Source of the DNA: Pedosphaera parvula Ellin514
GTDB lineage: Bacteria; Verrucomicrobiota; Verrucomicrobiia; Limisphaerales; Pedosphaeraceae
Direction: 5' to 3'
DNA length: 64,000 nt
Assembly (NCBI RefSeq): GCF_000172555.1
Contig: NZ_ABOX02000015.1
Coordinates: 1 to 64,000 of the forward strand
Made by a program: the position numbers and the translations under genes. The notes beneath the pieces were generated by a model. The model saw only the letters and a program-made list of their open reading frames with translations, searched no databases and was not told the DNA's origin. Below, piece by piece: positions 1 through 64,000 of this stretch; position 1 is the first letter of the stretch, and each line of letters starts with the position of its first letter.

Positions 1-304
1 ACTGGAAATCACCGCCGTGAACGTGGAGTATTTAAACCGCGGCCAGTTGCGGGTGCACCGGCTCAACCGGGGCTTTGCCTGGCTGGATGCCGGCACCAGC
101 AGCAGCCTCCATGAAGCCTCGGCCTACGTCCAGACCATTGAGAAGCGCCAGGGCATCAAGATCGGCTGCCCGGAGGAGGCCGCCTTCCACAGCGGCTTTC
201 TTTCCCTCCATGAGCTCGAATCCCTCACGGCCAAGATCCCCAAGTGCGAATACCGCGATTACCTCGGCGCCCTGGTGGCGGAAACCAAACGCTTGAAACC
301 CTAG
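1..304 (+). CDS. rfbA: Glucose-1-phosphate thymidylyltransferase, C-terminal end (partial)
   Basis: The first 304 bases are open in the frame starting at base 2 and encode about 100 residues of the C-terminal part of an RfbA-type nucleotidyltransferase; the start lies left of the window. Recognisable family features are the stretch RGFAWLDAGTSSSLHEAS followed by an EKRQG-IKIGCPEE block, where the enzyme's end-product and dimer contacts lie. RfbA joins dTTP and glucose-1-phosphate to give dTDP-glucose, the first step of dTDP-L-rhamnose synthesis in the cytoplasm. The stop (TAG, 302-304) is 10 bases before the next gene's ATG, so the three genes probably form one operon. Function is secure; the missing N-terminus hides the catalytic site. 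Confidence 0.9.
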   Translation, partial: LEITAVNVEYLNRGQLRVHRLNRGFAWLDAGTSSSLHEASAYVQTIEKRQGIKIGCPEEAAFHSGFLSLHELESLTAKIPKCEYRDYLGALVAETKRLKP

Positions 305-313
305 TTGCCTCCC

Positions 314-1261
314 ATGATTCTTTTACTCGGCGCCACCGGCTACATCGGCCAGGCCTTTGCCACGGAACTCCAAAGGCGCCACCAGCCTTTCACCGCGCTC
401 TCACGCAAGGAACTGGATTACACCAAATTCGAGCTCTTCCTCAAGCACCTCCAGCGCACCAAACCGGAGTTTGTCGTCAATGCGGCGGGTTATACCGGCA
501 AACCCAATGTGGATGCCTGCGAGAATGCCAAAGCCGACACCCTCCAGGGCAATACCCTCCTGCCCCAAACCATTGCCCAGGCCTGTGCCGCGGCCCAGGT
601 CCCCTGGGGCCACGTCTCCTCGGGTTGCATCTACTCCGGGGCCAAGATCAGGGTGGGCACTGAACTGCGCGTGGAAAGGGACCTTACCCGTCCGGATTTG
701 AAAACTCTGGTGGCCTCCAATCCCCAGGCCATCCTGGGCTTCACGGAAAATGACGAGCCCAATTTCTCCTTCCGCCAGCCGCCCTGCAGCTTCTACAGCG
801 GCACCAAGGCGCTGGCGGAGGAGGCCATCCAGGACCTGGGCCAGAGCTATATCTGGCGCCTGCGCATTCCCTTTGATGAATGCGACAACGCCCGCAACTA
901 CCTGACCAAGGTCCAGCGCTATCCCAAGGTTTATGACAACGTCAACTCCATTTCCCAGCGCGCCGATTTTGTGAGCGCCTGCCTGGACTTGTGGCAGCTC
1001 CGGGCCCCCTTTGGCATTTACAATGTCACCAACCCGGGCTTTTTCACCACCCGCCAGGTGGTGAGCGCCATTGAGCGCATCCTCAAACCCAGCCGTCGTT
1101 TTGAATTCTGGGAAAGCGACGAGGAGTTTTACCAGGTCGCAGCCAAGACTCCCCGCTCCAACTGCGTCATGGACACCTCAAAGTTGCTGGCCACGGGCGT
1201 CAAGATCCGCAGCGCCCAGGAGGCGCTCGAATACTCCCTGCGCCATTGGAAACCCGAATAA
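314..1261 (+). CDS. NRS/ER-like dTDP-4-keto-rhamnose 3,5-epimerase/4-reductase
   Basis: This is a short-chain dehydrogenase of about 315 residues with the nucleotide-binding motif GATGYIG at its very N-terminus and the catalytic YxxxK as YSGTK. The ATG at 314 is preferred over the in-frame TTG at 305 because it places the Rossmann strand directly at the start. It sits where rfbD is normally found, but several blocks (NAAGYTGKPNVD, SSGCIYSG, a PNF...FYSGTKA block, RNYLTKVQRY, GIYNVTNPG) match what I recall of the plant NRS/ER (UER1/RHM C-terminal) enzymes rather than classical RfbD. Those enzymes do both the 3,5-epimerisation and the 4-reduction, which would explain why no rfbC lies between rfbA and rfbB. 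The bifunctional role is inferred; a plain reductase is the alternative. Confidence 0.8.
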   Translation: MILLLGATGYIGQAFATELQRRHQPFTALSRKELDYTKFELFLKHLQRTKPEFVVNAAGYTGKPNVDACENAKADTLQGNTLLPQTIAQACAAAQVPWGHVSSGCIYSGAKIRVGTELRVERDLTRPDLKTLVASNPQAILGFTENDEPNFSFRQPPCSFYSGTKALAEEAIQDLGQSYIWRLRIPFDECDNARNYLTKVQRYPKVYDNVNSISQRADFVSACLDLWQLRAPFGIYNVTNPGFFTTRQVVSAIERILKPSRRFEFWESDEEFYQVAAKTPRSNCVMDTSKLLATGVKIRSAQEALEYSLRHWKPE

Positions 1262-1277
1262 GTTTTAGCTCTCTTTC

Positions 1278-2291
1278 ATGAATTTACTCATTACCGGCGG
1301 CGCGGGCTTCATCGGCGCCAACCTCATCCAGCTCATCATTGATAATCCCGGGATTACGCGGCTCGTCAATCTCGATGCCCTGACCTATGCCGGGCACCTG
1401 GCCAACCTGGAGCAGGTCTCCCGGCATCCCAATTACGTCTTTGAAAAAGCCGATCTCCGCGACAAATCGGCCGTCCTGGAGGTGGTGCAAAAACATGCCA
1501 TCACCCACGTGATGCACCTGGCGGCCGAATCCCACGTGGACCGCTCCATCACCGGGCCGGGCGATTTCATCCAGACCAACATCGTTGGCACCTTCAACCT
1601 GCTGGAAGCCTGCCGCGGTTTTTGGGGCACTGATCTGAAGGATAAACGTTTTCACCACATTTCCACCGATGAAGTCTATGGCAGCCTGGGGGCCACGGGT
1701 TATTTCCTGGAGACAACTCCTTACGCGCCCAACTCCCCCTACTCGGCCAGCAAGGCCTCCAGTGACCTGCTCGTGCGCGCCTACCACCACACCTATGGCC
1801 TGCCCACGGTGATCACCAATTGCTCCAACAACTACGGCCCCTTCCAGTTCCCGGAGAAGCTCATCCCCGTGGTCATTCAAAGCGTCCTGGCCCGCCAACC
1901 CATTCCCGTCTATGGTGATGGCCTGAATGTGCGCGACTGGCTTTACGTGCGCGACCACGCCCAGGCCCTCTGGCAGGTACTCACCCGGGGAAAGGAGGGC
2001 GAGACCTACAACGTCGGCGGCCACAACGAGTGGGCCAATATCCACATCGTCCAGCTCATCTGCGACCTGATTGATGAACTGGCCCCGCAGGTGGGCGGCA
2101 ACTCCCGCCAGTTGATTACCTACGTCAAGGACCGGCCCGGCCATGACCGGCGCTACGCCATTGACGCCACCCGGATCAAAAACGAACTCGGCTGGGTCCC
2201 CGCCCACACCTTCGAACAGGGCATTCGCGAAACCGTCCAGTGGTATCTCGACAATCAACCCTGGGTTGCCGAGGTGAAAAAAAAGGCATAG
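1278..2291 (+). CDS. rfbB: dTDP-glucose 4,6-dehydratase
   Basis: The 337-residue protein has all the marks of RfbB: the NAD-binding GGAGFIGAN at the N-terminus, the substrate loop [10 protein letters not shown] carrying the Asp-Glu pair, the catalytic YSASKASSD (YxxxK), and the [17 protein letters not shown] block of the sugar-binding domain. Length is normal for the family. It converts dTDP-glucose to dTDP-4-keto-6-deoxyglucose, the substrate of the preceding gene's product. It starts 16 bases after that gene's stop, in the same direction. The final residues run into a lysine-rich AEVKKKA tail. Confidence 0.95.
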
Positions 2292-2588
2292 CAGAGGGTT
2301 TGTAATATCCAGGCACGGGTAGCAATACTCGTAAATTCACCGGATTTCCTCTGCGCTGCATCGTGTGCGAGGGAGCACTCTCTTTACAGCACTTTACAGC
2401 GTTCGAGAAAGGCGGTTGGCAAAGAGCCCTGGTTCATCTCCATAGGACTACTGCGCAAGATTGTAGCCGAGATTAAAGTCCACGGATTGCAAAATTGTTC
2501 TCCACGTGCGATTTAGTATGCGCCTTTCAGATACAGTGTGCTACAAATAGAACCACCGGCACGCTGAGGTCATTAATCAGAAAACGTA
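2292..2588. other. Intergenic region without a recognised gene
   Basis: About 300 bases between rfbB and the next secreted-protein gene. I see no convincing reading frame, tRNA or strong hairpin. The next gene's promoter is expected here because base composition becomes more AT-rich towards 2580, but no -35/-10 pair stands out. Confidence 0.4.
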
Positions 2589-5500
2589 ATGCTCTTAATC
2601 TATATGAGTCTATCGCTTGTACTGCCCGGATCAGACAAACGTTCATGCAAATTCCAAACCAATGTTCGCGCAACGCGAAAAACAACCTCAGGAACTGCCA
2701 CGGCGTTTGGCGTGGTTTGCATGCTCATGTTCCTTGGGGCAGTCGCGGAAGCGGGGACGTGGACCGCGCTGACGCATGCGCCACCGGCCGGTCTTAACAA
2801 CGCCCTTCTGTTGGGCGATGGGACGGTGATGTGCGGAGACGGCGGCAAGAATTGGTATCGGCTGACACCGGATATTCATGGCAGCTACATCAGCGGGACG
2901 TGGACCACCATGGCGTCAATGCGCGACACCCGCCTGTTCTATGCATCGCAAGTCCTGACCAACGGCAATGTTTTTGTCTGCGGCGGCGAGTACGGCACGG
3001 GCAGGGGAAGGGCGGAAGTATACAATCCGTTGGCAAATTCCTGGACCTCGACCCCGCTTCCAGGGATTGGTTACTCGGATGCGGAATCGAAGATGCTGCC
3101 CAACGGAAATGTTGTACTGGAGCATAGCGTTTATAGCGTTGCCAGCAATAGTTGGATTTCGGTCAACGCCCTGCGGGGCCAAGGGGAAGCCTGCTGGGTC
3201 AAACTCCCGGACGACAGCATCCTGACAGTGGATGGCGGGGCGAACACCGCATCACGCTTCATTCCCGCGCAAAACAAATGGATTTCAGACACAACCTGTC
3301 CGGTGGCACTTTACGGCTATGGTTTTGAGGAGGGGGCGACGCATTTGCTGCCAAATGGCAAGGTGTTTTTCATCGGCGGCACGGTCAATACGGCAATTTA
3401 CACCCCGAGCGGCAGCACTGCTGCCGGTACCTGGGCGGCTGGTCCCACGATGATGTTCGGAACGAATGCGCTGGGGGCGGTTGACGCGCCATCTGCCCTG
3501 ATGGTGAACGGCAGGGTGCTTTGTGCGCTTGGTCCCACGAATGGTTTTAATTCCCCAACTTATTTCTATGAGTACGACTACACGACCAACGGTTTCACGC
3601 AGGTGGATGGTCCGACCGGGCCGACCTACAACAACGCTCCGTTTGCGAGCGCCATGCTCGATCTGCCGGATGGAAACGTGCTGTTCATCGGGGGGCAGGG
3701 GAGCACCAAAGTTTACGTTTACGCGCCCGATGGCACACCGTTGACGAATGGATTGCCGGTCATCAGCAATATCACGGAAAATGTGGACGGCTCGTATCAT
3801 CTTACCGGCACGGGGCTCAACGGCATCACCGGCGGTGCGTCGTACGGGGACGATTGGCAGATGGACAGCAACTATCCAGTGGTGCGAATGACCAATAGCG
3901 TTACCGGCAATGTTTATTATGCTCGAACCTACGGATGGAACAGCACCGGCGTGGCCACCGGCAATCGGGTGGTCACGACGGAATTTACACTGCCGGCTAA
4001 TTTGACGTCTGGGACGTATTCGCTGGTGGTGACGGCCAACGGCAACAGTTCGGCACCCACGAATTTCACCTACGCGCCACTCAGCGCGCCGACCGGGCTG
4101 GTCGTGACGAACGGCTTGAATGCGCAGGTTGGTTTGTCGTGGAACGCGGTTTCAGGAGCGACCAGCTACAACCTGAAGCGTTACACGACCAGTGGCGGGC
4201 CGTATTATTCGCTGGCGGTCAACCTGACCGGTACGAATTACCAGGATGCGGGATTGGTGAACGGGACGGGGTATTTTTATGTGGTGTCGGCGGTGGGCAG
4301 CGGCGGGCCGAGTGCCAACTCCCCCCAGGTCATTGGCACGCCAGTGGGGCCACCGCCGATTCCTGCCGGGTTTAACGCTATGCCGGGCAACGGGCAGCTC
4401 ACCTTGACGTGGACCGCCAGTTTTGGGGCGACGAGCTATAATTTGCAGCGGTCCACGACCAGCGGCGGCCCCTACACGACCGTGGCCAATCCGACTGGTA
4501 CGACTTACATCAACGCCGGACTGGTGAACGGCACGACGTATTACTACGTGCTTTCCGCGGTGAATTCGCACGGTCCGAGCGCGAACAGCGGGCAGGTGAG
4601 CGCGGCCCCTTCGACCGTCGCCAATGGATTGATCGGTTACTGGAAGTTTGACGAGGGTTCGGGAATCAGCGCGGCTGATTCCTCCGGCAATAACAATGTG
4701 GGCACATTGGCAAACAGTCCAAGCTGGGTAGCTCCGGGCAAAGTCGGCCCGGCAGCGCTTCAGCTCAATGCCGCAAACTTGCAGATGGTTTCCGTTTCGG
4801 ATGCGACCAGTCTCGACCCGACCAGCGGGCTTACGATCACCGCCTGGGTTAATGCCGCCAACTGGAGCGGGAACCGGCGGGTTCTGCAGAAGGGCGATGG
4901 TGACAATCAATACCGATTGCTGGCCGAAGGAGGCGTGTTCAAGTTTGACCTGAGCGGGGTCGGCACACTGACCACGACCTTGCCGGCCGTTAGCACGTGG
5001 GTTCACGTCGCCGGGACGTGGAATGGCACCACCATGGTGATTTACTACAACGGTGTGAGCAAGGCCAGCCTGGCGGCCAGTGGCACCAATGGGATCACAA
5101 CCGATGCGCTGGCGATTGGCGCAAAAAATGGCAGCAGCGCCACTGGCGACTATTTCCTGGGCACACTGGACGATGTGCGCGTCTATAATCGCGGGTTGAG
5201 CGCTTCCGAAATTGCCGTGGTCATGGCGCCGCCGTTGGGAGTGCCGACGGGATTGACGACGACGCCCGGCAACGCGCAAGTGAGTCTGGCGTGGGCAGTC
5301 GGTGCGGGGGCAACCAGTTACCATGTGAAGCGTTCGACAACCAGCGGCGGGCCGTACACCATCGTGGCCAGTCCAACTGCGACCAGTTACCTTGATACGG
5401 GACTGGCCAACGCGACGATATATTACTATGTGGTTTCGGCGGTCAATGCCAGCGGTGAGGGCGCCAACTCCGTTGAAGCCAGCGCAACGCCTTTTGGGCC

Positions 5501-5708
5501 ACCCATCGTTCTGACTGCGTCACCGACTGTGAACGGACAATTCAGCCTGCAATTTGCGGGAACGGATGGTCAGAATTACGTGGTCGAGACTTCCTCCAAC
5601 CTGGTGAACTGGACCGCTGTTTACACCAACATGCAGAGCGGCGGTTCGTTCCTCTTCACCGATGCCAACGCGACCAATTTTACCAGCTTCTACCGCGTCC
5701 GACAGTGA
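2589..5708 (+). CDS. Secreted kelch/FnIII/LamG modular protein
   Basis: A 1039-residue exported protein. After a hydrophobic stretch ending ...FLGAVAEAG (about residues 40-55) comes a galactose-oxidase-like kelch propeller (about 55-400) with repeated VLTNGNVFVCGG and LPNGKVFFIGG blades, then an immunoglobulin-like segment, two fibronectin III domains (about 500-590 and 590-675), a LamG/concanavalin-like jelly roll beginning NGLIGYWKFDEGSG (about 679-877), a third FnIII, and a C-terminal beta domain ending FYRVRQ. I cannot identify copper-ligand residues of true galactose oxidase with confidence, so enzyme activity is open. The start is uncertain: the signal-like segment lies unusually far from the first ATG and no in-frame ATG is closer. 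It lies just outside the left repeat of the island. Confidence 0.75.
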   Translation: MLLIYMSLSLVLPGSDKRSCKFQTNVRATRKTTSGTATAFGVVCMLMFLGAVAEAGTWTALTHAPPAGLNNALLLGDGTVMCGDGGKNWYRLTPDIHGSYISGTWTTMASMRDTRLFYASQVLTNGNVFVCGGEYGTGRGRAEVYNPLANSWTSTPLPGIGYSDAESKMLPNGNVVLEHSVYSVASNSWISVNALRGQGEACWVKLPDDSILTVDGGANTASRFIPAQNKWISDTTCPVALYGYGFEEGATHLLPNGKVFFIGGTVNTAIYTPSGSTAAGTWAAGPTMMFGTNALGAVDAPSALMVNGRVLCALGPTNGFNSPTYFYEYDYTTNGFTQVDGPTGPTYNNAPFASAMLDLPDGNVLFIGGQGSTKVYVYAPDGTPLTNGLPVISNITENVDGSYHLTGTGLNGITGGASYGDDWQMDSNYPVVRMTNSVTGNVYYARTYGWNSTGVATGNRVVTTEFTLPANLTSGTYSLVVTANGNSSAPTNFTYAPLSAPTGLVVTNGLNAQVGLSWNAVSGATSYNLKRYTTSGGPYYSLAVNLTGTNYQDAGLVNGTGYFYVVSAVGSGGPSANSPQVIGTPVGPPPIPAGFNAMPGNGQLTLTWTASFGATSYNLQRSTTSGGPYTTVANPTGTTYINAGLVNGTTYYYVLSAVNSHGPSANSGQVSAAPSTVANGLIGYWKFDEGSGISAADSSGNNNVGTLANSPSWVAPGKVGPAALQLNAANLQMVSVSDATSLDPTSGLTITAWVNAANWSGNRRVLQKGDGDNQYRLLAEGGVFKFDLSGVGTLTTTLPAVSTWVHVAGTWNGTTMVIYYNGVSKASLAASGTNGITTDALAIGAKNGSSATGDYFLGTLDDVRVYNRGLSASEIAVVMAPPLGVPTGLTTTPGNAQVSLAWAVGAGATSYHVKRSTTSGGPYTIVASPTATSYLDTGLANATIYYYVVSAVNASGEGANSVEASATPFGPPIVLTASPTVNGQFSLQFAGTDGQNYVVETSSNLVNWTAVYTNMQSGGSFLFTDANATNFTSFYRVRQ

Positions 5709-5719
5709 ACGAGTGTAAT

Positions 5720-5745
5720 ATGACCATCACGGATGACCATCACGG
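5720..5745 (+). repeat. 13-bp tandem duplication (2 copies)
   Basis: ATGACCATCACGG occurs twice head to tail directly before the left island repeat and 11 bases after the stop codon of the kelch protein. It could be slippage or a scar at the junction where the integrase part of an older element was lost. Confidence 0.7.
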
Positions 5746-5758
5746 GGCGGCGGGATCG

Positions 5759-5922
5759 GCGAATTGGGCGCTTGCACTCGTTGATGACCTTATGGTATTG
5801 ATGTTGTCGATGCTGGCAATCGCGTCTATTTTAGCTAAGAGCAACATTGCTCTGTTTGACGCAAGTTGTTGGTAATCAGATAGCCCACGTGGCGGAATTG
5901 GCAGACGCGCTAGATTCAGGTT
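5759..5922. repeat. Left copy of 164-bp island-flanking direct repeat
   Basis: Bases 5759-5922 match 58879-59042 with only two differences (5780 G/A and 5879 G/C). The repeat comprises the region just upstream of the integrase start, a perfect 7-bp inverted repeat (5838-5853, AGAGCAA/TTGCTCT), and the first 40 bases of a tRNA-Leu gene, stopping in the anticodon loop. Left of 5759 the sequence is unrelated to the integrase, so this copy is the remnant of an integrase-tRNA junction. Together the two copies delimit about 53 kb. Confidence 0.9.
5883..5922 (+). pseudogene. 5' half of tRNA-Leu (split copy)
   Basis: Identical to bases 1-40 of the intact tRNA-Leu(CAG) at 59003-59087: acceptor strand, D arm, and the 5' half of the anticodon arm. 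It breaks off after CAGGTT in the anticodon loop and continues into unrelated sequence that cannot complete the cloverleaf. Tyrosine recombinases commonly cross over in the anticodon loop, which fits this breakpoint. Confidence 0.9.
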
Positions 5923-6472
5923 TTTGTTCTGATCGTTTTCACCCGCTTCCTTCCCGTTTCATCCCATTGCAACGAAAGCATTGATTCTATTGATCAAAAC
6001 GGCTGTTCCTGCGAAAAAGCAGCGCCTGCCTTGGGCGTTCGAAACAGAAGCCTTTCTAGCACCAGAACTAGCACAGCGTTTGAAAATTATCTTTTGTTGA
6101 TTTGCAATAACTTAGGAAATTTCCTTCGAGCCATACTCATTTTGCCTAGAAACTAGCGCGTCCAATAAGAACTTAAAATCGGTTGTTTAGATCAGATGTT
6201 AATATTCCAGTGCTCCGATTAACATGGCTCACCTGTTCACGTAACATAGCAATTTCGCAAGGAAGTAAGTCCGATTCCGACCCTCGCCTCCAAGTCTTGA
6301 ATGCTTGGGCTTCAATAGTTTTGGAGGGTTCGCGGGTTCCATTGCCAGAGAAAATCTCTGGCTGGTGATGATTCGTGCGTGTTCAGTGCAAGTGCGGCGC
6401 GAGTTCGCCCACTATCCTTTAACGCGCCAGGAGTTGATTGCTTTAGCCTCGTAGTGGATCAACTATGAAGTA
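5923..6472. other. Gene-poor left end of the island
   Basis: About 550 bases directly inside the left repeat without a supported gene. A short open stretch at 6183-6368 has no family resemblance or ribosome site that I can see. The region probably holds recombination-related DNA and decayed sequence leading into the integrase pseudogene. Confidence 0.5.
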
Positions 6473-7085
6473 GCGATTCTGGATTTACCGGCGAGACAAC
6501 GGGATTTTTTATCTTCAGGACTCGGAGACGAACACGCTGGAGAGCCTGCGCACCCGCGATGAGGAGCAGGCCAGGAGCTTGCTCCACACCAAAAACGAGG
6601 CAGCCCGTCAACCGATCATGAACCGCCAGATGGCTCGGGTTTATCTCTAGGCGGCTGATCCAACCATCCAGAAACGAACTTTGGTCAATGTCTAGGTGGA
6701 GGCAATCGCCACCAACAAGCGGGAGACGACCTGGCGTTGATGGGAAAAATGCCACCAATTACCACCCTTTTAAATCGTTGATGCCGCTGGCGGTGGTTGA
6801 AACCCAGGCTGAACACTTCGGATGGAGTTCCGACGAACGTCTGCTCACGGCGTCTACATAATTTGTCCTGGATATGGGTTAGCTTCCCTGACGAGAAGCA
6901 ACAAGGAAGCATCAAACGGAAAGGAATCCTGAGCGCCGGGCGTACTACAATTTGCTCTGGCATTTGAGTGCCTTCCAAACTGACTCAGAGCGATGCTGAA
7001 AGCTGAGGATGTGGATTGGAGAGATTGGGTGATTAGCTTTGATTGTCTTAAGACTCGTTGGCGCGGTGGCAAACCATCCCCCAGT
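6473..7085 (+). pseudogene. Degenerate tyrosine recombinase (integrase)
   Basis: Translating across several stops and frameshifts gives pieces recognisable as an integrase family common in Verrucomicrobia: FWIYRRDNGIFYLQDSETNT at the start, then a KNEAARQP...RQMARVYL helix ending in a stop, later ERNPERRAYYNLLWHLSA (equivalent to the usual FYQLAWHLGASQSD block) and finally LKTRWRGGKP. The C-terminal catalytic His-Arg and Tyr blocks are missing. It is a different integrase subfamily from the intact one at 57733-58869, so it records an earlier element at this tRNA site. It cannot make a working protein. Confidence 0.8.
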
Positions 7086-7370
7086 TTCGGGGTATAGCCA
7101 GATCGTGTGGGCATCAAGTAGCATCTTTCACACCCATGAACCGAATAGCCCCAGCAAACATCTGGATATTATGACCATTAGAGCCGCTTCCTTATCACCC
7201 CGGATTGCGCCGATTTTCAGCCGTCACCGTTTTCCGGAGGATGCAAAATCGTCGCCCCCTTGTCAGAAAGATGTTGGTCAAGCAGATAACCAGTCCGTTC
7301 TCCCTCAAGACCATCTTAACAATCAATAAAAACCTGATCAGTCACAAATAAGACCCCATGAAGACAACAC
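7074..7370 (+). repeat. Leader repeat, copy A (upstream of autotransporter-repeat gene)
   Basis: This stretch, from the palindrome ATCCCCCAGTTTCGGGGTAT (7076-7095) to the start codon region of the gene at 7358, is clearly related to 16228-16444. Shared blocks include GAAAGAT..TTGGT, CAATCAATAAAA and ATAAGACCC(C/T)ATGAAG. It probably carries the promoter and 5' leader of the downstream gene. Copy B is shorter and leads only to a six-codon frame. Confidence 0.75.
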
Positions 7371-10300
7371 ATCTTTCCAACATGAATCCAGGATTGCCCA
7401 GGAAGCTGAGTGATCATTTGGTCCAAATTCGGCAGCCAATTCTCGCATTGAGCCTGATGTTACTCTCAATGGGCGGCGTCTCGGCAGCGAATTTGACTTG
7501 GGACGCCGGCAATACCAATAACGGTGCGACCATTAATCCGGCGAGTGGCAGTTGGAATACCGATACCGCCAACCTTGGTTGGAACAACGGCAGCGGCAAT
7601 GTGAGTTGGACCCAGACCAGCACCACCGCGGGGCTTAACGGTGCCATATTCAATGGCCCGGATGCCGCGGCTGGCACCTATCAAATATCACTTGATCTTG
7701 GTCAAATCGCTTTCACCAATCTGGCCATAAACGCCAATGGATACACCTTCAACGGCCCCGGCTCCATGTTCCTGAACACTTCTGGAACCTTGCTGGTTGC
7801 CGACGGCAAGAATGTAACCTTCAACAACAATTTTGCGCAGAACAACAGCGCCAAATTCTGGCAACTGGGCACCGGCCCCGTTCCAGCCACGATGACGGTT
7901 AATGGCAATATCGCCGGCGACCAGATCGTTTTCAACAGCACTAATGGCAGCACCTTCTTGTTGGGGGGTAATACTGCGGGTTCGGTGGTAACCATTGATG
8001 CCAATGTATGGCAGACCAACGGTACATCCACGGGTGTCGCCACCTGGCAGGTCGGCCGTGCCGTTCCGGGTTCGGGGAACAACAACACCGGCGTTTTCGT
8101 TTTGGACGGCCCCAACACGGTCATGAACTTCAATACCTCGCTCCAGATTTCCCGTGGGGGTGGGAATGGGACTGTAATACTGCAAAATGGCGCCACGATG
8201 AACGTCGGGACGGTTTCTGCGGCGCAAAACGTCCAGATCGAGAGTGAATCCGGCGGCACCCCGCATGGCACATTCAAAATGTATGGCGGCACCCTGAATG
8301 TGGGCGCGGTGGGTTCCGGCACCGCCATCGGCCAGATCAAATTGGCCCAGCAGGGTTCTCCGGCGGGCGCGACGGCGGTGTTCACCCAGACCGGCGGCGT
8401 GGTCAATGCCTGGGGCGGCATTTTTATCGGAGCCGCCAGCGGCACCTTCAACGGCGGCACGGCTGCCTTCACCAATTCCGGCGGATTTCTCTATATTGGT
8501 TCAGGTGGTTCAATTGGCGTCAGCCGTGGCACGGTTTTCCCCCCGACCAATTACTTCGTACTCTCGGGCGGCACCGTGGGGGCCTTGTCGAGTTGGATTT
8601 CATCTGTACCGATGATGCTGGATACGCTCAACGGCAACATCACCTTCCAATGTGCTGATGCCAACACCACGCCCTTTAATATTTCACTTTCCGGTGCGCT
8701 TACGGGCCCAGGTGGGTTGAACAAAACGGGTGGCGGCACGCTGCAATTGAGTGGCGCCAACAACTATGCCGGGAGCACCGTGGTCAGCGACGGAACTTTG
8801 AGGATCATCACCAGCTTGTCGCCGACAAATGGTCCCGTTGTTTTGGATGGCTCGGCAGGTTCGCCGGTAAACACGGTGCAGGTGGCCAACGTGGGGCAAT
8901 TTTGGTCGATCGGGAATCTGACCTATGCCGCCGGCACACCCACGGCTGACTTTAACTACCTTACTTTCGTGCCCAGTACAACCGTTGCGCCGATCCAGGT
9001 CAATGGAAACCTTACCTTCACGGTCACACCTCAGGTTACTATTGCAGGCAGCGGCATCCCCGTCGGCGATTATCCGCTTATCCAATACACCGGCACGCTC
9101 TCCGGCACTCCACCAACCACGCCTGTCTCGCTGCCGCCCGGCACAGTCGCGACGATTGTGAACAACACAGCCAGCAAGCGCATCGTGTTGCATGTGACCA
9201 GTGGCGCGAATCCGGCCCTTTCATGGAGAGTGGGCAACGGCGTTTGGGACATCAATGGTACCCCGAACTGGACTCAACTTGGCAGTCCCGCCACCTACAA
9301 CCCAGATGACGGAACCAAGAGCCTGCTATTCGACGACACGGCCAGCGGAACCTCGCCGATCACCGTGACGCTGAACAGCATCGTGCATCCTGCCGGCGTT
9401 ACGGCAAACAACACGACCAAGAGCTACATCTTCGCAGGCAATGGCAGCATCGATGGAAGCGCGACCTTCACAAAATCAGGCACTGGCATGGTCACGATGG
9501 CGACAACCAATACCTACACCGGTGGCACAACCATCAACGCCGGCCAGTTGAACATCAACTACGGTGGCGACGGCAGCCTGAATTCAGCCATCGGCACGGG
9601 GCCGCTGACCAACGTCCTGGGCGCAAAGATTGACAACACCAGCGGTCATGCGGTTACGTTGCTGACGCCCATCCCCCAATATTGGCTCGACGACTGGACC
9701 TTCGTGGGTTCGGCCAACTTCAACACCGGCCCGGGAGCGGTTACTTTGGGCAGCAGCGTCGTGACATTGACGGTTGTCTCCAATGCGTTCGAAGTCGGCG
9801 GAACGATTTCCGACAACGGACTCGGCTACAAGCTGTTCAAAGCCGGCAATGGCGCATTGACCCTGAGGACCGATAACAGTTTTGCCGGGGGCTTGGAGCT
9901 CGGCTCCGGGGTATTGAACCTTGGAAGTGCCAACTGCGCTGGTAACGGCATCCTGACCATCGACGGCGGTGCGATCGATAACGTGAGCGGCTCGGATCTC
10001 ACGTTGGGCGGGGTTCTTTCTGTTTCGATCCCAATTGCCAATGGTGGGACCTTTACTTTCCTTGGCACCAGCAGTCTGGATCTTGGACCGGCGACGATCA
10101 ATGCCAACAATGGCCAGGTTATGTTCTGGAATATCGTCACCAACACCCTGACCACTGAAGGCGACATTGTCTCCGGCAACACCACGATTACCAAGATTGG
10201 CAAGGGTACCCTGGTCATCGGTGGTTTCGGGGCGAGCAGTCAATTCACGGGAATTATCAATGAAGGCCAGGTTGACCTGGCCAAAGGTGCTGGTGTGGCG

Positions 10301-11209
10301 GTCGGGACCGGCGGTCAGGGCCTGCTGGTCCAATCCAATTCAGTGGTTCGCATCACCGGCGACACCGGCAACCAGATTGCAAACTCACCCACAACTTATG
10401 TCCAGACACGACTAAGCTCCGGTGGTGTGTTGGACTTGAATGGGCGGAGCGAAACGCTCGACATGCTCTCAATCACCAATGGGATATTGCGCAATGGTGC
10501 CAGCGGGACCCTCTCAACCTTGACTATCGTTGGAACGACTGGCGTTCATCCTACCAACACGCTGACGCTCAACGACGTAAACTGCCAATTTGATGTCCCG
10601 CCTGCGGACGCGGAGTTGGACATCGCCGCCACCATCGATGGCGCGGGATCATTGGTGAAGACCGGGTTGGGCACGTTGAGCCTGTTGAACAGTAATAATT
10701 ATACGGGCAATATAACTGTCAGCAGCGGCACATTGGTGCTCGCTTTTCCCAGCCTTTCAACCAACTCCGCAGTGAACGTTGCCACCAATGCCACCCTTGG
10801 CACCAACGCTATTCTGAATTTGAACTTCGCAAATTCAGAAACGAACACGGTGAGCACGCTGGTCTTGGGTGGAGTCAGCAAAGCCCCTGGCATCTACAAC
10901 GCAATCACGGATCCGCACTATATCACAGGTTCGGGCAGTCTGCAGGTCATTCCTGTGTCGACGATCAACCCGCTGCCCGGCCCTATTCAGTTCAATGTTC
11001 AGTCCAGTGTTTCAGGCAGCACGCTGGCATTATCATGGCCAACGAACCTGGGCTGGATTCTGCAAAGCCAGACCAATGCCTTGAGCACCGGGTTGGTGAA
11101 CAACAGCAATGCCTGGTTTGACATGCCAGGGAGCGCTGCCGTCACGTCAACTAATCTGACAATTAATCCGACCAATTCGACGGTGTTCTTCCGGCTCCGT
11201 CTTCCTTGA
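7358..11209 (+). CDS. Giant autotransporter-associated beta-strand repeat protein
   Basis: A 1283-residue exported protein starting MKTTHLSNM with a signal peptide whose hydrophobic core ends at GGVSAA (about residue 44). The body is a repetitive beta-helix with autotransporter-associated repeats of the TIGR02601 kind: [19 protein letters not shown] (near residue 455), [18 protein letters not shown] (near 710) and [20 protein letters not shown] (near 1100). There is no C-terminal outer-membrane barrel as in classical autotransporters; instead it ends in a short beta domain with [15 protein letters not shown] and final FFRLRLP, shared with other proteins here. A surface or matrix role is likely; no enzyme motif is seen. 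A pseudopilin gene follows 92 bases later. The start is supported by ATAAGACCCCATGAAG being conserved in the duplicated leader. Confidence 0.85.
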
Positions 11210-11301
11210 GCGGGTCAATGGATCTGACTTATCGAAGCTTGATGGGCGGGAACGGCTGCAAACGCCGCTCCCGCCTCATCCAGGTGGAACAAAAGGCAAC
11301 A

Positions 11302-12186
<885 letters not shown>

Positions 12187-12309
12187 TGCCACCTGATGAT
12201 CAGCACAAGGGGATCATATGCGCATGGACAGGAAAAGTTGCAAATCTGGCCGGAGAACAACAGAGACATACATACCTCCCAGCAAGAGTGTTGCTTGTTT
12301 TGGGAGAGG

Positions 12310-15300
12310 ATGGAAGATAGCAACATGAAACCCTCGTTTGCGTTCGTACGATGGTTGGCATTGCTGTTGGTTGGATGCGGTCTGACCATCGAGGCGAATG
12401 CCGCACCCTTGAGTCCCCATCGGTTGTTTTCCAGCCACATGGTGTTGCAGCGTGATGCCGATGACCCGCTCTGGGGTTGGGCTACACCTGGCATCACAGT
12501 GACAGTGAAAGTTTACAACCAAAATGCCGCACTGGTTCAGACCAAGACGGCGGTTGCCGGTTCGGATGGTCGCTGGCAGGTGACCGTAGGGCCTTTCGGA
12601 TTGGTGGCCAACAACGCCGCTTACAGCCTCACGATATCCGATGGGGCAACCACCCTGACGCTCACGGATGTCCTCATCGGCGATGTCTGGCTATGCGCCG
12701 GTCAATCCAACATGCAGTTTTCGCTGAATGAAATCGGTGTGACCAACCTTGCGGCAGAGATTGCCGATTCGGCAAATTATCCGGCGATCCGAAATTTCAG
12801 TGTTCCCTTTACCTCATCGCTCACGGCCGAAACCAATCTTCCGAGCGGTTCCTGGCAGGGCGCCGGTCCATCAACTACGGGAGGTTTTACGGCAGCGGGT
12901 TACTTCACCGCCCGGGAGATCTACAAGCAGCAACATATTCCAATCGGGATCATTCGTTCCGCGTGGGCGGGGTCGGAGATCAAAAGCTGGCTCGACCCGC
13001 TGTTTGTTTCCGAAATATGCGATTTCACACAACCCATTTTTGATCAGGCGGGGCAGACGCCGGGAAGAGATACGATTTCCGGGCCATATAATGCGATGAT
13101 CCGGCCACTTTCACCTTTTAGAATAAAGGCTGTCGAGTGGTATCAGGGGGAGTACAATGTCGGTTGGCCGGAACAATACAGCCGGCTGCTGCCGGGGTTG
13201 ATGAGCAACTGGCGCTCGCTTTTCGGACAGCCAAATCTGCCTTTCGTCATCATTCAATTGCCGAACTTTGGGAACACACAATCCCAGGCGGTGGAGACAG
13301 GCAGTTGGGCGGAGCTTCGCGAAGCGCAGTTGAAGACGGTGCTGAATGACGCCAGCGCCCGTCTCGTTACCACGATTGATATCGGCAACGGGGATCTCCA
13401 TCCCATTGACAAGCAGGATGTGGGACAGCGCGCCGCGTGGGCCGCGGCGAATCTGGTCTATGGGCAGCAGATCGTCGATCAAGCCCCCGTCTTGGCCGGA
13501 ACCATGGTCTCGGGGAACACCATCATCTGCACTTTCACGAATGTCGGTGCGGGGTTGATGGCCGGAACGAAAACCCTGTCGCCGCTGAGTCCGGCTCAAC
13601 AAACGGTGGGCGGAGCCTTGGGCGGCTTTGCGATCTGCGGTGCGAACAAGGTCTTTTTTGCCGCCAGCGCGGTGATAACCGCGACCAATCAGGTGACCGT
13701 TACCAGTGCGGGTGTGACGACGCCTGTGGCGGTGCGTTACGCGTGGGGCAGCAATCCCCCCGGCAACCTTTATAATAAAATCACGGATGCGATTGGCGCT
13801 GTCACCAACGGCGTGCCGGTGGGATCTTTCCGCAGCGACCCCGTCAATCGGTTGGTCGTGATTTCAGGAACGGGGACGGGTTACTATTCCTTGGGATCCC
13901 AAGTTGCGATCACAGCCAGCAATCTCACCGGACTGGCTTTTCATCATTGGAGCGGCGATACCAACCTCTTCTCCACCGTCAACGGTTCGACGGCGACCTT
14001 GGCACAAGCTCAGGAATATGTGTCCGTGCTCGCCAACTACCAGATCACGGGAGCGCCGTCCGGGGTGATGGCGACGGCGCAGCCCAGCCAAATCGCTCTC
14101 ACTTGGAACCCGATGGTTGCAGTTCATTACAATGTAAAACGGAGCGGCATAAGCGGTGGACCTTACACAACCGTGGCCTCCAATCTCGTCGGTGTAGCTA
14201 ATTATGTGGATGCGAATGTGATTGTTGGCACCACCTATTACTATGTTGTGTCAGCGGCCAACCTCCTTGGAGAAGGGCCAAATTCATTTCAAGTCAGCGC
14301 GATTCCGACCGGCGGAGTTCCCATTTCAACAAATACCTGGGATGCGAACGGCACGACAGGTCCCAATCCTGTTGATGGGAGCGGAAGCTGGCTGACCGCC
14401 AGCAACTGGTGGAACGGCAGTGCCAATGTCAACGGCCATTGGACCAACAGTCCCAGCGACAGTGCCATATTCGGAACGGGGACCGCCGGTAATTACACCA
14501 TCAATCTGGGTGGGAACAGCCTCTTCGCCTCGAATGTGGTGTTCAGCACCTCTGGCTACACGCTGACGAACGGCACGCTGACCCTCTCGGGAAGCGGCAC
14601 TCCTCTCATGGTAAATGCGGGCGTGACGGCCACGCTCAAGAACGCGCTGACCACCAGCCTTGCCAGCACCTTCCAGGTCAGCAGTGCCGGGACGCTGAGC
14701 CTCGCCGGCGGGGCAACGCTCGCCGGCAACACCATCCTTACAGGTGGCGGCACCGTCGATTTGAACGCCGGCACGTTTGCTGGGCCGAACTTCGTGCTCT
14801 GGACACAGACCCCGGTGACCCAGGGGGCGGCGACGCTCAACACCGCACGCATCATGGTTGGCTACGGGGGGAATTCCACCTACACCCTCAACAGCGCGGG
14901 CGCGCAGGCCACCTCGAGTGGCGGCGGAGGTGACTCCTTCATCGGGCGGGCCGGCAGCGCCGGAACCTGGGAGTTGAAACAGGGCACGGTCACCTTGACG
15001 GCGGCCAGCGGTGACAGCCTGCGGGTCGGGTTTGATGGGAGCAGCAAGGGCACGCTCACGGTGGAGGGTGGAGTCTTTAATCTGGGTGGGAACACCCTTT
15101 ACATCAACCATGGCGCGACGAGTTCCGGCGGAGCAGGGACGGTCAATCTTTCGGGGGGAACATTGCTGGCCGGCGCCGTTCAGTTCGGGGGCGGTGGGAC
15201 CTTCATTCCGGGAGCGTCCGCCGCGTTGAATGTAACCGGCGGAACGCTGTACGTGGGTCCGGGCGGGATCTCCAGGAATGCGCTGGGAACCCTGGCGAGC

Positions 15301-16152
15301 TCGATCACCCTTTCCGGGGGCGTCATCGGAGCGGCGGGCAACTGGTCCTCGTCCGAGCCGATGGGCCTGGCCAATGGGAACGGGAACATCACCTTCCAAG
15401 CGGCGGATGCCGGCAACAATGCTAAAGACATTGCTCTCTCCGGTGGTGTGTCCGGCACTGGCGGGTTGATTAAGACGGGCAGTGGCAAACTGACCTTAAG
15501 CGGAGCCAATACCTACACCGGCGGTAACATCATCAATGCCGGAACGTTGAGTCTGACGACAACCAATAACGTTTCGATGCCTTATATCAACAACGGCGGC
15601 ATCCTCGAAGTGCGCCAGGCGACTGTCGGAAGTTCATTGGCAGTCAGCACACTGACCTTGGGCAGCGGCAGCCCGCAGTTGAATTTTGACTTGGCTAACC
15701 TGGGTAACACAATTGCACCCCTGATCAGTGGTGAGAATCTGACGCTGAACGGCAATGCAACCGTCAACGTGTTCAACGCGCCATCCAGTGGCACCAGTGT
15801 GTTGTTGACCTACTCAGGCACCCGCGGCGGTGCGGGAAATTTTGTGGCCGGCACGGTTCCGTCAGGTGCGGTCATCATTGACGATGTCGTGGGCAAGAAG
15901 GTGAGCCTGGCTTATCCGTCACCGCCGGTTCCGATGATTCTCACGATTAGTTATGACGGACCCCGCCTCAATTTATCTGGAACCAACGGCCCGACATCCG
16001 GCTCCTATCGGATCTTGAGCTCGACAAACCTGGCTGATCCGTTGTGGATTTCCCTGCTGACCAATGCATTTGATGCCGGCGGTGCTTTCAATGCGACTAT
16101 TCCAGTGAATCGAGAAGCCCCAGCCGTTTTTTTTCGCGTGACAGTGCCATGA
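12310..16152 (+). CDS. Sialate O-acetylesterase-like domain fused to autotransporter repeats
   Basis: About 1280 residues. The start ATG at 12310 (or 12325, MKPSFAFVRW) precedes a signal peptide; LLVGC could be a lipobox, though ANA|AP would also suit signal peptidase I. Residues about 28-520 form a SASA-type SGNH esterase: MVLQRD, the nucleophile motif CAGQSNMQF, AVEWYQGEYN, and the Asp/His pair in GNGDLHPIDKQDVGQR. Then follow a FnIII domain (about 590-680) and beta-helix repeats including GGLIKTGSGKLTLSGANTYT, ending FFRVTVP. The esterase would remove O-acetyl groups from a glycan outside the cytoplasm. Fusion of a hydrolase to autotransporter repeats would tether it to the surface. The natural ester substrate is unknown. 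Confidence 0.85.
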   Translation: MEDSNMKPSFAFVRWLALLLVGCGLTIEANAAPLSPHRLFSSHMVLQRDADDPLWGWATPGITVTVKVYNQNAALVQTKTAVAGSDGRWQVTVGPFGLVANNAAYSLTISDGATTLTLTDVLIGDVWLCAGQSNMQFSLNEIGVTNLAAEIADSANYPAIRNFSVPFTSSLTAETNLPSGSWQGAGPSTTGGFTAAGYFTAREIYKQQHIPIGIIRSAWAGSEIKSWLDPLFVSEICDFTQPIFDQAGQTPGRDTISGPYNAMIRPLSPFRIKAVEWYQGEYNVGWPEQYSRLLPGLMSNWRSLFGQPNLPFVIIQLPNFGNTQSQAVETGSWAELREAQLKTVLNDASARLVTTIDIGNGDLHPIDKQDVGQRAAWAAANLVYGQQIVDQAPVLAGTMVSGNTIICTFTNVGAGLMAGTKTLSPLSPAQQTVGGALGGFAICGANKVFFAASAVITATNQVTVTSAGVTTPVAVRYAWGSNPPGNLYNKITDAIGAVTNGVPVGSFRSDPVNRLVVISGTGTGYYSLGSQVAITASNLTGLAFHHWSGDTNLFSTVNGSTATLAQAQEYVSVLANYQITGAPSGVMATAQPSQIALTWNPMVAVHYNVKRSGISGGPYTTVASNLVGVANYVDANVIVGTTYYYVVSAANLLGEGPNSFQVSAIPTGGVPISTNTWDANGTTGPNPVDGSGSWLTASNWWNGSANVNGHWTNSPSDSAIFGTGTAGNYTINLGGNSLFASNVVFSTSGYTLTNGTLTLSGSGTPLMVNAGVTATLKNALTTSLASTFQVSSAGTLSLAGGATLAGNTILTGGGTVDLNAGTFAGPNFVLWTQTPVTQGAATLNTARIMVGYGGNSTYTLNSAGAQATSSGGGGDSFIGRAGSAGTWELKQGTVTLTAASGDSLRVGFDGSSKGTLTVEGGVFNLGGNTLYINHGATSSGGAGTVNLSGGTLLAGAVQFGGGGTFIPGASAALNVTGGTLYVGPGGISRNALGTLASSITLSGGVIGAAGNWSSSEPMGLANGNGNITFQAADAGNNAKDIALSGGVSGTGGLIKTGSGKLTLSGANTYTGGNIINAGTLSLTTTNNVSMPYINNGGILEVRQATVGSSLAVSTLTLGSGSPQLNFDLANLGNTIAPLISGENLTLNGNATVNVFNAPSSGTSVLLTYSGTRGGAGNFVAGTVPSGAVIIDDVVGKKVSLAYPSPPVPMILTISYDGPRLNLSGTNGPTSGSYRILSSTNLADPLWISLLTNAFDAGGAFNATIPVNREAPAVFFRVTVP

Positions 16153-16227
16153 CTGACGGCCCGTTGGAGCATCCCCGAAACAGTTTAATTAAGATGGTCA
16201 ACGCTGTCGTGTGAACGCGTTTAACCT
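16153..16227. other. Spacer before duplicated leader
   Basis: Short gene-free stretch after the esterase fusion gene. With the leader repeat and hairpin that follow, it makes up the 376 bases between this gene and the next pseudopilin. Confidence 0.4.
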
Positions 16228-16444
16228 CCATCCCCCAGTTTCGGGGTATGGCAGAGCGTGTGGACATCGTGTAACATCTTCCATACCCATGAACCGAAAA
16301 TTGTTCCGGCCAGGATCAGCAGAATCGTCGACCCTCGTCAGAAAGATTTTGGTGAAGCAGATAGCCAGTCGGTTCTCCTCAAGAGTATTCAGCAATCAAT
16401 AAAACCTGATCTGTCATAAATAAGACCCTATGAAGGCAAAACCT
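16228..16444 (+). repeat. Leader repeat, copy B (orphan)
   Basis: Related to 7074-7370, beginning with the identical 20-base palindrome (16230-16249). At its end the conserved ATGAAG is followed by GCAAAACCTTAA, so it opens only a six-codon frame. It looks like the promoter/leader of a lost paralogue of the gene at 7358, now possibly serving the pseudopilin at 16529. Confidence 0.7.
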
Positions 16445-16458
16445 TAATGTTGTAACAG

Positions 16459-16490
16459 GCACGTCGCATCTGCGCTTGGCTGCGACGTGC
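16459..16490 (+). terminator. Perfect 10-bp hairpin, terminator or attenuator
   Basis: GCACGTCGCA and TGCGACGTGC pair perfectly around a 12-base loop, followed by CGTCCTTTC. It lies after the orphan leader and 38 bases ahead of the pseudopilin start. The U-run is weak, so an attenuator or mRNA-stabilising structure is possible. Confidence 0.6.
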
Positions 16491-16528
16491 CGTCCTTTCA
16501 AGCGCAGCTAACAAAGATAAATTTCACA

Positions 16529-17281
16529 ATGATCACTCCAACCGCTGTCCGTTGCCAGCCATCAACCCTGTTCCGTCGTGATAAAGGCTTCACCCTTATT
16601 GAGCTTTTAGTAGTTATAGCCATCATAGCCATTCTTGCGGGGTTGTTGCTTCCCGCCTTGAGCAGAGCAAAACAAAAGGCTCTTCAGGTGTCCTGTCTTA
16701 ACAATCAAAAGCAGCTTGGTCTCGGCTTCATGATGTACGTCGAAGATTTCCGTGATACCATGCCTGCCGATGCTTCAAGGATTGGGCATAATAATGAAGA
16801 TTGGATTTGGTGGCAAATAGGAAGTGGATTTAACGTCGCTCAAAGCCCCATATTGATTGCAATCAAAGGAAACACCAATTCCATGCGTTGCCCTATGGAT
16901 AAAGATGATACCGGAAGAAAAGCCGTGATGGCTGCTGGCGGACAATGGTATGGCTACAGTTATACCATAAATGGTTATTCTGTTGGTACAGTTCTCATGG
17001 GAGCAGCCTCATCGTATGCCGTGACCGGCAGTTTTATTCCGCAAAGACTTTCAAGTATTCGCAATCCTTCCAACAAGCTGATGCTTTTGGAAGAACCTGC
17101 CTCGGCGAGCGATGCCCCGCCAGGCTCGACAGTTTTTTTGGATGACGGACGCTGGGTTCCTCCTAACACGATTACTATCCGGCACCGTGGGAAGGGCAAT
17201 GCTAATTTTGTCGATGGCCATGCCGCACCGATCGACTACAAGTTTGCTGCCGACACCAATCATATCGACGCGAGCTTGTGA
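16529..17281 (+). CDS. Type II secretion-type pseudopilin
   Basis: A protein of about 250 residues with leader ...STLFRRDKG, then [20 protein letters not shown] and [20 protein letters not shown], a [13 protein letters not shown] segment and a C-terminal FVDGHAA block. The ATG at 16529 is chosen because it gives a leader of normal length; an earlier in-frame ATG at 16487 lies in the hairpin. Like the others it should be processed by a prepilin peptidase and assembled in the periplasm. Its stop is 10 bases before the next gene's ATG, which suggests co-transcription with the DUF5010-like protein. This version is less like the pseudopilins at 11302 and 34856 and closer to that at 27878. Confidence 0.87.
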
Positions 17282-17291
17282 AGACTTGCAT

Positions 17292-20200
17292 ATGAGGTGG
17301 CCATTGCTCAGACATTGTTTATTTCTTCTAATAAGCTTGCTTTTGGCCGATCTGCGATGTTTTGGAGGTGGCTGGTACGTCGGCAACACTGCCCCGGGAG
17401 AGTGGATTCAATATACAAATATTTGGCTGTCGGCGGGAAGCTACCGATTCACCGCCAATGCAGGTTCGCCCCTTGGTGGTGCGACCATGCATTTGGAAGT
17501 TGACGGGGTCAATATTCGCCCTGGCGTGGGCGTGCCAAATACCGGTCGAGTGGATTCGTTTGGCCTTGTTCATCTGGGAACTGCGAATTTATCTCAAGGT
17601 TACCACACTCTCCGAATCGTGTTTGAAACATCAGGAATTTCTTTGGATTGGGTGATTCTTCGGAAGGATGGTGATACGACTTCCATCCTCAAAGCATCGG
17701 ATACAGTCCTCGTACGGCCATCTACCAGCGGCATGTTGATCGCCCCAATCGTGTCTTTTAACCAACAATCCGAACACAATTCTTTGTTTAACGCCAATGA
17801 CGCCTCATCCATTTTCGGTGCGTACCCTCAAAAGGATGCCAATGGCCAGCCCTATTCGGACTATCAATTGCGGAACTGGTATCGGGCGCCCATGTTCCAG
17901 GACTTTGACCGCAGAACCGATCGCTATTGGGACATCATGGTGGATCAACTCATGGCGTCACGTGCGCAGGTGCCATTGATCCACTGTCGGGGAACCATTG
18001 ATTTCACTCACGATCTGCAAGACAGAGGTTACGTTGGTGGTGATGGCGCATTCGAAGGACGGTGGCTTAAAAAATTTGTCGAGGCCGTCGCTCGCAATCC
18101 TCAAGCAGCCAGTTCTCTCCAAATCGGAATGTTTTTTGAAGACGGACCTGTTGCTGACGACTATTTCAAAACCTACGGCAGCTATCCTTCATGGGGCTCG
18201 TCCGCTTTTTCGGACTATGTAATGCAGTACTGGCTGAATCCCTGGTTTGACAACGTGCCGGCATCGCTGCTTTACCAGCCATTCCCATTGCGTCCCATTA
18301 TCAACATCTGGACCGCTCATCCTGGAAACATGGTGCAGGATGGTAACATGGCATTGTTTCTTACGAATGTTCGTAACCGGATGATTGCGAGATATGGTTT
18401 GAATCCATTGTTCATTATTTCTCCAGACTCTGATACGAACGCGCAAGCCCAGGCGTGGGGTGTGGCACCCTGGTATGTCTGGGGCGGGGCGCTGTATACA
18501 TCGCGCGTCTTCACGGATGGAACGCGATGGGGATTCTCATCATGTGGAAGCCGGAAGCGGATCGACACGGTCTGGGCAAACGATTGGGACCCCGTCACCA
18601 ACACCGGGACGCCCGCGGGATCCGATGCTGGCGATCCGGATTATCAGTCTCCGCTCGACACGAACGGAAATTCCACTCTCTTGAACTTTTATGCTCAAGC
18701 CAGTGCTGCCAACACCAGGCTGATACACCAGGAGGGATTCTTCAACATTCCCGAAGGCAGCCCCATTTTTGCGAGTTGTGCTCCGGGATGGAACTTTCCA
18801 AATCAGCACCTCGCGGCCATGCGCCAGTACGCCGATCCCACGACCGAGTCACTCATGTTCGAAGCTGAAAGCTGTGATTCATATTACAAAACGACCCTCC
18901 ACGAGAACCTCGGTGGATCGTATCGACGACAATGGTATTCAACCACCGGTTTGGACGTTTACCGGCCGCTCCACAATTTAAGCGCCTGGACGAACAAGAG
19001 CATCGGTCCCGGAAATCTGGTTGAACTGTCAGCCGGATTCTTTGACGTTTGGGCATTGGATTCTGTCGGCCACGTCTGGGCTCACATTATCAGTGATGGC
19101 GCGCCGGACACCTGGACGTCGGTGTCCATGAATGGCATTTCAAAGTTCACCTGCCTGTCTGTCGGCAAGCATCATGCCTGGGCCATCAATGGGACTTCCG
19201 TATACACTTGTAAATTGCCTTATGGATGGGCTGCCCAGGATCACACAACGTGGACGTTGCAAAGCGGCAACATGGTTCAACTAGCTGTTAATGCGGCGGA
19301 TGTCTGGGCACTGGATGCCGGAGGCCTAATCTATAGGAGGCGGGTGAATGAACTGGATGCCCCGGGTGACGTCTGGACCCGGGTACCAGGACCTGCGATG
19401 GATAAGATTTCCACGGGAGGAAACTTTATCTGGGGAGTCAGCGGCACCAATATCTATCACAGTCTCACCACGAACGTTTCCTGGACCCAGGTTTCCAATT
19501 CTGAAAATATCACCCAAATCTCCGTCGGGTCTGAGGAAGTCTGGGGTATCAATGCGGCCGGAAATGTTTTTCGGAGGAGCGCCTCCGGAATCGGCGGATG
19601 GGATTCGATTGATGGAAATCTGGCCAAAATCGCCGTGGGCGAAAATTACGCCTGGGGGCTGTCCGGTTCAACGCCTTCAAGCAGGAAACTGGACGGATTT
19701 TTGGGCGCGGCAGTGGCGACTGTGCCAGCCACTCCGACTGGACTGGCGACGACCGCGGGCAATTCATCGGCGAAATTAACTTGGGCGCCAGTGTTGGGCG
19801 CGGCCGGCTACAACGTGAAGCGCGCGACTGCCAGTGCCGGGCCATACATGAACGCTGTCATTTCCGCCACCACCAATGCCGTTGACACCGATCTCGTAAA
19901 CGGCACGACTTACTACTATGTTATAACTGCCTTCAACGGAACTGGAGAAAGCCCTGGCTCGACGGAAATCAGCCTTACTCCGACGGCAACCGGCACGCCA
20001 CCAGTTGCACCGACAGGATTGACCGCGATAGCGGGAAACACGCAGATTACATTGAGCTGGATTGCCTCATTCGGGGCGACCAGCTACAACGTCAAGCGCG
20101 CTATAGCCTATGGCGGGCCTTTCACAATCGTCGCCACAGGAGTCACTGCAACCAATTATACAGACGTTGGCCTTGCCCCGGATAATGCTTATACCTACGT

Positions 20201-21164
20201 GGTGTCCGCGGTGAATGCTGCGGGAGAAAGTCTTACCGATTCTGCTTCAGCAAGCGCTGCTCCAACAGGCATCCTTTTAGGCCGGACAGGATGGGTGGCC
20301 AGCGCCTCGGTGAATTCGGGCAACGCGGGAAGGGCTATCGATGGAAATATCAGCACGCGTTGGGACACTTCCGGAGCCCAAACCCCTGGTCAATGGTTTC
20401 AGGTGGATATGGGATCGGTGAAGAGCTTTTACAAGCTCATTTTGGATGCCACTCCTTCGCTGAATGATTATCCGCGCGGTTATCAAGTCAATGTTTCTAA
20501 TGATGGAGTCAACTGGGGGAATCCGGTGGCCACCGGAGTTGCTTCTTCGGCAGTGACTACGATTAAGTTCGCGACCCAAACCGCCCGTTACATCCGAATC
20601 ACACAGACCGGAAGCGTGGGTAACTACTGGAGCATTCATGAGTTCAACGTGTATGCGATGCCACCCCCTCCGCCTGTTCCTACAGGTTTGATCGCCACGG
20701 CTACTTCCCCCGGCCAGATCAATCTTTCTTGGAACGCTTCAAGCGGTGCAAACAGTTATAACGTGAAGCGTTCCACAGCCAACGGGGGGCCTTATTCCAC
20801 AATTGCGACCGGCCTGACCGACACTAACTACAGCGACATGGGATTGTCTGCTTCAACGACCTGCTATTACGTGGTCTCAGCCATGGGCTCAGGTGGTGAA
20901 AGCGCCAACTCTCCACAAGCCAGTGCCACAACGCAGGCGCCGCTGCCGCCACCAAGCATCGTTATTCTGATTTCCGACGATACACTAACGCTTTCGTGGC
21001 CTGCCGACTGTCTCGGTTGGCGCTTGCAAGTACAGACGAATGCGCCGGGAGGCGGATTGACCACAAACTGGGTGGCGGTGCCAGGTTCCGAACTTGTGAC
21101 GAGTACCAATATCTCGATCAATCCAGCCCGTGTCGCGACGTTCTATCGTCTCATCCATCCATGA
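17292..21164 (+). CDS. Multi-modular DUF5010-like glycan enzyme with tectonin-like propeller
   Basis: About 1290 residues, start ATG 17292 followed by signal peptide MRWPLLRHCLFLLISLLLAD. In order: a CBM6-like domain (about 27-130; GEWIQYTNIWLSAGSYRF), a large domain resembling DUF5010 putative glycoside hydrolases (about 140-560; MFFEDGPVADDY, HQEGFFNIPEG, AESCDSYYKT), a tectonin-type propeller with recurring VWALDSVGHVWA and VWGINAAGNVFRRS blades (about 565-805), two FnIII domains, an F5/8 type C (discoidin) domain (about 993-1122; AIDGNISTRWDT), a third FnIII, and the C-terminal domain ending FYRLIHP. It overlaps the next gene by four bases (ATGA). Substrate is unknown; position beside a GH87-like enzyme suggests alpha-glucan. 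The catalytic residues of DUF5010 are not known to me. Confidence 0.78.
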   Translation: MRWPLLRHCLFLLISLLLADLRCFGGGWYVGNTAPGEWIQYTNIWLSAGSYRFTANAGSPLGGATMHLEVDGVNIRPGVGVPNTGRVDSFGLVHLGTANLSQGYHTLRIVFETSGISLDWVILRKDGDTTSILKASDTVLVRPSTSGMLIAPIVSFNQQSEHNSLFNANDASSIFGAYPQKDANGQPYSDYQLRNWYRAPMFQDFDRRTDRYWDIMVDQLMASRAQVPLIHCRGTIDFTHDLQDRGYVGGDGAFEGRWLKKFVEAVARNPQAASSLQIGMFFEDGPVADDYFKTYGSYPSWGSSAFSDYVMQYWLNPWFDNVPASLLYQPFPLRPIINIWTAHPGNMVQDGNMALFLTNVRNRMIARYGLNPLFIISPDSDTNAQAQAWGVAPWYVWGGALYTSRVFTDGTRWGFSSCGSRKRIDTVWANDWDPVTNTGTPAGSDAGDPDYQSPLDTNGNSTLLNFYAQASAANTRLIHQEGFFNIPEGSPIFASCAPGWNFPNQHLAAMRQYADPTTESLMFEAESCDSYYKTTLHENLGGSYRRQWYSTTGLDVYRPLHNLSAWTNKSIGPGNLVELSAGFFDVWALDSVGHVWAHIISDGAPDTWTSVSMNGISKFTCLSVGKHHAWAINGTSVYTCKLPYGWAAQDHTTWTLQSGNMVQLAVNAADVWALDAGGLIYRRRVNELDAPGDVWTRVPGPAMDKISTGGNFIWGVSGTNIYHSLTTNVSWTQVSNSENITQISVGSEEVWGINAAGNVFRRSASGIGGWDSIDGNLAKIAVGENYAWGLSGSTPSSRKLDGFLGAAVATVPATPTGLATTAGNSSAKLTWAPVLGAAGYNVKRATASAGPYMNAVISATTNAVDTDLVNGTTYYYVITAFNGTGESPGSTEISLTPTATGTPPVAPTGLTAIAGNTQITLSWIASFGATSYNVKRAIAYGGPFTIVATGVTATNYTDVGLAPDNAYTYVVSAVNAAGESLTDSASASAAPTGILLGRTGWVASASVNSGNAGRAIDGNISTRWDTSGAQTPGQWFQVDMGSVKSFYKLILDATPSLNDYPRGYQVNVSNDGVNWGNPVATGVASSAVTTIKFATQTARYIRITQTGSVGNYWSIHEFNVYAMPPPPPVPTGLIATATSPGQINLSWNASSGANSYNVKRSTANGGPYSTIATGLTDTNYSDMGLSASTTCYYVVSAMGSGGESANSPQASATTQAPLPPPSIVILISDDTLTLSWPADCLGWRLQVQTNAPGGGLTTNWVAVPGSELVTSTNISINPARVATFYRLIHP

Positions 21165-23635
21165 TGTGCCATAAGACCAGCAATAAAATTCGGGAATGCA
21201 GGACTGGAAACAGCAGCTTTCAGTTGGTGGTCCTGGTCATAGGGTTGGTGCTGTTTAGCTCGAGCGCGAATCATCTGAGGGCTGCAGGCGCGAATACTCC
21301 CTTTACCACGCTCGAAGCAGAGGCCGGCACTCCAGGTGGCGGCGCAAGCGTGCGTGCCTTTATACCGGGAACAACCGTGCCCAATGCCCCTACAATGGAA
21401 CTCGAAGCATCGGGACTTGCCTGCGTCCTGCTAACCAATGCCGATGATTCCATCAGTTGGACAAACCCTGTGGCCAATGCCAACGCCATTGTCATCCGCG
21501 ACTGCATTCCTGATGCCACCAATGGCGGGGGCATTACGGCCGCGATTAATTTGTACGTGGATGGAATTTTTCGGCAGACGATTACTCTGAGCTCAAAACA
21601 ATCCTGGAATTACCGCAACTCGACGACAACTCCCGATGATCCCAACGGCGGCGGCACACCCTGGCATTTCTACAATGAGGATCGGGCTTTAATTGCCGGA
21701 ACTCCCGTTGCCGCAGGAAGTGTCATCACGCTTCAAAACGATGCCACCAATACGGCGGCGTTCTACGATATAGATTCCATTGATTTGGAAAATGCTCCTC
21801 CGTCCCGAACACAGCCAGGCAATTCCCTGTCGATTGTGACTTATGGAGCCGACCCTAATTTTACGACCGACTCGAAGACAGCCATTCAAAACTGCATCAA
21901 TGCCGCACGGTCGCAGGGAAAAACGGTCTGGATCCCACCGGGCAAATACATGGTAAACAATCTCACTTCAGGAGGATTGGATTTACGCGGCGTCACAGTC
22001 GAAGGAGCCGGAATGTGGCATTCGATGGTTTATAAGAATATTCCCCTCCCTCCCCAAACAACTCCCTGGCGATCGAACATCCAGTTAAATACCAACTCGG
22101 TGCTGCGCGATATCTCGATTGATTCCAATGCCATTTACCGCGACATCGGCGGAATCAGCGGCGATGATTATGGACTTACTGCCGTCGGCAACAATTGGCT
22201 GATCGAGAGGGTCTGGGTGCAGCATTGTGATGCCAACTGGTTGAGCGGCAGCAACGGAATCATTCGGGACAGTCGAGTGGCAGATAGTTGGGGGGACGGT
22301 ATTAACCTTAACAACGGCAATACTCCTGACCTATCAAAATTGGGCATCAGCCTGACCGCTTCGAATAACTTCGTGCGAGGCTCGGGCGACGACGGCTTCG
22401 CGACTTATTCCGATGCAGGTGCCAGCGGCACCAATCCGCAAATGCAAAACACAAAAATTGTTAACAATACCTCGATTGCCACCTATTGGGCCAATGGCAT
22501 CCGCGTCGCCGGCGGCACAAACGTGGTTGTGCAAAACAATCTGGTGGACAGTGTCTCGGCAAATAATGGAATGGAAGTGAGTATTTTCGGCAATACCGGA
22601 AATCCCTTGGATTCTGCCTTGATCTCCGGAAATGTGATTTTACGAGGCGGCGGTTGGAACAGCACCGACCGGCACGGGATGCATGTGGGCTCTCTTTCGA
22701 GCACAGCCACGTTCTCCAACGCTTACACGCGAGCGACGATTACGAACAACATCATTCGGGCTTCCCTGCGCGCAGGCCTCGACATTGGCGCGAGACTCGA
22801 GACCTTAATTGTTTCACACAACGTGATTGATCGCCCGGCACAGCAGGGTATTTGGATTCCGTCCGGGGTCACCGGCACTGGATTGTTTGAATACAACAAT
22901 GTGACCAACCTGAATGCCAACAAGGCGGCGTTTCAAAATGATTCAACCTCTACATTTACGGCCACGTTGGTCAGCAATTCATGGCAGGTTCTCACCGGTT
23001 TGTTATCTCGAGGCAAACCGGCGACGGCGAGTAGCTATGATTCCGGTCTGCCGGGAGAACCATTCAAAGGCAATGATGGGAATACCGGCACGCGCTGGTC
23101 CGCAAATAGTCCTGCCTATCCCTCCTGGTGGCGTGCAGATCTTGAAAACAACTGCAACTTAACAGCTGTAACAATCAATTGGTATGGTGTTCCCAATCGC
23201 AGCTACCAATATAAGATAGAAGTGAGCACCAATGACGTGAATTATGTCATGGTAGTGGATGCAACAGGCAATTCATTGAAAGCCAACACCACCGATACAT
23301 TCACCGCAATCGCCCGCTACATCCGCATTACAGTAACCGGTTGCAGTCAAGCGGGCGGTTACCCGTCCTTTTACGAATGTTATGTGTACGGCAACGTTAT
23401 TTCAGCCGCGTCTCAAACTCCCGCAAATATCATAATGACCGCTTCTGGCAATACACTAGCGCTTTCATGGCCGGACGACCATCTCGGTTGGCGCTTGCAA
23501 ATTCAGACGAATGCGCCGGGAGGCGGATTGGCCACAAACTGGATGGCGGTGCCGGGTTCCGAGCTCGTGACGAGTACCAATATCCTGATCAATTCAGCCC
23601 ATGGCGCGGCGTTCTATCGTCTCGCTTATCCCTGA
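21161..23635 (+). CDS. GH87-like right-handed beta-helix enzyme with discoidin domain
   Basis: About 824 residues. The ATG at 21161 overlaps the previous stop and is followed after about 20 residues by a hydrophobic signal segment (LVVLVIGLVLFSSSA). A beta-sandwich domain (about 45-210) precedes a parallel beta-helix (about 220-640) starting with the pectate-lyase-3-like SIVTYGADPN and DSKTAIQNCINAA and the VTVEGAGMWHS turn typical of mycodextranase/GH87 proteins. Candidate catalytic Asp residues are D379 (GDGIN) and D410/D411 (GSGDDGF); the spacing between them is eight residues longer than in the other three GH87 proteins here. A discoidin domain and the common C-terminal domain (FYRLAYP) follow. 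Extracellular cleavage of alpha-1,3-glucan is the likely role; another beta-helix glycanase activity is possible. Confidence 0.72.
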   Translation: MMCHKTSNKIRECRTGNSSFQLVVLVIGLVLFSSSANHLRAAGANTPFTTLEAEAGTPGGGASVRAFIPGTTVPNAPTMELEASGLACVLLTNADDSISWTNPVANANAIVIRDCIPDATNGGGITAAINLYVDGIFRQTITLSSKQSWNYRNSTTTPDDPNGGGTPWHFYNEDRALIAGTPVAAGSVITLQNDATNTAAFYDIDSIDLENAPPSRTQPGNSLSIVTYGADPNFTTDSKTAIQNCINAARSQGKTVWIPPGKYMVNNLTSGGLDLRGVTVEGAGMWHSMVYKNIPLPPQTTPWRSNIQLNTNSVLRDISIDSNAIYRDIGGISGDDYGLTAVGNNWLIERVWVQHCDANWLSGSNGIIRDSRVADSWGDGINLNNGNTPDLSKLGISLTASNNFVRGSGDDGFATYSDAGASGTNPQMQNTKIVNNTSIATYWANGIRVAGGTNVVVQNNLVDSVSANNGMEVSIFGNTGNPLDSALISGNVILRGGGWNSTDRHGMHVGSLSSTATFSNAYTRATITNNIIRASLRAGLDIGARLETLIVSHNVIDRPAQQGIWIPSGVTGTGLFEYNNVTNLNANKAAFQNDSTSTFTATLVSNSWQVLTGLLSRGKPATASSYDSGLPGEPFKGNDGNTGTRWSANSPAYPSWWRADLENNCNLTAVTINWYGVPNRSYQYKIEVSTNDVNYVMVVDATGNSLKANTTDTFTAIARYIRITVTGCSQAGGYPSFYECYVYGNVISAASQTPANIIMTASGNTLALSWPDDHLGWRLQIQTNAPGGGLATNWMAVPGSELVTSTNILINSAHGAAFYRLAYP

Positions 23636-23688
23636 TCCGGCAGGGAAGGGCGGTCCAGCTAGGAATTCATTGGCCGGACCCGCTGGCT

Positions 23689-24318
23689 TCAGTGCTTGCC
23701 ACAGTATTTGGCAACCGCTTCGATCCGGCTGCGCACATGCATTTTTGTGCATGCATTTTTGACATAAGTGCGGACGGTTTCCACGCTCAGGCCCAGCTTA
23801 GCTCCAATCTCTTTGTAGAGGTAACCTGACGCCAATAGAGTCAGAACCTGTTCTTCGCGAGGAGCAAGGGGTTTGGCTTTTCCGGTCGCGGGTCCAAGCG
23901 TGCGAAAATAACCTACCACTTTTCTGGCGATATGACCCGACATAGGAGAGCCGCCGGAAGCGATATCGCGAATGCCCTCAATGAGGCGTTCAGGCGGACC
24001 CGACTTGATCAGGTAACCATTGGCCCCGGCTTTTATGGCGTCGAAAATGCATTCACTGTCCTCGTACACAGTCACAATGATAATTTGAACCAACGGCATG
24101 ATTTTCTTCAGCTCATGGACGCATTCAATTCCCGACATCTTCGGCAGCTTGATGTCCATCAGCACGACTTCCGGATTCTTGTGCGGAATCTGTTCCAGCG
24201 CCTCCTCCCCGGAGCCGTAGTTGCCCACACATTCGATATCTTCAAACTGGCTCAAAATTTGCAACAGTTGTCGGCGTAATCGCTGATTGTCTTCCACTAC
24301 TGCAACTCTTCTTTTCAT
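23689..24318 (-). CDS. NarL/LuxR-type response regulator
   Basis: 209 residues: an N-terminal receiver with acidic VVEDN, phospho-acceptor D55 in VVLMDIKLP, and the conserved Lys in YLIKSG, followed by a LuxR-type helix-turn-helix (LAPREEQVLTLLASG, KLGLSVETVRTYVKN). It is the partner of the histidine kinase encoded just upstream (stop of the kinase gene 28 bases before this start, same strand). It probably binds DNA as a dimer after phosphorylation and controls nearby glycan genes; targets cannot be read from the sequence. Confidence 0.92.
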   Translation of the reverse strand: MKRRVAVVEDNQRLRRQLLQILSQFEDIECVGNYGSGEEALEQIPHKNPEVVLMDIKLPKMSGIECVHELKKIMPLVQIIIVTVYEDSECIFDAIKAGANGYLIKSGPPERLIEGIRDIASGGSPMSGHIARKVVGYFRTLGPATGKAKPLAPREEQVLTLLASGYLYKEIGAKLGLSVETVRTYVKNACTKMHVRSRIEAVAKYCGKH

Positions 24319-24345
24319 AATTTAAGTTTGTCTGGTGACGATTGT

Positions 24346-26043
24346 TCAACTGTGCTGATGCCGGGAGTCGATCGTTACCCGTATATAAACGGTTGTTCCA
24401 CCACTCGCCCGGCTTTCGACGCGGCAGGTTCCCCCGATGCTCGCCTGGCGCTCCCTCATATTATTTAAGCCGTTTCGCCCCGGAACATTCGCCTCGACAA
24501 AGCCGCAGCCATTATCCTGAACAGAGATGTTTAAAACTTCCGACTCAAAATCGACGCTGAGGATCACTTCCGATGCTTTCGCATGCTTAATGACATTGTG
24601 AACGGCTTCCGTCACCGACATGGCGATGTTATGCCTGTCGCGACTGGAGATTTCTACATTTTTGGGCAATTCTGCGACTTGCAGGCGGCAGGACAAATGA
24701 GCTTGTTCACAGAGACGAATGCTGATCTGGCAAAGATACTCACCTAATGCATCCAGGTTGTCGTTCTTTGGATTTACCGCCCAGACCGTTTCATACAGTG
24801 CCGTAACCATCTCACGGCACATGCCGGAAATCTGGTCAAAATCCTCTGTAGCAAACTTAGGCAAATTCTGTTTGCCTTTCGCCAACTCACTCGCCAGTGA
24901 TATTTCCGTCAGCCTTGCACCCAGATCATCGTGAATGTCCCGAGCAATACGGAGACGCTCCTTTTCCAAATCCTCCCGCCACCTGAGTCGGACTACCTCG
25001 CGCTGCATCCGGCGGGCGGTTAGATACCGGCCAATGCCCAATACAAGCACCACCAGCAAGGTGATAACAAATCCCCAAAAGGCTGGTTTCAGCCAAAAGG
25101 GCGGGGGAACGATTACGTTGAGTGAAGCTTGGATCCCTGTGGGGCGCCCCAGAACATCGAAATTCTCGACATGCAATACGTACCGGCCAACCGGCAGAGC
25201 ACTGAAGTGGGCTGCGGTCATGTCATTCACGCCAATGCTATACATCTCGTCCCATTCGATCAGCATCTGATCGCCTGGTTGCGCCCGTGGAGCAGCATCC
25301 ACTGTGGTATGCCACTCAGCGTGGGTAGTGCCGTCTGTATCAAAAATCCCGAACGCTTTTTGAGAAGGATTCTCTCCAATGGTGACAATCCTGGCCATGC
25401 TGGGACGTCCGCCGTCGGGTCTCCAACCCTTCACTACCGCAGGTTCGGCAGCGGTCCGGGGTTCGCTATCCAACGGCCACGTGATCAGCTCAACTGGTGG
25501 TCCGTTGGTGGTGATTTTTGACACTTTCAGGTTCGCCACGATGTACGCTCCCACAGCGGCGGGAGGACCCGCCGAGGTGATCACCACCCAGAATTGTGCC
25601 GTGCCGGGCGGGCAAGTGAACATTTCACGGCGATGCGTCAGAGAGGAGGTGGCCAGGGAGCCACGCCATCCTACACTCTCACCACTTACGGTGAATACCT
25701 TCTGACCAACCTGATCTTGGGCTTCATTATAAAAGCGGATTGCCACGAACATTTCGCTGGTCCCGTCGTGCCAGACATCTTCATAACCTTCCAATTTATA
25801 GCGAACGCGCATCGTCGAGCTTGGGTTATTGGTGCGCGGCCAGAAACGAAATGTAATTTGTGTTGGAAGTGCTCCCAGGTTTACTTCATTTTGCCGTATC
25901 GAAAGTTGTTTATTGGCGGCGGAAGCAGAACGGATTTCGAATCCATCAGCGGTATTGCTGGCAAGCTCCGAATGAGCGAGCGCAAGAAAACCAATCCAAC
26001 TTCCCAGCAGGATCAGAATCTTTTTTACTGTCGGTCTGGTCAT
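24346..26043 (-). CDS. Sensor histidine kinase (HisKA_3 type)
   Basis: From the ATG at 26043 (MTRPTVKKILILLGSW) the protein is 565 residues; an upstream TTG at 26115 is less likely. The N-terminus is a signal anchor, then about 300 residues of periplasmic beta-rich sensor without propeller repeats, a transmembrane helix (FWGFVITLLVVLVLGIG), a dimerisation/phosphoacceptor helix RIARDIHDDLGARLTEIS with the phospho-His, and an HATPase_c domain with NVIKHAKAS, DNGCGF and GLNNMRERQ. The sensor part is unlike that of the second kinase at 29431, so a different ligand is likely. Paired with the regulator at 23689-24318. Confidence 0.88.
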   Translation of the reverse strand: MTRPTVKKILILLGSWIGFLALAHSELASNTADGFEIRSASAANKQLSIRQNEVNLGALPTQITFRFWPRTNNPSSTMRVRYKLEGYEDVWHDGTSEMFVAIRFYNEAQDQVGQKVFTVSGESVGWRGSLATSSLTHRREMFTCPPGTAQFWVVITSAGPPAAVGAYIVANLKVSKITTNGPPVELITWPLDSEPRTAAEPAVVKGWRPDGGRPSMARIVTIGENPSQKAFGIFDTDGTTHAEWHTTVDAAPRAQPGDQMLIEWDEMYSIGVNDMTAAHFSALPVGRYVLHVENFDVLGRPTGIQASLNVIVPPPFWLKPAFWGFVITLLVVLVLGIGRYLTARRMQREVVRLRWREDLEKERLRIARDIHDDLGARLTEISLASELAKGKQNLPKFATEDFDQISGMCREMVTALYETVWAVNPKNDNLDALGEYLCQISIRLCEQAHLSCRLQVAELPKNVEISSRDRHNIAMSVTEAVHNVIKHAKASEVILSVDFESEVLNISVQDNGCGFVEANVPGRNGLNNMRERQASIGGTCRVESRASGGTTVYIRVTIDSRHQHS

Positions 26044-26527
26044 CGAAAAAAAAGCAAATTGGTCTTCATCAGGGGGCAATCTTTGGAAGTTTAACAACCC
26101 GCGATTCGAAGGCAAACTCTTAATAGGATGTGGTCTTCTGAATGAGGCACAGAAAGAACAATTGAAAGCGTTCCGAAGCTGATTCGGAACACTGCCACTA
26201 GGACTGAATTGCCATTCTACGCTTGAAATTACTCGAATGCTACTTCACAAGTGGCGCTAACAACATCCCCGAAAGTGGGGGATCAAACTCAGGGCGTAAA
26301 ATTGTTGCATAGACCAAAGGTTTGCCATGGATTATGGGCGTCGCAGCGGGTTTCGGCGAGACTCCAGCTTGACCAACCCTGCGGTCTTTACTCGGAAACG
26401 GTACGCGTCAAGAAGCTTCTCTCCACTCTTTTTGGAAATGATCTTTGGCAGTCATTTTAACACAGCGACTTCGCGCCACCTACAAATAGTCTGACGCTCT
26501 GCCACGGAATCACGCTGCTGATAACAG
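26044..26527. other. Regulatory spacer with a GGGG hairpin
   Basis: 484 bases between the GH71/99-like gene and the kinase, both on the minus strand. The only clear structure is a palindrome at 26264-26283 whose minus-strand reading, ATCCCCCACTTTCGGGGATG, is a variant of the element at 7076 and 16230. It points towards the kinase gene. No gene is supported. Confidence 0.55.
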
Positions 26528-27799
26528 TTAGCGCGTCTGTTCAATACGTCGCTTCGAATAGTGCGCTTCCAATCCGTCGATGTTTCTTCGAGCCGTCTCG
26601 AGTTCTCCTTTAAATACCGACTCAATAATGGCATCTAACTGAGCGTTCAACTTGATGTCAGTTGGCAGCGCAGTGCGAAGTTGGTAAATGCGAAAAGGAA
26701 TGCTGAGATCATTTGTACCAAATGAGAAACTGGAGTCGAGGTACTGCCTCCGCTGTTCCTGAACGATGCCAAGATCTCGGAATCCGTATTCCACTGTTGG
26801 CTCAATCATTGTGCCCTCTTCAAAATCATTCCAGGTTACGATCTGAACCATGGTTGAGGCGTTTGTCAGCGCGCGTGAAAGGGTCTCGCGAAAAGTTCGT
26901 CCCTTCCGATCGCCCAAGTACCCGATATAATTCCGCACACCGGCGGATTGATAAATATCATGAAACCGGGGAAAAGCGCTGCTGATGGAGGCGGGCCAAC
27001 TGCCTGCACGCTCCTCGAAACGGTCGAAATAATTCTGCAACGCCGACACGGACAAAACTCCCCGAGACCCTGGTGACAGACTCAGCCACATGGGCGGCCA
27101 ACTAAAGCCACCGACGCCTGCCGAAACCCGATAGTCTTCAGTGAAGAATGCGGGCTGATTCGTGGCCTTCAACGCTGAGAATATTTGTTCCCACTGTCCG
27201 GTGCCTTTGAAGTATTGCGGCCCGAAATTCAACAGGACTGGCCGACCGGCCTGTCGCAGGTAACACGGGTCCGTAAAGAAGTTTGTTTCCGCGTAAAGGA
27301 GCGTTTGCTGCGCATGAGCGATTGCGTTCGATGTAGTCAGTCGACCTTGTGCAACCTGTCCTTGGATCACTTGATCTTCGAAACAAAGCGCGAACTTCAG
27401 GCCCGCTCTGCGCACCTCTTTGAATAACGCCTTCGTGCGTTCGTTGTTCGCACCATAATCAAGGTAATCGTCCGCACCATGCCAATCCACAATTACGCCA
27501 TCGATTCCGGCCAACTTGATCAGGAGTAAGTGATATTCGAGCACATTGGGATCCGCAGAATCATACGGACCTATGAGGGGGTGATACCAAGAGGCAATCT
27601 GTCGTTGCCCGGTCGCGTCAATATGATCGGGGTCGAAATGCGCCATGGTCCAATGCCAACCCCATTGATCTGTGAATGGCTTCGCGACAAACCACGGTCG
27701 ATAATGCACCAGCAAAGGCTTGGAGGCCGCGTAAGCAACGACAGAGTGCAGAGCGATGAGCAAGGTGAAAGCCGCCGCCAGTTGTCGCGAAAGTTTCAT
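26528..27799 (-). CDS. GH71/GH99-like glycoside hydrolase
   Basis: 423 residues from ATG 27799 (signal peptide MKLSRQLAAAFTLLIALHSV...AYA). The domain runs the whole mature length: PLLVHYRPWF at the start, the conserved IDGVIVDWHGADDY, a central FTEDYRV block, and the C-terminal IVTWNDFEEGTMIEPTVEYG, the hallmark of GH71/99-like TIM barrels. Family 71 contains fungal alpha-1,3-glucanases and family 99 endo-alpha-mannosidases; distinguishing them needs a tree. Its neighbourhood of GH87 genes favours alpha-1,3-glucan. The start is chosen because the upstream extension is hydrophilic and unlike a signal peptide. A pseudopilin gene lies 78 bases upstream of the start. Confidence 0.8.
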   Translation of the reverse strand: MKLSRQLAAAFTLLIALHSVVAYAASKPLLVHYRPWFVAKPFTDQWGWHWTMAHFDPDHIDATGQRQIASWYHPLIGPYDSADPNVLEYHLLLIKLAGIDGVIVDWHGADDYLDYGANNERTKALFKEVRRAGLKFALCFEDQVIQGQVAQGRLTTSNAIAHAQQTLLYAETNFFTDPCYLRQAGRPVLLNFGPQYFKGTGQWEQIFSALKATNQPAFFTEDYRVSAGVGGFSWPPMWLSLSPGSRGVLSVSALQNYFDRFEERAGSWPASISSAFPRFHDIYQSAGVRNYIGYLGDRKGRTFRETLSRALTNASTMVQIVTWNDFEEGTMIEPTVEYGFRDLGIVQEQRRQYLDSSFSFGTNDLSIPFRIYQLRTALPTDIKLNAQLDAIIESVFKGELETARRNIDGLEAHYSKRRIEQTR

Positions 27800-27877
27800 G
27801 CACCAAGTCTCGCAACCAGAGGTTTCATCAGTCAATTCCGAAACCAACCTTGTCCGATCCAACCCGGGTCGTTCGCA

Positions 27878-28747
27878 CTATTTCTGACTAGGGGTATGCG
27901 CAGCGAGCCATGCCAAATCGGCATTCGCCGTGACGTTGACTTGTTGCACCAGTGTGTAGGTGACTGGCCGCAAGGTTTCTGAAGTCTTCCATTTGTGGAT
28001 CTCAGCATGGCCATCTGCGAAAGCCATGCCGCAAGCCTTATTGTGGTTGCCTGAAGGAAGCTCCGTGAACTGACCCGTCCCATTGGTCGCTCCAGCGTCG
28101 GTGTAGAGAATTGGGTCGTCAATGCTATCAGGATGCTCATCAGTGAATACCCAACTTTCCGATGGGCCTGGAACGACCAGATCCGAACTTTTGGTCGCCC
28201 ACCAATAGGAGGCACTGAATGGAAATCCCGTGTACTTGGAGCCCCCGCCGACGGCGCCGTTCATCGCCACGCTGCGACTGCGCTGCTCAAAACCTGCCGA
28301 CCGTTGAGGGGGGCTCAGGTAATTATCCGTCGGACACCGATAGATCTTGACGGCTTTTGCGGTATAAGTGCCGAGCAGAGCATTGGCTTCGTCTGTCAAA
28401 TTCAAAGTATTGGTGTTTTGTGGGTTTGCGTTCCAAGTCAGATTTCCATAAGCCCAGGAAGGCACTGAAGGGCTGCCAAGTTGAGGCCAATCCTGATTGA
28501 GCACCAGTCTTTCGTTGTTATCTCCCGCATACATCATCCAAGCCAGGCCGAGTTGCTTCTTATTGTTCATACACGCAATCGACTGGGCGCGCTCTTTGGC
28601 CTTGCTCAGTGCCGGAAGAAGCAGCCCAGCCAGTATGGCAATGATTGCAATGACGACCAGTAATTCAATAAGCGTAAATGCAGTCACTTTGCGCTGAAGT
28701 TGCATAACAGCCAAACTCGGCTTGGACTGCCCATCGGGTGTGTTCAT
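27878..28747 (-). CDS. Type II secretion-type pseudopilin
   Basis: 289 residues with a leader [20 protein letters not shown], then [40 protein letters not shown] and a C-terminal [12 protein letters not shown]. It has the usual Glu five residues after the cleavage point needed for assembly. It lies directly ahead of the GH71/99-like gene in the same direction, so the two may be one transcript. An 18-base palindromic element (28782-28799) sits 34 bases before its start. Confidence 0.87.
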
Positions 28748-28781
28748 ATCTTCATTTTAGGCCATGGCTTGGGACCCAATA

Positions 28782-28799
28782 GTCCCATGAACTGGGGAC
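28782..28799 (-). promoter_or_regulatory. Palindromic element no. 1
   Basis: On the minus strand GTCCCCAGTTCATGGGAC, with 5-bp arms GTCCC/GGGAC. It is 34 bases ahead of the pseudopilin at 28747. See the finding on the seven dispersed copies; it is either an operator or a REP-type repeat. Confidence 0.6.
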
Positions 28800-28810
28800 G
28801 CAAGAGATTT

Positions 28811-29434
28811 TCAACGCCGCATGTATTTTGCCACTGCTTCAGTACGGGACTGGACGTGTAATTTCTGATAGACTCGTTTCAGGTGCGTACGGATGGTTTC
28901 GATGCTAATGCCCAAATCGCAGGCAATGGCTTTGTAGGTCATCCCTTTTGCCAAACAGTCCAGGACATTTTGCTCCCTCGGCGATAGGTGGGCTTCGGTG
29001 GGTGAAACAGGTGCCGACTTCTGAAATGATGCCACAACTTTTCTAGCGATGGAACTCGACATCGCAGAGCCACCCGCACTGACGTCGCGGATGGCCTCAA
29101 GCAATTTCGCCGGCGCGGCGCGTTTGAGAATGTAACCGTTTGCCCCAGCTGAAAGCGCACGGAAGATTTTGTCGGTGTCTTCGTACACCGTCAGCATGAC
29201 AATTTGCATTTCCGGCAGTTCAACCTTCAACCGCACGACGCACTCGATACCGTCCATGCCTTCCATGTTGATATCCATTAATGTCACATCGGGTTTTTCA
29301 ATGGGCAGATGCTTCAGCGCCTCCGCCGCGCTTCCGTAGGCACTTATACAGCGGAACTCCGGGGTGCCTTTTAGAAATGTCATCATGGATTCGCGCAACT
29401 TTTGATTATCGTCAACGATGGATACAGTGATCAT
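28811..29434 (-). CDS. NarL/LuxR-type response regulator
   Basis: 207 residues: receiver domain with SIVDDN, phospho-acceptor D54 in VTLMDINMEG and YILKRA, then a LuxR helix-turn-helix (LSPREQNVLDCLAKG, DLGISIETIRTHLKR). Its start overlaps the stop of the kinase gene upstream by four bases, so the pair is translationally coupled. It is a paralogue of the regulator at 23689-24318. Likely controls genes of this island. Confidence 0.93.
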   Translation of the reverse strand: MITVSIVDDNQKLRESMMTFLKGTPEFRCISAYGSAAEALKHLPIEKPDVTLMDINMEGMDGIECVVRLKVELPEMQIVMLTVYEDTDKIFRALSAGANGYILKRAAPAKLLEAIRDVSAGGSAMSSSIARKVVASFQKSAPVSPTEAHLSPREQNVLDCLAKGMTYKAIACDLGISIETIRTHLKRVYQKLHVQSRTEAVAKYMRR

Positions 29435-32400
29435 TTTACTTTTTCCTTGGCTTCTCGATTTAATGGCAATTTGAATTCCACAGCCGTTCCGTGTTCAGGC
29501 GTGGATTGAATCCGGCATTGTCCCCCAATGGCTTCCAGGCGTTGGCGCATGTTCTGCAAACCATCCGCCGATTCGCGTGTTTGGGATGCCCGGGTTGTTT
29601 CTCCAAATCCCTTGCCTTCGTCTCTCACTTGGATTCGCAGTACGGCATCGGAGCAGGCGATAGTTACCTTTACCCGGTTTGCTCCGGAGTGCTTCAACAC
29701 ATTCGTTAATGCTTCATGCACTGCGAGAAAAAGGTGATGACGCGTCTGGGACGAAACCGGGAAATGTGGCAGTTCTTTCGGAATTTCCAGTTCGCAGTTC
29801 AAGCCGGTGCCCTGGAAATAATTCTGCGTGTATTGCGCGATGTAGGAAGCGACATGCTCAAGCGTGTCATTCTGCGGATTCACGACCCAAACAATTTCAT
29901 CCAGCGAATGCAACAAATCGCGGGAGTCGTGTTCGATCGCCCAAATCTGTTCCTTGAGTTCGTCGTTGTCATTGTCGAGTCGGGCCGCATGCGCGCTCAA
30001 AAATGAAATGCGGCATAGCTTGGCGCCTATTTCGTCATGCAAATCCCGCGCAATGCGTGTGCGCTCCCGCTCCAGTGCATTCTCTTCTTCCAGAAGTTTC
30101 ATGTGACGCTTCATTTTTTGGTGTTCCAGATAGCGAGCCCCGCCAATGACGCTCGCAAGCAAGCCCACGCTGGCCAGGGAGAGAACCCACCAGTGTTGCC
30201 AGAAATAAGGGGAGACCGAGAAGTCCACTGCCGTCTCGGCGTGACGCCCATTCGCTCCGTCAACCGAAACGATGAATTGATAATCACCGGCGGGCACATA
30301 GTTGTATTGAGCTATGCGAGAGCTGCCTGCTTCGGTCCACTGCTGATCCAAACCTTTCATTTGATAGCGGAAGCGCAATTGCTCCGGGTTTTCGAAGTGC
30401 GGACTTGAATAGCGTAACTCGAGGTGATGATGTCCTGGCCCGACATGAAACGCTGGAGATTTTCGGCTTTTCGCTGATCGTGACGAGGCTGCTATCGGCT
30501 TAAATCCAGCTGCAGGAAGCCCGTCAACCATGACTTCTTCGAGCAACAGCACAAGCCCGTTCGTCGCGACGGCACATTCGAGCGGATCGACGACCGTAAT
30601 CCCATTATAATTACCGAACCAAAGGCATCCTGAACTGCTGCTGCAGCCCTTTGGGTAGATTGTGTTTGAACCAGGACTTTGCAGGAGGTTTTCGGTCGAG
30701 CCATTGCCAAATGGAAAGGATCCAAGCACAGCCAGACCGTCGGAAGGGCTTGAAGGCTTTTCCGCGCAGGTAACTCCGCCGCGGTGACTCAACCACAGTC
30801 GCCCAGCGCGATCCTCCAACAGGCCGTAGATTTTGTTATCGGACAGTCCGGAGGGCAGGGGGTAGACTGAGACCTGCTTATTCGCCACGGCCGCGAGTCC
30901 TCCCTCGACCATGGCGACCCAAAGCGTTCCCTTAGCGTCCCGATGCAATGCCTGGATCGAAGTCCTAAGGAGTCTGTCGCTGAAATTTACCAACCCAGTT
31001 TCTCCAACGAGATAAAGTCCCCCGCCATCAGTGCCTACCCAAATTTGGCCGTCCGCTTCCGCTGCCATTGCGACCACCGGACTTTTCGATCCTGATTGTG
31101 CGTGTATCCGCAAACGGCCTTGATCGAGTCGCAATATCTGTCCTTCACGCGTGCCCGCCCAAATGCTTCCGTCATTACCTTCGGCGAGCGCCGTAATGTT
31201 AACACCTGGCAACTGGAACAGTTGGCTCTCATCGGCGACTGCTTGAGGATCGCGAATCAGTAACAAGCCTTTGCCGCAAGCCAACCAGCAGGCTTTATCA
31301 CGCGTCACCAGCATGGCACGAAAATTTGAATCCTCAGGGCCTAACCCGGCAACCGAAAGGCGGCGGAAGCTTCCTCCCTCCCAACCAAGAAGCCCATGCT
31401 CCGGCTGGATGGCCCAAATCAAACCCGGCGCTACTTCAGCGACGCTCGCCACGGGTCCTTTGCCCAAGCCTTCCGCCTGTCCAAGTTGAAAAGTCTGTTT
31501 TCGTTTAAGTAGATGAAGTCCGGAGCCACCGGCGATCCAAAGGTTGCCGCTGTGATCTACGAGCATCGCGCTCACTTCGTTCACTGGAAATCCAGCACTG
31601 GCATTGACCGGCGTCAAGGTGTCCTCCCGGAATTGATACAACCCCTCGCTCGTTGATCCGGCCCAAACAGATCCCTCGGCATCGGACGTGAGAATTCTGA
31701 CATGCGGCGATTGGCTGTTGCGTGGAATCCGATACCGACGCCAGTGTCCTTTATCATGGCAAAGCACGGCATCGCCACTGGCGGCTATCCAGACTCGACC
31801 TTTACCGTCGGTCACCACCGATTGCGGATTTTGCAACGTTTCGTCGGAAGTTCCTTCCGGCCATTGTGACACCGCACCGTTCCGGTAGCGAAAAATTCCA
31901 GCGTTCCACACGGCAATCCAAAGCGTGCCTTCGCGATCGCGAAACAACGATTTCACAGCCTTGCCCTGCATGTCTCCCGCGCCCGCAATGGAATGGGGCT
32001 GGCTGCTCCGCCAGACGGCCAGACCCGAGCTTGTGCCAACGAAAATTTCTCCATTGTCACCTTCTGCAATCGCAGTGACGTTGGCTGATGGCAGTCCTTG
32101 TTGGACAGTAAACGTTTCAAATTCACCGTTCGCGTAGCGCGTCAGCCCTCTGTCGGTGGTGCCGATCCACAAAGCCCCTTGCGAGTCGCCGAAGAGAGTC
32201 TGAACGATGCCGCCGCCGGTTGCGGCTCGTGTCTCAAACGGCACAAATCGCACGCCATCAAATCGGACTACGCGGTCATCGCTGGCGAGCCAGAGATAGC
32301 CGTCGGCAGTTTGCGCGAGAGCGCGAAGATCTGTGCGGGGCATCCCCGGCTCACGCAACCAGGTTTCAACAACGAATCGTTGCGAATTGAAGAAGAAGTT

Positions 32401-33192
32401 CAATTCATCTTCAATGGGCATCGCACTGCTTGGGTCCACGAAATCAGAGAAGCTGGTTGCAATCGCAAGATCGCTGAAAACCCAGCCTTCTCCCGCGCCG
32501 CCATGACGCAGGCGGATTTCATCGAAGGATGCATTTGCATTGAAGCGCGTGGTCAGCGATTCGGGTTGGTGCACTTCCGTCGCTCCCACGCTGAGATCCG
32601 GATTGAGCCAGACAGTAACAAGATCGTCCCCGCCGGCAACATACTGCACCTTGAAAATGATGGTTCGTTCCACGCCGCGGCGAGGAAACTCGTAATGCGG
32701 TGATTGTCCGGTCACCACATCATCATGGCTTGACGAGTGCAGGTCGAGATAGCTGGATGCTGGAGCGGTCGTTTCGGCATCGCCCGTTTTGAAAAACGCG
32801 CTATACGCATATGCAGCCAGTGCGTTTCCCACGGCGAGTCGTTCTGTATCCGTCTCAAAAAGTTCAAACGCAGCGAAGTACTCTTCAGTCTTGGAATCGG
32901 ACAGAGGCGCAATATGGAATTTGAAATAGAGCGTGTCGCGCGCCGTATCGTCACGTTTCAAAGCCCCCTTGAGAATGTCGCTGCCCGACCCTGAATTATA
33001 AATGAGAGTTGCTTCAGGATTACTCCAGAGTGTGGTGGCCTGCGTCACTGATGTAGCCAGCAGCCAGACCAGGCCGAAACCGAATGCACAAGTACGCCCG
33101 AAACGTAAGGCAGCAATCGAACTTGAGTCGAACTCGAGTGGCCTTTCTGGCTCCCGATTGAAAAGTCGAAGAGCATTGTAGATCGCTCTCAC
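29431..33192 (-). CDS. Two-component sensor kinase with ligand-type propeller (Reg_prop/Y_Y_Y/HisKA_3)
   Basis: 1253 residues, GTG start at 33192; the first 50 residues hold a signal anchor (FGFGLVWLLATSVTQA). Residues about 55-270 form a beta-rich domain I do not recognise. Then come two-component propeller repeats (YLWLASDDRVVRFDG, ALWIGTTDRGLTRYANG, LWIAVWNAGIFRYRNG, IWVGTDGGGLYLVGETG), a Y_Y_Y domain near residue 960-1020 (LELRYSSPHFENPEQLRFRY), a membrane helix (WWVLSLASVGLLASVIGG), the phospho-His helix RIARDLHDEIGAKLCRIS and an HATPase_c domain. The layout resembles the sensory half of Bacteroides hybrid regulators that sense oligosaccharides. Coupled to the regulator at 28811. Confidence 0.92.
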   Translation of the reverse strand: MRAIYNALRLFNREPERPLEFDSSSIAALRFGRTCAFGFGLVWLLATSVTQATTLWSNPEATLIYNSGSGSDILKGALKRDDTARDTLYFKFHIAPLSDSKTEEYFAAFELFETDTERLAVGNALAAYAYSAFFKTGDAETTAPASSYLDLHSSSHDDVVTGQSPHYEFPRRGVERTIIFKVQYVAGGDDLVTVWLNPDLSVGATEVHQPESLTTRFNANASFDEIRLRHGGAGEGWVFSDLAIATSFSDFVDPSSAMPIEDELNFFFNSQRFVVETWLREPGMPRTDLRALAQTADGYLWLASDDRVVRFDGVRFVPFETRAATGGGIVQTLFGDSQGALWIGTTDRGLTRYANGEFETFTVQQGLPSANVTAIAEGDNGEIFVGTSSGLAVWRSSQPHSIAGAGDMQGKAVKSLFRDREGTLWIAVWNAGIFRYRNGAVSQWPEGTSDETLQNPQSVVTDGKGRVWIAASGDAVLCHDKGHWRRYRIPRNSQSPHVRILTSDAEGSVWAGSTSEGLYQFREDTLTPVNASAGFPVNEVSAMLVDHSGNLWIAGGSGLHLLKRKQTFQLGQAEGLGKGPVASVAEVAPGLIWAIQPEHGLLGWEGGSFRRLSVAGLGPEDSNFRAMLVTRDKACWLACGKGLLLIRDPQAVADESQLFQLPGVNITALAEGNDGSIWAGTREGQILRLDQGRLRIHAQSGSKSPVVAMAAEADGQIWVGTDGGGLYLVGETGLVNFSDRLLRTSIQALHRDAKGTLWVAMVEGGLAAVANKQVSVYPLPSGLSDNKIYGLLEDRAGRLWLSHRGGVTCAEKPSSPSDGLAVLGSFPFGNGSTENLLQSPGSNTIYPKGCSSSSGCLWFGNYNGITVVDPLECAVATNGLVLLLEEVMVDGLPAAGFKPIAASSRSAKSRKSPAFHVGPGHHHLELRYSSPHFENPEQLRFRYQMKGLDQQWTEAGSSRIAQYNYVPAGDYQFIVSVDGANGRHAETAVDFSVSPYFWQHWWVLSLASVGLLASVIGGARYLEHQKMKRHMKLLEEENALERERTRIARDLHDEIGAKLCRISFLSAHAARLDNDNDELKEQIWAIEHDSRDLLHSLDEIVWVVNPQNDTLEHVASYIAQYTQNYFQGTGLNCELEIPKELPHFPVSSQTRHHLFLAVHEALTNVLKHSGANRVKVTIACSDAVLRIQVRDEGKGFGETTRASQTRESADGLQNMRQRLEAIGGQCRIQSTPEHGTAVEFKLPLNREAKEKVK

Positions 33193-33639
33193 AATTCGGT
33201 GGTCGGTCGGCTTGAAAATTCGATATTCGGTGATGTTCGGTTAAACCTTCCTATTCACTGAACAGGTTATCTGTTTAGGAAAAACAGGCGGCAATGATTT
33301 TGGTAAGCGCTGCAATGCATCGAAATCGCGCTCCTGCGTATTGAAACATTACTTTGGGCAGTTGTAGCCGCATCGAGTTCCTTTCGTCGGTGGTTTAGCT
33401 GATTAAACCGACAATTTCCTCCAAAGTCCAGACGTGATCTCAGATTCGGCTTCCGTTGCTCGCGTCCAACGCAAAGTATTGGTAATACAAGCAAAATTAT
33501 TAGCACAAGAAGTCGAGAGTAAAATCATAGCTGTGCAACGTGGTCTTCGTGCCGACGTGGTGGGAATAATCAGGCCTACGGCGACAACGGGTTCTTTCAC
33601 ATCTAGCTGTTCCAAAGGCGGATACCTATCGTTTTTGGT
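33193..33639. other. Intergenic region without a recognised gene
   Basis: About 450 bases between the kinase start and the broken secreted-protein gene. It should contain the kinase promoter. I see no convincing reading frame, tRNA or hairpin. Confidence 0.45.
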
Positions 33640-34543
33640 TCAGGGAATGCACTTCAGGCGGTAATAGGCCGTGACGGGGGGGGAGTTGGTAACGCCCAAT
33701 GTGAAGTTCACATTGGTGGCGCGTTGGACGTTGTAGCTGTAATCGTGGATGCCAGACAGAACAGCTGTGATGTTTGATGCTGTGATTGTCACGCTTCCGC
33801 TGGCGTCGCCAAAGAACGGCAGGTAGCAATGAAATGAGCACGGTGCCGCTGTTCGTACCGCCCTGACCATCGTGGATCGTGTAAGTAAAGGCCTCATCCA
33901 CATTGTTTGCCGACACAAGAATAAAAGTGCCGTTGTTCGACAGCGGCGTGCCATTCGTTGTAGTCACGCTCGTTTCGACGCCACTGCTCAAAACGACGGC
34001 GCTCAACGCCGTGTCATTGGTGCGGAAAATCACATCGCCCGTCGGAGTCGCGACACCTGTAACCGTGTTGGTGAACGTCACGGTGTCGCCGAAACCTGAA
34101 GGATTGAGTGAAGAGGCAAGGGCGGCGGACGATACGGCCTTGTCTACGGTGAATGGAGCAGTGGTCGCACTAAGATCCGGGAACGAGGCGCTCTTTGATT
34201 GAGGAATCCAGCAGTCTGTCTGGTCAATGTGATTTTGTTCTACGTGCCCAGTGTGCCACCGACATTGTCAAAAATCCCCACAGCGCCTGTTGACCGGGAA
34301 GCCAGGGACGAAAAGGTAACGAATGCGTTTTGAGCAGTGGTACGAGTGGGTCGCACTTCGCCATCACCGGCACTGAAAGTCAACGCCGACATATTCTCAT
34401 TGCGGGCTGCTGCGACACCCGTGTTATCCACAATGAATGTCCCTGTTGGCAGTGGCAGTGCTCCAGATTGTTGCCGCATGGCTTGCTCGCGTGATAAGCG
34501 CGACTAAAAGGCACGTTGCTGCGAAGAGGGTTTTGGTTTTCAT
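33640..34543 (-). pseudogene. Broken secreted autotransporter-type protein gene
   Basis: Starts at ATG 34543 with a clean signal peptide (MKTKTLFAATCLLVALITRA), breaks frame after about 25 further residues, and continues in other frames with GTFIVDNTGVAAARNENMSA, a stop near GGTLGT, then a cadherin-like piece (EAFTYTIHDGQGGTNSG) and a last frame ending in YYRLKCIP, the C-terminal motif common in this window. At least three frame changes and probably a large internal deletion are needed to connect these. The order of parts is still colinear, so it is one decayed gene rather than chance frames. Confidence 0.75.
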
Positions 34544-34730
34544 GATTTTCCTTTCTGGGCTCAGTTTGTAATCTGCATCGCGATGGAACTGAAATCTGAT
34601 TCCGTCATTAACGGCGCGGCTGACGGCAGCACAAATCCATAGTGCTGACGCGTCGCGTACGAGCGTTGCTCTTCCTGGAAAAGATAAACGTGGAACGTAT
34701 CGAAGCTTAACGACGTGAAGATTGTCTGGT

Positions 34731-34798
34731 AGTCCCATGAAATGGGGACGGTATGTTCACGCTGCTCCGCCATTACGCCGTCCCCACTTCATGGGACT
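34731..34798. repeat. Inverted pair of palindromic elements no. 2 (BIME-like hairpin)
   Basis: Two copies of the dispersed 18-base element face each other: 34732-34749 and 34780-34797. With flanking bases the arms are 21 long with a single mismatch, separated by 26 bases, so the region can fold into one long hairpin. It lies between the divergent broken gene and the pseudopilin at 34856, 58 bases before the latter. Paired inverted copies are characteristic of REP/BIME repeats. Confidence 0.75.
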
Positions 34799-34855
34799 GC
34801 AACGGCAGGCTGCCAACTGATAATCATAAGCAAACCCCAAAAGCAGCTTTGTTGC

Positions 34856-35773
34856 ATGACCAGTCAAAAAAAAGAGCCTGTCGTTAATCAGTTCCATCAT
34901 GCTTTCACCCTGATCGAACTGCTCGTCGTAATCGCCATCATTGCCATTCTTGCTGCGATGCTGCTTCCCGCACTGAGCAAGGCGAAAGATAAGGCCCTCG
35001 CTGCCGGTTGTTTGAGCAACACCAAACAGATAGGGCTTGCAGTTCTGATGTATGCGTCCGACAGCAGCGAGATTTTCCCAACGCCGGTTCAATGGTGGAC
35101 GCCGCCTCCTTATGTGAACTCCAAAGGTTTGAAATGCGGTGGCGAATGGAAGGGCTCGGGCGTCAACAGCGGGGCGAACACAATCGCGCCGATGCTGGTT
35201 TTGTACATGCCGAACAACAAAGTCTGGGTGTGCCCCAAGCGGAAACGCGGCCTGACCTATACCACCGAACCGGGAGAGTTCGATCCCAGCATTACAGGAT
35301 TCCTTTCCTACGGCTTCAACGAAATCGGAGTTTTTGGCGGCGCGGACCCTGTGACCGGCGATATGAAAACGCAGTATTTCAAAACTTCCAGTGTCAGTCG
35401 GCCGTCCGACGTGGTCGCCATTTCCGACGTCAGTGGTTCGAACGATCCAAATAATGCCGGCAGCGGGGACAGTAGCGCTGACGCTGCGTGGCTTGACACT
35501 GTTTGGGCGCGCTACTCTGGTCCGGGCCGGGGCGTTTCGGGAATGAACGGACGGCTCCAAACCGCCCATGCCAAACATAATAAACGTGTGAACATCATTT
35601 ACGTTGACGGCCACGCCGCACCGTCTTTGCCAAGCAGGATTACCTGGGGACAATTCTGGGGCGTACTGACGCCGAACACTCCGTTGCAGGATTTTGGCGG
35701 TGGAAAGATTTCGAGCGATCCCATCAGCGAGCCAGCGTACGATGCCCAGGAATGGTCGAGCGCGCAAGAATGA
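34856..35773 (+). CDS. Type II secretion-type pseudopilin
   Basis: 305 residues from ATG 34856 ([16 protein letters not shown]), then [20 protein letters not shown] and [20 protein letters not shown]. The globular part closely parallels the pseudopilin at 11302: [39 protein letters not shown] and [12 protein letters not shown]. The start is chosen for leader length. A beta-helix surface protein follows 50 bases later, as with the other pseudopilins here. Confidence 0.88.
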
Positions 35774-35823
35774 TCGACCCGCAAATTTGATTCGAACCCA
35801 AATAACACGAAAGGCCACCACCA

Positions 35824-36804
35824 ATGAGAAATGCATTCGCTGCCTGCGTCGTCGCAATCGCGATGCTCGCATCAACCGTCCACGCGCAAACCGGGGTTAC
35901 CTGGAATCCGGGCGGGCCGGATCCGGGTTTGTGGAGCAATCCGGCAAACTGGGGCGGCACTGTGCCGGTGTCCGGCTACAAGGCTTTCATCAACAACAGC
36001 ACCGTTGGTCCGTGCATCGTGGACGGCGTGGCTGGCGGGTGCCAAATCACCATCGCCAACGGCGGCGGTCCATCAACGCTTATTGTCACCAATGGCGGCG
36101 ACCTGACAGCCGGTGATACGAACGGCGACATTCATAACATCGGCTGGACGCAAATCGGCGGCAGCGGCACAGGCTCAATGATCATTGAAAACGGCGGCAA
36201 CGTGAAATTCATGTTGCACCTTTGGGTCGGCCAGGATCCCGGCGGCGTCGGCACGCTCATCATGAATGGTGGCACAGCTTCGGTTACCAACCATCCAGAC
36301 GGGAATTGGCAGTTGGGTTCAGGCGGTACAGGTTACATTTACATGAATGGTGGCACGCTGTTTTTGTTGAAATGGGACGGCACCAATCAAGTCAATGGCG
36401 CCTCTCACATTGACATCGCCGGGGGAACAATAATTGTGAACGGAGACAAGACAGGAATCATCAATTCGCTTAAAGACGCCGGCAAGATTACAGCCTATGG
36501 CGGTAGCGGTACACTCAATATAGACTACAACAATATCAACCCTGGCAAGACGACGATTTCCGCGCAGGGCATTGGAGTATCTGGTAGGAAAATCAAGAGC
36601 ATTGAAGTCAATGGCGGCAACGTGACGATCAAATACGAGACGACTTCCGGAGGAATGTATCATTTGGAGTCCAGCGCCTCGCTATCCCCTGCATCATGGG
36701 CAACAGTGCCAGGAAGCACGGTCACCGCTTCAGGAACCGAAGAGATATTCTCGTTTCCCATTCCAAGCAATGAACCAACTTTTTTCCGCGTGGCCTCCCC
36801 GTAA
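35824..36804 (+). CDS. Small secreted beta-helix protein
   Basis: 326 residues with signal peptide MRNAFAACVVAIAMLASTVH and cleavage after AQ. The mature part is glycine/asparagine rich with autotransporter-like steps (GTGSMIIENGGNVKFM, GVGTLIMNGGTASVTN, GTGYIYMNGGTLFLL), each ending in a short MNGG/ENGG turn. The last 60 residues are the common C-terminal domain: HLESSASLSPASWATVPGS and FFRVASP. No enzyme signature. It is probably a surface or matrix component linked to the pseudopilin upstream and to the GH71/99-like enzyme 43 bases downstream. Confidence 0.82.
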   Translation: MRNAFAACVVAIAMLASTVHAQTGVTWNPGGPDPGLWSNPANWGGTVPVSGYKAFINNSTVGPCIVDGVAGGCQITIANGGGPSTLIVTNGGDLTAGDTNGDIHNIGWTQIGGSGTGSMIIENGGNVKFMLHLWVGQDPGGVGTLIMNGGTASVTNHPDGNWQLGSGGTGYIYMNGGTLFLLKWDGTNQVNGASHIDIAGGTIIVNGDKTGIINSLKDAGKITAYGGSGTLNIDYNNINPGKTTISAQGIGVSGRKIKSIEVNGGNVTIKYETTSGGMYHLESSASLSPASWATVPGSTVTASGTEEIFSFPIPSNEPTFFRVASP

Positions 36805-36847
36805 ACGGGGACTTGCCGCGAAACGGGTTTCTCGGGAAAAGGTTGCG

Positions 36848-39388
36848 ATGAAGCTTCTGTGCATTACCACTGGTGTTGTCCTTGTCGTTGGGAGGCAGGC
36901 ATGTTTCGCCGTGCCTGGTGGGTTGCGCTGTTTCCTCGTTATTCACCTGGCCCTTCTCCTTGCTTTGTCGTCGCCAGCCGCGAACACGGTGAATCTCACA
37001 CCGATTAGTTGCTGCGACCAATCCATCATTACCACGAACATCGGCGGCCAAACAGTGTGGCGGAACGTTCCAGGCAGTTCCTTCATCGGTTTTGCGGTGC
37101 CGACCAATACTTTCACTTACACCCCGGGCATGCCTGTTTATCTTGAAGCGGTCTATTACGACGAAGGCGACGGCCAGATCAGTTTGCAATACGATTCCAT
37201 ATCCGGCGGGGCGTATGCGAGCTCGCTTCGGCACGTTCGGACTTCGCGCGTGGACACGAAGTCGTTCGTGCATGCCTATTATGTTTTGCAGTCGCCGGAT
37301 TTTCGTCATCGTCAAGGCACCGGAGCGGATCTGCGTCTGGGTCTCGGAGGCCAGCCGCCATTGTCCATGCAGCGATGCACGATTCAGAATTTCCCGTTCA
37401 CCAACGAACAATTCCAGGCCGTTCTCGCTGCGCCATGGTTGCAACCTTACTCCGGTCCGACGCGGACTGATGTGGATAACAACACGTTGAATCAGAAAGT
37501 CATGGTTGGTTACCAGGGCTGGTTTCGTGCACCGAACGATCTGGCCGACAGTGGCTGGTTTCATTGGTTCAAAAACGGCTCAGCAAATCCAACAAACTAC
37601 AACACTGATATGTGGCCGGACATCTCCGGCTTCGACGAGGACGAACTGTTTCCTTCGGGCACGATCAAGACGCGTAGCGGCTTGCCGGCAAAACTATTTT
37701 CCTCCACCACACCGAAGACCGTGAGCCGCCACTTTCAATGGATGCGCAAATACAATATTGACGGCGCATTCCTCCAGCGTTTCGTCTCCGCCAACAGCGG
37801 CGGCGCGTTCGGTGGCGATGAGTTCGCGCTTGCCAATGTCCGCGCCGGTGCGCACGAGGAGGGACGCATCTGGGCGATCGAATACGATGTCTCCTCTCTT
37901 GGCACAAACAACGCGCTAACAACCATCAGCAACGACTGGCGGTGGCTCTGCGATGTGGTCGGTGTTCGCAACGATTCACGCTACGCGCATGAAAACGGAA
38001 AGGCGGTGGTGTTCGTCTGGGGACTCCCTTTCACCCACAACAATTTCACGCCTGCCGCGGCCGACGATATCATCAATTTTTTCAAGAACGATCCTGTTTA
38101 CGGCAGCAACTATGTCATCGGCGGCTGGCCCAACACTTGGCGCAGCATGAGCACGTGGAGCAACCATTTTAAACTTCATGATGGCGGATTGATCTGGCAG
38201 TCGCAGAATCACCTCCTCGACCGCCAGCAGATGAACGCGTGGAACATTCACTATTTTCCGCACGTTGCGCCAGGTGGATCGTGGTCGCACCTCCAAAAAT
38301 ATTCCAGCGAGAGTGAGCGCGATTATGGCCCGCGCACTGGCGGCGCGCTTTACTGGCAGGCGATTAACGATGCACTGAACAGCGGCGCGACGCGGTTGTT
38401 CGTTGGCATGTTCGACGAATACGATGAAAGCACCGCCATCATGCCGATGACGGATGACCCGCCCGATCATGCACCGAACATTGGAAGGTTTCTCACGAAC
38501 CTCGGCAAGCCGTCCGACTGGTGGCTGTGGCTCACTGGCGTCGCTCGGGATGTGTTGCGAGGCACTCGCGGGCTGGTTCCCGCGGTACCCACCGAAGCTG
38601 AGTATGCGAATTTTATGGCTACGAATGGTGTCACCGGGCTTCCGCCCGCGCGCCGGGCCACGCTGCTAATTCCGCCCGGCGCGATCTGGAAATACCTTGA
38701 TACCGGCGTTGCGCCCGCCGCGAATTGGACAAGCAACAGCTTCAACGAGGCTGGTTGGAAGAGTGGTGCGGCGGAGTTGGGCTATGGTGACGGCAGTGAA
38801 AAGACAACCATCAACTTCGGTGGCGATGCGAACAATAAATACACCACCACCTGGTTTCGTAATTCGTTCGTCGTGACCAATCCGGCTGATTATTTTTCAT
38901 TGGTGTTAGGCATCGTGCGTGACGACGGTGCTGTTGCTTATCTGAACGGGCAGGAACTTTACCGCATGAATCTCCCGGAGGGCGCGATTTCTTCCAGTAC
39001 ATTGGCAATAAATGATGTCAATGGTTTCGACGAACGTGCCTTCTTCGAGCGTAACGTGGATTCTGCATTGCTCATTCCCGGAACGAACATGCTGGCAGTA
39101 GAAGTTCATCAAGTTAGTGCATCCAGTCCCGATCTGAGTTTTGACTTCACACTCACAGGACTGACGACCGAACAAGTGCGTCCGCGACTTGAAATAAGTT
39201 CCAACTCGGGCGGCGTTAAACTGAGCTGGCCGGCAGCCACGGGATTCTTCGTGCCCTTCACAGCGAGCAATTTGTCCACGGCGACATGGACTTGCACGAC
39301 CAATATAGTTGTTCTTTCGAACGGTCAATGGCAGGTGACGCTTCCACTCTCAATCGGGCCTCAATGGTTCAAACTCGGCGCACCCTGA
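36848..39388 (+). CDS. GH71/99-like glycoside hydrolase with galactose-binding-like C-terminal module
   Basis: About 846 residues from ATG 36848 (AAAAGG upstream); signal peptide with core FLVIHLALLLALSS. A beta-sandwich (about 50-210) is followed by the catalytic barrel (about 220-600): KVMVGYQGWFRAPND, SGWFHWFKNG, HFQWMRKYNIDGAFLQRF, WGLPFTHNNFTP and the C-terminal FVGMFDEYDESTAIMP, as in bacterial proteins annotated GH71/99-like or xylosidase-like. Next is a jelly-roll module (about 610-780; WKYLDTGVAPAANW, RDDGAVAYLNG), and a C-terminal beta domain ending WFKLGAP. Role by context: secreted alpha-1,3-glucan hydrolase; other alpha-glycan substrates remain possible. It differs enough from the enzyme at 26528 to be a separate subfamily. 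Confidence 0.8.
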   Translation: MKLLCITTGVVLVVGRQACFAVPGGLRCFLVIHLALLLALSSPAANTVNLTPISCCDQSIITTNIGGQTVWRNVPGSSFIGFAVPTNTFTYTPGMPVYLEAVYYDEGDGQISLQYDSISGGAYASSLRHVRTSRVDTKSFVHAYYVLQSPDFRHRQGTGADLRLGLGGQPPLSMQRCTIQNFPFTNEQFQAVLAAPWLQPYSGPTRTDVDNNTLNQKVMVGYQGWFRAPNDLADSGWFHWFKNGSANPTNYNTDMWPDISGFDEDELFPSGTIKTRSGLPAKLFSSTTPKTVSRHFQWMRKYNIDGAFLQRFVSANSGGAFGGDEFALANVRAGAHEEGRIWAIEYDVSSLGTNNALTTISNDWRWLCDVVGVRNDSRYAHENGKAVVFVWGLPFTHNNFTPAAADDIINFFKNDPVYGSNYVIGGWPNTWRSMSTWSNHFKLHDGGLIWQSQNHLLDRQQMNAWNIHYFPHVAPGGSWSHLQKYSSESERDYGPRTGGALYWQAINDALNSGATRLFVGMFDEYDESTAIMPMTDDPPDHAPNIGRFLTNLGKPSDWWLWLTGVARDVLRGTRGLVPAVPTEAEYANFMATNGVTGLPPARRATLLIPPGAIWKYLDTGVAPAANWTSNSFNEAGWKSGAAELGYGDGSEKTTINFGGDANNKYTTTWFRNSFVVTNPADYFSLVLGIVRDDGAVAYLNGQELYRMNLPEGAISSSTLAINDVNGFDERAFFERNVDSALLIPGTNMLAVEVHQVSASSPDLSFDFTLTGLTTEQVRPRLEISSNSGGVKLSWPAATGFFVPFTASNLSTATWTCTTNIVVLSNGQWQVTLPLSIGPQWFKLGAP

Positions 39389-39446
39389 ATACCGAACACA
39401 GTGACAACCCGGATATCAATGCCTTCGCGAGTCACAACCTGCTGGT

Positions 39447-42400
39447 TTACGGTGACACGGAGCGATAGTAACGTTGACCACTGTGCTGCGGATTCGGGTC
39501 GGTGAACGTGACGGTGTTGCCTGATGGGTTCGTGTGGCTTGTATCCAAGGGCGTCCAACTCGCCGGCGAAACGTTGGTTGTTACTTCGAGATGGTAGGGG
39601 AATCCCGGGTCGGTGGAGTACGTAATCGTCACGAAAGCATCACTGTTGACCGCGATTCCAGGAATCGCACGTCGAGGCGGGTTGCCGGGTGACAGGACTG
39701 CGAACGGCGCGCTGATGGCATTGCCCAAAGTAATTCCATTGGCAGGGGTGAACCATTTGTTCGTGAGATAATTTTGCACCGCTGCCAGATCCGCCGCATT
39801 GAGCGCGGTGTTGTAAACGAGCACTTCCGCCACGTCGCCGTCCCACCCGTTATCTACTGTGCCCGGCGATGGCTCGAGCCGCCCGCCGATCGTCACGTCG
39901 GTGATGGCGTATTTGTAAGGGCTGATTCCGTTGATGATGTTCGCGGCGTTGCTGCGTGAGAGCCCGGTAGATTCGGACACGAACAGACTAGCCGCGCCCG
40001 CGTTGTCCGCGAATGTCAGGACGAAGGGCGTGTTCACCGGAGCGGAGGCAACATTCCCTTGCATCGGAGTCGTAGCGTGATTTCGCTGAATTCCCAACGG
40101 ATACGGCGCGCCCTGGCTGCCGTCGGTGAGGACCACAACTCCCGCCGTTCCCTTGCCGTCAATTTGCCCACTCCCGCTGAAGCTCACCGGTCCTTGCCAG
40201 GCGGTTGAATTTTCCCACTGGCGCGCCACAACGAAGTAAGTCATCTGGCTGCTGCTGTTCGTGTAGGAGTTCCTGCCGATGTTGCCAAGGAACGTGCAGC
40301 CGGTTCCGAAGCCGCTGCCGTTTTTGTTGAAGCTGACGACCGGTTTGCCGTTGAGTTGGCCAAGCGCGGGTTGAAGTGCGGTTGAGTTTTGCGTGAACCA
40401 GAGGTTCGTACCGGACACGCCTGCGCCGCCGATGCCCTTGTTTTTCCACGCCTGAACTTTGTTGCCGTTGGTGGTGAGAGTGCTCGCGTCGTTGGAATCC
40501 AGCCAGAGCAACGCGCCGGAAACGGAGTTGCTGAATGCGGAAGAAGCCAATGATGCGACAAGCTGATTGCTGCTCCCAGGCGCATCAATTGCGAGATTGC
40601 TGAACCTGACAACTCCATTGCTGCCCGCAGCACCGATGTTGTAATGAGTGGTTCCCAGCAGTGTGCCGTTGCCATTGGTTAACGTGACGGCCACCAGCAA
40701 GCTTGCCGGCAACCCGGTGATGCTCGGATTTCCCGCCGAATCCACGGTTCGGAGCACCGGCTGCTGTCCAAATTGAACGCCCGCAACCGCTGAACCGGGC
40801 TGCGTCGTAAATGCGAGCATTGCAACCGGCCCGATGACTGTGAATGCGCTGCTGTTTTTCGATAGTGCGGAGCCGGCCAGCGCAGTGGCTATGAGCGTTT
40901 TCGAACCAGCCTGGTTCATGCTGAGGTCATTGAAATGAGCCAGGCCACCGCTGTCAGTCAATCGTGTCAACGTTCCGCTGAGAGTTCCCACACCGTTGCC
41001 GAGAGAAAGATTGATGCCCGCACCGATGACCGGTTGGCCATTCTCATCAAGCGCCTGCACTTGAACTTCCGGTGTGATCGTCGCACCCTGCAGCACACTG
41101 CCCGGTTGTTGCACGAAGGCCATCGCCGCTACTTGCGGGGTGAAGAAGCTGGCTGTCTCCGTGATTGGGCCGTTCATCGCGACAGAAGCTGGATTATTGA
41201 GGCCCGAATAGGAACCGCTTCCACTTCCCGTCCAGTTCGTGAACCTGAATCCGGTTGCAGGCGTTGCGGTAATGTTCACGGTCGCTCCGCTGTTCTGCCA
41301 ACCGCTGGCCGGATTCACACTGCCACCGGCGCCGGAGTTCACCGTGAGGTAAAACTGCGTCGCGAAATTCGCAATGTAAGCCGTGCTCGCCATCGGCGTG
41401 ATCGTGTGCGAAATCGCGCCGCCATCGCTCCAGGAAGTCCACACGTCCTGCACGCCAGTGCCGCTGTTCTGCGGCGAAGTCGTGCCAATAATGTGTGTCG
41501 AGCCTTGTATCCAGTTGAAGGATTGCGAGCTCGTGTAATTCGTCCCGTCCACGGAGAAGGAATGCCCCGGCGGATTGGCCTGCACCGCCACGGTGATGGG
41601 CTGGCTCAAAAAGTTGAACGCAAACTGGCTCGACTGATCAACGCAATCGGTCAGATACTTGTTGGTTTGCACGGCGACGAGGTTGGTGCCGTTCACAGTC
41701 AGGCCGCTCACGTTGAGCATTCCCTTCGCATCGCTGCGGGCGAACACACCAAAGACGCCGTCGCAATAATTGGTGTTAAACGGGAACGGGTCTTCAGGAT
41801 GATATGGTGGAACGCCCACCGCATAACCGAAAACGTTTACGTCGCTCATTCCTGCATTCGACAAGGTTCCACTCCCCGGCGAAACAACCTGAACCGCATA
41901 GGACAGCGCGTTCGAAATATTGATGTTGTTTATATTCAGCCCATTGACGGTGACGCCGTCTGGACAGAGCGTGAGCGCGCCACGCCATCGCCAACCGGGA
42001 TCATTGCCGCCACAACGAATGAGATCGCAGCGCTGAGCCACGGTCATTCCGCGAAATACATTTGTGCCAATGGGAAATGTGCCGGCAATCAAAATGCCGC
42101 AGCCATCCGGGGTGTCCTGAAGCAGGCAGTCCTCAACCCGATTGCTGACACCGCCATAAATGCCGACACAGTTTGCGAAGAACGGCGACTGCGCGGTGCA
42201 GTGTGAGAACACGTTGTTGCCCGCCTCGTAGGCAGCCGTACGATAAGTCGCGGGCCAGATGGCAAAGCTGTCATCGCCCGTATTTCTCGCGGTGCAATTG
42301 GTCACAATGGTATTGTGCATGCCCACGCATAAATTGATGCCGTCGGCGAGCGTGTTTCTGAAGCGGCAGTCCTGAATCACCATGCCGTTGGCATTCGCCA

Positions 42401-43424
42401 GCCACGCGCCAGTTTTAGTGTGTTCGACCCAAACCCGTGAAATGCTCGAGTTTGTCCCGAACACTTCGCTGAAACCATCATTCGCATGGGAGTCGTTTCG
42501 CGTGTTGAGTTTTCCGATGATCGCAAAGTCGGCGAAATGAATGTCGCTGCCTGCGCCATTGAACCGGACGCGACCGCGTTCGTTGAGGTAAGTGGCCGGA
42601 TTTCCCACGAACGTCGTGTACCACATGCCGGCTCCTTGAATCGTGACGCCGGAAGGCACATCGACATCGTTGGTGAGGAGATAGTTTCCTGACGGCACCC
42701 ACACGATGCCTGGCCCGGCAGCAACGCAGTTCTTGATGGCCACAGTGTCGTCAGCGATGCCGTTTCCAACAGCTCCGTAATTTAAAACGGAACGCGAATC
42801 GGGCGGCGCGGGGAGCGGTGGTGCGACATTTTCCAAATCCACCAGATCAATGATGTAATAGGGGGCGGTGTCGTCCGCATCCACTTGCAGGCGGACGTGA
42901 TCGTTCGAATTAATGGAGAGATTCAACAGCCGCGCTTCGTCATAGTAATCGCGTGCATTGCCATCGCCAGGGTTGTTGGAAAACGTGTATCCTCCATAGA
43001 GCCACGAATATTTCGACGTGACCGGAACCTTCCGAATGAACGTGCCGTTCACATAGAGGCTTATCGTCGAATCAATGCCGGCTCCGTCCGATGAATCGGG
43101 GATGCTGTAGCGCACGACCATCGCATTTGCCGCCGCCTGGGCAGTCAGCTCCACGTATTGTCCGGCAGTGGCGAGTTTGACGCACAATCTTCCCGACGAT
43201 TCCGCGGCGACGGTGTTGGTGATTTCCACATTTTTGTCCACGGCCCTTGGAGGTGGCCCGATAATCGCACCGCCGTTGATGGTCATGTTTTCAGCTTCGT
43301 AAGTCATCCACGGTACGGTTGCGCCTGGCGCTGCAACGCCCGATAAAGCGGGAATCAAAAGCATGCCGATTGTGAGTGTTAATACGATGAACTGCGAAGC
43401 AAAAAAGGGGGAAGGATTTTTCAT
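39447..43424 (-). CDS. GH87-type alpha-1,3-glucanase (mycodextranase-like), long form
   Basis: 1325 residues, signal peptide to about residue 32 (...ALSGVAAPG). An N-terminal beta-sandwich (about 40-200; TYEAENMT, KYSWLYGGYTF, PYYIIDLVDLENV) precedes a right-handed beta-helix (about 210-620; IQGAGMWYTTFVG, ISRVWVEHTK). D361 (LADGIN) and D384/D385 (TGDDSFAIWP) have the same 23/24-residue spacing as the three catalytic aspartates I recall for characterised GH87 enzymes. Then follow InlB B-repeat-like domains, two invasin/Big-like domains, a LamG-like domain (LLWLDSNDASTL...) and the C-terminal domain ending YYRSVSP. It should be exported and cut alpha-1,3-glucan internally, the appended domains binding glycan or surface. 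Confidence 0.88.
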   Translation of the reverse strand: MKNPSPFFASQFIVLTLTIGMLLIPALSGVAAPGATVPWMTYEAENMTINGGAIIGPPPRAVDKNVEITNTVAAESSGRLCVKLATAGQYVELTAQAAANAMVVRYSIPDSSDGAGIDSTISLYVNGTFIRKVPVTSKYSWLYGGYTFSNNPGDGNARDYYDEARLLNLSINSNDHVRLQVDADDTAPYYIIDLVDLENVAPPLPAPPDSRSVLNYGAVGNGIADDTVAIKNCVAAGPGIVWVPSGNYLLTNDVDVPSGVTIQGAGMWYTTFVGNPATYLNERGRVRFNGAGSDIHFADFAIIGKLNTRNDSHANDGFSEVFGTNSSISRVWVEHTKTGAWLANANGMVIQDCRFRNTLADGINLCVGMHNTIVTNCTARNTGDDSFAIWPATYRTAAYEAGNNVFSHCTAQSPFFANCVGIYGGVSNRVEDCLLQDTPDGCGILIAGTFPIGTNVFRGMTVAQRCDLIRCGGNDPGWRWRGALTLCPDGVTVNGLNINNINISNALSYAVQVVSPGSGTLSNAGMSDVNVFGYAVGVPPYHPEDPFPFNTNYCDGVFGVFARSDAKGMLNVSGLTVNGTNLVAVQTNKYLTDCVDQSSQFAFNFLSQPITVAVQANPPGHSFSVDGTNYTSSQSFNWIQGSTHIIGTTSPQNSGTGVQDVWTSWSDGGAISHTITPMASTAYIANFATQFYLTVNSGAGGSVNPASGWQNSGATVNITATPATGFRFTNWTGSGSGSYSGLNNPASVAMNGPITETASFFTPQVAAMAFVQQPGSVLQGATITPEVQVQALDENGQPVIGAGINLSLGNGVGTLSGTLTRLTDSGGLAHFNDLSMNQAGSKTLIATALAGSALSKNSSAFTVIGPVAMLAFTTQPGSAVAGVQFGQQPVLRTVDSAGNPSITGLPASLLVAVTLTNGNGTLLGTTHYNIGAAGSNGVVRFSNLAIDAPGSSNQLVASLASSAFSNSVSGALLWLDSNDASTLTTNGNKVQAWKNKGIGGAGVSGTNLWFTQNSTALQPALGQLNGKPVVSFNKNGSGFGTGCTFLGNIGRNSYTNSSSQMTYFVVARQWENSTAWQGPVSFSGSGQIDGKGTAGVVVLTDGSQGAPYPLGIQRNHATTPMQGNVASAPVNTPFVLTFADNAGAASLFVSESTGLSRSNAANIINGISPYKYAITDVTIGGRLEPSPGTVDNGWDGDVAEVLVYNTALNAADLAAVQNYLTNKWFTPANGITLGNAISAPFAVLSPGNPPRRAIPGIAVNSDAFVTITYSTDPGFPYHLEVTTNVSPASWTPLDTSHTNPSGNTVTFTDPNPQHSGQRYYRSVSP

Positions 43425-43523
43425 GAAGATTTTATTCCTGTCGGCAGCAAATCGCTTTCTGGGATGGTGATGGTTCGTTTGTTACCGGCCGAAACCATAG
43501 CTCAGGTTCCGGGGTCACGCATC

Positions 43524-43541
43524 GTCACATGAAGTGGGGAC
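43524..43541 (-). promoter_or_regulatory. Palindromic element no. 3
   Basis: Minus-strand reading GTCCCCACTTCATGTGAC, 99 bases ahead of the GH87 gene at 43424 and just beyond the stop of the next GH87 gene. One arm base differs (GTGAC), shared with copies 5 and 6. Confidence 0.55.
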
Positions 43542-43545
43542 AACT

Positions 43546-46500
43546 TTACGGCGAAATGATCCGATAAAAGCGAGGAGCCAGCGTCGGCGAATTGGTGTCG
43601 GTGAAAGTCACCATGTTGGCAGTCGCGTTCGTCCAACTGTCGGCAACAGCCGACCACTCCGGCGCGGAAATAGTCGTCGTTGTTTCCAGATGGTACAAAA
43701 AGCCCGGGGTGGCTGCGTACGTGATCTTTACCAGATCACCGATCAGGCTGATTTCCAAAATGGATTGAGCCGGAGGGGTATTGGTGATGAAGCCGATGCC
43801 AGACGCAAACAACGCATTGCTTCCGCTGGTGGCATCTGAAATAACAGTTACGTAGCCAGAGTAGTTCGTTGCCGCAAGCGGCGAAAATGTTAGCACGACA
43901 TTCGTCGAACTGGCGGGCGGAATCGAGCCAGCCCAGTCTCCATTGAATACCGTTGGGCACGTAATCGAACTCACGGTCAGGACCGCATTCCCGGAATTGC
44001 TGATGGTAAATACTCGATTGCTTGACGATCCGATTGGCACAGGACCAAAAGAGAGGTCGGCGGTCAAATTGAGTGTTTTCATCATCCCGATAAAATTGGC
44101 GCTTTGCGTGGCTGGCCCGTTGAGTGTGACGACCGCCGGATTGTTGTTGCCAGAATATGATCCCACGCCACTCCCGCTCCAGCTGTCAAAGCCGTAGCCA
44201 TTTGAAGCGGTGGCGCTCACATTCAACACCGCACTGTTACTGTACCAGCCGCTGGCGGGGGAGACGCTTCCTCCGAAACCTGCAACCGTTGTCAGATAGT
44301 ATTCGGGCGAGAAGTTCACCGTGTAAACCGTGTTTGTTGCCGGTGCAACAATGTTCGAAATTGCCCCACCGTTGCTCCACGAGCTCCAGACGAATCGAGT
44401 GCCTGCGCCACTGCTTTGAGGCGAGCTCGTCGCGATGGTGTGAACTGAACCTGGCATCCAACTGAAATCTTGCGCGTTGGTGTAATCCGTCCCGTCCACT
44501 GTGAATGATCGTCCCGACGGATTGGGTTGAACAGTGACTGAAATGTTGTTGGGAGCGAAATGGGCGGTCTGAGTGATCGGGCCGTTCATCGCGATGATCG
44601 CAGGATTGTCCATTCCCGAATACGAGCCGTTCCCGTTTCCAGTCCAACCGGTAAAACTGTATCCGTTTGATGCATTTGCACTGATGCTCAGGATTGCGCC
44701 GCTGTTCGTCCAGCGGTTGGCTGGAGTCACACTGCCGCCGGCATCCACGTTCATCGTCAAGAAATACTGTGTCCTGAAACTCGCTGTGTTCGTGGCAGGA
44801 CTTGTAGCTGTGATCGAGTGTGAGAGTGCTCCACCATCGCTCCAGTCGCTCCAGACGTATTGTGTTCCCGTTCCGCCAGCCTGCGGTGAAGTGGTGGAAA
44901 TAGTGTGCGATGAACCATAGAGCCAGTTGAACGTCTGCGCGGTACTGTAGTTGGTGCTGTCCACCGAGAAGGAGCGTCCTGACGGAGCGGTTTGCACGAC
45001 AACCGGGACATTCGAGGTCGCAAAATTAAAGGAAAAATTGGCTGACGCCTCCTGATATTCCACAATGGAGGAGTTGCTGACTGTCATGCTTCCGATTGTG
45101 TCGCTGCGCGCCCATAAACCGTGGCGACCACTCGTGCCCAAACCGTAATTTGGAATCACCACGTTCGACATGATCGCATTTGCCAGCGTGCCGACGCCAG
45201 TGCCGGTGCTGCTGCCTGGCGCGATGATGCTCACGCCATCGGAAATGCTGTTGGTAATCATCAAATTGTTCAGGTTCACGCCGGACATGCTTTTGTGGTC
45301 GAGGCAAAGCTGGACCGCACCGCGCCAGGTGAAGCCGGGATCGTAACCGCCGCAGCGATTCAAGTCGCAACGTTGTGCGATGGTGGTACCGCTGAAATTA
45401 TTCGCGCCGACCGCGAATGTTGTGCTGAACAGGATTCCGGAGCCGTACGGCATGTCTTGAACAAGGCAATCCTCGATCCTGTTGCTGTCGCCACCGTAAA
45501 TTGCGCCGCCGTTGGCGAGAAAAGGTGTCTGCGCCGTGCAGTGCGTAATGACGTTCAATCCGGGCGTGTATGTCTGCGAAGTGTACGTCGCCGGCCAGAT
45601 GGCAAAGCAATCATCGCCGGTGCCGCGAGCCGCACAATTCGTGACCGTGCAACTACGCATTCCGACACTGAAGTTGATTCCGTCGGCGATGGTGTTGCGG
45701 AAGCGACAACTGTCCACGACCAGGCCAAGCGAGTTGATGATCCATCCGCCAACCTTGGTGTGCTCCACCCAAAGGCGTGAGATGGTTGAGCCGGTGCCAT
45801 ACGAACCGCCCAGGCCATCGTTCGGCTCGCTATCGTTTCGATAATTCAACTTCCCGATAATCGCGAAGTCGGAAAGCTGAATATTGCTGCCACTGCCGTT
45901 CAAGGTGACGCGGCGATTTGAACTACCGTACAGAGATGGTTCGCCCACCAATGTTGTGTACCACATGCCAGCGCCCCGAATTGTACGATTCGATGGGATG
46001 CTGATCGAGCCAGTGATTTTGTAGGTGCTGGGAGGGATCCACACGTTGTTGTTCCCGTTGATACAATTTTGCAAAGCGGCGGTGTCGTCAGCCACGCCAT
46101 CCCCGACGGCGTTGTACGGCGCGCTCTTGATGGAAACTGACCCGCCCGGCTGGCTGAGAGCAGGGGTTGCGTCCTCCAGGTCAACAAGGTCAATGATGTA
46201 GTAGGGGGCAGTGTCGGTCGCATCCTTTTGCAATCTGATCACATCACCGGCGCTGATGGACACACCGTTCGTGCGTGCTTCATCGAAAAAATTGCGCGGC
46301 GAGCTGCCCGGCGTGTTGACGAAGGGATATGAACCATAAAGCCAGGAATACCTCGATGTGACGGGAAGTTTGCCGATGAAAGTGCCATTTTTGTAGAGAC
46401 TTATCGTGTAATCTGTGCCGACTCCGTCGGCAGAGTCCTGCACGCTGTATCGCACCACGAGGGAATTTGCCGTGGCCTGGGCAGTGAATTGAATGTAATG

Positions 46501-46752
46501 ACCGGTGGAACTCAACTGCGCGCATCTTCGGCCGGTTGATTCCGACGTCACAACGTTTGGGGTGTAGGCCGGTCCTAAAATGGCCCCGTTTACCGTCATG
46601 CTTTCCGCTTCGTAGGTGGTCCAGGGAACAACGGCGCCACTGATTCCAAACGCGCGCTGGCAAAAACAGATGAAAATCAGGACTGAAGCGAACTGAGAGA
46701 TGCACGCTCGGAACGACGGCCAAAAGCGGCCGGGAAAGACCATGTAATTCAT
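43546..46752 (-). CDS. GH87-type alpha-1,3-glucanase, mid-length form
   Basis: 1068 residues with a signal segment (FASVLIFICFCQRAFG). Domain order: beta-sandwich (TYEAESMT, RYSWLYGSYPF, PYYIIDLVDLEDA), beta-helix with GAGMWYTTLVG and ISRLWVEHTK, candidate catalytic D357 (IADGIN), D380 and D381 (TGDDCFAIWP), then three InlB B-repeat-like units (SFTGWTGNGNGSYSGMDNP), an abnormal-spindle-type domain (LSFGPVPIGSSSNRVFTISN) and the C-terminal domain ending FYRIISP. It is a paralogue of the enzymes at 39447 and 48780. A strong hairpin (46811-46840) lies upstream and ends the previous unit, so it probably has its own promoter; no palindromic element of the dispersed family precedes it. Confidence 0.88.
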   Translation of the reverse strand: MNYMVFPGRFWPSFRACISQFASVLIFICFCQRAFGISGAVVPWTTYEAESMTVNGAILGPAYTPNVVTSESTGRRCAQLSSTGHYIQFTAQATANSLVVRYSVQDSADGVGTDYTISLYKNGTFIGKLPVTSRYSWLYGSYPFVNTPGSSPRNFFDEARTNGVSISAGDVIRLQKDATDTAPYYIIDLVDLEDATPALSQPGGSVSIKSAPYNAVGDGVADDTAALQNCINGNNNVWIPPSTYKITGSISIPSNRTIRGAGMWYTTLVGEPSLYGSSNRRVTLNGSGSNIQLSDFAIIGKLNYRNDSEPNDGLGGSYGTGSTISRLWVEHTKVGGWIINSLGLVVDSCRFRNTIADGINFSVGMRSCTVTNCAARGTGDDCFAIWPATYTSQTYTPGLNVITHCTAQTPFLANGGAIYGGDSNRIEDCLVQDMPYGSGILFSTTFAVGANNFSGTTIAQRCDLNRCGGYDPGFTWRGAVQLCLDHKSMSGVNLNNLMITNSISDGVSIIAPGSSTGTGVGTLANAIMSNVVIPNYGLGTSGRHGLWARSDTIGSMTVSNSSIVEYQEASANFSFNFATSNVPVVVQTAPSGRSFSVDSTNYSTAQTFNWLYGSSHTISTTSPQAGGTGTQYVWSDWSDGGALSHSITATSPATNTASFRTQYFLTMNVDAGGSVTPANRWTNSGAILSISANASNGYSFTGWTGNGNGSYSGMDNPAIIAMNGPITQTAHFAPNNISVTVQPNPSGRSFTVDGTDYTNAQDFSWMPGSVHTIATSSPQSSGAGTRFVWSSWSNGGAISNIVAPATNTVYTVNFSPEYYLTTVAGFGGSVSPASGWYSNSAVLNVSATASNGYGFDSWSGSGVGSYSGNNNPAVVTLNGPATQSANFIGMMKTLNLTADLSFGPVPIGSSSNRVFTISNSGNAVLTVSSITCPTVFNGDWAGSIPPASSTNVVLTFSPLAATNYSGYVTVISDATSGSNALFASGIGFITNTPPAQSILEISLIGDLVKITYAATPGFLYHLETTTTISAPEWSAVADSWTNATANMVTFTDTNSPTLAPRFYRIISP

Positions 46753-46810
46753 TCAGTTATTTGGTTTTCACCGACGGGGGCATGTCATCATTAAACACCA
46801 GTTTTAACCG

Positions 46811-46840
46811 AAAAGCCAGCGAGGGATTCCGCTGGCTTTT
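46811..46840 (-). terminator. Rho-independent terminator
   Basis: AAAAGCCAGC and GCTGGCTTTT form a perfect 10-bp stem with a 10-base loop, and the minus-strand reading ends in a T-run. It lies 30 bases after the stop of the gene at 46871-48655, which it most likely ends. Confidence 0.85.
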
Positions 46841-46870
46841 CCTAATCGACCAATTCTGCGGTGGACCTAA

Positions 46871-48655
46871 TTATTGCTTTCTGACTCGAAGGAAGCTCTT
46901 GGTCGCATTTCCGGGCGTAACGGTCGCCGTAGTCGTGCTGCCGCTGGACGGAATTCCGGTGACCAAATCCGTCAGGCTCGATAGATCTGAGCCTGCCTGA
47001 ATCGCGTAGGTTGCTCCATTATCTGAGGTCCACATTAGAGTGAATTGACCACTGCTCGAATTGTAACTGAATGACGTGATCTGAATCGTCTCTGCCGGAC
47101 AACCGATGATGGAAAGATCGTTGGCGGCGATGGTGTAACTTCCTGAATAAGAGCTCGGATCCAGTTGCAGGTGGAAGAATGCAATGCTATTGAAGTCAAA
47201 TCCTGGCGTGCTTCCGGCTTGTGCGTTTACTCCCGCGCTTAACGCACTGGTCAATACCAGGTTTGTGCCCGGACTCTGTCCATACCAGGCGTAGCGCAAC
47301 TGAGTGCCATCGCCATCTTCGAGAATTACAAGCGGTCCCAGCTTACCATTGGCCTCAGCGGGAGCTGTCAGCGTCACATTGAATTGCAGTGTCCGATCCG
47401 GGGTCGTCGTGATATTTGGAGTGATGGCTGCGAAGCCCCCACCAAAGCCTGTGGCCGTCATCTGCCAGCTTGTGGCAGTGGAAACCTCATTCGCGCTTTG
47501 CCAGCCGACGTAATCTCCGCCCATGAAGAAATTGTCGAACGTGCTGATGGTTGCACAAACTCCCGTGTTGGTGCCGCCACCTCCATCGCCGCCGCCATCG
47601 CAACCGATGATTGAGAGATCGTTCCATGCGACAGTGTAGCTGCCCGAATACGTGCTCGGATCGAGCTGGATGTGAAAGAACGAAATGGTTGAAAAATCAA
47701 AACCGGGGACCGACCCGGCCTGCGCAACGACGCCCGCGTTCAGTGCACTGGTCAACACCAGATTGGTGCCGGGGTTCTGGCCATACCATGTGTAACGCAG
47801 TTGCGTGCCGTCCCCGTCTTCAAGGACGACGATAGGACCCAGTGTCCCGTTCGCTCCGCTCGGAGCGGTCAACGTAACATTCAGTTGAAGGGTTTTGTCC
47901 GACGTGGTGTTGATGGCTGGAGTGACGCCGCGGAACCCACCGCCAAAACCGCTGGCGGTAATCTGCAAACTATTGGCCGTTGGCGTTTGAGTGGTCCAAT
48001 TGCCATATGTTCCACTCAGACTGAGGTTGTCAAATGAGCTCACCACCGCGCAAACGCCCGTGCTGACGCCACTGCTCCCACTCGTAAATTTGACGTCGTT
48101 AAGCGCGACGGTGTAAGCGCCGCCGTAAGTGGACGGATCCAGTTCCACGTTGAGATGCCAGATGGATGAGAGATCAAGATTGGCCGGGTTACCGACAATC
48201 AGATAGCCTGTGTTGTTTGTGGCGCCATTATCGCTGCTTTGGGCGACATTGGACAAACTGCCGGTCAGAATATGATTCCCCAAGGTCCGTCCGTACCAGC
48301 GGTAGCTGACGACCGTGCCATCACCGTCTGTCAGAGTGATGATCGGTCCGATTTTCCCACTGGCATTCGTATCGGTTGAGCTAAGGGTGACATCAAAAAC
48401 AATATTCGAGTTCCCCGCTGCATTGATGGGGCCGACCTGCTTCCAAAGACTGCCATAGCCACCGGAGGAACCGATGATGTAATTGGTTGGGGTGGGGGTA
48501 ACCGTCGCCGAGGACCACGAAGCATAGAGTGCGTTCGGTGGGGAAAAACCGGGCGTGTCAAACGTGCTGATGGTGGTGTCCGCTTTTGTCGAACGGGCCA
48601 TTGTCATGCACGCAGTCAATGCAAGGAGGGTGATGGGCCTATTGATGTATTTCAT
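46871..48655 (-). CDS. Secreted triple-repeat putative carbohydrate-binding protein
   Basis: 594 residues with a signal peptide (PITLLALTACMTMARSTKA). Three copies of a roughly 160-residue domain follow, each with an N-terminal STFDN/SSFDN strand, a LTDGDGT or LEDGDGTQLRY(T/A)WYGQ core, and an LDPSTY/SSYSGSYT-x-A-x-NDLSIIGC end. Copies 2 and 3 are far more alike than copy 1. The last part joins the common C-terminal domain (FSYNSSSGQFTLMWTSDNGA) and ends FLRVRKQ. No family name comes to mind. Flanked by GH87 genes on both sides, it is plausibly a glycan-binding protein for the same polysaccharide; that role is inferred from position, repeats and the acidic DGDG turns. Confidence 0.7.
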   Translation of the reverse strand: MKYINRPITLLALTACMTMARSTKADTTISTFDTPGFSPPNALYASWSSATVTPTPTNYIIGSSGGYGSLWKQVGPINAAGNSNIVFDVTLSSTDTNASGKIGPIITLTDGDGTVVSYRWYGRTLGNHILTGSLSNVAQSSDNGATNNTGYLIVGNPANLDLSSIWHLNVELDPSTYGGAYTVALNDVKFTSGSSGVSTGVCAVVSSFDNLSLSGTYGNWTTQTPTANSLQITASGFGGGFRGVTPAINTTSDKTLQLNVTLTAPSGANGTLGPIVVLEDGDGTQLRYTWYGQNPGTNLVLTSALNAGVVAQAGSVPGFDFSTISFFHIQLDPSTYSGSYTVAWNDLSIIGCDGGGDGGGGTNTGVCATISTFDNFFMGGDYVGWQSANEVSTATSWQMTATGFGGGFAAITPNITTTPDRTLQFNVTLTAPAEANGKLGPLVILEDGDGTQLRYAWYGQSPGTNLVLTSALSAGVNAQAGSTPGFDFNSIAFFHLQLDPSSYSGSYTIAANDLSIIGCPAETIQITSFSYNSSSGQFTLMWTSDNGATYAIQAGSDLSSLTDLVTGIPSSGSTTTATVTPGNATKSFLRVRKQ

Positions 48656-48723
48656 AGAGTTGGTTTCGCTGAGTCTTTCGGGTGATTGAGGTAATTCTTA
48701 CTCAAAGCCTTGCTTCCAGCATA

Positions 48724-48741
48724 GTCCCATGAAATGGGGAC
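48724..48741 (-). promoter_or_regulatory. Palindromic element no. 4
   Basis: Minus-strand reading GTCCCCATTTCATGGGAC, 68 bases ahead of the triple-repeat protein gene at 48655, and beyond the stop of the GH87 gene at 48780. Confidence 0.6.
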
Positions 48742-48779
48742 ATTGTGCCAAGCAAGGCGTGTTATGGGGCTCAGTCATT

Positions 48780-50501
48780 TTATTGCCTCAAAATCTCAAA
48801 TTTGGAAGAACTATTTTGAATGTCTGCGATTTGGGAATTCACGAGCACCAGGCTTCCGGCGGCGTCCTCGCGGATCCACAAACCGCGTCGCGAGTCCGAG
48901 CCGATTCCGCAGTTGGGGATATTCACGTTTTCGAGGCGCACGTTGGAAAGCGTGCCTTGTCCCTTTTTGCCGCCAGGTGCGACGATCGTCAGGCCGTCAG
49001 AGAAGCTGTCACGAATGTTTATGTTGTTGATTTGCACGCCGGAAATGCTCCGGCGATCCATACAAAGCTGGAATGAACCGCGCCAAGTCCAACCGTGATC
49101 GTAACCGCCGCAGCGAATCAGATCGCAGTTCCTCACAACCGTTGTTCCGCTGAAGTTGTTATCAATCTTGCGGGCCTCATCCGAAGTTGGAAATGTTGTG
49201 CTAATCAATATTCCGCACCCGCTCGAAATGTCGGTGAACAGACAGTCCTCGACCTTATTGTCAGTGCCACCGTAAATCGCCGCGCCGTTTGCAAGGAAAG
49301 TCAATTGGCCAGTGCAGCGGCGAAAGATGTTTAGTCCAGGCACGTTATTCTCAGCAAAACCTTGATCGGACGGCGCGGGCCAGATCGCAAAACAGTCGTC
49401 GCCTGTGCCGCGAGCCGTGCAGTTTTGAACGACCGACTCACGCGTCCCGACGCAGAAATTTACCCCGTCGGCAAGCAGGTTTCGAAATCTACACTCTTCA
49501 ATAGTCAATTTGGCGCCGTTATAGATCCACGCGCCGACCTTGGTGTGTTCCACCCAAACACGGGAAATGGTGGCCTTCTCGCAGTTAGCTCCGACAATTC
49601 CATCGTTCGCTTCATTGTCGTCGCGGTAATTCAGTTTTCCTTCAATTGCGAAATCCGCGAGACGGATGTTGCTGCCGGTGAGTTTGAACCTGATTCGCTT
49701 TTCAGCCTGGCTGTAAAGCTCGGCATCACCGACAAAGGTTGTATGCCACATGCCTGCGCCTTGAATCGTCATGTCTGATGAGGGGACGATATCGCCGGTA
49801 AGTTTGTAAACGCCGGCGGGCACCCAAACGGTTTTAGCCTGCTTCTTCGCCGCTGCGATGCACTTTCTCAACGCTTCGGTATCGTCGCTTTCACCCGTGC
49901 CAGCGGCCCCAAAATCCATGATCGAAAGCGATTTCGTGGGTGCAGAGAGCGGTGGCGCGATTTTCTCCAGGTCAACAAGATCAATAATGCAATATGCCGC
50001 ATTGTCCTCGGTTTTTTGCAATCGGATGACATCGCCCTTGACGATGGATTGGTCTTTCAAGCGAAGTTCATTGTAAAAATTTCTCGGCTTTCCCCCCTTG
50101 GGCTGGTTTGAAAATGGGTAATTCCCGTAGAGCCATGAATAGCGCGAGGTGACAGGAATCAACTTCACGAGTTTCCCATTTTTGTAAAGGCCAAGACTCG
50201 AACTTATTCCGCCTCCGGTTTCGGAGTCCGGCAGGCTGTAGCGTACCACGATCGCATTTGCGGCCGATTGTGCGGTGAACTCCACGTATTCTCCCGGAGC
50301 GGCGAGCTTCACACACTTCTGCTGCGATGATTCGGTTTCAACCAGGAAGGGAGCGTATTTGGGCCCCAGAACGGTGCCGGTCGTTTTCATTTCCTCGGCT
50401 TCATAAGTCGTCCACGGTGTGTCAGCGCCCACACCGGCGCGAACTGAAATCGAACAAATAGCCGCGAAAAGAAAAACTGCGAATCGGAAAAGGGCTTTCA
50501 T
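48780..50501 (-). CDS. GH87-type alpha-1,3-glucanase, minimal form
   Basis: 573 residues: signal peptide MKALFRFAVFLFAAICSISV, beta-sandwich (TYEAEEMK, RYSWLYGNYPF, CIIDLVDLEKI) and beta-helix only. The key aspartates D345 (LADGVN), D368 and D369 (TGDDCFAIWP) are in place, and GAGMWHTTFVG and ISRVWVEHTKVGAW match the two longer paralogues. It ends just after the helix (KFEILRQ) without the common C-terminal domain or binding modules, so it may be periplasmic or freely secreted. It is lysine-richer than its paralogues. A palindromic element lies 70 bases before its start. Confidence 0.88.
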   Translation of the reverse strand: MKALFRFAVFLFAAICSISVRAGVGADTPWTTYEAEEMKTTGTVLGPKYAPFLVETESSQQKCVKLAAPGEYVEFTAQSAANAIVVRYSLPDSETGGGISSSLGLYKNGKLVKLIPVTSRYSWLYGNYPFSNQPKGGKPRNFYNELRLKDQSIVKGDVIRLQKTEDNAAYCIIDLVDLEKIAPPLSAPTKSLSIMDFGAAGTGESDDTEALRKCIAAAKKQAKTVWVPAGVYKLTGDIVPSSDMTIQGAGMWHTTFVGDAELYSQAEKRIRFKLTGSNIRLADFAIEGKLNYRDDNEANDGIVGANCEKATISRVWVEHTKVGAWIYNGAKLTIEECRFRNLLADGVNFCVGTRESVVQNCTARGTGDDCFAIWPAPSDQGFAENNVPGLNIFRRCTGQLTFLANGAAIYGGTDNKVEDCLFTDISSGCGILISTTFPTSDEARKIDNNFSGTTVVRNCDLIRCGGYDHGWTWRGSFQLCMDRRSISGVQINNINIRDSFSDGLTIVAPGGKKGQGTLSNVRLENVNIPNCGIGSDSRRGLWIREDAAGSLVLVNSQIADIQNSSSKFEILRQ

Positions 50502-50571
50502 TGTAGTCTACAGGATGAGTTCATCACTTGAATCGTTTAACCTATGTTAGAACAGGGGAGGGAAGGCGACA

Positions 50572-50589
50572 GTCCCATGAATCGGTGAC
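50572..50589 (-). promoter_or_regulatory. Palindromic element no. 5
   Basis: Minus-strand reading GTCACCGATTCATGGGAC, 70 bases ahead of the GH87 gene at 50501. The middle is the most divergent of the set (CGATT instead of CAnTT). Confidence 0.55.
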
Positions 50590-50592
50590 AGG

Positions 50593-50624
50593 CAAAAGCA
50601 CCTGGTTATCGTGAACCAAGTGCT
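50593..50624 (-). terminator. Rho-independent terminator
   Basis: AGCACCTGGTT pairs with AACCAAGTGCT (one mismatch) around six bases, followed on the minus strand by TTTTG. It lies 36 bases after the stop of the gene at 50660-52468. Confidence 0.75.
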
Positions 50625-50659
50625 CGCCCTGATTCAACTGACGGTTAGCCCCACTAAAA

Positions 50660-52468
50660 TCACGGCTTTCGCAAACGGAAGAACACAGCCGGATTCGCCG
50701 GGTTAATCGGAAGCACGAACGGACTAATGCCGCCGCTGCCCGAGTCAGTCCAGTTTGCGTTGTTGGTGTCCAGACCTGTGCTGTTTGTCTGGCCCACGAC
50801 ATAATATCCAGGAAATGCAGTCGTGTCCCACGACAACGTCAGATTGCCGCCGCTGAATGAGTGGGAAAGTGCCGGAGATCCGGAAGAAGACCCGCCGGTG
50901 TAATGGAGTTTGATGGTGGTGCCATCAGTGATGAGCGTGTAGTTGGTCGAACTTGCAGGCGCGGTCACCCATTGCAAAACCGGGGTGCCTGAAATACTCG
51001 CAGCCGTGGCGAGGAGATAATCGTTTGCGGTATCAATGCCAATGCCCGCGCTCGGTGCTTTGAGGCGGAACCGCGTGTTGTTCAGATTCAATGCGCCATC
51101 AACAACCAACAGGTCGTGAGGAGCCGCCGCAACGGTATCAATATCCATCGCGTTCGTGCTACCGGCCGCCATCGTCAGGTCGCCAGTGATGTGGTTGATG
51201 CCAAAACCGCCATCCGTGCCGGCATAAATCTTCGAACCCGAAACAGTCGTGGCGTTGCCTTTAAGCACGCCACTGCCGAAGTACGATTCCGTGCCGGGCA
51301 TTGCGTGAGCGCCTCCGCTCAATGCGGTGACATCCAATGACGCGCCTGCAGCAATCGTCAGCGAGTTGGTAACGAACAGACTTGTGCTGGAAATGGCACC
51401 TGTAGCGGTGCTGTCAACGAGCAAACTTGTGAAGCCGCCGTTGATATCAGGCGCCGCACCGGTGAAACGAACAGTGCCAGTCGCATTCGGGGTAAAGCTG
51501 CCGCCCGAGCGCGTCCAAACGCCCGCGCCGGTATTCGTGACGGTGAGCGTGGCTGCGGCGGGGATTGTGATGCGTCCATTGCTCATGTTAAACGCGCCCA
51601 CAGTGAATGCCGCGGGAAATGTGCTCGCCGTTGAAGATGAGGCCGAATAAGTGAACGTGCCGGGAATGGTGCCATTCAACGGCCAGGAATTGACAGATGC
51701 AGTATTCAAGATAGTGAGGTTATGGGCGATGCTCAGGCCGACACCGTTCAGATTCCACCCCGCAGTCCCGGTACTCCCGAGCACAAGGTCGTAGTAAGCC
51801 GTCGCCTTGGGCGTCGCAGTTCCATTGAAGCCGGTCCACGTGACAAGGTTCGGAACGGCGCTGCAATCCAGCGTGGCAATCGAGGGGGTTGTATTCTGGC
51901 CACTGGCCAGAACGAGGGTCGCGAGGTTGGCCAATGCACCTGAACCCTTCAGCGCGTCCTGCGTTCCTTTAAGTCCGGTAACAAATGTTCCAACGTTCTG
52001 GTATGTCCCGTTGATCACTGCAACGACATTGCTGATGTTGCCCGCCAAAATTTTGCCCGTGCCGTTGTAGGTATAAATCGTTCCTGAACCAAGTGCGGTG
52101 ATGGACATGTTGCCCTGGTTTGTGACGTTGCCGCTAAAAATAACAGCCGCACCAGACGCGGTGGGATTGAACGTGCCTGTGCTTTCAATCGATATGTCGC
52201 CCAGCGTGCCGGCAGCCGAGATGGAAAACGTTCCGGCAATTTGAATCGCGCCGACTGTGGCGGGCGAGCCTCCATAGGTCACGGTTTTGCCGATTGGAAT
52301 TATCGCTGCGTCTGATGCGCCGGGAATTCCGTTTGGATCCCAGGTGCTGGCAGTGTTCCACGCCGCATTGTTGGTGGCAGTGTATGTTGTCGCTTGAACC
52401 GCGAGGGCGCTGAGCAATGTGGCTGTGCTGAGCACCGCACCGGCGAGTTGGTGGGCTTTTCGTCTCAT
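50660..52468 (-). CDS. Secreted beta-helix protein of unknown function
   Basis: 602 residues from ATG 52468 (MRRKAHQLAGAVLSTATLLS, signal ending AVQA); an earlier ATG at 52501 adds 11 polar residues. The mature part begins with a TNNAAWNTASTWDPNGIPG block like G8/autotransporter-type repeats and continues as Thr/Ala/Gly-rich strands with frequent NLTI, SLTIAAG and GDLTMAAGS steps. The C-terminal region (LTLSWDTTAFPGYYVVGQTN ... FFRLRKP) is the common domain. No catalytic motif is seen. A palindromic element precedes it and a terminator follows, so it is its own transcript within the glucan gene block. A surface structural or glycan-handling role is possible. Confidence 0.78.
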   Translation of the reverse strand: MRRKAHQLAGAVLSTATLLSALAVQATTYTATNNAAWNTASTWDPNGIPGASDAAIIPIGKTVTYGGSPATVGAIQIAGTFSISAAGTLGDISIESTGTFNPTASGAAVIFSGNVTNQGNMSITALGSGTIYTYNGTGKILAGNISNVVAVINGTYQNVGTFVTGLKGTQDALKGSGALANLATLVLASGQNTTPSIATLDCSAVPNLVTWTGFNGTATPKATAYYDLVLGSTGTAGWNLNGVGLSIAHNLTILNTASVNSWPLNGTIPGTFTYSASSSTASTFPAAFTVGAFNMSNGRITIPAAATLTVTNTGAGVWTRSGGSFTPNATGTVRFTGAAPDINGGFTSLLVDSTATGAISSTSLFVTNSLTIAAGASLDVTALSGGAHAMPGTESYFGSGVLKGNATTVSGSKIYAGTDGGFGINHITGDLTMAAGSTNAMDIDTVAAAPHDLLVVDGALNLNNTRFRLKAPSAGIGIDTANDYLLATAASISGTPVLQWVTAPASSTNYTLITDGTTIKLHYTGGSSSGSPALSHSFSGGNLTLSWDTTAFPGYYVVGQTNSTGLDTNNANWTDSGSGGISPFVLPINPANPAVFFRLRKP

Positions 52469-52587
52469 ATGGTTCTGTTGTTTGCAGTCAACGCATCGCA
52501 CCTGAGCGAGTGACGCCGGGTCGCGAAATGTTGCATGTGTTTTTATGGATGGCTGCGAAGGTAGAGCAACCGGTCATCGGGCTGACA

Positions 52588-52605
52588 GTCACATGAAATG
52601 GTGAC
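52588..52605 (-). promoter_or_regulatory. Palindromic element no. 6
   Basis: Minus-strand reading GTCACCATTTCATGTGAC, with perfectly paired GTCAC/GTGAC arms, 119 bases ahead of the start at 52468. On the plus strand a further half-site TGTCACC follows seven bases later, making a second inverted pair. Confidence 0.6.
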
Positions 52606-52647
52606 AGGCCCATGTCACCCCGATCAAGGCTTGGTCAAATCGGCGGT

Positions 52648-54960
52648 TCAACCTGTTCGCTTGCCTCGGTGGAGCTTCAGTTGGTTGGAGTTTCCTGGCG
52701 TGCAATAGGCCTCCTTGCCCGCCACAATGAACCTGCGCTCACTTCTGTTCGAAGCTGCAGCGATTATCGTCACCTCGGCGTTGGTGATTTTCAGATCGAA
52801 TCGGTCACATTTGTAAACGATACTAAACTCCAAACATTTCCACCTTTTAGGGAGCCGAGGATTGAGTGCAACGTGATCTACATTCACCTTGAGGCCGCCA
52901 AAGCCAAACACTGCTGTCATCCAGGCTCCGCCGTTGGCAGCCGGATGCGACCCGCCCATGAAAATCGTTCCCACGAAAACTTTGTACTTGGCCTCAAGAT
53001 CGATCTTCGCGGTCTGCAGAAAATAGCGATACGCCCAGTCGAGCTTGCCGATGTCCGCAGCGAGCATAGCGTAGGCGCAAGCACTGAGGCTTGATCCGTG
53101 TTCGCTACGTGGCTCATAATATTCCCAATTGGCCCTTTTGACTTTTGCCGGGTAGCGCTCCTTGAAGAGGTTCAACATCATTACCACATCGGCCTGCTTG
53201 ATGACTTTGGTCGGAACAGCCAGGCCTTGACCGGCGCCGAGATATTCATCGGGATGAAGCTTCCTGGCTTTTAATTCCTCAATCTTCGCCTCCTTCAATT
53301 TGAAGTAAGCGTCGAACTGCTCGATAATTCCGGTCTTCCGGTCGGGTTCCGGAATGTAAAGCAGGTTGACCGCCTCAGCGAAGAAGGACAGTTCGTTCTC
53401 AATCCCAATCTTCCTCACGAGCGCACGCAACTCCGCAGGATGTTTTTGCTTGAGATGCTTGACCGTCGCGATGGCGATTTCAAACGTCGCCTTCACGACC
53501 ATATTGGTGAAGGCGTTGTTGTTAATCCGCTCGTGATATTCATCCGGGCCGATCACATCGAGAATCTCGTAGCGGTTTTTATCCTTTTTGAAATACGCAT
53601 ACGAATAGTAGAAGCGCGCACATTCCAAAATGACCTCCGCGCCTCCTTCCAACAGCAACGAATCATCACCCGTTACCCTGAAATATTCCCACATGGCAAT
53701 CGCGACATCGCCGCTGATGTGAACCTGCTTATCCCGAAAGTGCGTGCGCAATTCTCTTCCGGTGAACGGATCGCCAACGTTGAAATATGTGCAGGCATCA
53801 TCACCCGTCTCCTGGCTCTCCCAGGCGTAGAACGCGCCGCGATAACCGACCCCTTCGCTCTGCGCCTTTCTCCGCGCGCCATCCAACGTTTTGATTCGAT
53901 AGCGCAACAACTCGACGGCTTTCTCAGGATAACTATGGAGAAAGAACGGGAACATGAACATTTCCGTGTCCCAGAAAATGGCGCCTTTGTAAACCTGACC
54001 TGATAACGCTCGCGCAGGAATCGAGTTCGCGCTGCCATTCACCGGCGCGACCATCAGCAATTGGAAAATGCTATATCGCAAGGCGTGTTGTGCTTTGTCA
54101 TCGCCTTCGATCTTCACATCGCAACGCTTCCACTTCTTTTCCCATTCGGCGTTGTGTATGTTCAAACACGCCTCGTAGCCGTGCGCCTTCGCGTGTTCGA
54201 CCGTTTCAATCGCGGCTTTCTTCGCAGACTTCCTGACGGGATCATGGTCTGTGAACACGGCAAAGTATTTGTAAAACGTGTACGTTCTTCCGGCCTCAAT
54301 ATTCGTGCCAATCACGCGAAGATGTTTTTTGCCGGTCGCTGAGTGCACTTCTTTTCCAAAATCACATTTAATCGCTTCGACGACGACAACTCGTTTGGAT
54401 GCTTCATTCGTAACGCCGTGAACGAGCAAAACTCCGCCATGCTTTTCCGGAGTCAGTTTCAACAGATGCGGCCCGTTCAGGTCCCAAATGTTGGAATCAA
54501 TGCCGGTGTGAATGGTGATTGCGGCGGCAGTATTGCAGGTGAGGCTGAACCTGATCACGCCCAGGTTCGGCGTGTTGGCGCTTAAGAACCGCGAGGATTT
54601 GATCGTGAGCGTTTTTCCTCGCGACGAAAACGTCGTTTCCCGTTCGAAGATGGCGTTGGAAAGATTCAGCCTTTGTTCATGGTGCTTGATTCTGGTGGAG
54701 AGCGCTGAAATGTCCACGCCATCGAGCGACACCTGCGTAAAGGCGCCATTCGGAGCGTTCACTGGCTCGCGCCAGGCGTCGCCGACGCGATCGAAAATCC
54801 CGGCGAGCGTGATGCCCACCAATTGTTCGGGTCCAAATTCATCCAGCGTTCCCCGGTATCCCATGTAGCCGTTCGCAATCTGGTAAACATTACCAGTACG
54901 CATGATGCTTTCCTGTTCATTGATGAATTGATTGGTGCTGACCGACCAAGGTTTGCTCAT
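52648..54960 (-). CDS. GH65 disaccharide phosphorylase (nigerose/kojibiose/maltose type)
   Basis: 770 residues, no signal peptide, so cytoplasmic. Hallmarks of GH65 are the N-terminal NGYMGYRGTLDEFGPE, IFWDTEMFMFPF near residue 330, the general acid E474 in IGPDEYHERINNNAF, and the phosphate-binding SEHGSSLSACAYA. These enzymes use phosphate to split an alpha-linked diglucoside into glucose and beta-glucose-1-phosphate with inversion. Which disaccharide is used cannot be told from motifs; the GH87/GH71 context favours nigerose (alpha-1,3). The start overlaps the end of the transporter gene by 44 bases, and beta-phosphoglucomutase, the enzyme that uses its product, is first in the operon. Confidence 0.93.
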   Translation of the reverse strand: MSKPWSVSTNQFINEQESIMRTGNVYQIANGYMGYRGTLDEFGPEQLVGITLAGIFDRVGDAWREPVNAPNGAFTQVSLDGVDISALSTRIKHHEQRLNLSNAIFERETTFSSRGKTLTIKSSRFLSANTPNLGVIRFSLTCNTAAAITIHTGIDSNIWDLNGPHLLKLTPEKHGGVLLVHGVTNEASKRVVVVEAIKCDFGKEVHSATGKKHLRVIGTNIEAGRTYTFYKYFAVFTDHDPVRKSAKKAAIETVEHAKAHGYEACLNIHNAEWEKKWKRCDVKIEGDDKAQHALRYSIFQLLMVAPVNGSANSIPARALSGQVYKGAIFWDTEMFMFPFFLHSYPEKAVELLRYRIKTLDGARRKAQSEGVGYRGAFYAWESQETGDDACTYFNVGDPFTGRELRTHFRDKQVHISGDVAIAMWEYFRVTGDDSLLLEGGAEVILECARFYYSYAYFKKDKNRYEILDVIGPDEYHERINNNAFTNMVVKATFEIAIATVKHLKQKHPAELRALVRKIGIENELSFFAEAVNLLYIPEPDRKTGIIEQFDAYFKLKEAKIEELKARKLHPDEYLGAGQGLAVPTKVIKQADVVMMLNLFKERYPAKVKRANWEYYEPRSEHGSSLSACAYAMLAADIGKLDWAYRYFLQTAKIDLEAKYKVFVGTIFMGGSHPAANGGAWMTAVFGFGGLKVNVDHVALNPRLPKRWKCLEFSIVYKCDRFDLKITNAEVTIIAAASNRSERRFIVAGKEAYCTPGNSNQLKLHRGKRTG

Positions 54961-56473
54961 GTTGAATCACGCTTCCTTCTCTGCCGTTGTCTTTCACAAA
55001 CATCATCAGGACACCCGCGACGATCATGGATACGCCGCCCAAAACCATCATCTTAATGGCGTGTCCTTCGAACCAGTGCCGAAGCATCAGTCCCATCGTT
55101 GCGGCTGCCAGGATTTGCGGGATGACGATGAAGAAATTAAACATCCCCATATACACTCCCATCTTCCGATGCGGCACCACGCTGCTTAAAATCGCGTAGG
55201 GCATCGTGAGCAAGCCCGCCCATGCAATGCCAAGGCCCGCCATGGAAATCACCAACAAGTGTGGGTTCTTAAAAAGATGCAGGGACATCATTCCAAGGCC
55301 TCCGACGAAAAGGCAGAACACATGCGTGGTCACGCGACTGGTCTTCTTTGCGATGACCGGAAGAATGAAGGCCACCAGCGCCGCCATGCCATTGTAAACG
55401 GAATTCAGCACACCCACCCAATCAGCGCCTTCGTTGTATTGTTTGGTCAGTGGATCGCTGGTGCCGTAGTGAAAACTGGTGATCGCCGGCGTGCAGTAGA
55501 TGAACCACGCGAACATGGCGAACCAGGTGAACATTGTTACCACGGCGAGCTGTCGCATGGTCCCAGGCATGTTGTTCAAATCATATATGATTTCAACCAG
55601 ACCGCGTTTCATCCCGGATTTGAATAGCTGCGCTGCCGTCAGTTGTAATGCTCCATAGACGGCGATGCCAAAGGATAGAATGTAAAGCGCGCGATCCCAT
55701 GCGAAATGTTTGACCAAATACGTGAGTATGAGACCTGCACTCAGCAACACGAAACCGGAGGCGTTATATTTCCCCGTGTTTAGCGTGAGTTCGTTCTGTT
55801 CCTTCGCGGCAGGATTCGTCTCATGCGCACTAAACGCTTCCATTTCTGCAGGTGAATATTCCTTGGTGGTAAAAATCGTCCACAGGACGGCGCTGATGTA
55901 GATGATGCCGCCTACGTAGAATGCCCACCTTACGGATGGCGGGATTAGTCCGACCTCTGCTGTGTTCGGAATTTTTAACCAATTGGTCAAGATGTAGGGC
56001 AACAACGAACCGACGATGGAGGCAGCACCAATGAAAAAAGTCTGTACGGCAAAACCTTGCGTCCGCTGCTCGTCCGACAGCATGTCGCCAACAAACGCCC
56101 GCATGGGTTCCATGGTGACGTTGATTGAGGCGTCGAGCATCCAGAGCATTCCCGCTGCGACCCATAATGTGGGCGAATTGGGCATGACCAACAGCGCCAA
56201 CGAAGCCAGGATTGCGCCGCTGAGAAAGTAAGGTTTCCGCCGCCCCAGCCGGTTCCAGGTCCGATCACTCATGTAGCCGATAATTGGCTGCACAATCAAC
56301 CCGGACAATGGTGCAGCAATCCACAGAGCCGGAATGTCATCCTGCCTGGCGCCAAGCGTTTCGAAAATGCGACTCAGGTTGCTATTCTGGAGAGCGAAAC
56401 CGAACTGGATGCCGATGTAGCCGAAGCTCATGTTCCAGAGCTGCCAGAAGTTTAGAAGAGGTTTGCTTCTCAT
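54917..56473 (-). CDS. Disaccharide transporter, SLC45/GPH-like major facilitator
   Basis: 518 residues with about 12 hydrophobic segments. Family marks include the cytoplasmic loop IGYMSDRTWNRLGRRKPY between helices 2 and 3, the MEPMRAFVGDMLSD loop, and FAWFIYCTPAITSFHYG in helix 7-8. Bacterial relatives carry maltose or other glucosides, usually with protons. Here it lies between a GH65 phosphorylase and beta-phosphoglucomutase, overlapping both genes (44 and 4 bases), so it should import the disaccharide cleaved by GH65 across the inner membrane. No outer membrane porin or TonB-dependent receptor for it is visible in the window. Confidence 0.9.
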   Translation of the reverse strand: MRSKPLLNFWQLWNMSFGYIGIQFGFALQNSNLSRIFETLGARQDDIPALWIAAPLSGLIVQPIIGYMSDRTWNRLGRRKPYFLSGAILASLALLVMPNSPTLWVAAGMLWMLDASINVTMEPMRAFVGDMLSDEQRTQGFAVQTFFIGAASIVGSLLPYILTNWLKIPNTAEVGLIPPSVRWAFYVGGIIYISAVLWTIFTTKEYSPAEMEAFSAHETNPAAKEQNELTLNTGKYNASGFVLLSAGLILTYLVKHFAWDRALYILSFGIAVYGALQLTAAQLFKSGMKRGLVEIIYDLNNMPGTMRQLAVVTMFTWFAMFAWFIYCTPAITSFHYGTSDPLTKQYNEGADWVGVLNSVYNGMAALVAFILPVIAKKTSRVTTHVFCLFVGGLGMMSLHLFKNPHLLVISMAGLGIAWAGLLTMPYAILSSVVPHRKMGVYMGMFNFFIVIPQILAAATMGLMLRHWFEGHAIKMMVLGGVSMIVAGVLMMFVKDNGREGSVIQHEQTLVGQHQSIHQ

Positions 56474-57267
56474 AGGCTTGTCGAATGAATTGGCTGCCTA
56501 ACCATAGCGTGCAGCTGCTTCACGGCAACCAGCCGATCAATCCCTTCCACGCTGATTTCTGAAAGATCGCGGACCACAAGGTCCGCTCCGTGATGCTTTA
56601 ATTCGTCGACATTATCTTCCCGGGCGACTCCAATGACCAATCCAAATCCGCCTTTGGCTCCAGCCTGCACACCGGACACCGCGTCCTCCACAACAACCGC
56701 GCGTGCATAACTGACGCCAAGATTTTTGCTCGCTGTTGTGAAGATATCAGGCTCCGGTTTTCCGTTTAATCCAAACTCCGCCGAAACCATACCGTCCACT
56801 CGTGTCCCGAACAAATGCGCGATGCGCGCCTTTTCCAGAATCTGCAAACAGTTTTTGCTGGAAGTCGCAAGCCCGACTTTGATTCCTCCCGCCAGTAAAT
56901 CTTTGATCAGCGCAATTGTTGATTCGTAAAGCCCGACGCCCTCTTCTTCGAGTACTCGATTAAAAAACTCATTCTTTCGATTTCCCAGGCCACACACGGT
57001 CGCTTTTTGAGGCTCATCTTCGGGCTTGCCGAACGGAACCTGTATTCCCCTCGAGTTCAAAAATGCAGCCACGCCTTTGTATCGAGGCCGTCCGTCAACA
57101 AAGGATAAATAGTCCCCCGAATGAGTGAATGCCCGAAACGGCTCGCCGTACTGCTTCTCCCTGAATCGAAGGTATTCATCAAACATGGCTTTCCAGGCTC
57201 GTGAATGAACGGCAGCCGTTCTGGTAATGACGCCGTCCATATCGAAAATAACTGCATCAAAATTCAT
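56470..57267 (-). CDS. pgmB: Beta-phosphoglucomutase
   Basis: 265 residues of the HAD superfamily. The nucleophile and acid/base aspartates are in IFDMDGVITRT at the N-terminus; the cap contains FVDGRPRYKGV; later motifs are LATSSKN and the Mg-binding VVEDAVSGVQAGAKGG. The long cap with the DGRPRY block is the subtype usually found beside or fused to GH65 enzymes. It converts beta-glucose-1-phosphate to glucose-6-phosphate, feeding glycolysis. First gene of a three-gene overlapping operon, with a palindromic element 75 bases upstream. Confidence 0.93.
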   Translation of the reverse strand: MNFDAVIFDMDGVITRTAAVHSRAWKAMFDEYLRFREKQYGEPFRAFTHSGDYLSFVDGRPRYKGVAAFLNSRGIQVPFGKPEDEPQKATVCGLGNRKNEFFNRVLEEEGVGLYESTIALIKDLLAGGIKVGLATSSKNCLQILEKARIAHLFGTRVDGMVSAEFGLNGKPEPDIFTTASKNLGVSYARAVVVEDAVSGVQAGAKGGFGLVIGVAREDNVDELKHHGADLVVRDLSEISVEGIDRLVAVKQLHAMVRQPIHSTSL

Positions 57268-57342
57268 GATTCATGGCGGGATCAGCTGGAAGGGAGTTGA
57301 TTGGTCACCCCTCTAGTTTGCAAAGGTGAGGGCTAAACCATA

Positions 57343-57360
57343 GTCCCATGAAGTGGGGAC
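57343..57360 (-). promoter_or_regulatory. Palindromic element no. 7
   Basis: Minus-strand reading GTCCCCACTTCATGGGAC, 75 bases ahead of the beta-phosphoglucomutase start and so at the head of the phosphorylase operon. Confidence 0.6.
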
Positions 57361-57470
57361 AAGCAGATGCATCACATCTTGCGAAACTCCTTGCCCGTTG
57401 CTGCTTTGGCCGATCGCATGGATTAAGTCAGCGCCTTATCTGCTGCCCCCGTAGACGCTTATCAGGCTGA

Positions 57471-57755
57471 TTAAGAGTGGGACTTCGTGGTTCCTATTTG
57501 TGTTTGATGCGAGAGCCTAGGATAAGGTGGCATGCCACGCAGCATCTCCCGGTCCTCAGGCGAGAGCTCGGGGATTTCAAGCCTGGGGAAATCTTCTAGT
57601 CGCCGAACCAGTTCATAAGCCCAAGCGGAAAGCACTCGAGGTTTCCAAAATTTGTCGTACCAGAAGTCCGCCCCCGGGCCAAAGAATGGTGAGGTTTTCC
57701 ACCAATGAGGCCGTTTGTCTTCGGCAAGTCGGTTACTGGGCTTTTGCTTGCTCAT
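57471..57755 (-). CDS. Small hypothetical protein overlapping the integrase gene
   Basis: 94 residues, starting at ATG 57755 inside the last codons of the integrase gene (23-base overlap), which suggests coupled translation. The sequence is polar with an aromatic patch (HWWKTSPFFGPGADFWYDKFW), then a helix AYELVRRLEDF and a Pro/Glu-rich tail. There is no helix-turn-helix of an excisionase. I do not recognise it; its position makes a recombination accessory role possible but unproven. Confidence 0.6.
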   Translation of the reverse strand: MSKQKPSNRLAEDKRPHWWKTSPFFGPGADFWYDKFWKPRVLSAWAYELVRRLEDFPRLEIPELSPEDREMLRGMPPYPRLSHQTQIGTTKSHS

Positions 57756-58869
57756 TGGTATCTCCGAAATTCAGTTTTTGTGCCTGAAGTTGGGCATGCT
57801 CATTGGATAAATGTCCGTAGACTTTGCCAATGAGAATGCCTCCATCCTGATGCCCAACCCACCGGGCGATGGTCATGTAATCGATCCCGGCCATGACGCA
57901 TTGGCTGATAAAATGGTGCCGGCAATCATGAAATCCGAACTTGGGTAGCTTAGCGGCCGTGCGGGCCAGGATAAGACTTTCCCGGAAAGTCTTCGCCGGG
58001 TGATCCTTTTCGCCGCGGCGAGGGGAAGGGAACAGCCATTCCAAGTCGGGCGTTCGGCGTGGAAGCATCTCTTTAAGCAAGCTCTCCAGTTCAGGGTTAA
58101 AATCCACGACCCGCCATTTGCGATTCTTGGAATTGCCTTCCGAACCGACGGTAAGCTGACGCTTCTCCCAATTGATGTCACTCCAGCGCAGTCGCAGGGT
58201 TTCAGCCAGGCGGGCACCGCAGTAGGTCATGAGGCGGATGTAATCGGCAAATTGCTGGCCGTTCTGCAAGGGTTCACCTTTTTCCTCAGCCAGAGCCAGC
58301 CGTCCTTCACAGAACAAAGGTTGAAGCGCCACATGGCAGAGCCGGTCGATCTCGGTGGCCGGAGTAAAATCCCGTTTGCGACCCGCCGATTTTAGTGGGC
58401 GCAGATTTTGAGTAGGGAGTTGAGTGATCCACTTTTCGTCGATGGCGCGATTCAGCACGTTGCGCAGAACTGTCACCTCCAGGTTCACTGTGCGGGCGGA
58501 ACGGCCCGCCTTCTGCCGTTTGGCGATAAAGCTGTTGATAAGCACCGGGCGGATCTGATTCAGGCGCACGTCTTTGAGGTGTTCCTTCCAGCGGTCAATG
58601 GCGTATTCCTCGGTTTCCATGGTGGAAGCTTTCTTGGCGTCTTTGGCGTGCTTATGGAACTCAAGGTAGGTGTCCGCGTATTCGGAAAATTTGGGAGTCC
58701 GTTTGAGAATGGGGAGATGGCCCTTGCGACGCGAGGCCAACAGGTCGTTCATCTTGTCCCGGGCTTGAGCCGGAGTGATGGCGTCTTCGAGTGGAACCCG
58801 GCGCACTTTTTTGTGCCCGGTCTCATGGTCTTCGATGCTCAGTTGGGCATAGTAACGACCGTTGCGCAC
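57733..58869 (-). CDS. int: Tyrosine recombinase (island integrase)
   Basis: 378 residues from GTG 58869. The N-terminal part has an arm-binding-like segment (GRYYAQLSIED), then a SAM-like core-binding domain (about 58-150; FSEYADTYLEFHK), and the catalytic domain with R220 (GARLAETLRLRW), H314-x-x-R317 (HDCRHHF), H340 (WVGHQ) and the nucleophile Y351 (KVYGH). All catalytic residues are present, so the enzyme should be active. The frame stays open upstream of the GTG (reading ...ECKRPIRGLW) up to a stop, without ATG, so the start could be elsewhere. The 164-bp direct repeat begins nine bases upstream of this GTG and runs into tRNA-Leu, its likely target. Confidence 0.92.
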   Translation of the reverse strand: MRNGRYYAQLSIEDHETGHKKVRRVPLEDAITPAQARDKMNDLLASRRKGHLPILKRTPKFSEYADTYLEFHKHAKDAKKASTMETEEYAIDRWKEHLKDVRLNQIRPVLINSFIAKRQKAGRSARTVNLEVTVLRNVLNRAIDEKWITQLPTQNLRPLKSAGRKRDFTPATEIDRLCHVALQPLFCEGRLALAEEKGEPLQNGQQFADYIRLMTYCGARLAETLRLRWSDINWEKRQLTVGSEGNSKNRKWRVVDFNPELESLLKEMLPRRTPDLEWLFPSPRRGEKDHPAKTFRESLILARTAAKLPKFGFHDCRHHFISQCVMAGIDYMTIARWVGHQDGGILIGKVYGHLSNEHAQLQAQKLNFGDTNEQAKAQ

Positions 58870-58878
58870 CCACAGTCC

Positions 58879-59042
58879 GCGAATTGGGCGCTTGCACTCA
58901 TTGATGACCTTATGGTATTGATGTTGTCGATGCTGGCAATCGCGTCTATTTTAGCTAAGAGCAACATTGCTCTGTTTGACGCAAGTTGTTGGTAATCACA
59001 TAGCCCACGTGGCGGAATTGGCAGACGCGCTAGATTCAGGTT
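58879..59042. repeat. Right copy of 164-bp island-flanking direct repeat
   Basis: Matches 5759-5922 with two differences. It covers the integrase upstream region, the perfect inverted repeat AGAGCAACATTGCTCT (58958-58973) and the 5' 40 bases of the intact tRNA-Leu. The inverted repeat is well placed to be an operator or a recombinase accessory site. Confidence 0.9.
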
Positions 59043-59087
59043 CTAGTGAGTAACATCGTACAGGTTCAAGTCCTGTCGTGGGCACCA
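59003..59087 (+). tRNA. tRNA-Leu (anticodon CAG)
   Basis: 85 bases including an encoded CCA. Acceptor stem GCCCACG/CGTGGGC, anticodon stem CTAGA/TCTAG around TTCAGGT with anticodon CAG, a long variable arm as in tRNA-Leu, and T arm CAGGTTCAAGTCCTG. It is the intact copy between the 5' half at 5883 and the 3' piece at 63981. Confidence 0.95.
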
Positions 59088-59277
59088 TCCAAGAATTGCG
59101 GCGAAAGCCGCGAAATCTCCCAAAAACCCTTTATTTTCGGCCTTTTCCGTACGCTTTGACGTTCGGCCAGCTTCGGTCAACTTTCCCCCACTTTCAGGTC
59201 TCCAAAAGGCACTCAAAGGCACTGAGGAAACCGTCGCAATTCCATGTCCCAAACCCAAACAAATAAACACTAAACGA
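59088..59277. other. tRNA-proximal noncoding DNA
   Basis: No gene. It contains AAAGGCACTC followed directly by AAAGGCACTG (about 59205-59224), a direct repeat of the sort that can bind a recombinase arm domain. It would be one edge of the small element between the intact tRNA and the 3' fragment. Confidence 0.4.
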
Positions 59278-59427
59278 ATGAAACCTAATCAAGCTGTACC
59301 GTTAATCACCGCAGCCGCTCCCATCGCTCTGGCCGCTCCTCCGGTCCTGATAATCGCAGCCGTTGGACTCGGATTTGAGAGATCGAACTCGCCAGAAGAT
59401 CCTAACCTCCTGAAATTCCAAAGCTGA
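59278..59427 (+). CDS. Possible 49-residue hydrophobic peptide
   Basis: ATG 59278 opens 49 codons encoding MKPNQAVPLI, then one Ala/Pro/Leu-rich membrane-like segment (about residues 8-31) and a polar tail. There is no clear ribosome site and no family resemblance. It could be a small membrane protein or a chance frame. Confidence 0.3.
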   Translation: MKPNQAVPLITAAAPIALAAPPVLIIAAVGLGFERSNSPEDPNLLKFQS

Positions 59428-59488
59428 ATGCGTGAAAGATGCATATGGTTTTGATGAGGATTTAAATTGCGAGCACATCCTGACTGAT

Positions 59489-62400
59489 TTACTGAGCCGC
59501 TTGGTTTTGCTTCGCCCAATCACGGACGCGCTCCGTCAACTGCTCAAGTTGTCCGGGCCGGAAGTGCATTGCTGCCATCGGGCTTTCCCATTGAAGTAAA
59601 ATGGAAATTGTCACCATCGCTCGGTCGCAAATCCGCCACTCGGGTCCGCGTATTGGTACGTCATAAACGATAGGCGTGGTGTCATCCAGCAGCGGAATTA
59701 GGTCCCGGACATGGTTCGTGGCGTATATTTTGACGAGGCTTAACATCGCCTGCTCACGAAGGTAGCTGTCCAATTGCTTGTCCTTCGCGGTGGTGAGCAA
59801 CAAGTTGCTTAGTCGTTTGGGCGCGGCCTTTTCGAGGGCAATGGTGGCCTCCGTATCGTATTCAGTGCCGCGGAGCTTGAACAGTTCGTCCACAGCAGGC
59901 GCATAGCTCATCTCTCCTAATGCCTCGATCAATGCTCCTGTCAGATTGTATTCATGGCCGGGCAATGTGATGGGCATGGCCGGCACTCGCCTCCCGACCC
60001 TCTTGCGAGCATTGGCCACGACTTCGCCTCCTATATAAATCCGCATGCTAAGGTCATCGATATCCAGAACGCGTTCCGATTGTCCGTCTCGGATGTCGCG
60101 CCTTACGATCAATGCTTGTTCTTTCACTTCCTCATCCGAGTGATTGGTGGACTGCAACTGGGTCAGAAGCCTCGCGAAAAGCACAGGCGCGGTGTTGGTT
60201 GCGCCAAGTTTTCCCAGCGAATAAACCGCCGCGGCTGCGACGATTTCATTGGTGTCGTTCAAGCGTGCCAGCAATGCGCCGCTGCTGCGGGCATCATTCC
60301 AATGAGACTCCTTGATTGCGAGGGCAGACTGCCATCGAACTCCATCATCCTGGTCGCGCAAGGCGTGCAAATAAAGGTCCTGGATGATGTCAGTTTGTTG
60401 AGGAACGCGGCTTAGGATTGCGCAATAAAAGCGCCGAGCACGGGGCGTTTGAGCGTCAAAGTTGGAAATGAAGAGGTTGGTGTCCAGCGCCGTTGGTTGC
60501 GAAACCAGGATATGCGCGGCTGAATTGGCACGAGCATCGTCCGAGGATGAAAGAAGCTGGATGAGTTGGTCTTGATGCGATTGCCACGGCAGCCGCGACA
60601 CGATTTCTGCGACTCCTTCCACGAATTCCCGGTTTTCATTTTCACCGTCTCCATGGGTCAGGATTTCCAGCAGGGCCGACAAATCTTTTTCTGTCGCTCG
60701 TGAACTCATTTGCCAAAGGGTGGTTCGGAGTTCTTCGTACCCACCGTTTCGGTCAAGGCTCTGCGCATGGGCACGTTTCAGCAACTCTGCAAAAGTCATC
60801 TCCGCGTAAAAGCTGCGCGTGAAAGGCGGCGCTGGCGGTGTTTGGCCCTTCGAGATCATTTCACGCCACGACTGATCGTCCAGCAGTTCGCTGTTCGGTT
60901 TGACAAACTCGCGATAAGTCAGCACCGCACCGCGATAAAGCTGCAGATGGTCACCATCGCGAGCGATCACGTAAAGCGATTGTGGGCGAGCGACACCGGC
61001 ATACAGCATCGAGTGCGTCCGTGGGCTTGAAAACACCCGAGAGACGATGGGAAAATCGTCGCGCGGAACTTCATAAGAATTGCCGGTATAAAAATGGAAA
61101 TGGGCGAGCGCCATTCCGTAACTGCTTATCCATTTCGCATCATCCCCCGTCAAACCAGTGCCAGTCAGTGATTTCTTTGACAGGTCAGCGAGGCGGTCAC
61201 AGATCGGAGCAAAATCATTCAGGTATTTGGGAAGATTCTGCCTTGATTCGTGGAAAAATTTAAGCATTTCCATATCAGCAGCGTTTGTTGCCTCTCCTTT
61301 CGCGCAACGTGTTTCAAACGCTTTTAGCTCCTGCTCAATCTGCTGATATGCTTGCTGGCCCTGGCTTTGTTGAAGCTGTTTCTGGTGCTGCTCGTAGATA
61401 TAATTCTGAAGAGAGTAGAGTTGTTCCAGATTTGCTGAATTTTTTTCCATTTCCTCGCGGGCTTTAGCTCCAAGGCGGGAAGCCTGCGACAGTTCCGCAA
61501 GTTTGGCTACTTTGCTCGCGGCGGCCTTGGCATCAAAAGTTTCGTCCAGACCGGCTTTTTCAAAGGCGGCAGCAGTTTGGCGCGTTAGTGCTGCGAGCTT
61601 GGAGAAAAATTCTGGATATGGTGCGACCATGCCTCGCGGAGGAGACACCATCCCCATCACGCTCATATTATTTTTCACATGCAATGCCCACGTATGCCGT
61701 TGTTCAGCCCAAGCACCAAGCTGGGTCCACAATTGTAGATCCGACCACGCCTCTGTCCGCAACGCCGCGGGTGCTTGCGAAGGCAATGGTTTTTGTAAAA
61801 GCGCGAGCAGTTGCATTGCTTCGCCGTGCAGTGAATCCGGCAAGGTCCCGCAGTCAACCTTCAGGATTGCGCTGCTGACTTCTTTTCCGAATTGTGCCTG
61901 CAAGGCGCGAATCGCGGCGGGCGAATGCAACGTGGGCGAGGCTGCCAGGAAATCGAGTCCAGACGGATACATCCGGTTCGGGATTGCTGGGTCCACCGTT
62001 TGCTGGAAACAGACGGCGCACGGCAAACGCCGAGGTGGGAGCAAACGAAAACCGCGCGTTTCCTTGGAGTATTGGGCGTACTGCTCTGGCGACAAGAATT
62101 GGTCACTCACTCGCGGCATAGGCAGTTGCGCCACCAGCTTCTTTTGGATTTCCGCGACCTTTTCGTCCGTTAGCTGAGTGGATGCACCAGTGTTGCCCAA
62201 TACAACTTTTTCCGCCGCGACATAATCGGGCACCGTCCCGTCTTCGGCGGTGGCGAGAAGAGTGTCGAATGGTTCTGACAACTGCTTCCACAAGTCCAGC
62301 AATATCGGGTCCTTATTCACCAACCGCGCCAACTCGACAGCCAACCGCGTTTCCCGCTTGTCTGCGAGGCGGAGAACAGCGCTCCCATACCATTGCCGCG

Positions 62401-63064
62401 CGGCAAAGTAATCGCTCAGTTCCAGTGACTGCGTATAGAAACTCTGCGCACGGAATTGCTCTGCCTGCAGCGGAAATCCCACCGGCATTTCCACTGTTCC
62501 CGAGCCACTCCGCAGACCATCCACGATTCGCTTTGCCGATGCCCCAAGAGATTTCCTGAATTCCTCGTCTTGCAAGCCGAGGCCAACGGATGCGTAAAGG
62601 ACGAGGTCTGGGTTTCCATTGTTTGCATCGCCTGCCGCAGCCATCAACCGACGGGATAAGCGAAGCAGCCTTTGGCTTTGGACTTCCTCGAGTTGTTTGA
62701 CGCTTTCTTCCACCAGCACATGATATGTGTGCCAGGCTGAATCGGTGGTGATGAACGACGGCAACACACTGCCCCTCCAGTCCTGACCCGTCGGCTCGGC
62801 AGTCTGGGGGCTCTTGATGTAAGGTTCAAAAATCTGGTTGAAGGCCGGGTCGGCCACCACGAAACCATTCTTCGCGAGCAGTTCCTTCGCTGCTGCGGAA
62901 CCTTGGAAGGCCTGGATGTCCTTCACTTTGTCCAGATTGTACGACTCGCACCGGGCTACTTGAGGCATCAAAGCGCACAAGCTCACCGCAAGCATCGTGG
63001 ATGCTAACCATCGCATGCTGACGACGACTGCTTTCAATCCATCAGCGACATTTTTCCATTCCAT
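59489..63064 (-). CDS. DUF3160 secreted protein with HEAT-like repeats
   Basis: About 1191 residues from ATG 63064, which has AAAGGAG six bases ahead; the signal peptide core is MRWLASTMLAVSLCALMPQV. Residues about 60-760 are DUF3160: SFITTDSAWHTYHVLVEES, CAVCFQQTVDPAIPNRMYP and FHFYTGNSYEVPRDDFPIVS. Conserved His and Asp residues suggest a metal or hydrolase site, but the activity of the family is unknown to me. The C-terminal third holds HEAT-like repeats (QDDGVRWQSALAIKE, NDTNEIVAAAAVYSLGKLGA). It is the only large gene between the intact tRNA and its 3' fragment. Confidence 0.85.
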   Translation of the reverse strand: MEWKNVADGLKAVVVSMRWLASTMLAVSLCALMPQVARCESYNLDKVKDIQAFQGSAAAKELLAKNGFVVADPAFNQIFEPYIKSPQTAEPTGQDWRGSVLPSFITTDSAWHTYHVLVEESVKQLEEVQSQRLLRLSRRLMAAAGDANNGNPDLVLYASVGLGLQDEEFRKSLGASAKRIVDGLRSGSGTVEMPVGFPLQAEQFRAQSFYTQSLELSDYFAARQWYGSAVLRLADKRETRLAVELARLVNKDPILLDLWKQLSEPFDTLLATAEDGTVPDYVAAEKVVLGNTGASTQLTDEKVAEIQKKLVAQLPMPRVSDQFLSPEQYAQYSKETRGFRLLPPRRLPCAVCFQQTVDPAIPNRMYPSGLDFLAASPTLHSPAAIRALQAQFGKEVSSAILKVDCGTLPDSLHGEAMQLLALLQKPLPSQAPAALRTEAWSDLQLWTQLGAWAEQRHTWALHVKNNMSVMGMVSPPRGMVAPYPEFFSKLAALTRQTAAAFEKAGLDETFDAKAAASKVAKLAELSQASRLGAKAREEMEKNSANLEQLYSLQNYIYEQHQKQLQQSQGQQAYQQIEQELKAFETRCAKGEATNAADMEMLKFFHESRQNLPKYLNDFAPICDRLADLSKKSLTGTGLTGDDAKWISSYGMALAHFHFYTGNSYEVPRDDFPIVSRVFSSPRTHSMLYAGVARPQSLYVIARDGDHLQLYRGAVLTYREFVKPNSELLDDQSWREMISKGQTPPAPPFTRSFYAEMTFAELLKRAHAQSLDRNGGYEELRTTLWQMSSRATEKDLSALLEILTHGDGENENREFVEGVAEIVSRLPWQSHQDQLIQLLSSSDDARANSAAHILVSQPTALDTNLFISNFDAQTPRARRFYCAILSRVPQQTDIIQDLYLHALRDQDDGVRWQSALAIKESHWNDARSSGALLARLNDTNEIVAAAAVYSLGKLGATNTAPVLFARLLTQLQSTNHSDEEVKEQALIVRRDIRDGQSERVLDIDDLSMRIYIGGEVVANARKRVGRRVPAMPITLPGHEYNLTGALIEALGEMSYAPAVDELFKLRGTEYDTEATIALEKAAPKRLSNLLLTTAKDKQLDSYLREQAMLSLVKIYATNHVRDLIPLLDDTTPIVYDVPIRGPEWRICDRAMVTISILLQWESPMAAMHFRPGQLEQLTERVRDWAKQNQAAQ

Positions 63065-63294
63065 GGTGCTCCTTTGCTTCATTGCCGCGATAATAGGACT
63101 CAGGAACCGCTTGGCAAGCCTTTCGCAGCGCGGGATCGAGTGTGACAAGGCGACCCGTGAAAAAACATTGAAGCTGTTGCCCGGCAGTGCGAGCGAACCT
63201 TATTTTCTGCAATTACTGCGTTCTGTTGTTGCGGAGAAATACGGTTGCCAGCAGTTGTAACATTTTGCGAAGCTCTGAGCAAAGGACAAGCGGC

Positions 63295-63480
63295 ATGAAT
63301 GAGGCATCCGACCAGCCTGAGAAAAAAGAAAGTTTGGAGAGTGAAAATGGGGATGCTAGGCTGCCGGATTTTGCGCCTTTTTTACGGGCAAAGCTGTCGC
63401 CCAAAAGTCGGAACCATATCCACTCAACCCGACTCAATTCACCCACGGTGGCAGCCCCTTGGAAAGCGCAAAGAAGTTGA
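63295..63480 (+). CDS. Possible 61-residue hypothetical protein
   Basis: ATG 63295 follows AAAGGA by ten bases and opens 61 codons, acidic at first (ASDQPEKKESLESENGD), then LPDFAPFLRAKLSP and a basic end. No family resemblance. It might be the start of a gene cut short by recombination, or a small protein. Confidence 0.35.
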   Translation: MNEASDQPEKKESLESENGDARLPDFAPFLRAKLSPKSRNHIHSTRLNSPTVAAPWKAQRS

Positions 63481-63777
63481 TGTAGCTTCGCAGTGCTTTC
63501 CAAGTGTTGAACTATATTGGGAACAAAATTAGCAGCGCGCTGGCCTTTTGAGAACCCTTTATTAATAAAATCCAGACGAGCACAAATCCCGGTTCAACGC
63601 CGACCGGAGATTCGAGCAGGTTTTATCGGGCGATACTTACTCCGGTACCATCTGACCGCCAGAGCACAGCGGTTGCAAACCAATTCAGGCTAATTCGCAA
63701 TAGTTCTCGCCGGGCTGACGCCCATTGCGAAAGCAGCATCGCACCCGCCGAAAAAGGCCAAAAGCGCTGCACAAATC
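63481..63777. other. Gene-free DNA near the right junction
   Basis: About 300 bases with no supported gene, leading into short repeated CCGCACA units. Confidence 0.4.
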
Positions 63778-63842
63778 CCGCACAGAATAATGCCAATATT
63801 ATGTGCCGCACAATTACCGCACAATGTTCCATTACCGCACAA
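63778..63842. repeat. Iteron-like CCGCACA repeats with inverted repeat
   Basis: CCGCACA occurs at 63778, 63806, 63817 and 63836; two copies share the longer ATTACCGCACAA (63813-63824 and 63831-63842). Between the first two lies an imperfect inverted repeat CACAGAATAAT...ATATTATGTG. It is 140 bases from the tRNA 3' fragment, where recombinase arm sites would lie. Confidence 0.55.
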
Positions 63843-63980
63843 AAGCGCACGCAAAAAACATCACATGATTTCCCATAGACGCGAATAAGCTATTGTTTTG
63901 CAATGCTATCCATGCTTTACTGTGTATTGGTAGTCGCACCAAAGCGCAACTATGAGCAACACCGAAAACACCTCTCAATT

Positions 63981-64000
63981 AGGTTCAAGTCCTGTCGTGG
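63981..64000 (+). pseudogene. 3' fragment of tRNA-Leu (cut by window end)
   Basis: The last 20 bases are identical to 59062-59081, the T arm and part of the acceptor strand of the intact tRNA-Leu. The preceding bases do not match a tRNA. It may be the attR of an element or the old chromosomal 3' end of the tRNA; its continuation is outside the window. Confidence 0.8.

Follow-up and report, generated by a model that had tools for sequence, protein, structure and literature searches.

A secreted three-repeat protein with candidate carbohydrate-binding domains in a GH87-rich locus of Pedosphaera parvula Ellin514

What does an exported, repetitive protein that belongs to no nameable family do among genes for GH87 enzymes? 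We addressed this question for a protein of 594 residues encoded in a 64,000-nucleotide stretch of Pedosphaera parvula Ellin514 DNA (contig NZ_ABOX02000015.1, positions 1 to 64,000), the whole of which is called the window here. Our preferred reading, which we consider reasonably probable, is that the protein is a secreted, noncatalytic glycan binder built from three jelly-rolls resembling carbohydrate-binding modules (CBMs), most likely directed at alpha-1,3-glucan and serving the enzymes of the locus. An insoluble polymer, alpha-1,3-glucan occurs in fungal walls and in dental plaque (PMC12394665, accessible part), and few of its binders appear to have been characterized, judging from the accessible parts of PMC12394665 and PMC10696023. 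A domain recurring beside GH87 and GH71/99-like genes is a candidate for a new alpha-1,3-glucan-binding module that can be put to the test, and the linkage of domain and enzymes points to a verrucomicrobial degradation system.

An exported three-repeat protein in a run of GH87 genes

The protein is encoded on the minus strand and has a hydrophobic, signal-peptide-like N terminus, read by eye, in agreement with an initial annotation of the window that had called it exported. Its parts are as follows.

46871..48655 (-), exported three-repeat protein, 594 aa: open reading frame with a signal-peptide-like N terminus, followed by three CBM-like domains and ending in a small all-beta tail
48080..48583 (-), domain copy R1, aa ~26-194, divergent and without bracketing cysteines
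47603..48055 (-), domain copy R2, aa ~200-352, AlphaFold model 1
47102..47560 (-), domain copy R3, aa ~365-519, AlphaFold model 2 together with the tail
46874..47080 (-), C-terminal all-beta tail of ~69 aa, six strands predicted

The three related domains already noted in the initial annotation, about 150 to 168 aa in length, are real repeats, as their local alignment scores (R1/R2, 227; R1/R3, 222; R2/R3, 577) lie far above the maxima from 500 shuffles each (76, 61, and 62, respectively). The DGDGTxxxYxWYG core described there is present in all three copies. The NDLSIIGC ending, which had been taken as conserved throughout, holds for R2 and R3 but not for R1, which ends in NDVKFTS. Cysteines bracket R2 (202/352) and R3 (367/519), and across four multirepeat proteins this pair occurs in 9/9 copies of the R2/R3 type and 0/4 R1 copies; a disulfide may therefore span the ends of each cysteine-bracketed domain.

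A recent origin of copies 2 and 3, as had been proposed, is ruled out by their divergence and by a tree of 24 domains. R2 and R3 are identical at 107 of 157 aligned residues and 309 of 471 aligned bases. In the tree, the first copies of four genomes cluster together (support 98/95), as do the C-terminal copies of the same four genomes (99/95), and this copy-wise grouping indicates that the duplications took place before these genomes diverged.

The gene belongs to a codirectional minus-strand run of eight genes, extending from 57267 to 39447, in the order beta-phosphoglucomutase family, MFS, GH65, exported type, GH87, three-repeat gene, GH87, and GH87. The first three genes overlap, and the remaining gaps measure 118 to 158 bp. 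The location of the protein among GH87 genes had been recognized correctly, with the genes at 39447, 43546, and 48780 all being GH87 (CatAgl_D1/D2). The relevant neighbors in the window are listed below.

20996..23635 (+), GH87-type gene, the fourth in the window
26528..27862 (-), enzyme of the GH71/99 superfamily carrying a DxxE dyad of the GH71 type, 19 kb from the three-repeat gene
28811..29434 (-), LuxR-type response regulator
29431..33192 (-), sensor kinase with a Reg_prop propeller and a Y_Y_Y domain
39447..43424 (-), GH87-family gene, CatAgl_D1/D2
43546..46752 (-), GH87-family gene, 118 bp downstream of the three-repeat gene
48780..50501 (-), GH87 gene (alpha-1,3-glucanase family), 124 bp upstream of the three-repeat gene
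50660..52501 (-), exported-type protein belonging to the eight-gene run, matched only weakly by G8 (below cut-off)
52648..54960 (-), GH65 family, alpha-glucoside phosphorylase/hydrolase type
54917..56473 (-), MFS sugar transporter, overlapping the GH65 gene
56470..57267 (-), beta-phosphoglucomutase-family HAD protein, overlapping the MFS gene

The nearest solved relatives of the GH65 gene product are GH65 4ktp and kojibiose phosphorylase 3wiq, and we do not claim that it is a nigerose phosphorylase; GH65 specificity positions are treated in PMC8537180 (accessible part). Homologues of the Reg_prop sensor kinase lie near the domain gene in four genomes (G019, G262, G005, and G264). Promoter- and terminator-like sites occur at shuffle level (13 versus a mean of 10.7 and 18 versus a mean of 21.7, respectively). 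Elsewhere, the window encodes a large protein that combines a SASA-type esterase domain with a PATR repeat (12196-16152), a CBM35/F5_F8 protein, a DUF3160 protein with HEAT repeats (59489-63148), and a phage-integrase-type gene (57733-58869) situated just upstream of the run, near the DUF3160 gene.

Distribution and predicted fold of the domain

Sequence searches gave the domain no name, and the initial annotation had been unable to name a family either. For the whole protein, the best Pfam match was fn3_5 (E 0.011, below cut-off), NCBIfam returned nothing useful, and the best PDB match by sequence was a T-cell receptor chain (E 0.072); a 26-row profile of the domain reached E 0.81 at best in the PDB. 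Compared singly with Pfam, 26 domain sequences drew 11 families, each matched by a single sequence, including Cbm74 (E 0.46), and no Pfam CBM exceeded the cut-off. Viral contigs yielded 51 pattern stretches with 0 confirmed, a scan of genome contigs yielded 3 loci, all of them close relatives, and among the papers listed in literature searches we recognized none on the domain. It is best described as narrowly distributed, CBM-like, and unnamed. The earlier suggestion of a new family is supported only to the extent that the domain is absent from Pfam, NCBIfam, and PDB sequences.

Of the 320 genomes of the order, an 11-domain profile matches 16 at E <= 1e-3 and 11 at the stricter E <= 1e-30; in a phylum-wide draw that included the Ellin514 genome, it matches 6/387. 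We distinguish a core group of 13 genomes from 10 genera (G000, G001, G005, G019, G055, G109, G110, G126, G262, G264, G317, G525, and G546) from more distant, outer members. The line between them was set after the scores had been seen, at a gap from E 8.3e-27 to 9.4e-10 with profile A3, which was built from five core genomes, so that those five match by construction; the gap also depends on the profile, since outer members reach about 5e-33 with the wider profile A4. Two core genomes, G525 and G546, lie outside the order, G546 belonging to another family of the phylum. With the 26-row profile, the order of G546 gave matches in 4/43 genomes and the class of G525 in 10/146, and besides G546 and G525 themselves these were distant members only. 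G123 (E 9.9e-4) was left out of the fetched loci. Among the relatives are several small proteins that have PEP-CTERM-like ends.

Structure prediction, which had been suggested as a check on the repeats, produced models of modest confidence for R2 and R3, both of which match CBMs. Model 1 (R2, 13 sequences) has a pLDDT of 59.6 and a pTM of 0.57; model 2 (R3 plus tail) has a pLDDT of 71.2 and a pTM of 0.50, with the tail at about 82-92. Both form a CBM-type beta-sandwich and, among the matches listed, look like jelly-roll CBMs at VIA Z scores of about 9-11, where unmatched models typically give Z 7-8. The best Foldseek match of model 1 is CBM11 (E 2.6e-4), and in VIA this model aligns with CBM11 6r31 (Z 9.6, 136 aligned, 3.8 A), residues 657-813 of xanthanase 6fhj (Z 10.9), the module of mannanase 1wky (Z 10.8), and SGBP-B 7kwc of Bacteroides thetaiotaomicron (Z 9.9). 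For model 2, VIA gives 1wky at Z 10.3 and CBM11 6r31 at Z 10.0, and Foldseek places a beta-1,2-glucanase first and CBM11 eleventh (E 2.8e-3), with two unrelated-looking entries, an insecticidal toxin and a phage tail complex, in rows 4 and 5. The top VIA places of both models fall mostly to modules of polysaccharide-degrading enzymes (CBM11, CBM30, 1wky, 6fhj, agarases, and SGBP-B). Non-CBM jelly-rolls score close to these with both models (for model 1, Z is 9.3 for FlaA1, 9.2 for a viral turret protein, and 8.8 for a complex I assembly factor), and the fold alone is therefore no proof of sugar binding.

CBM11 is matched in fold by both models with both programs, several other CBM families tying with it. 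In Pfam, however, none of the 26 domain sequences matches it up to an E of 10, in searches whose HMMER filters drop most matches above 0.1. The same predicted jelly-roll extends over the whole domain in CBM11 (the Clostridium thermocellum Lic26A-Cel5E module, 1v0a/6r31), CBM30, CBM27, CBM16, and the 1wky and 6fhj modules (VIA Z about 8-11), and jelly-roll CBMs such as CBM11 are likewise modules that accompany polysaccharide-degrading enzymes. Identity to CBM11 is only 9-14% in structural alignments, without a match at the sequence level, and CBM11, whose ligand is named as beta-1,3-1,4-glucan in the entry titles, sits in enzymes, whereas our domain is found mostly in stand-alone proteins. SGBP-B (7kwc/7kwb) is also a noncatalytic multidomain binder, one domain of which aligns at Z 9.7-9.9, but with 6-7% identity. 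Binders of this Bacteroidota type are lipoproteins encoded beside SusC/SusD; among the window proteins scanned, which represent part of the window's open reading frames, no Pfam match to SusC or SusD was found.

Within the domain, W90 is present in 19/19 core rows and 0/7 outer rows, where other aromatics take its place, and Y91 in 17/19 core rows and 1/7 outer rows. From this pattern, both are candidate ligand residues. Conserved acids in the core rows are D80 (19/19), D82 (18/19), and D132 (19/19), D80 being present in 7/7 outer rows as well. The 19 core rows leave out three rows of locus L025 and two of the three rows of L027.

Gene linkage to the GH87 and GH71/99-like families

Within about 10 kb of the domain gene, a GH87 and/or GH71/99-like gene was found with local profiles in 12/13 core genomes, versus 0/14 fetched loci of distant relatives (Fisher p 7e-7, uncorrected for relatedness); the flanks fetched measure 6-9 kb in most cases, less where a contig ends. 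GH87 is nearby in seven core genomes (G000, G001, G019, G262, G005, G525, and G546) and absent from the fetched stretch of the other six. GH71/99-like relatives are the commonest neighbor of the domain gene, occurring in 8/13 core genomes in the fetched stretches, or 9/13 counting G001, whose copy lies on the same contig 24 kb away. A tie of the domain to GH87 alone is ruled out by these counts. Five genomes (G055, G126, G109, G110, and G264) have the GH71/99-like gene only, with no GH87 nearby. The sole core genome with neither in its fetched stretch is G317, where the domain gene (L058:8522-9340, minus strand) adjoins a gene with a match to GH15, a glucoamylase family.

Genome-wide searches for both enzyme families covered the order, G525 and G546 being represented by their fetched stretches. 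A GH71/99-like gene is present in 9/11 genomes with the domain versus 19/309 others (p 4e-9), or in 6/8 versus 9/110 genera (p 4e-5). For GH87, the figures are 5/11 versus 13/309 genomes (p 1e-4) and 4/8 versus 6/110 genera (p 0.002). Domain and GH71/99-like gene share one contig in all nine genomes having both; the G110 copy of the latter is cut by the contig end and contains one in-frame stop.

The most direct functional clue is a single case. In G546, the domain forms the N-terminal part of a 431-aa protein (L071:7784-9079, minus strand) whose second half is a BD-FAE-type esterase (E 8.9e-25), the ordinary layout of a CBM plus an enzyme. The fusion gene lies 26 bp from a GH87 gene and near bPGM-like, two GH65, and GH87-CBM6 genes. 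It is the one instance in the 13 core genomes of the domain as a module within an enzyme, no fusion to a known catalytic domain having been seen in the other 12.

The partner enzyme at 26528-27862 represents a family matching 28/320 genomes of the order at E <= 1e-30. A GH71-type DxxE dyad (D346, E349) is present in 7/7 aligned sequences, and the catalytic place reads DFGE, DYGE, or DFEE in the family; the accessible part of PMC12394665 describes an aspartate in the dyad as occurring almost only in GH71 alpha-1,3-glucanases and a glutamate almost only in GH99. In Pfam, the partner scores 48.5 bits as GH99 (cut-off 33) and 25.5 bits, below the cut-off of 34, as GH71, and its solved relatives by sequence are GH99-type enzymes. 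On sequence grounds, the family sits between GH71 and GH99. A Prevotella GH71/99-like enzyme described in PMC13421300 (accessible part) had low activity on all substrates tested; yeast cells gave no detected activity, and crude material from Streptococcus mutans biofilm gave a little.

Proposed role, alternatives, and a shared tail

A glycan-binding role of the three-repeat protein is likely, given the predicted fold, the esterase fusion, and the conserved linkage to GH87 and GH71/99-like genes, and the same evidence supports the carbohydrate-binding module postulated in the initial annotation. We propose that the three tandem beta-jelly-roll domains would act as a multivalent stand-alone binder of alpha-1,3-glucan, or of the alpha-1,3-linked portion of a mixed glucan, and that polymer binding would keep the GH87 and GH71/99-like enzymes, which are secreted, working near the cell. 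Oligosaccharides set free in this way would be taken up by the MFS transporter and then processed by the GH65 enzyme and the beta-phosphoglucomutase. Sugar binding itself, its ligand, display at the surface, a gain in avidity from having tandem copies, and the sugar pathway that follows are all inferred.

For the ligand, alpha-1,3-glucan is our best guess from the neighboring genes, all characterized GH87 enzymes being mutanases or mycodextranases according to the accessible part of PMC13421300. The partner's higher GH99 score, its GH99-type solved relatives, and the low activity of the Prevotella enzyme make this a best guess and not a result. The SASA-type protein at 12196-16152 hints at an acylated substrate, and together with the BD-FAE esterase of G546 it suggests that the true substrate could be a heteropolysaccharide that is acylated. 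It is accordingly conceivable, if on balance unlikely, that the protein binds a glycan other than alpha-1,3-glucan, such as a further portion of an acylated exopolysaccharide of microbial origin in which alpha-1,3-glucose is only one component. The esterase-type genes, the partner's Pfam scores, and the six core genomes without GH87 in the fetched stretch would fit such a ligand, whereas the GH71-type dyad in all aligned partner sequences and the presence of GH87 near the domain in seven core genomes, including two outside the order, argue against it.

Less likely still is a role in the structure or matrix of the cell surface, in which the jelly-roll would be a scaffold without sugar binding and the gene linkage a matter of coregulation only. 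Such a role is consistent with the small relatives carrying PEP-CTERM-like ends, the close scores of non-CBM jelly-rolls, and the distant relatives that lack linkage to either enzyme family, but it sits poorly with the esterase fusion, with an enzyme linkage specific to the core group, and with the core-specific W90 and Y91. That the domain is itself an enzyme of an undescribed family, as its conserved acids and lack of a database family might suggest, is highly improbable, since D80 extends to the outer rows, the acids could serve turns or a structural metal, and the fold matches mostly binding modules.

A broader proposal can be entertained, which we advance tentatively and would not ourselves bet on: the domain may found a new alpha-1,3-glucan-specific CBM family of mainly stand-alone binders, multivalent in this lineage. 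Its setting would be a verrucomicrobial locus that works without SusC/D, is controlled by a two-component system of the Reg_prop type, and combines GH87 with a bacterial enzyme of GH71 type lying outside the GH71 and GH99 groups characterized so far. The binding domains described in PMC12394665 and PMC10696023 (accessible parts) have the same proposed ligand and are likewise associated with GH71/GH87 enzymes, but they belong to the glucanase protein itself, unlike the present stand-alone domain. According to the accessible part of PMC13421300, a putative polysaccharide utilization locus (PUL) of Prevotella melaninogenica with GH87, GH97, and GH71/99-like genes also pairs GH87 with a DYGE (GH71-type) enzyme, but differs in having a TonB-dependent transporter and a surface sugar-binding protein; its authors state that, to their knowledge, no GH87-containing PUL has been characterized and no bacterial GH71 enzyme studied.

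The C-terminal tail of about 69 aa may be Ig/Fn3-like. A profile in which 8 of 10 rows come from the window itself finds related tails of about 70 aa, mostly ending in F/Y-x-R, in at least 69 places in the genome when 150 of 253 candidates are scored (E <= 1e-3). The window copies are as follows.

46874-47080, 43549-43758, 39450-39659, 50663-50872, 36592-36801, 10997-11206, 15940-16149, and 20952-21161, shared C-terminal tail of ~70 aa

This shared segment may be a sorting or anchoring tail.
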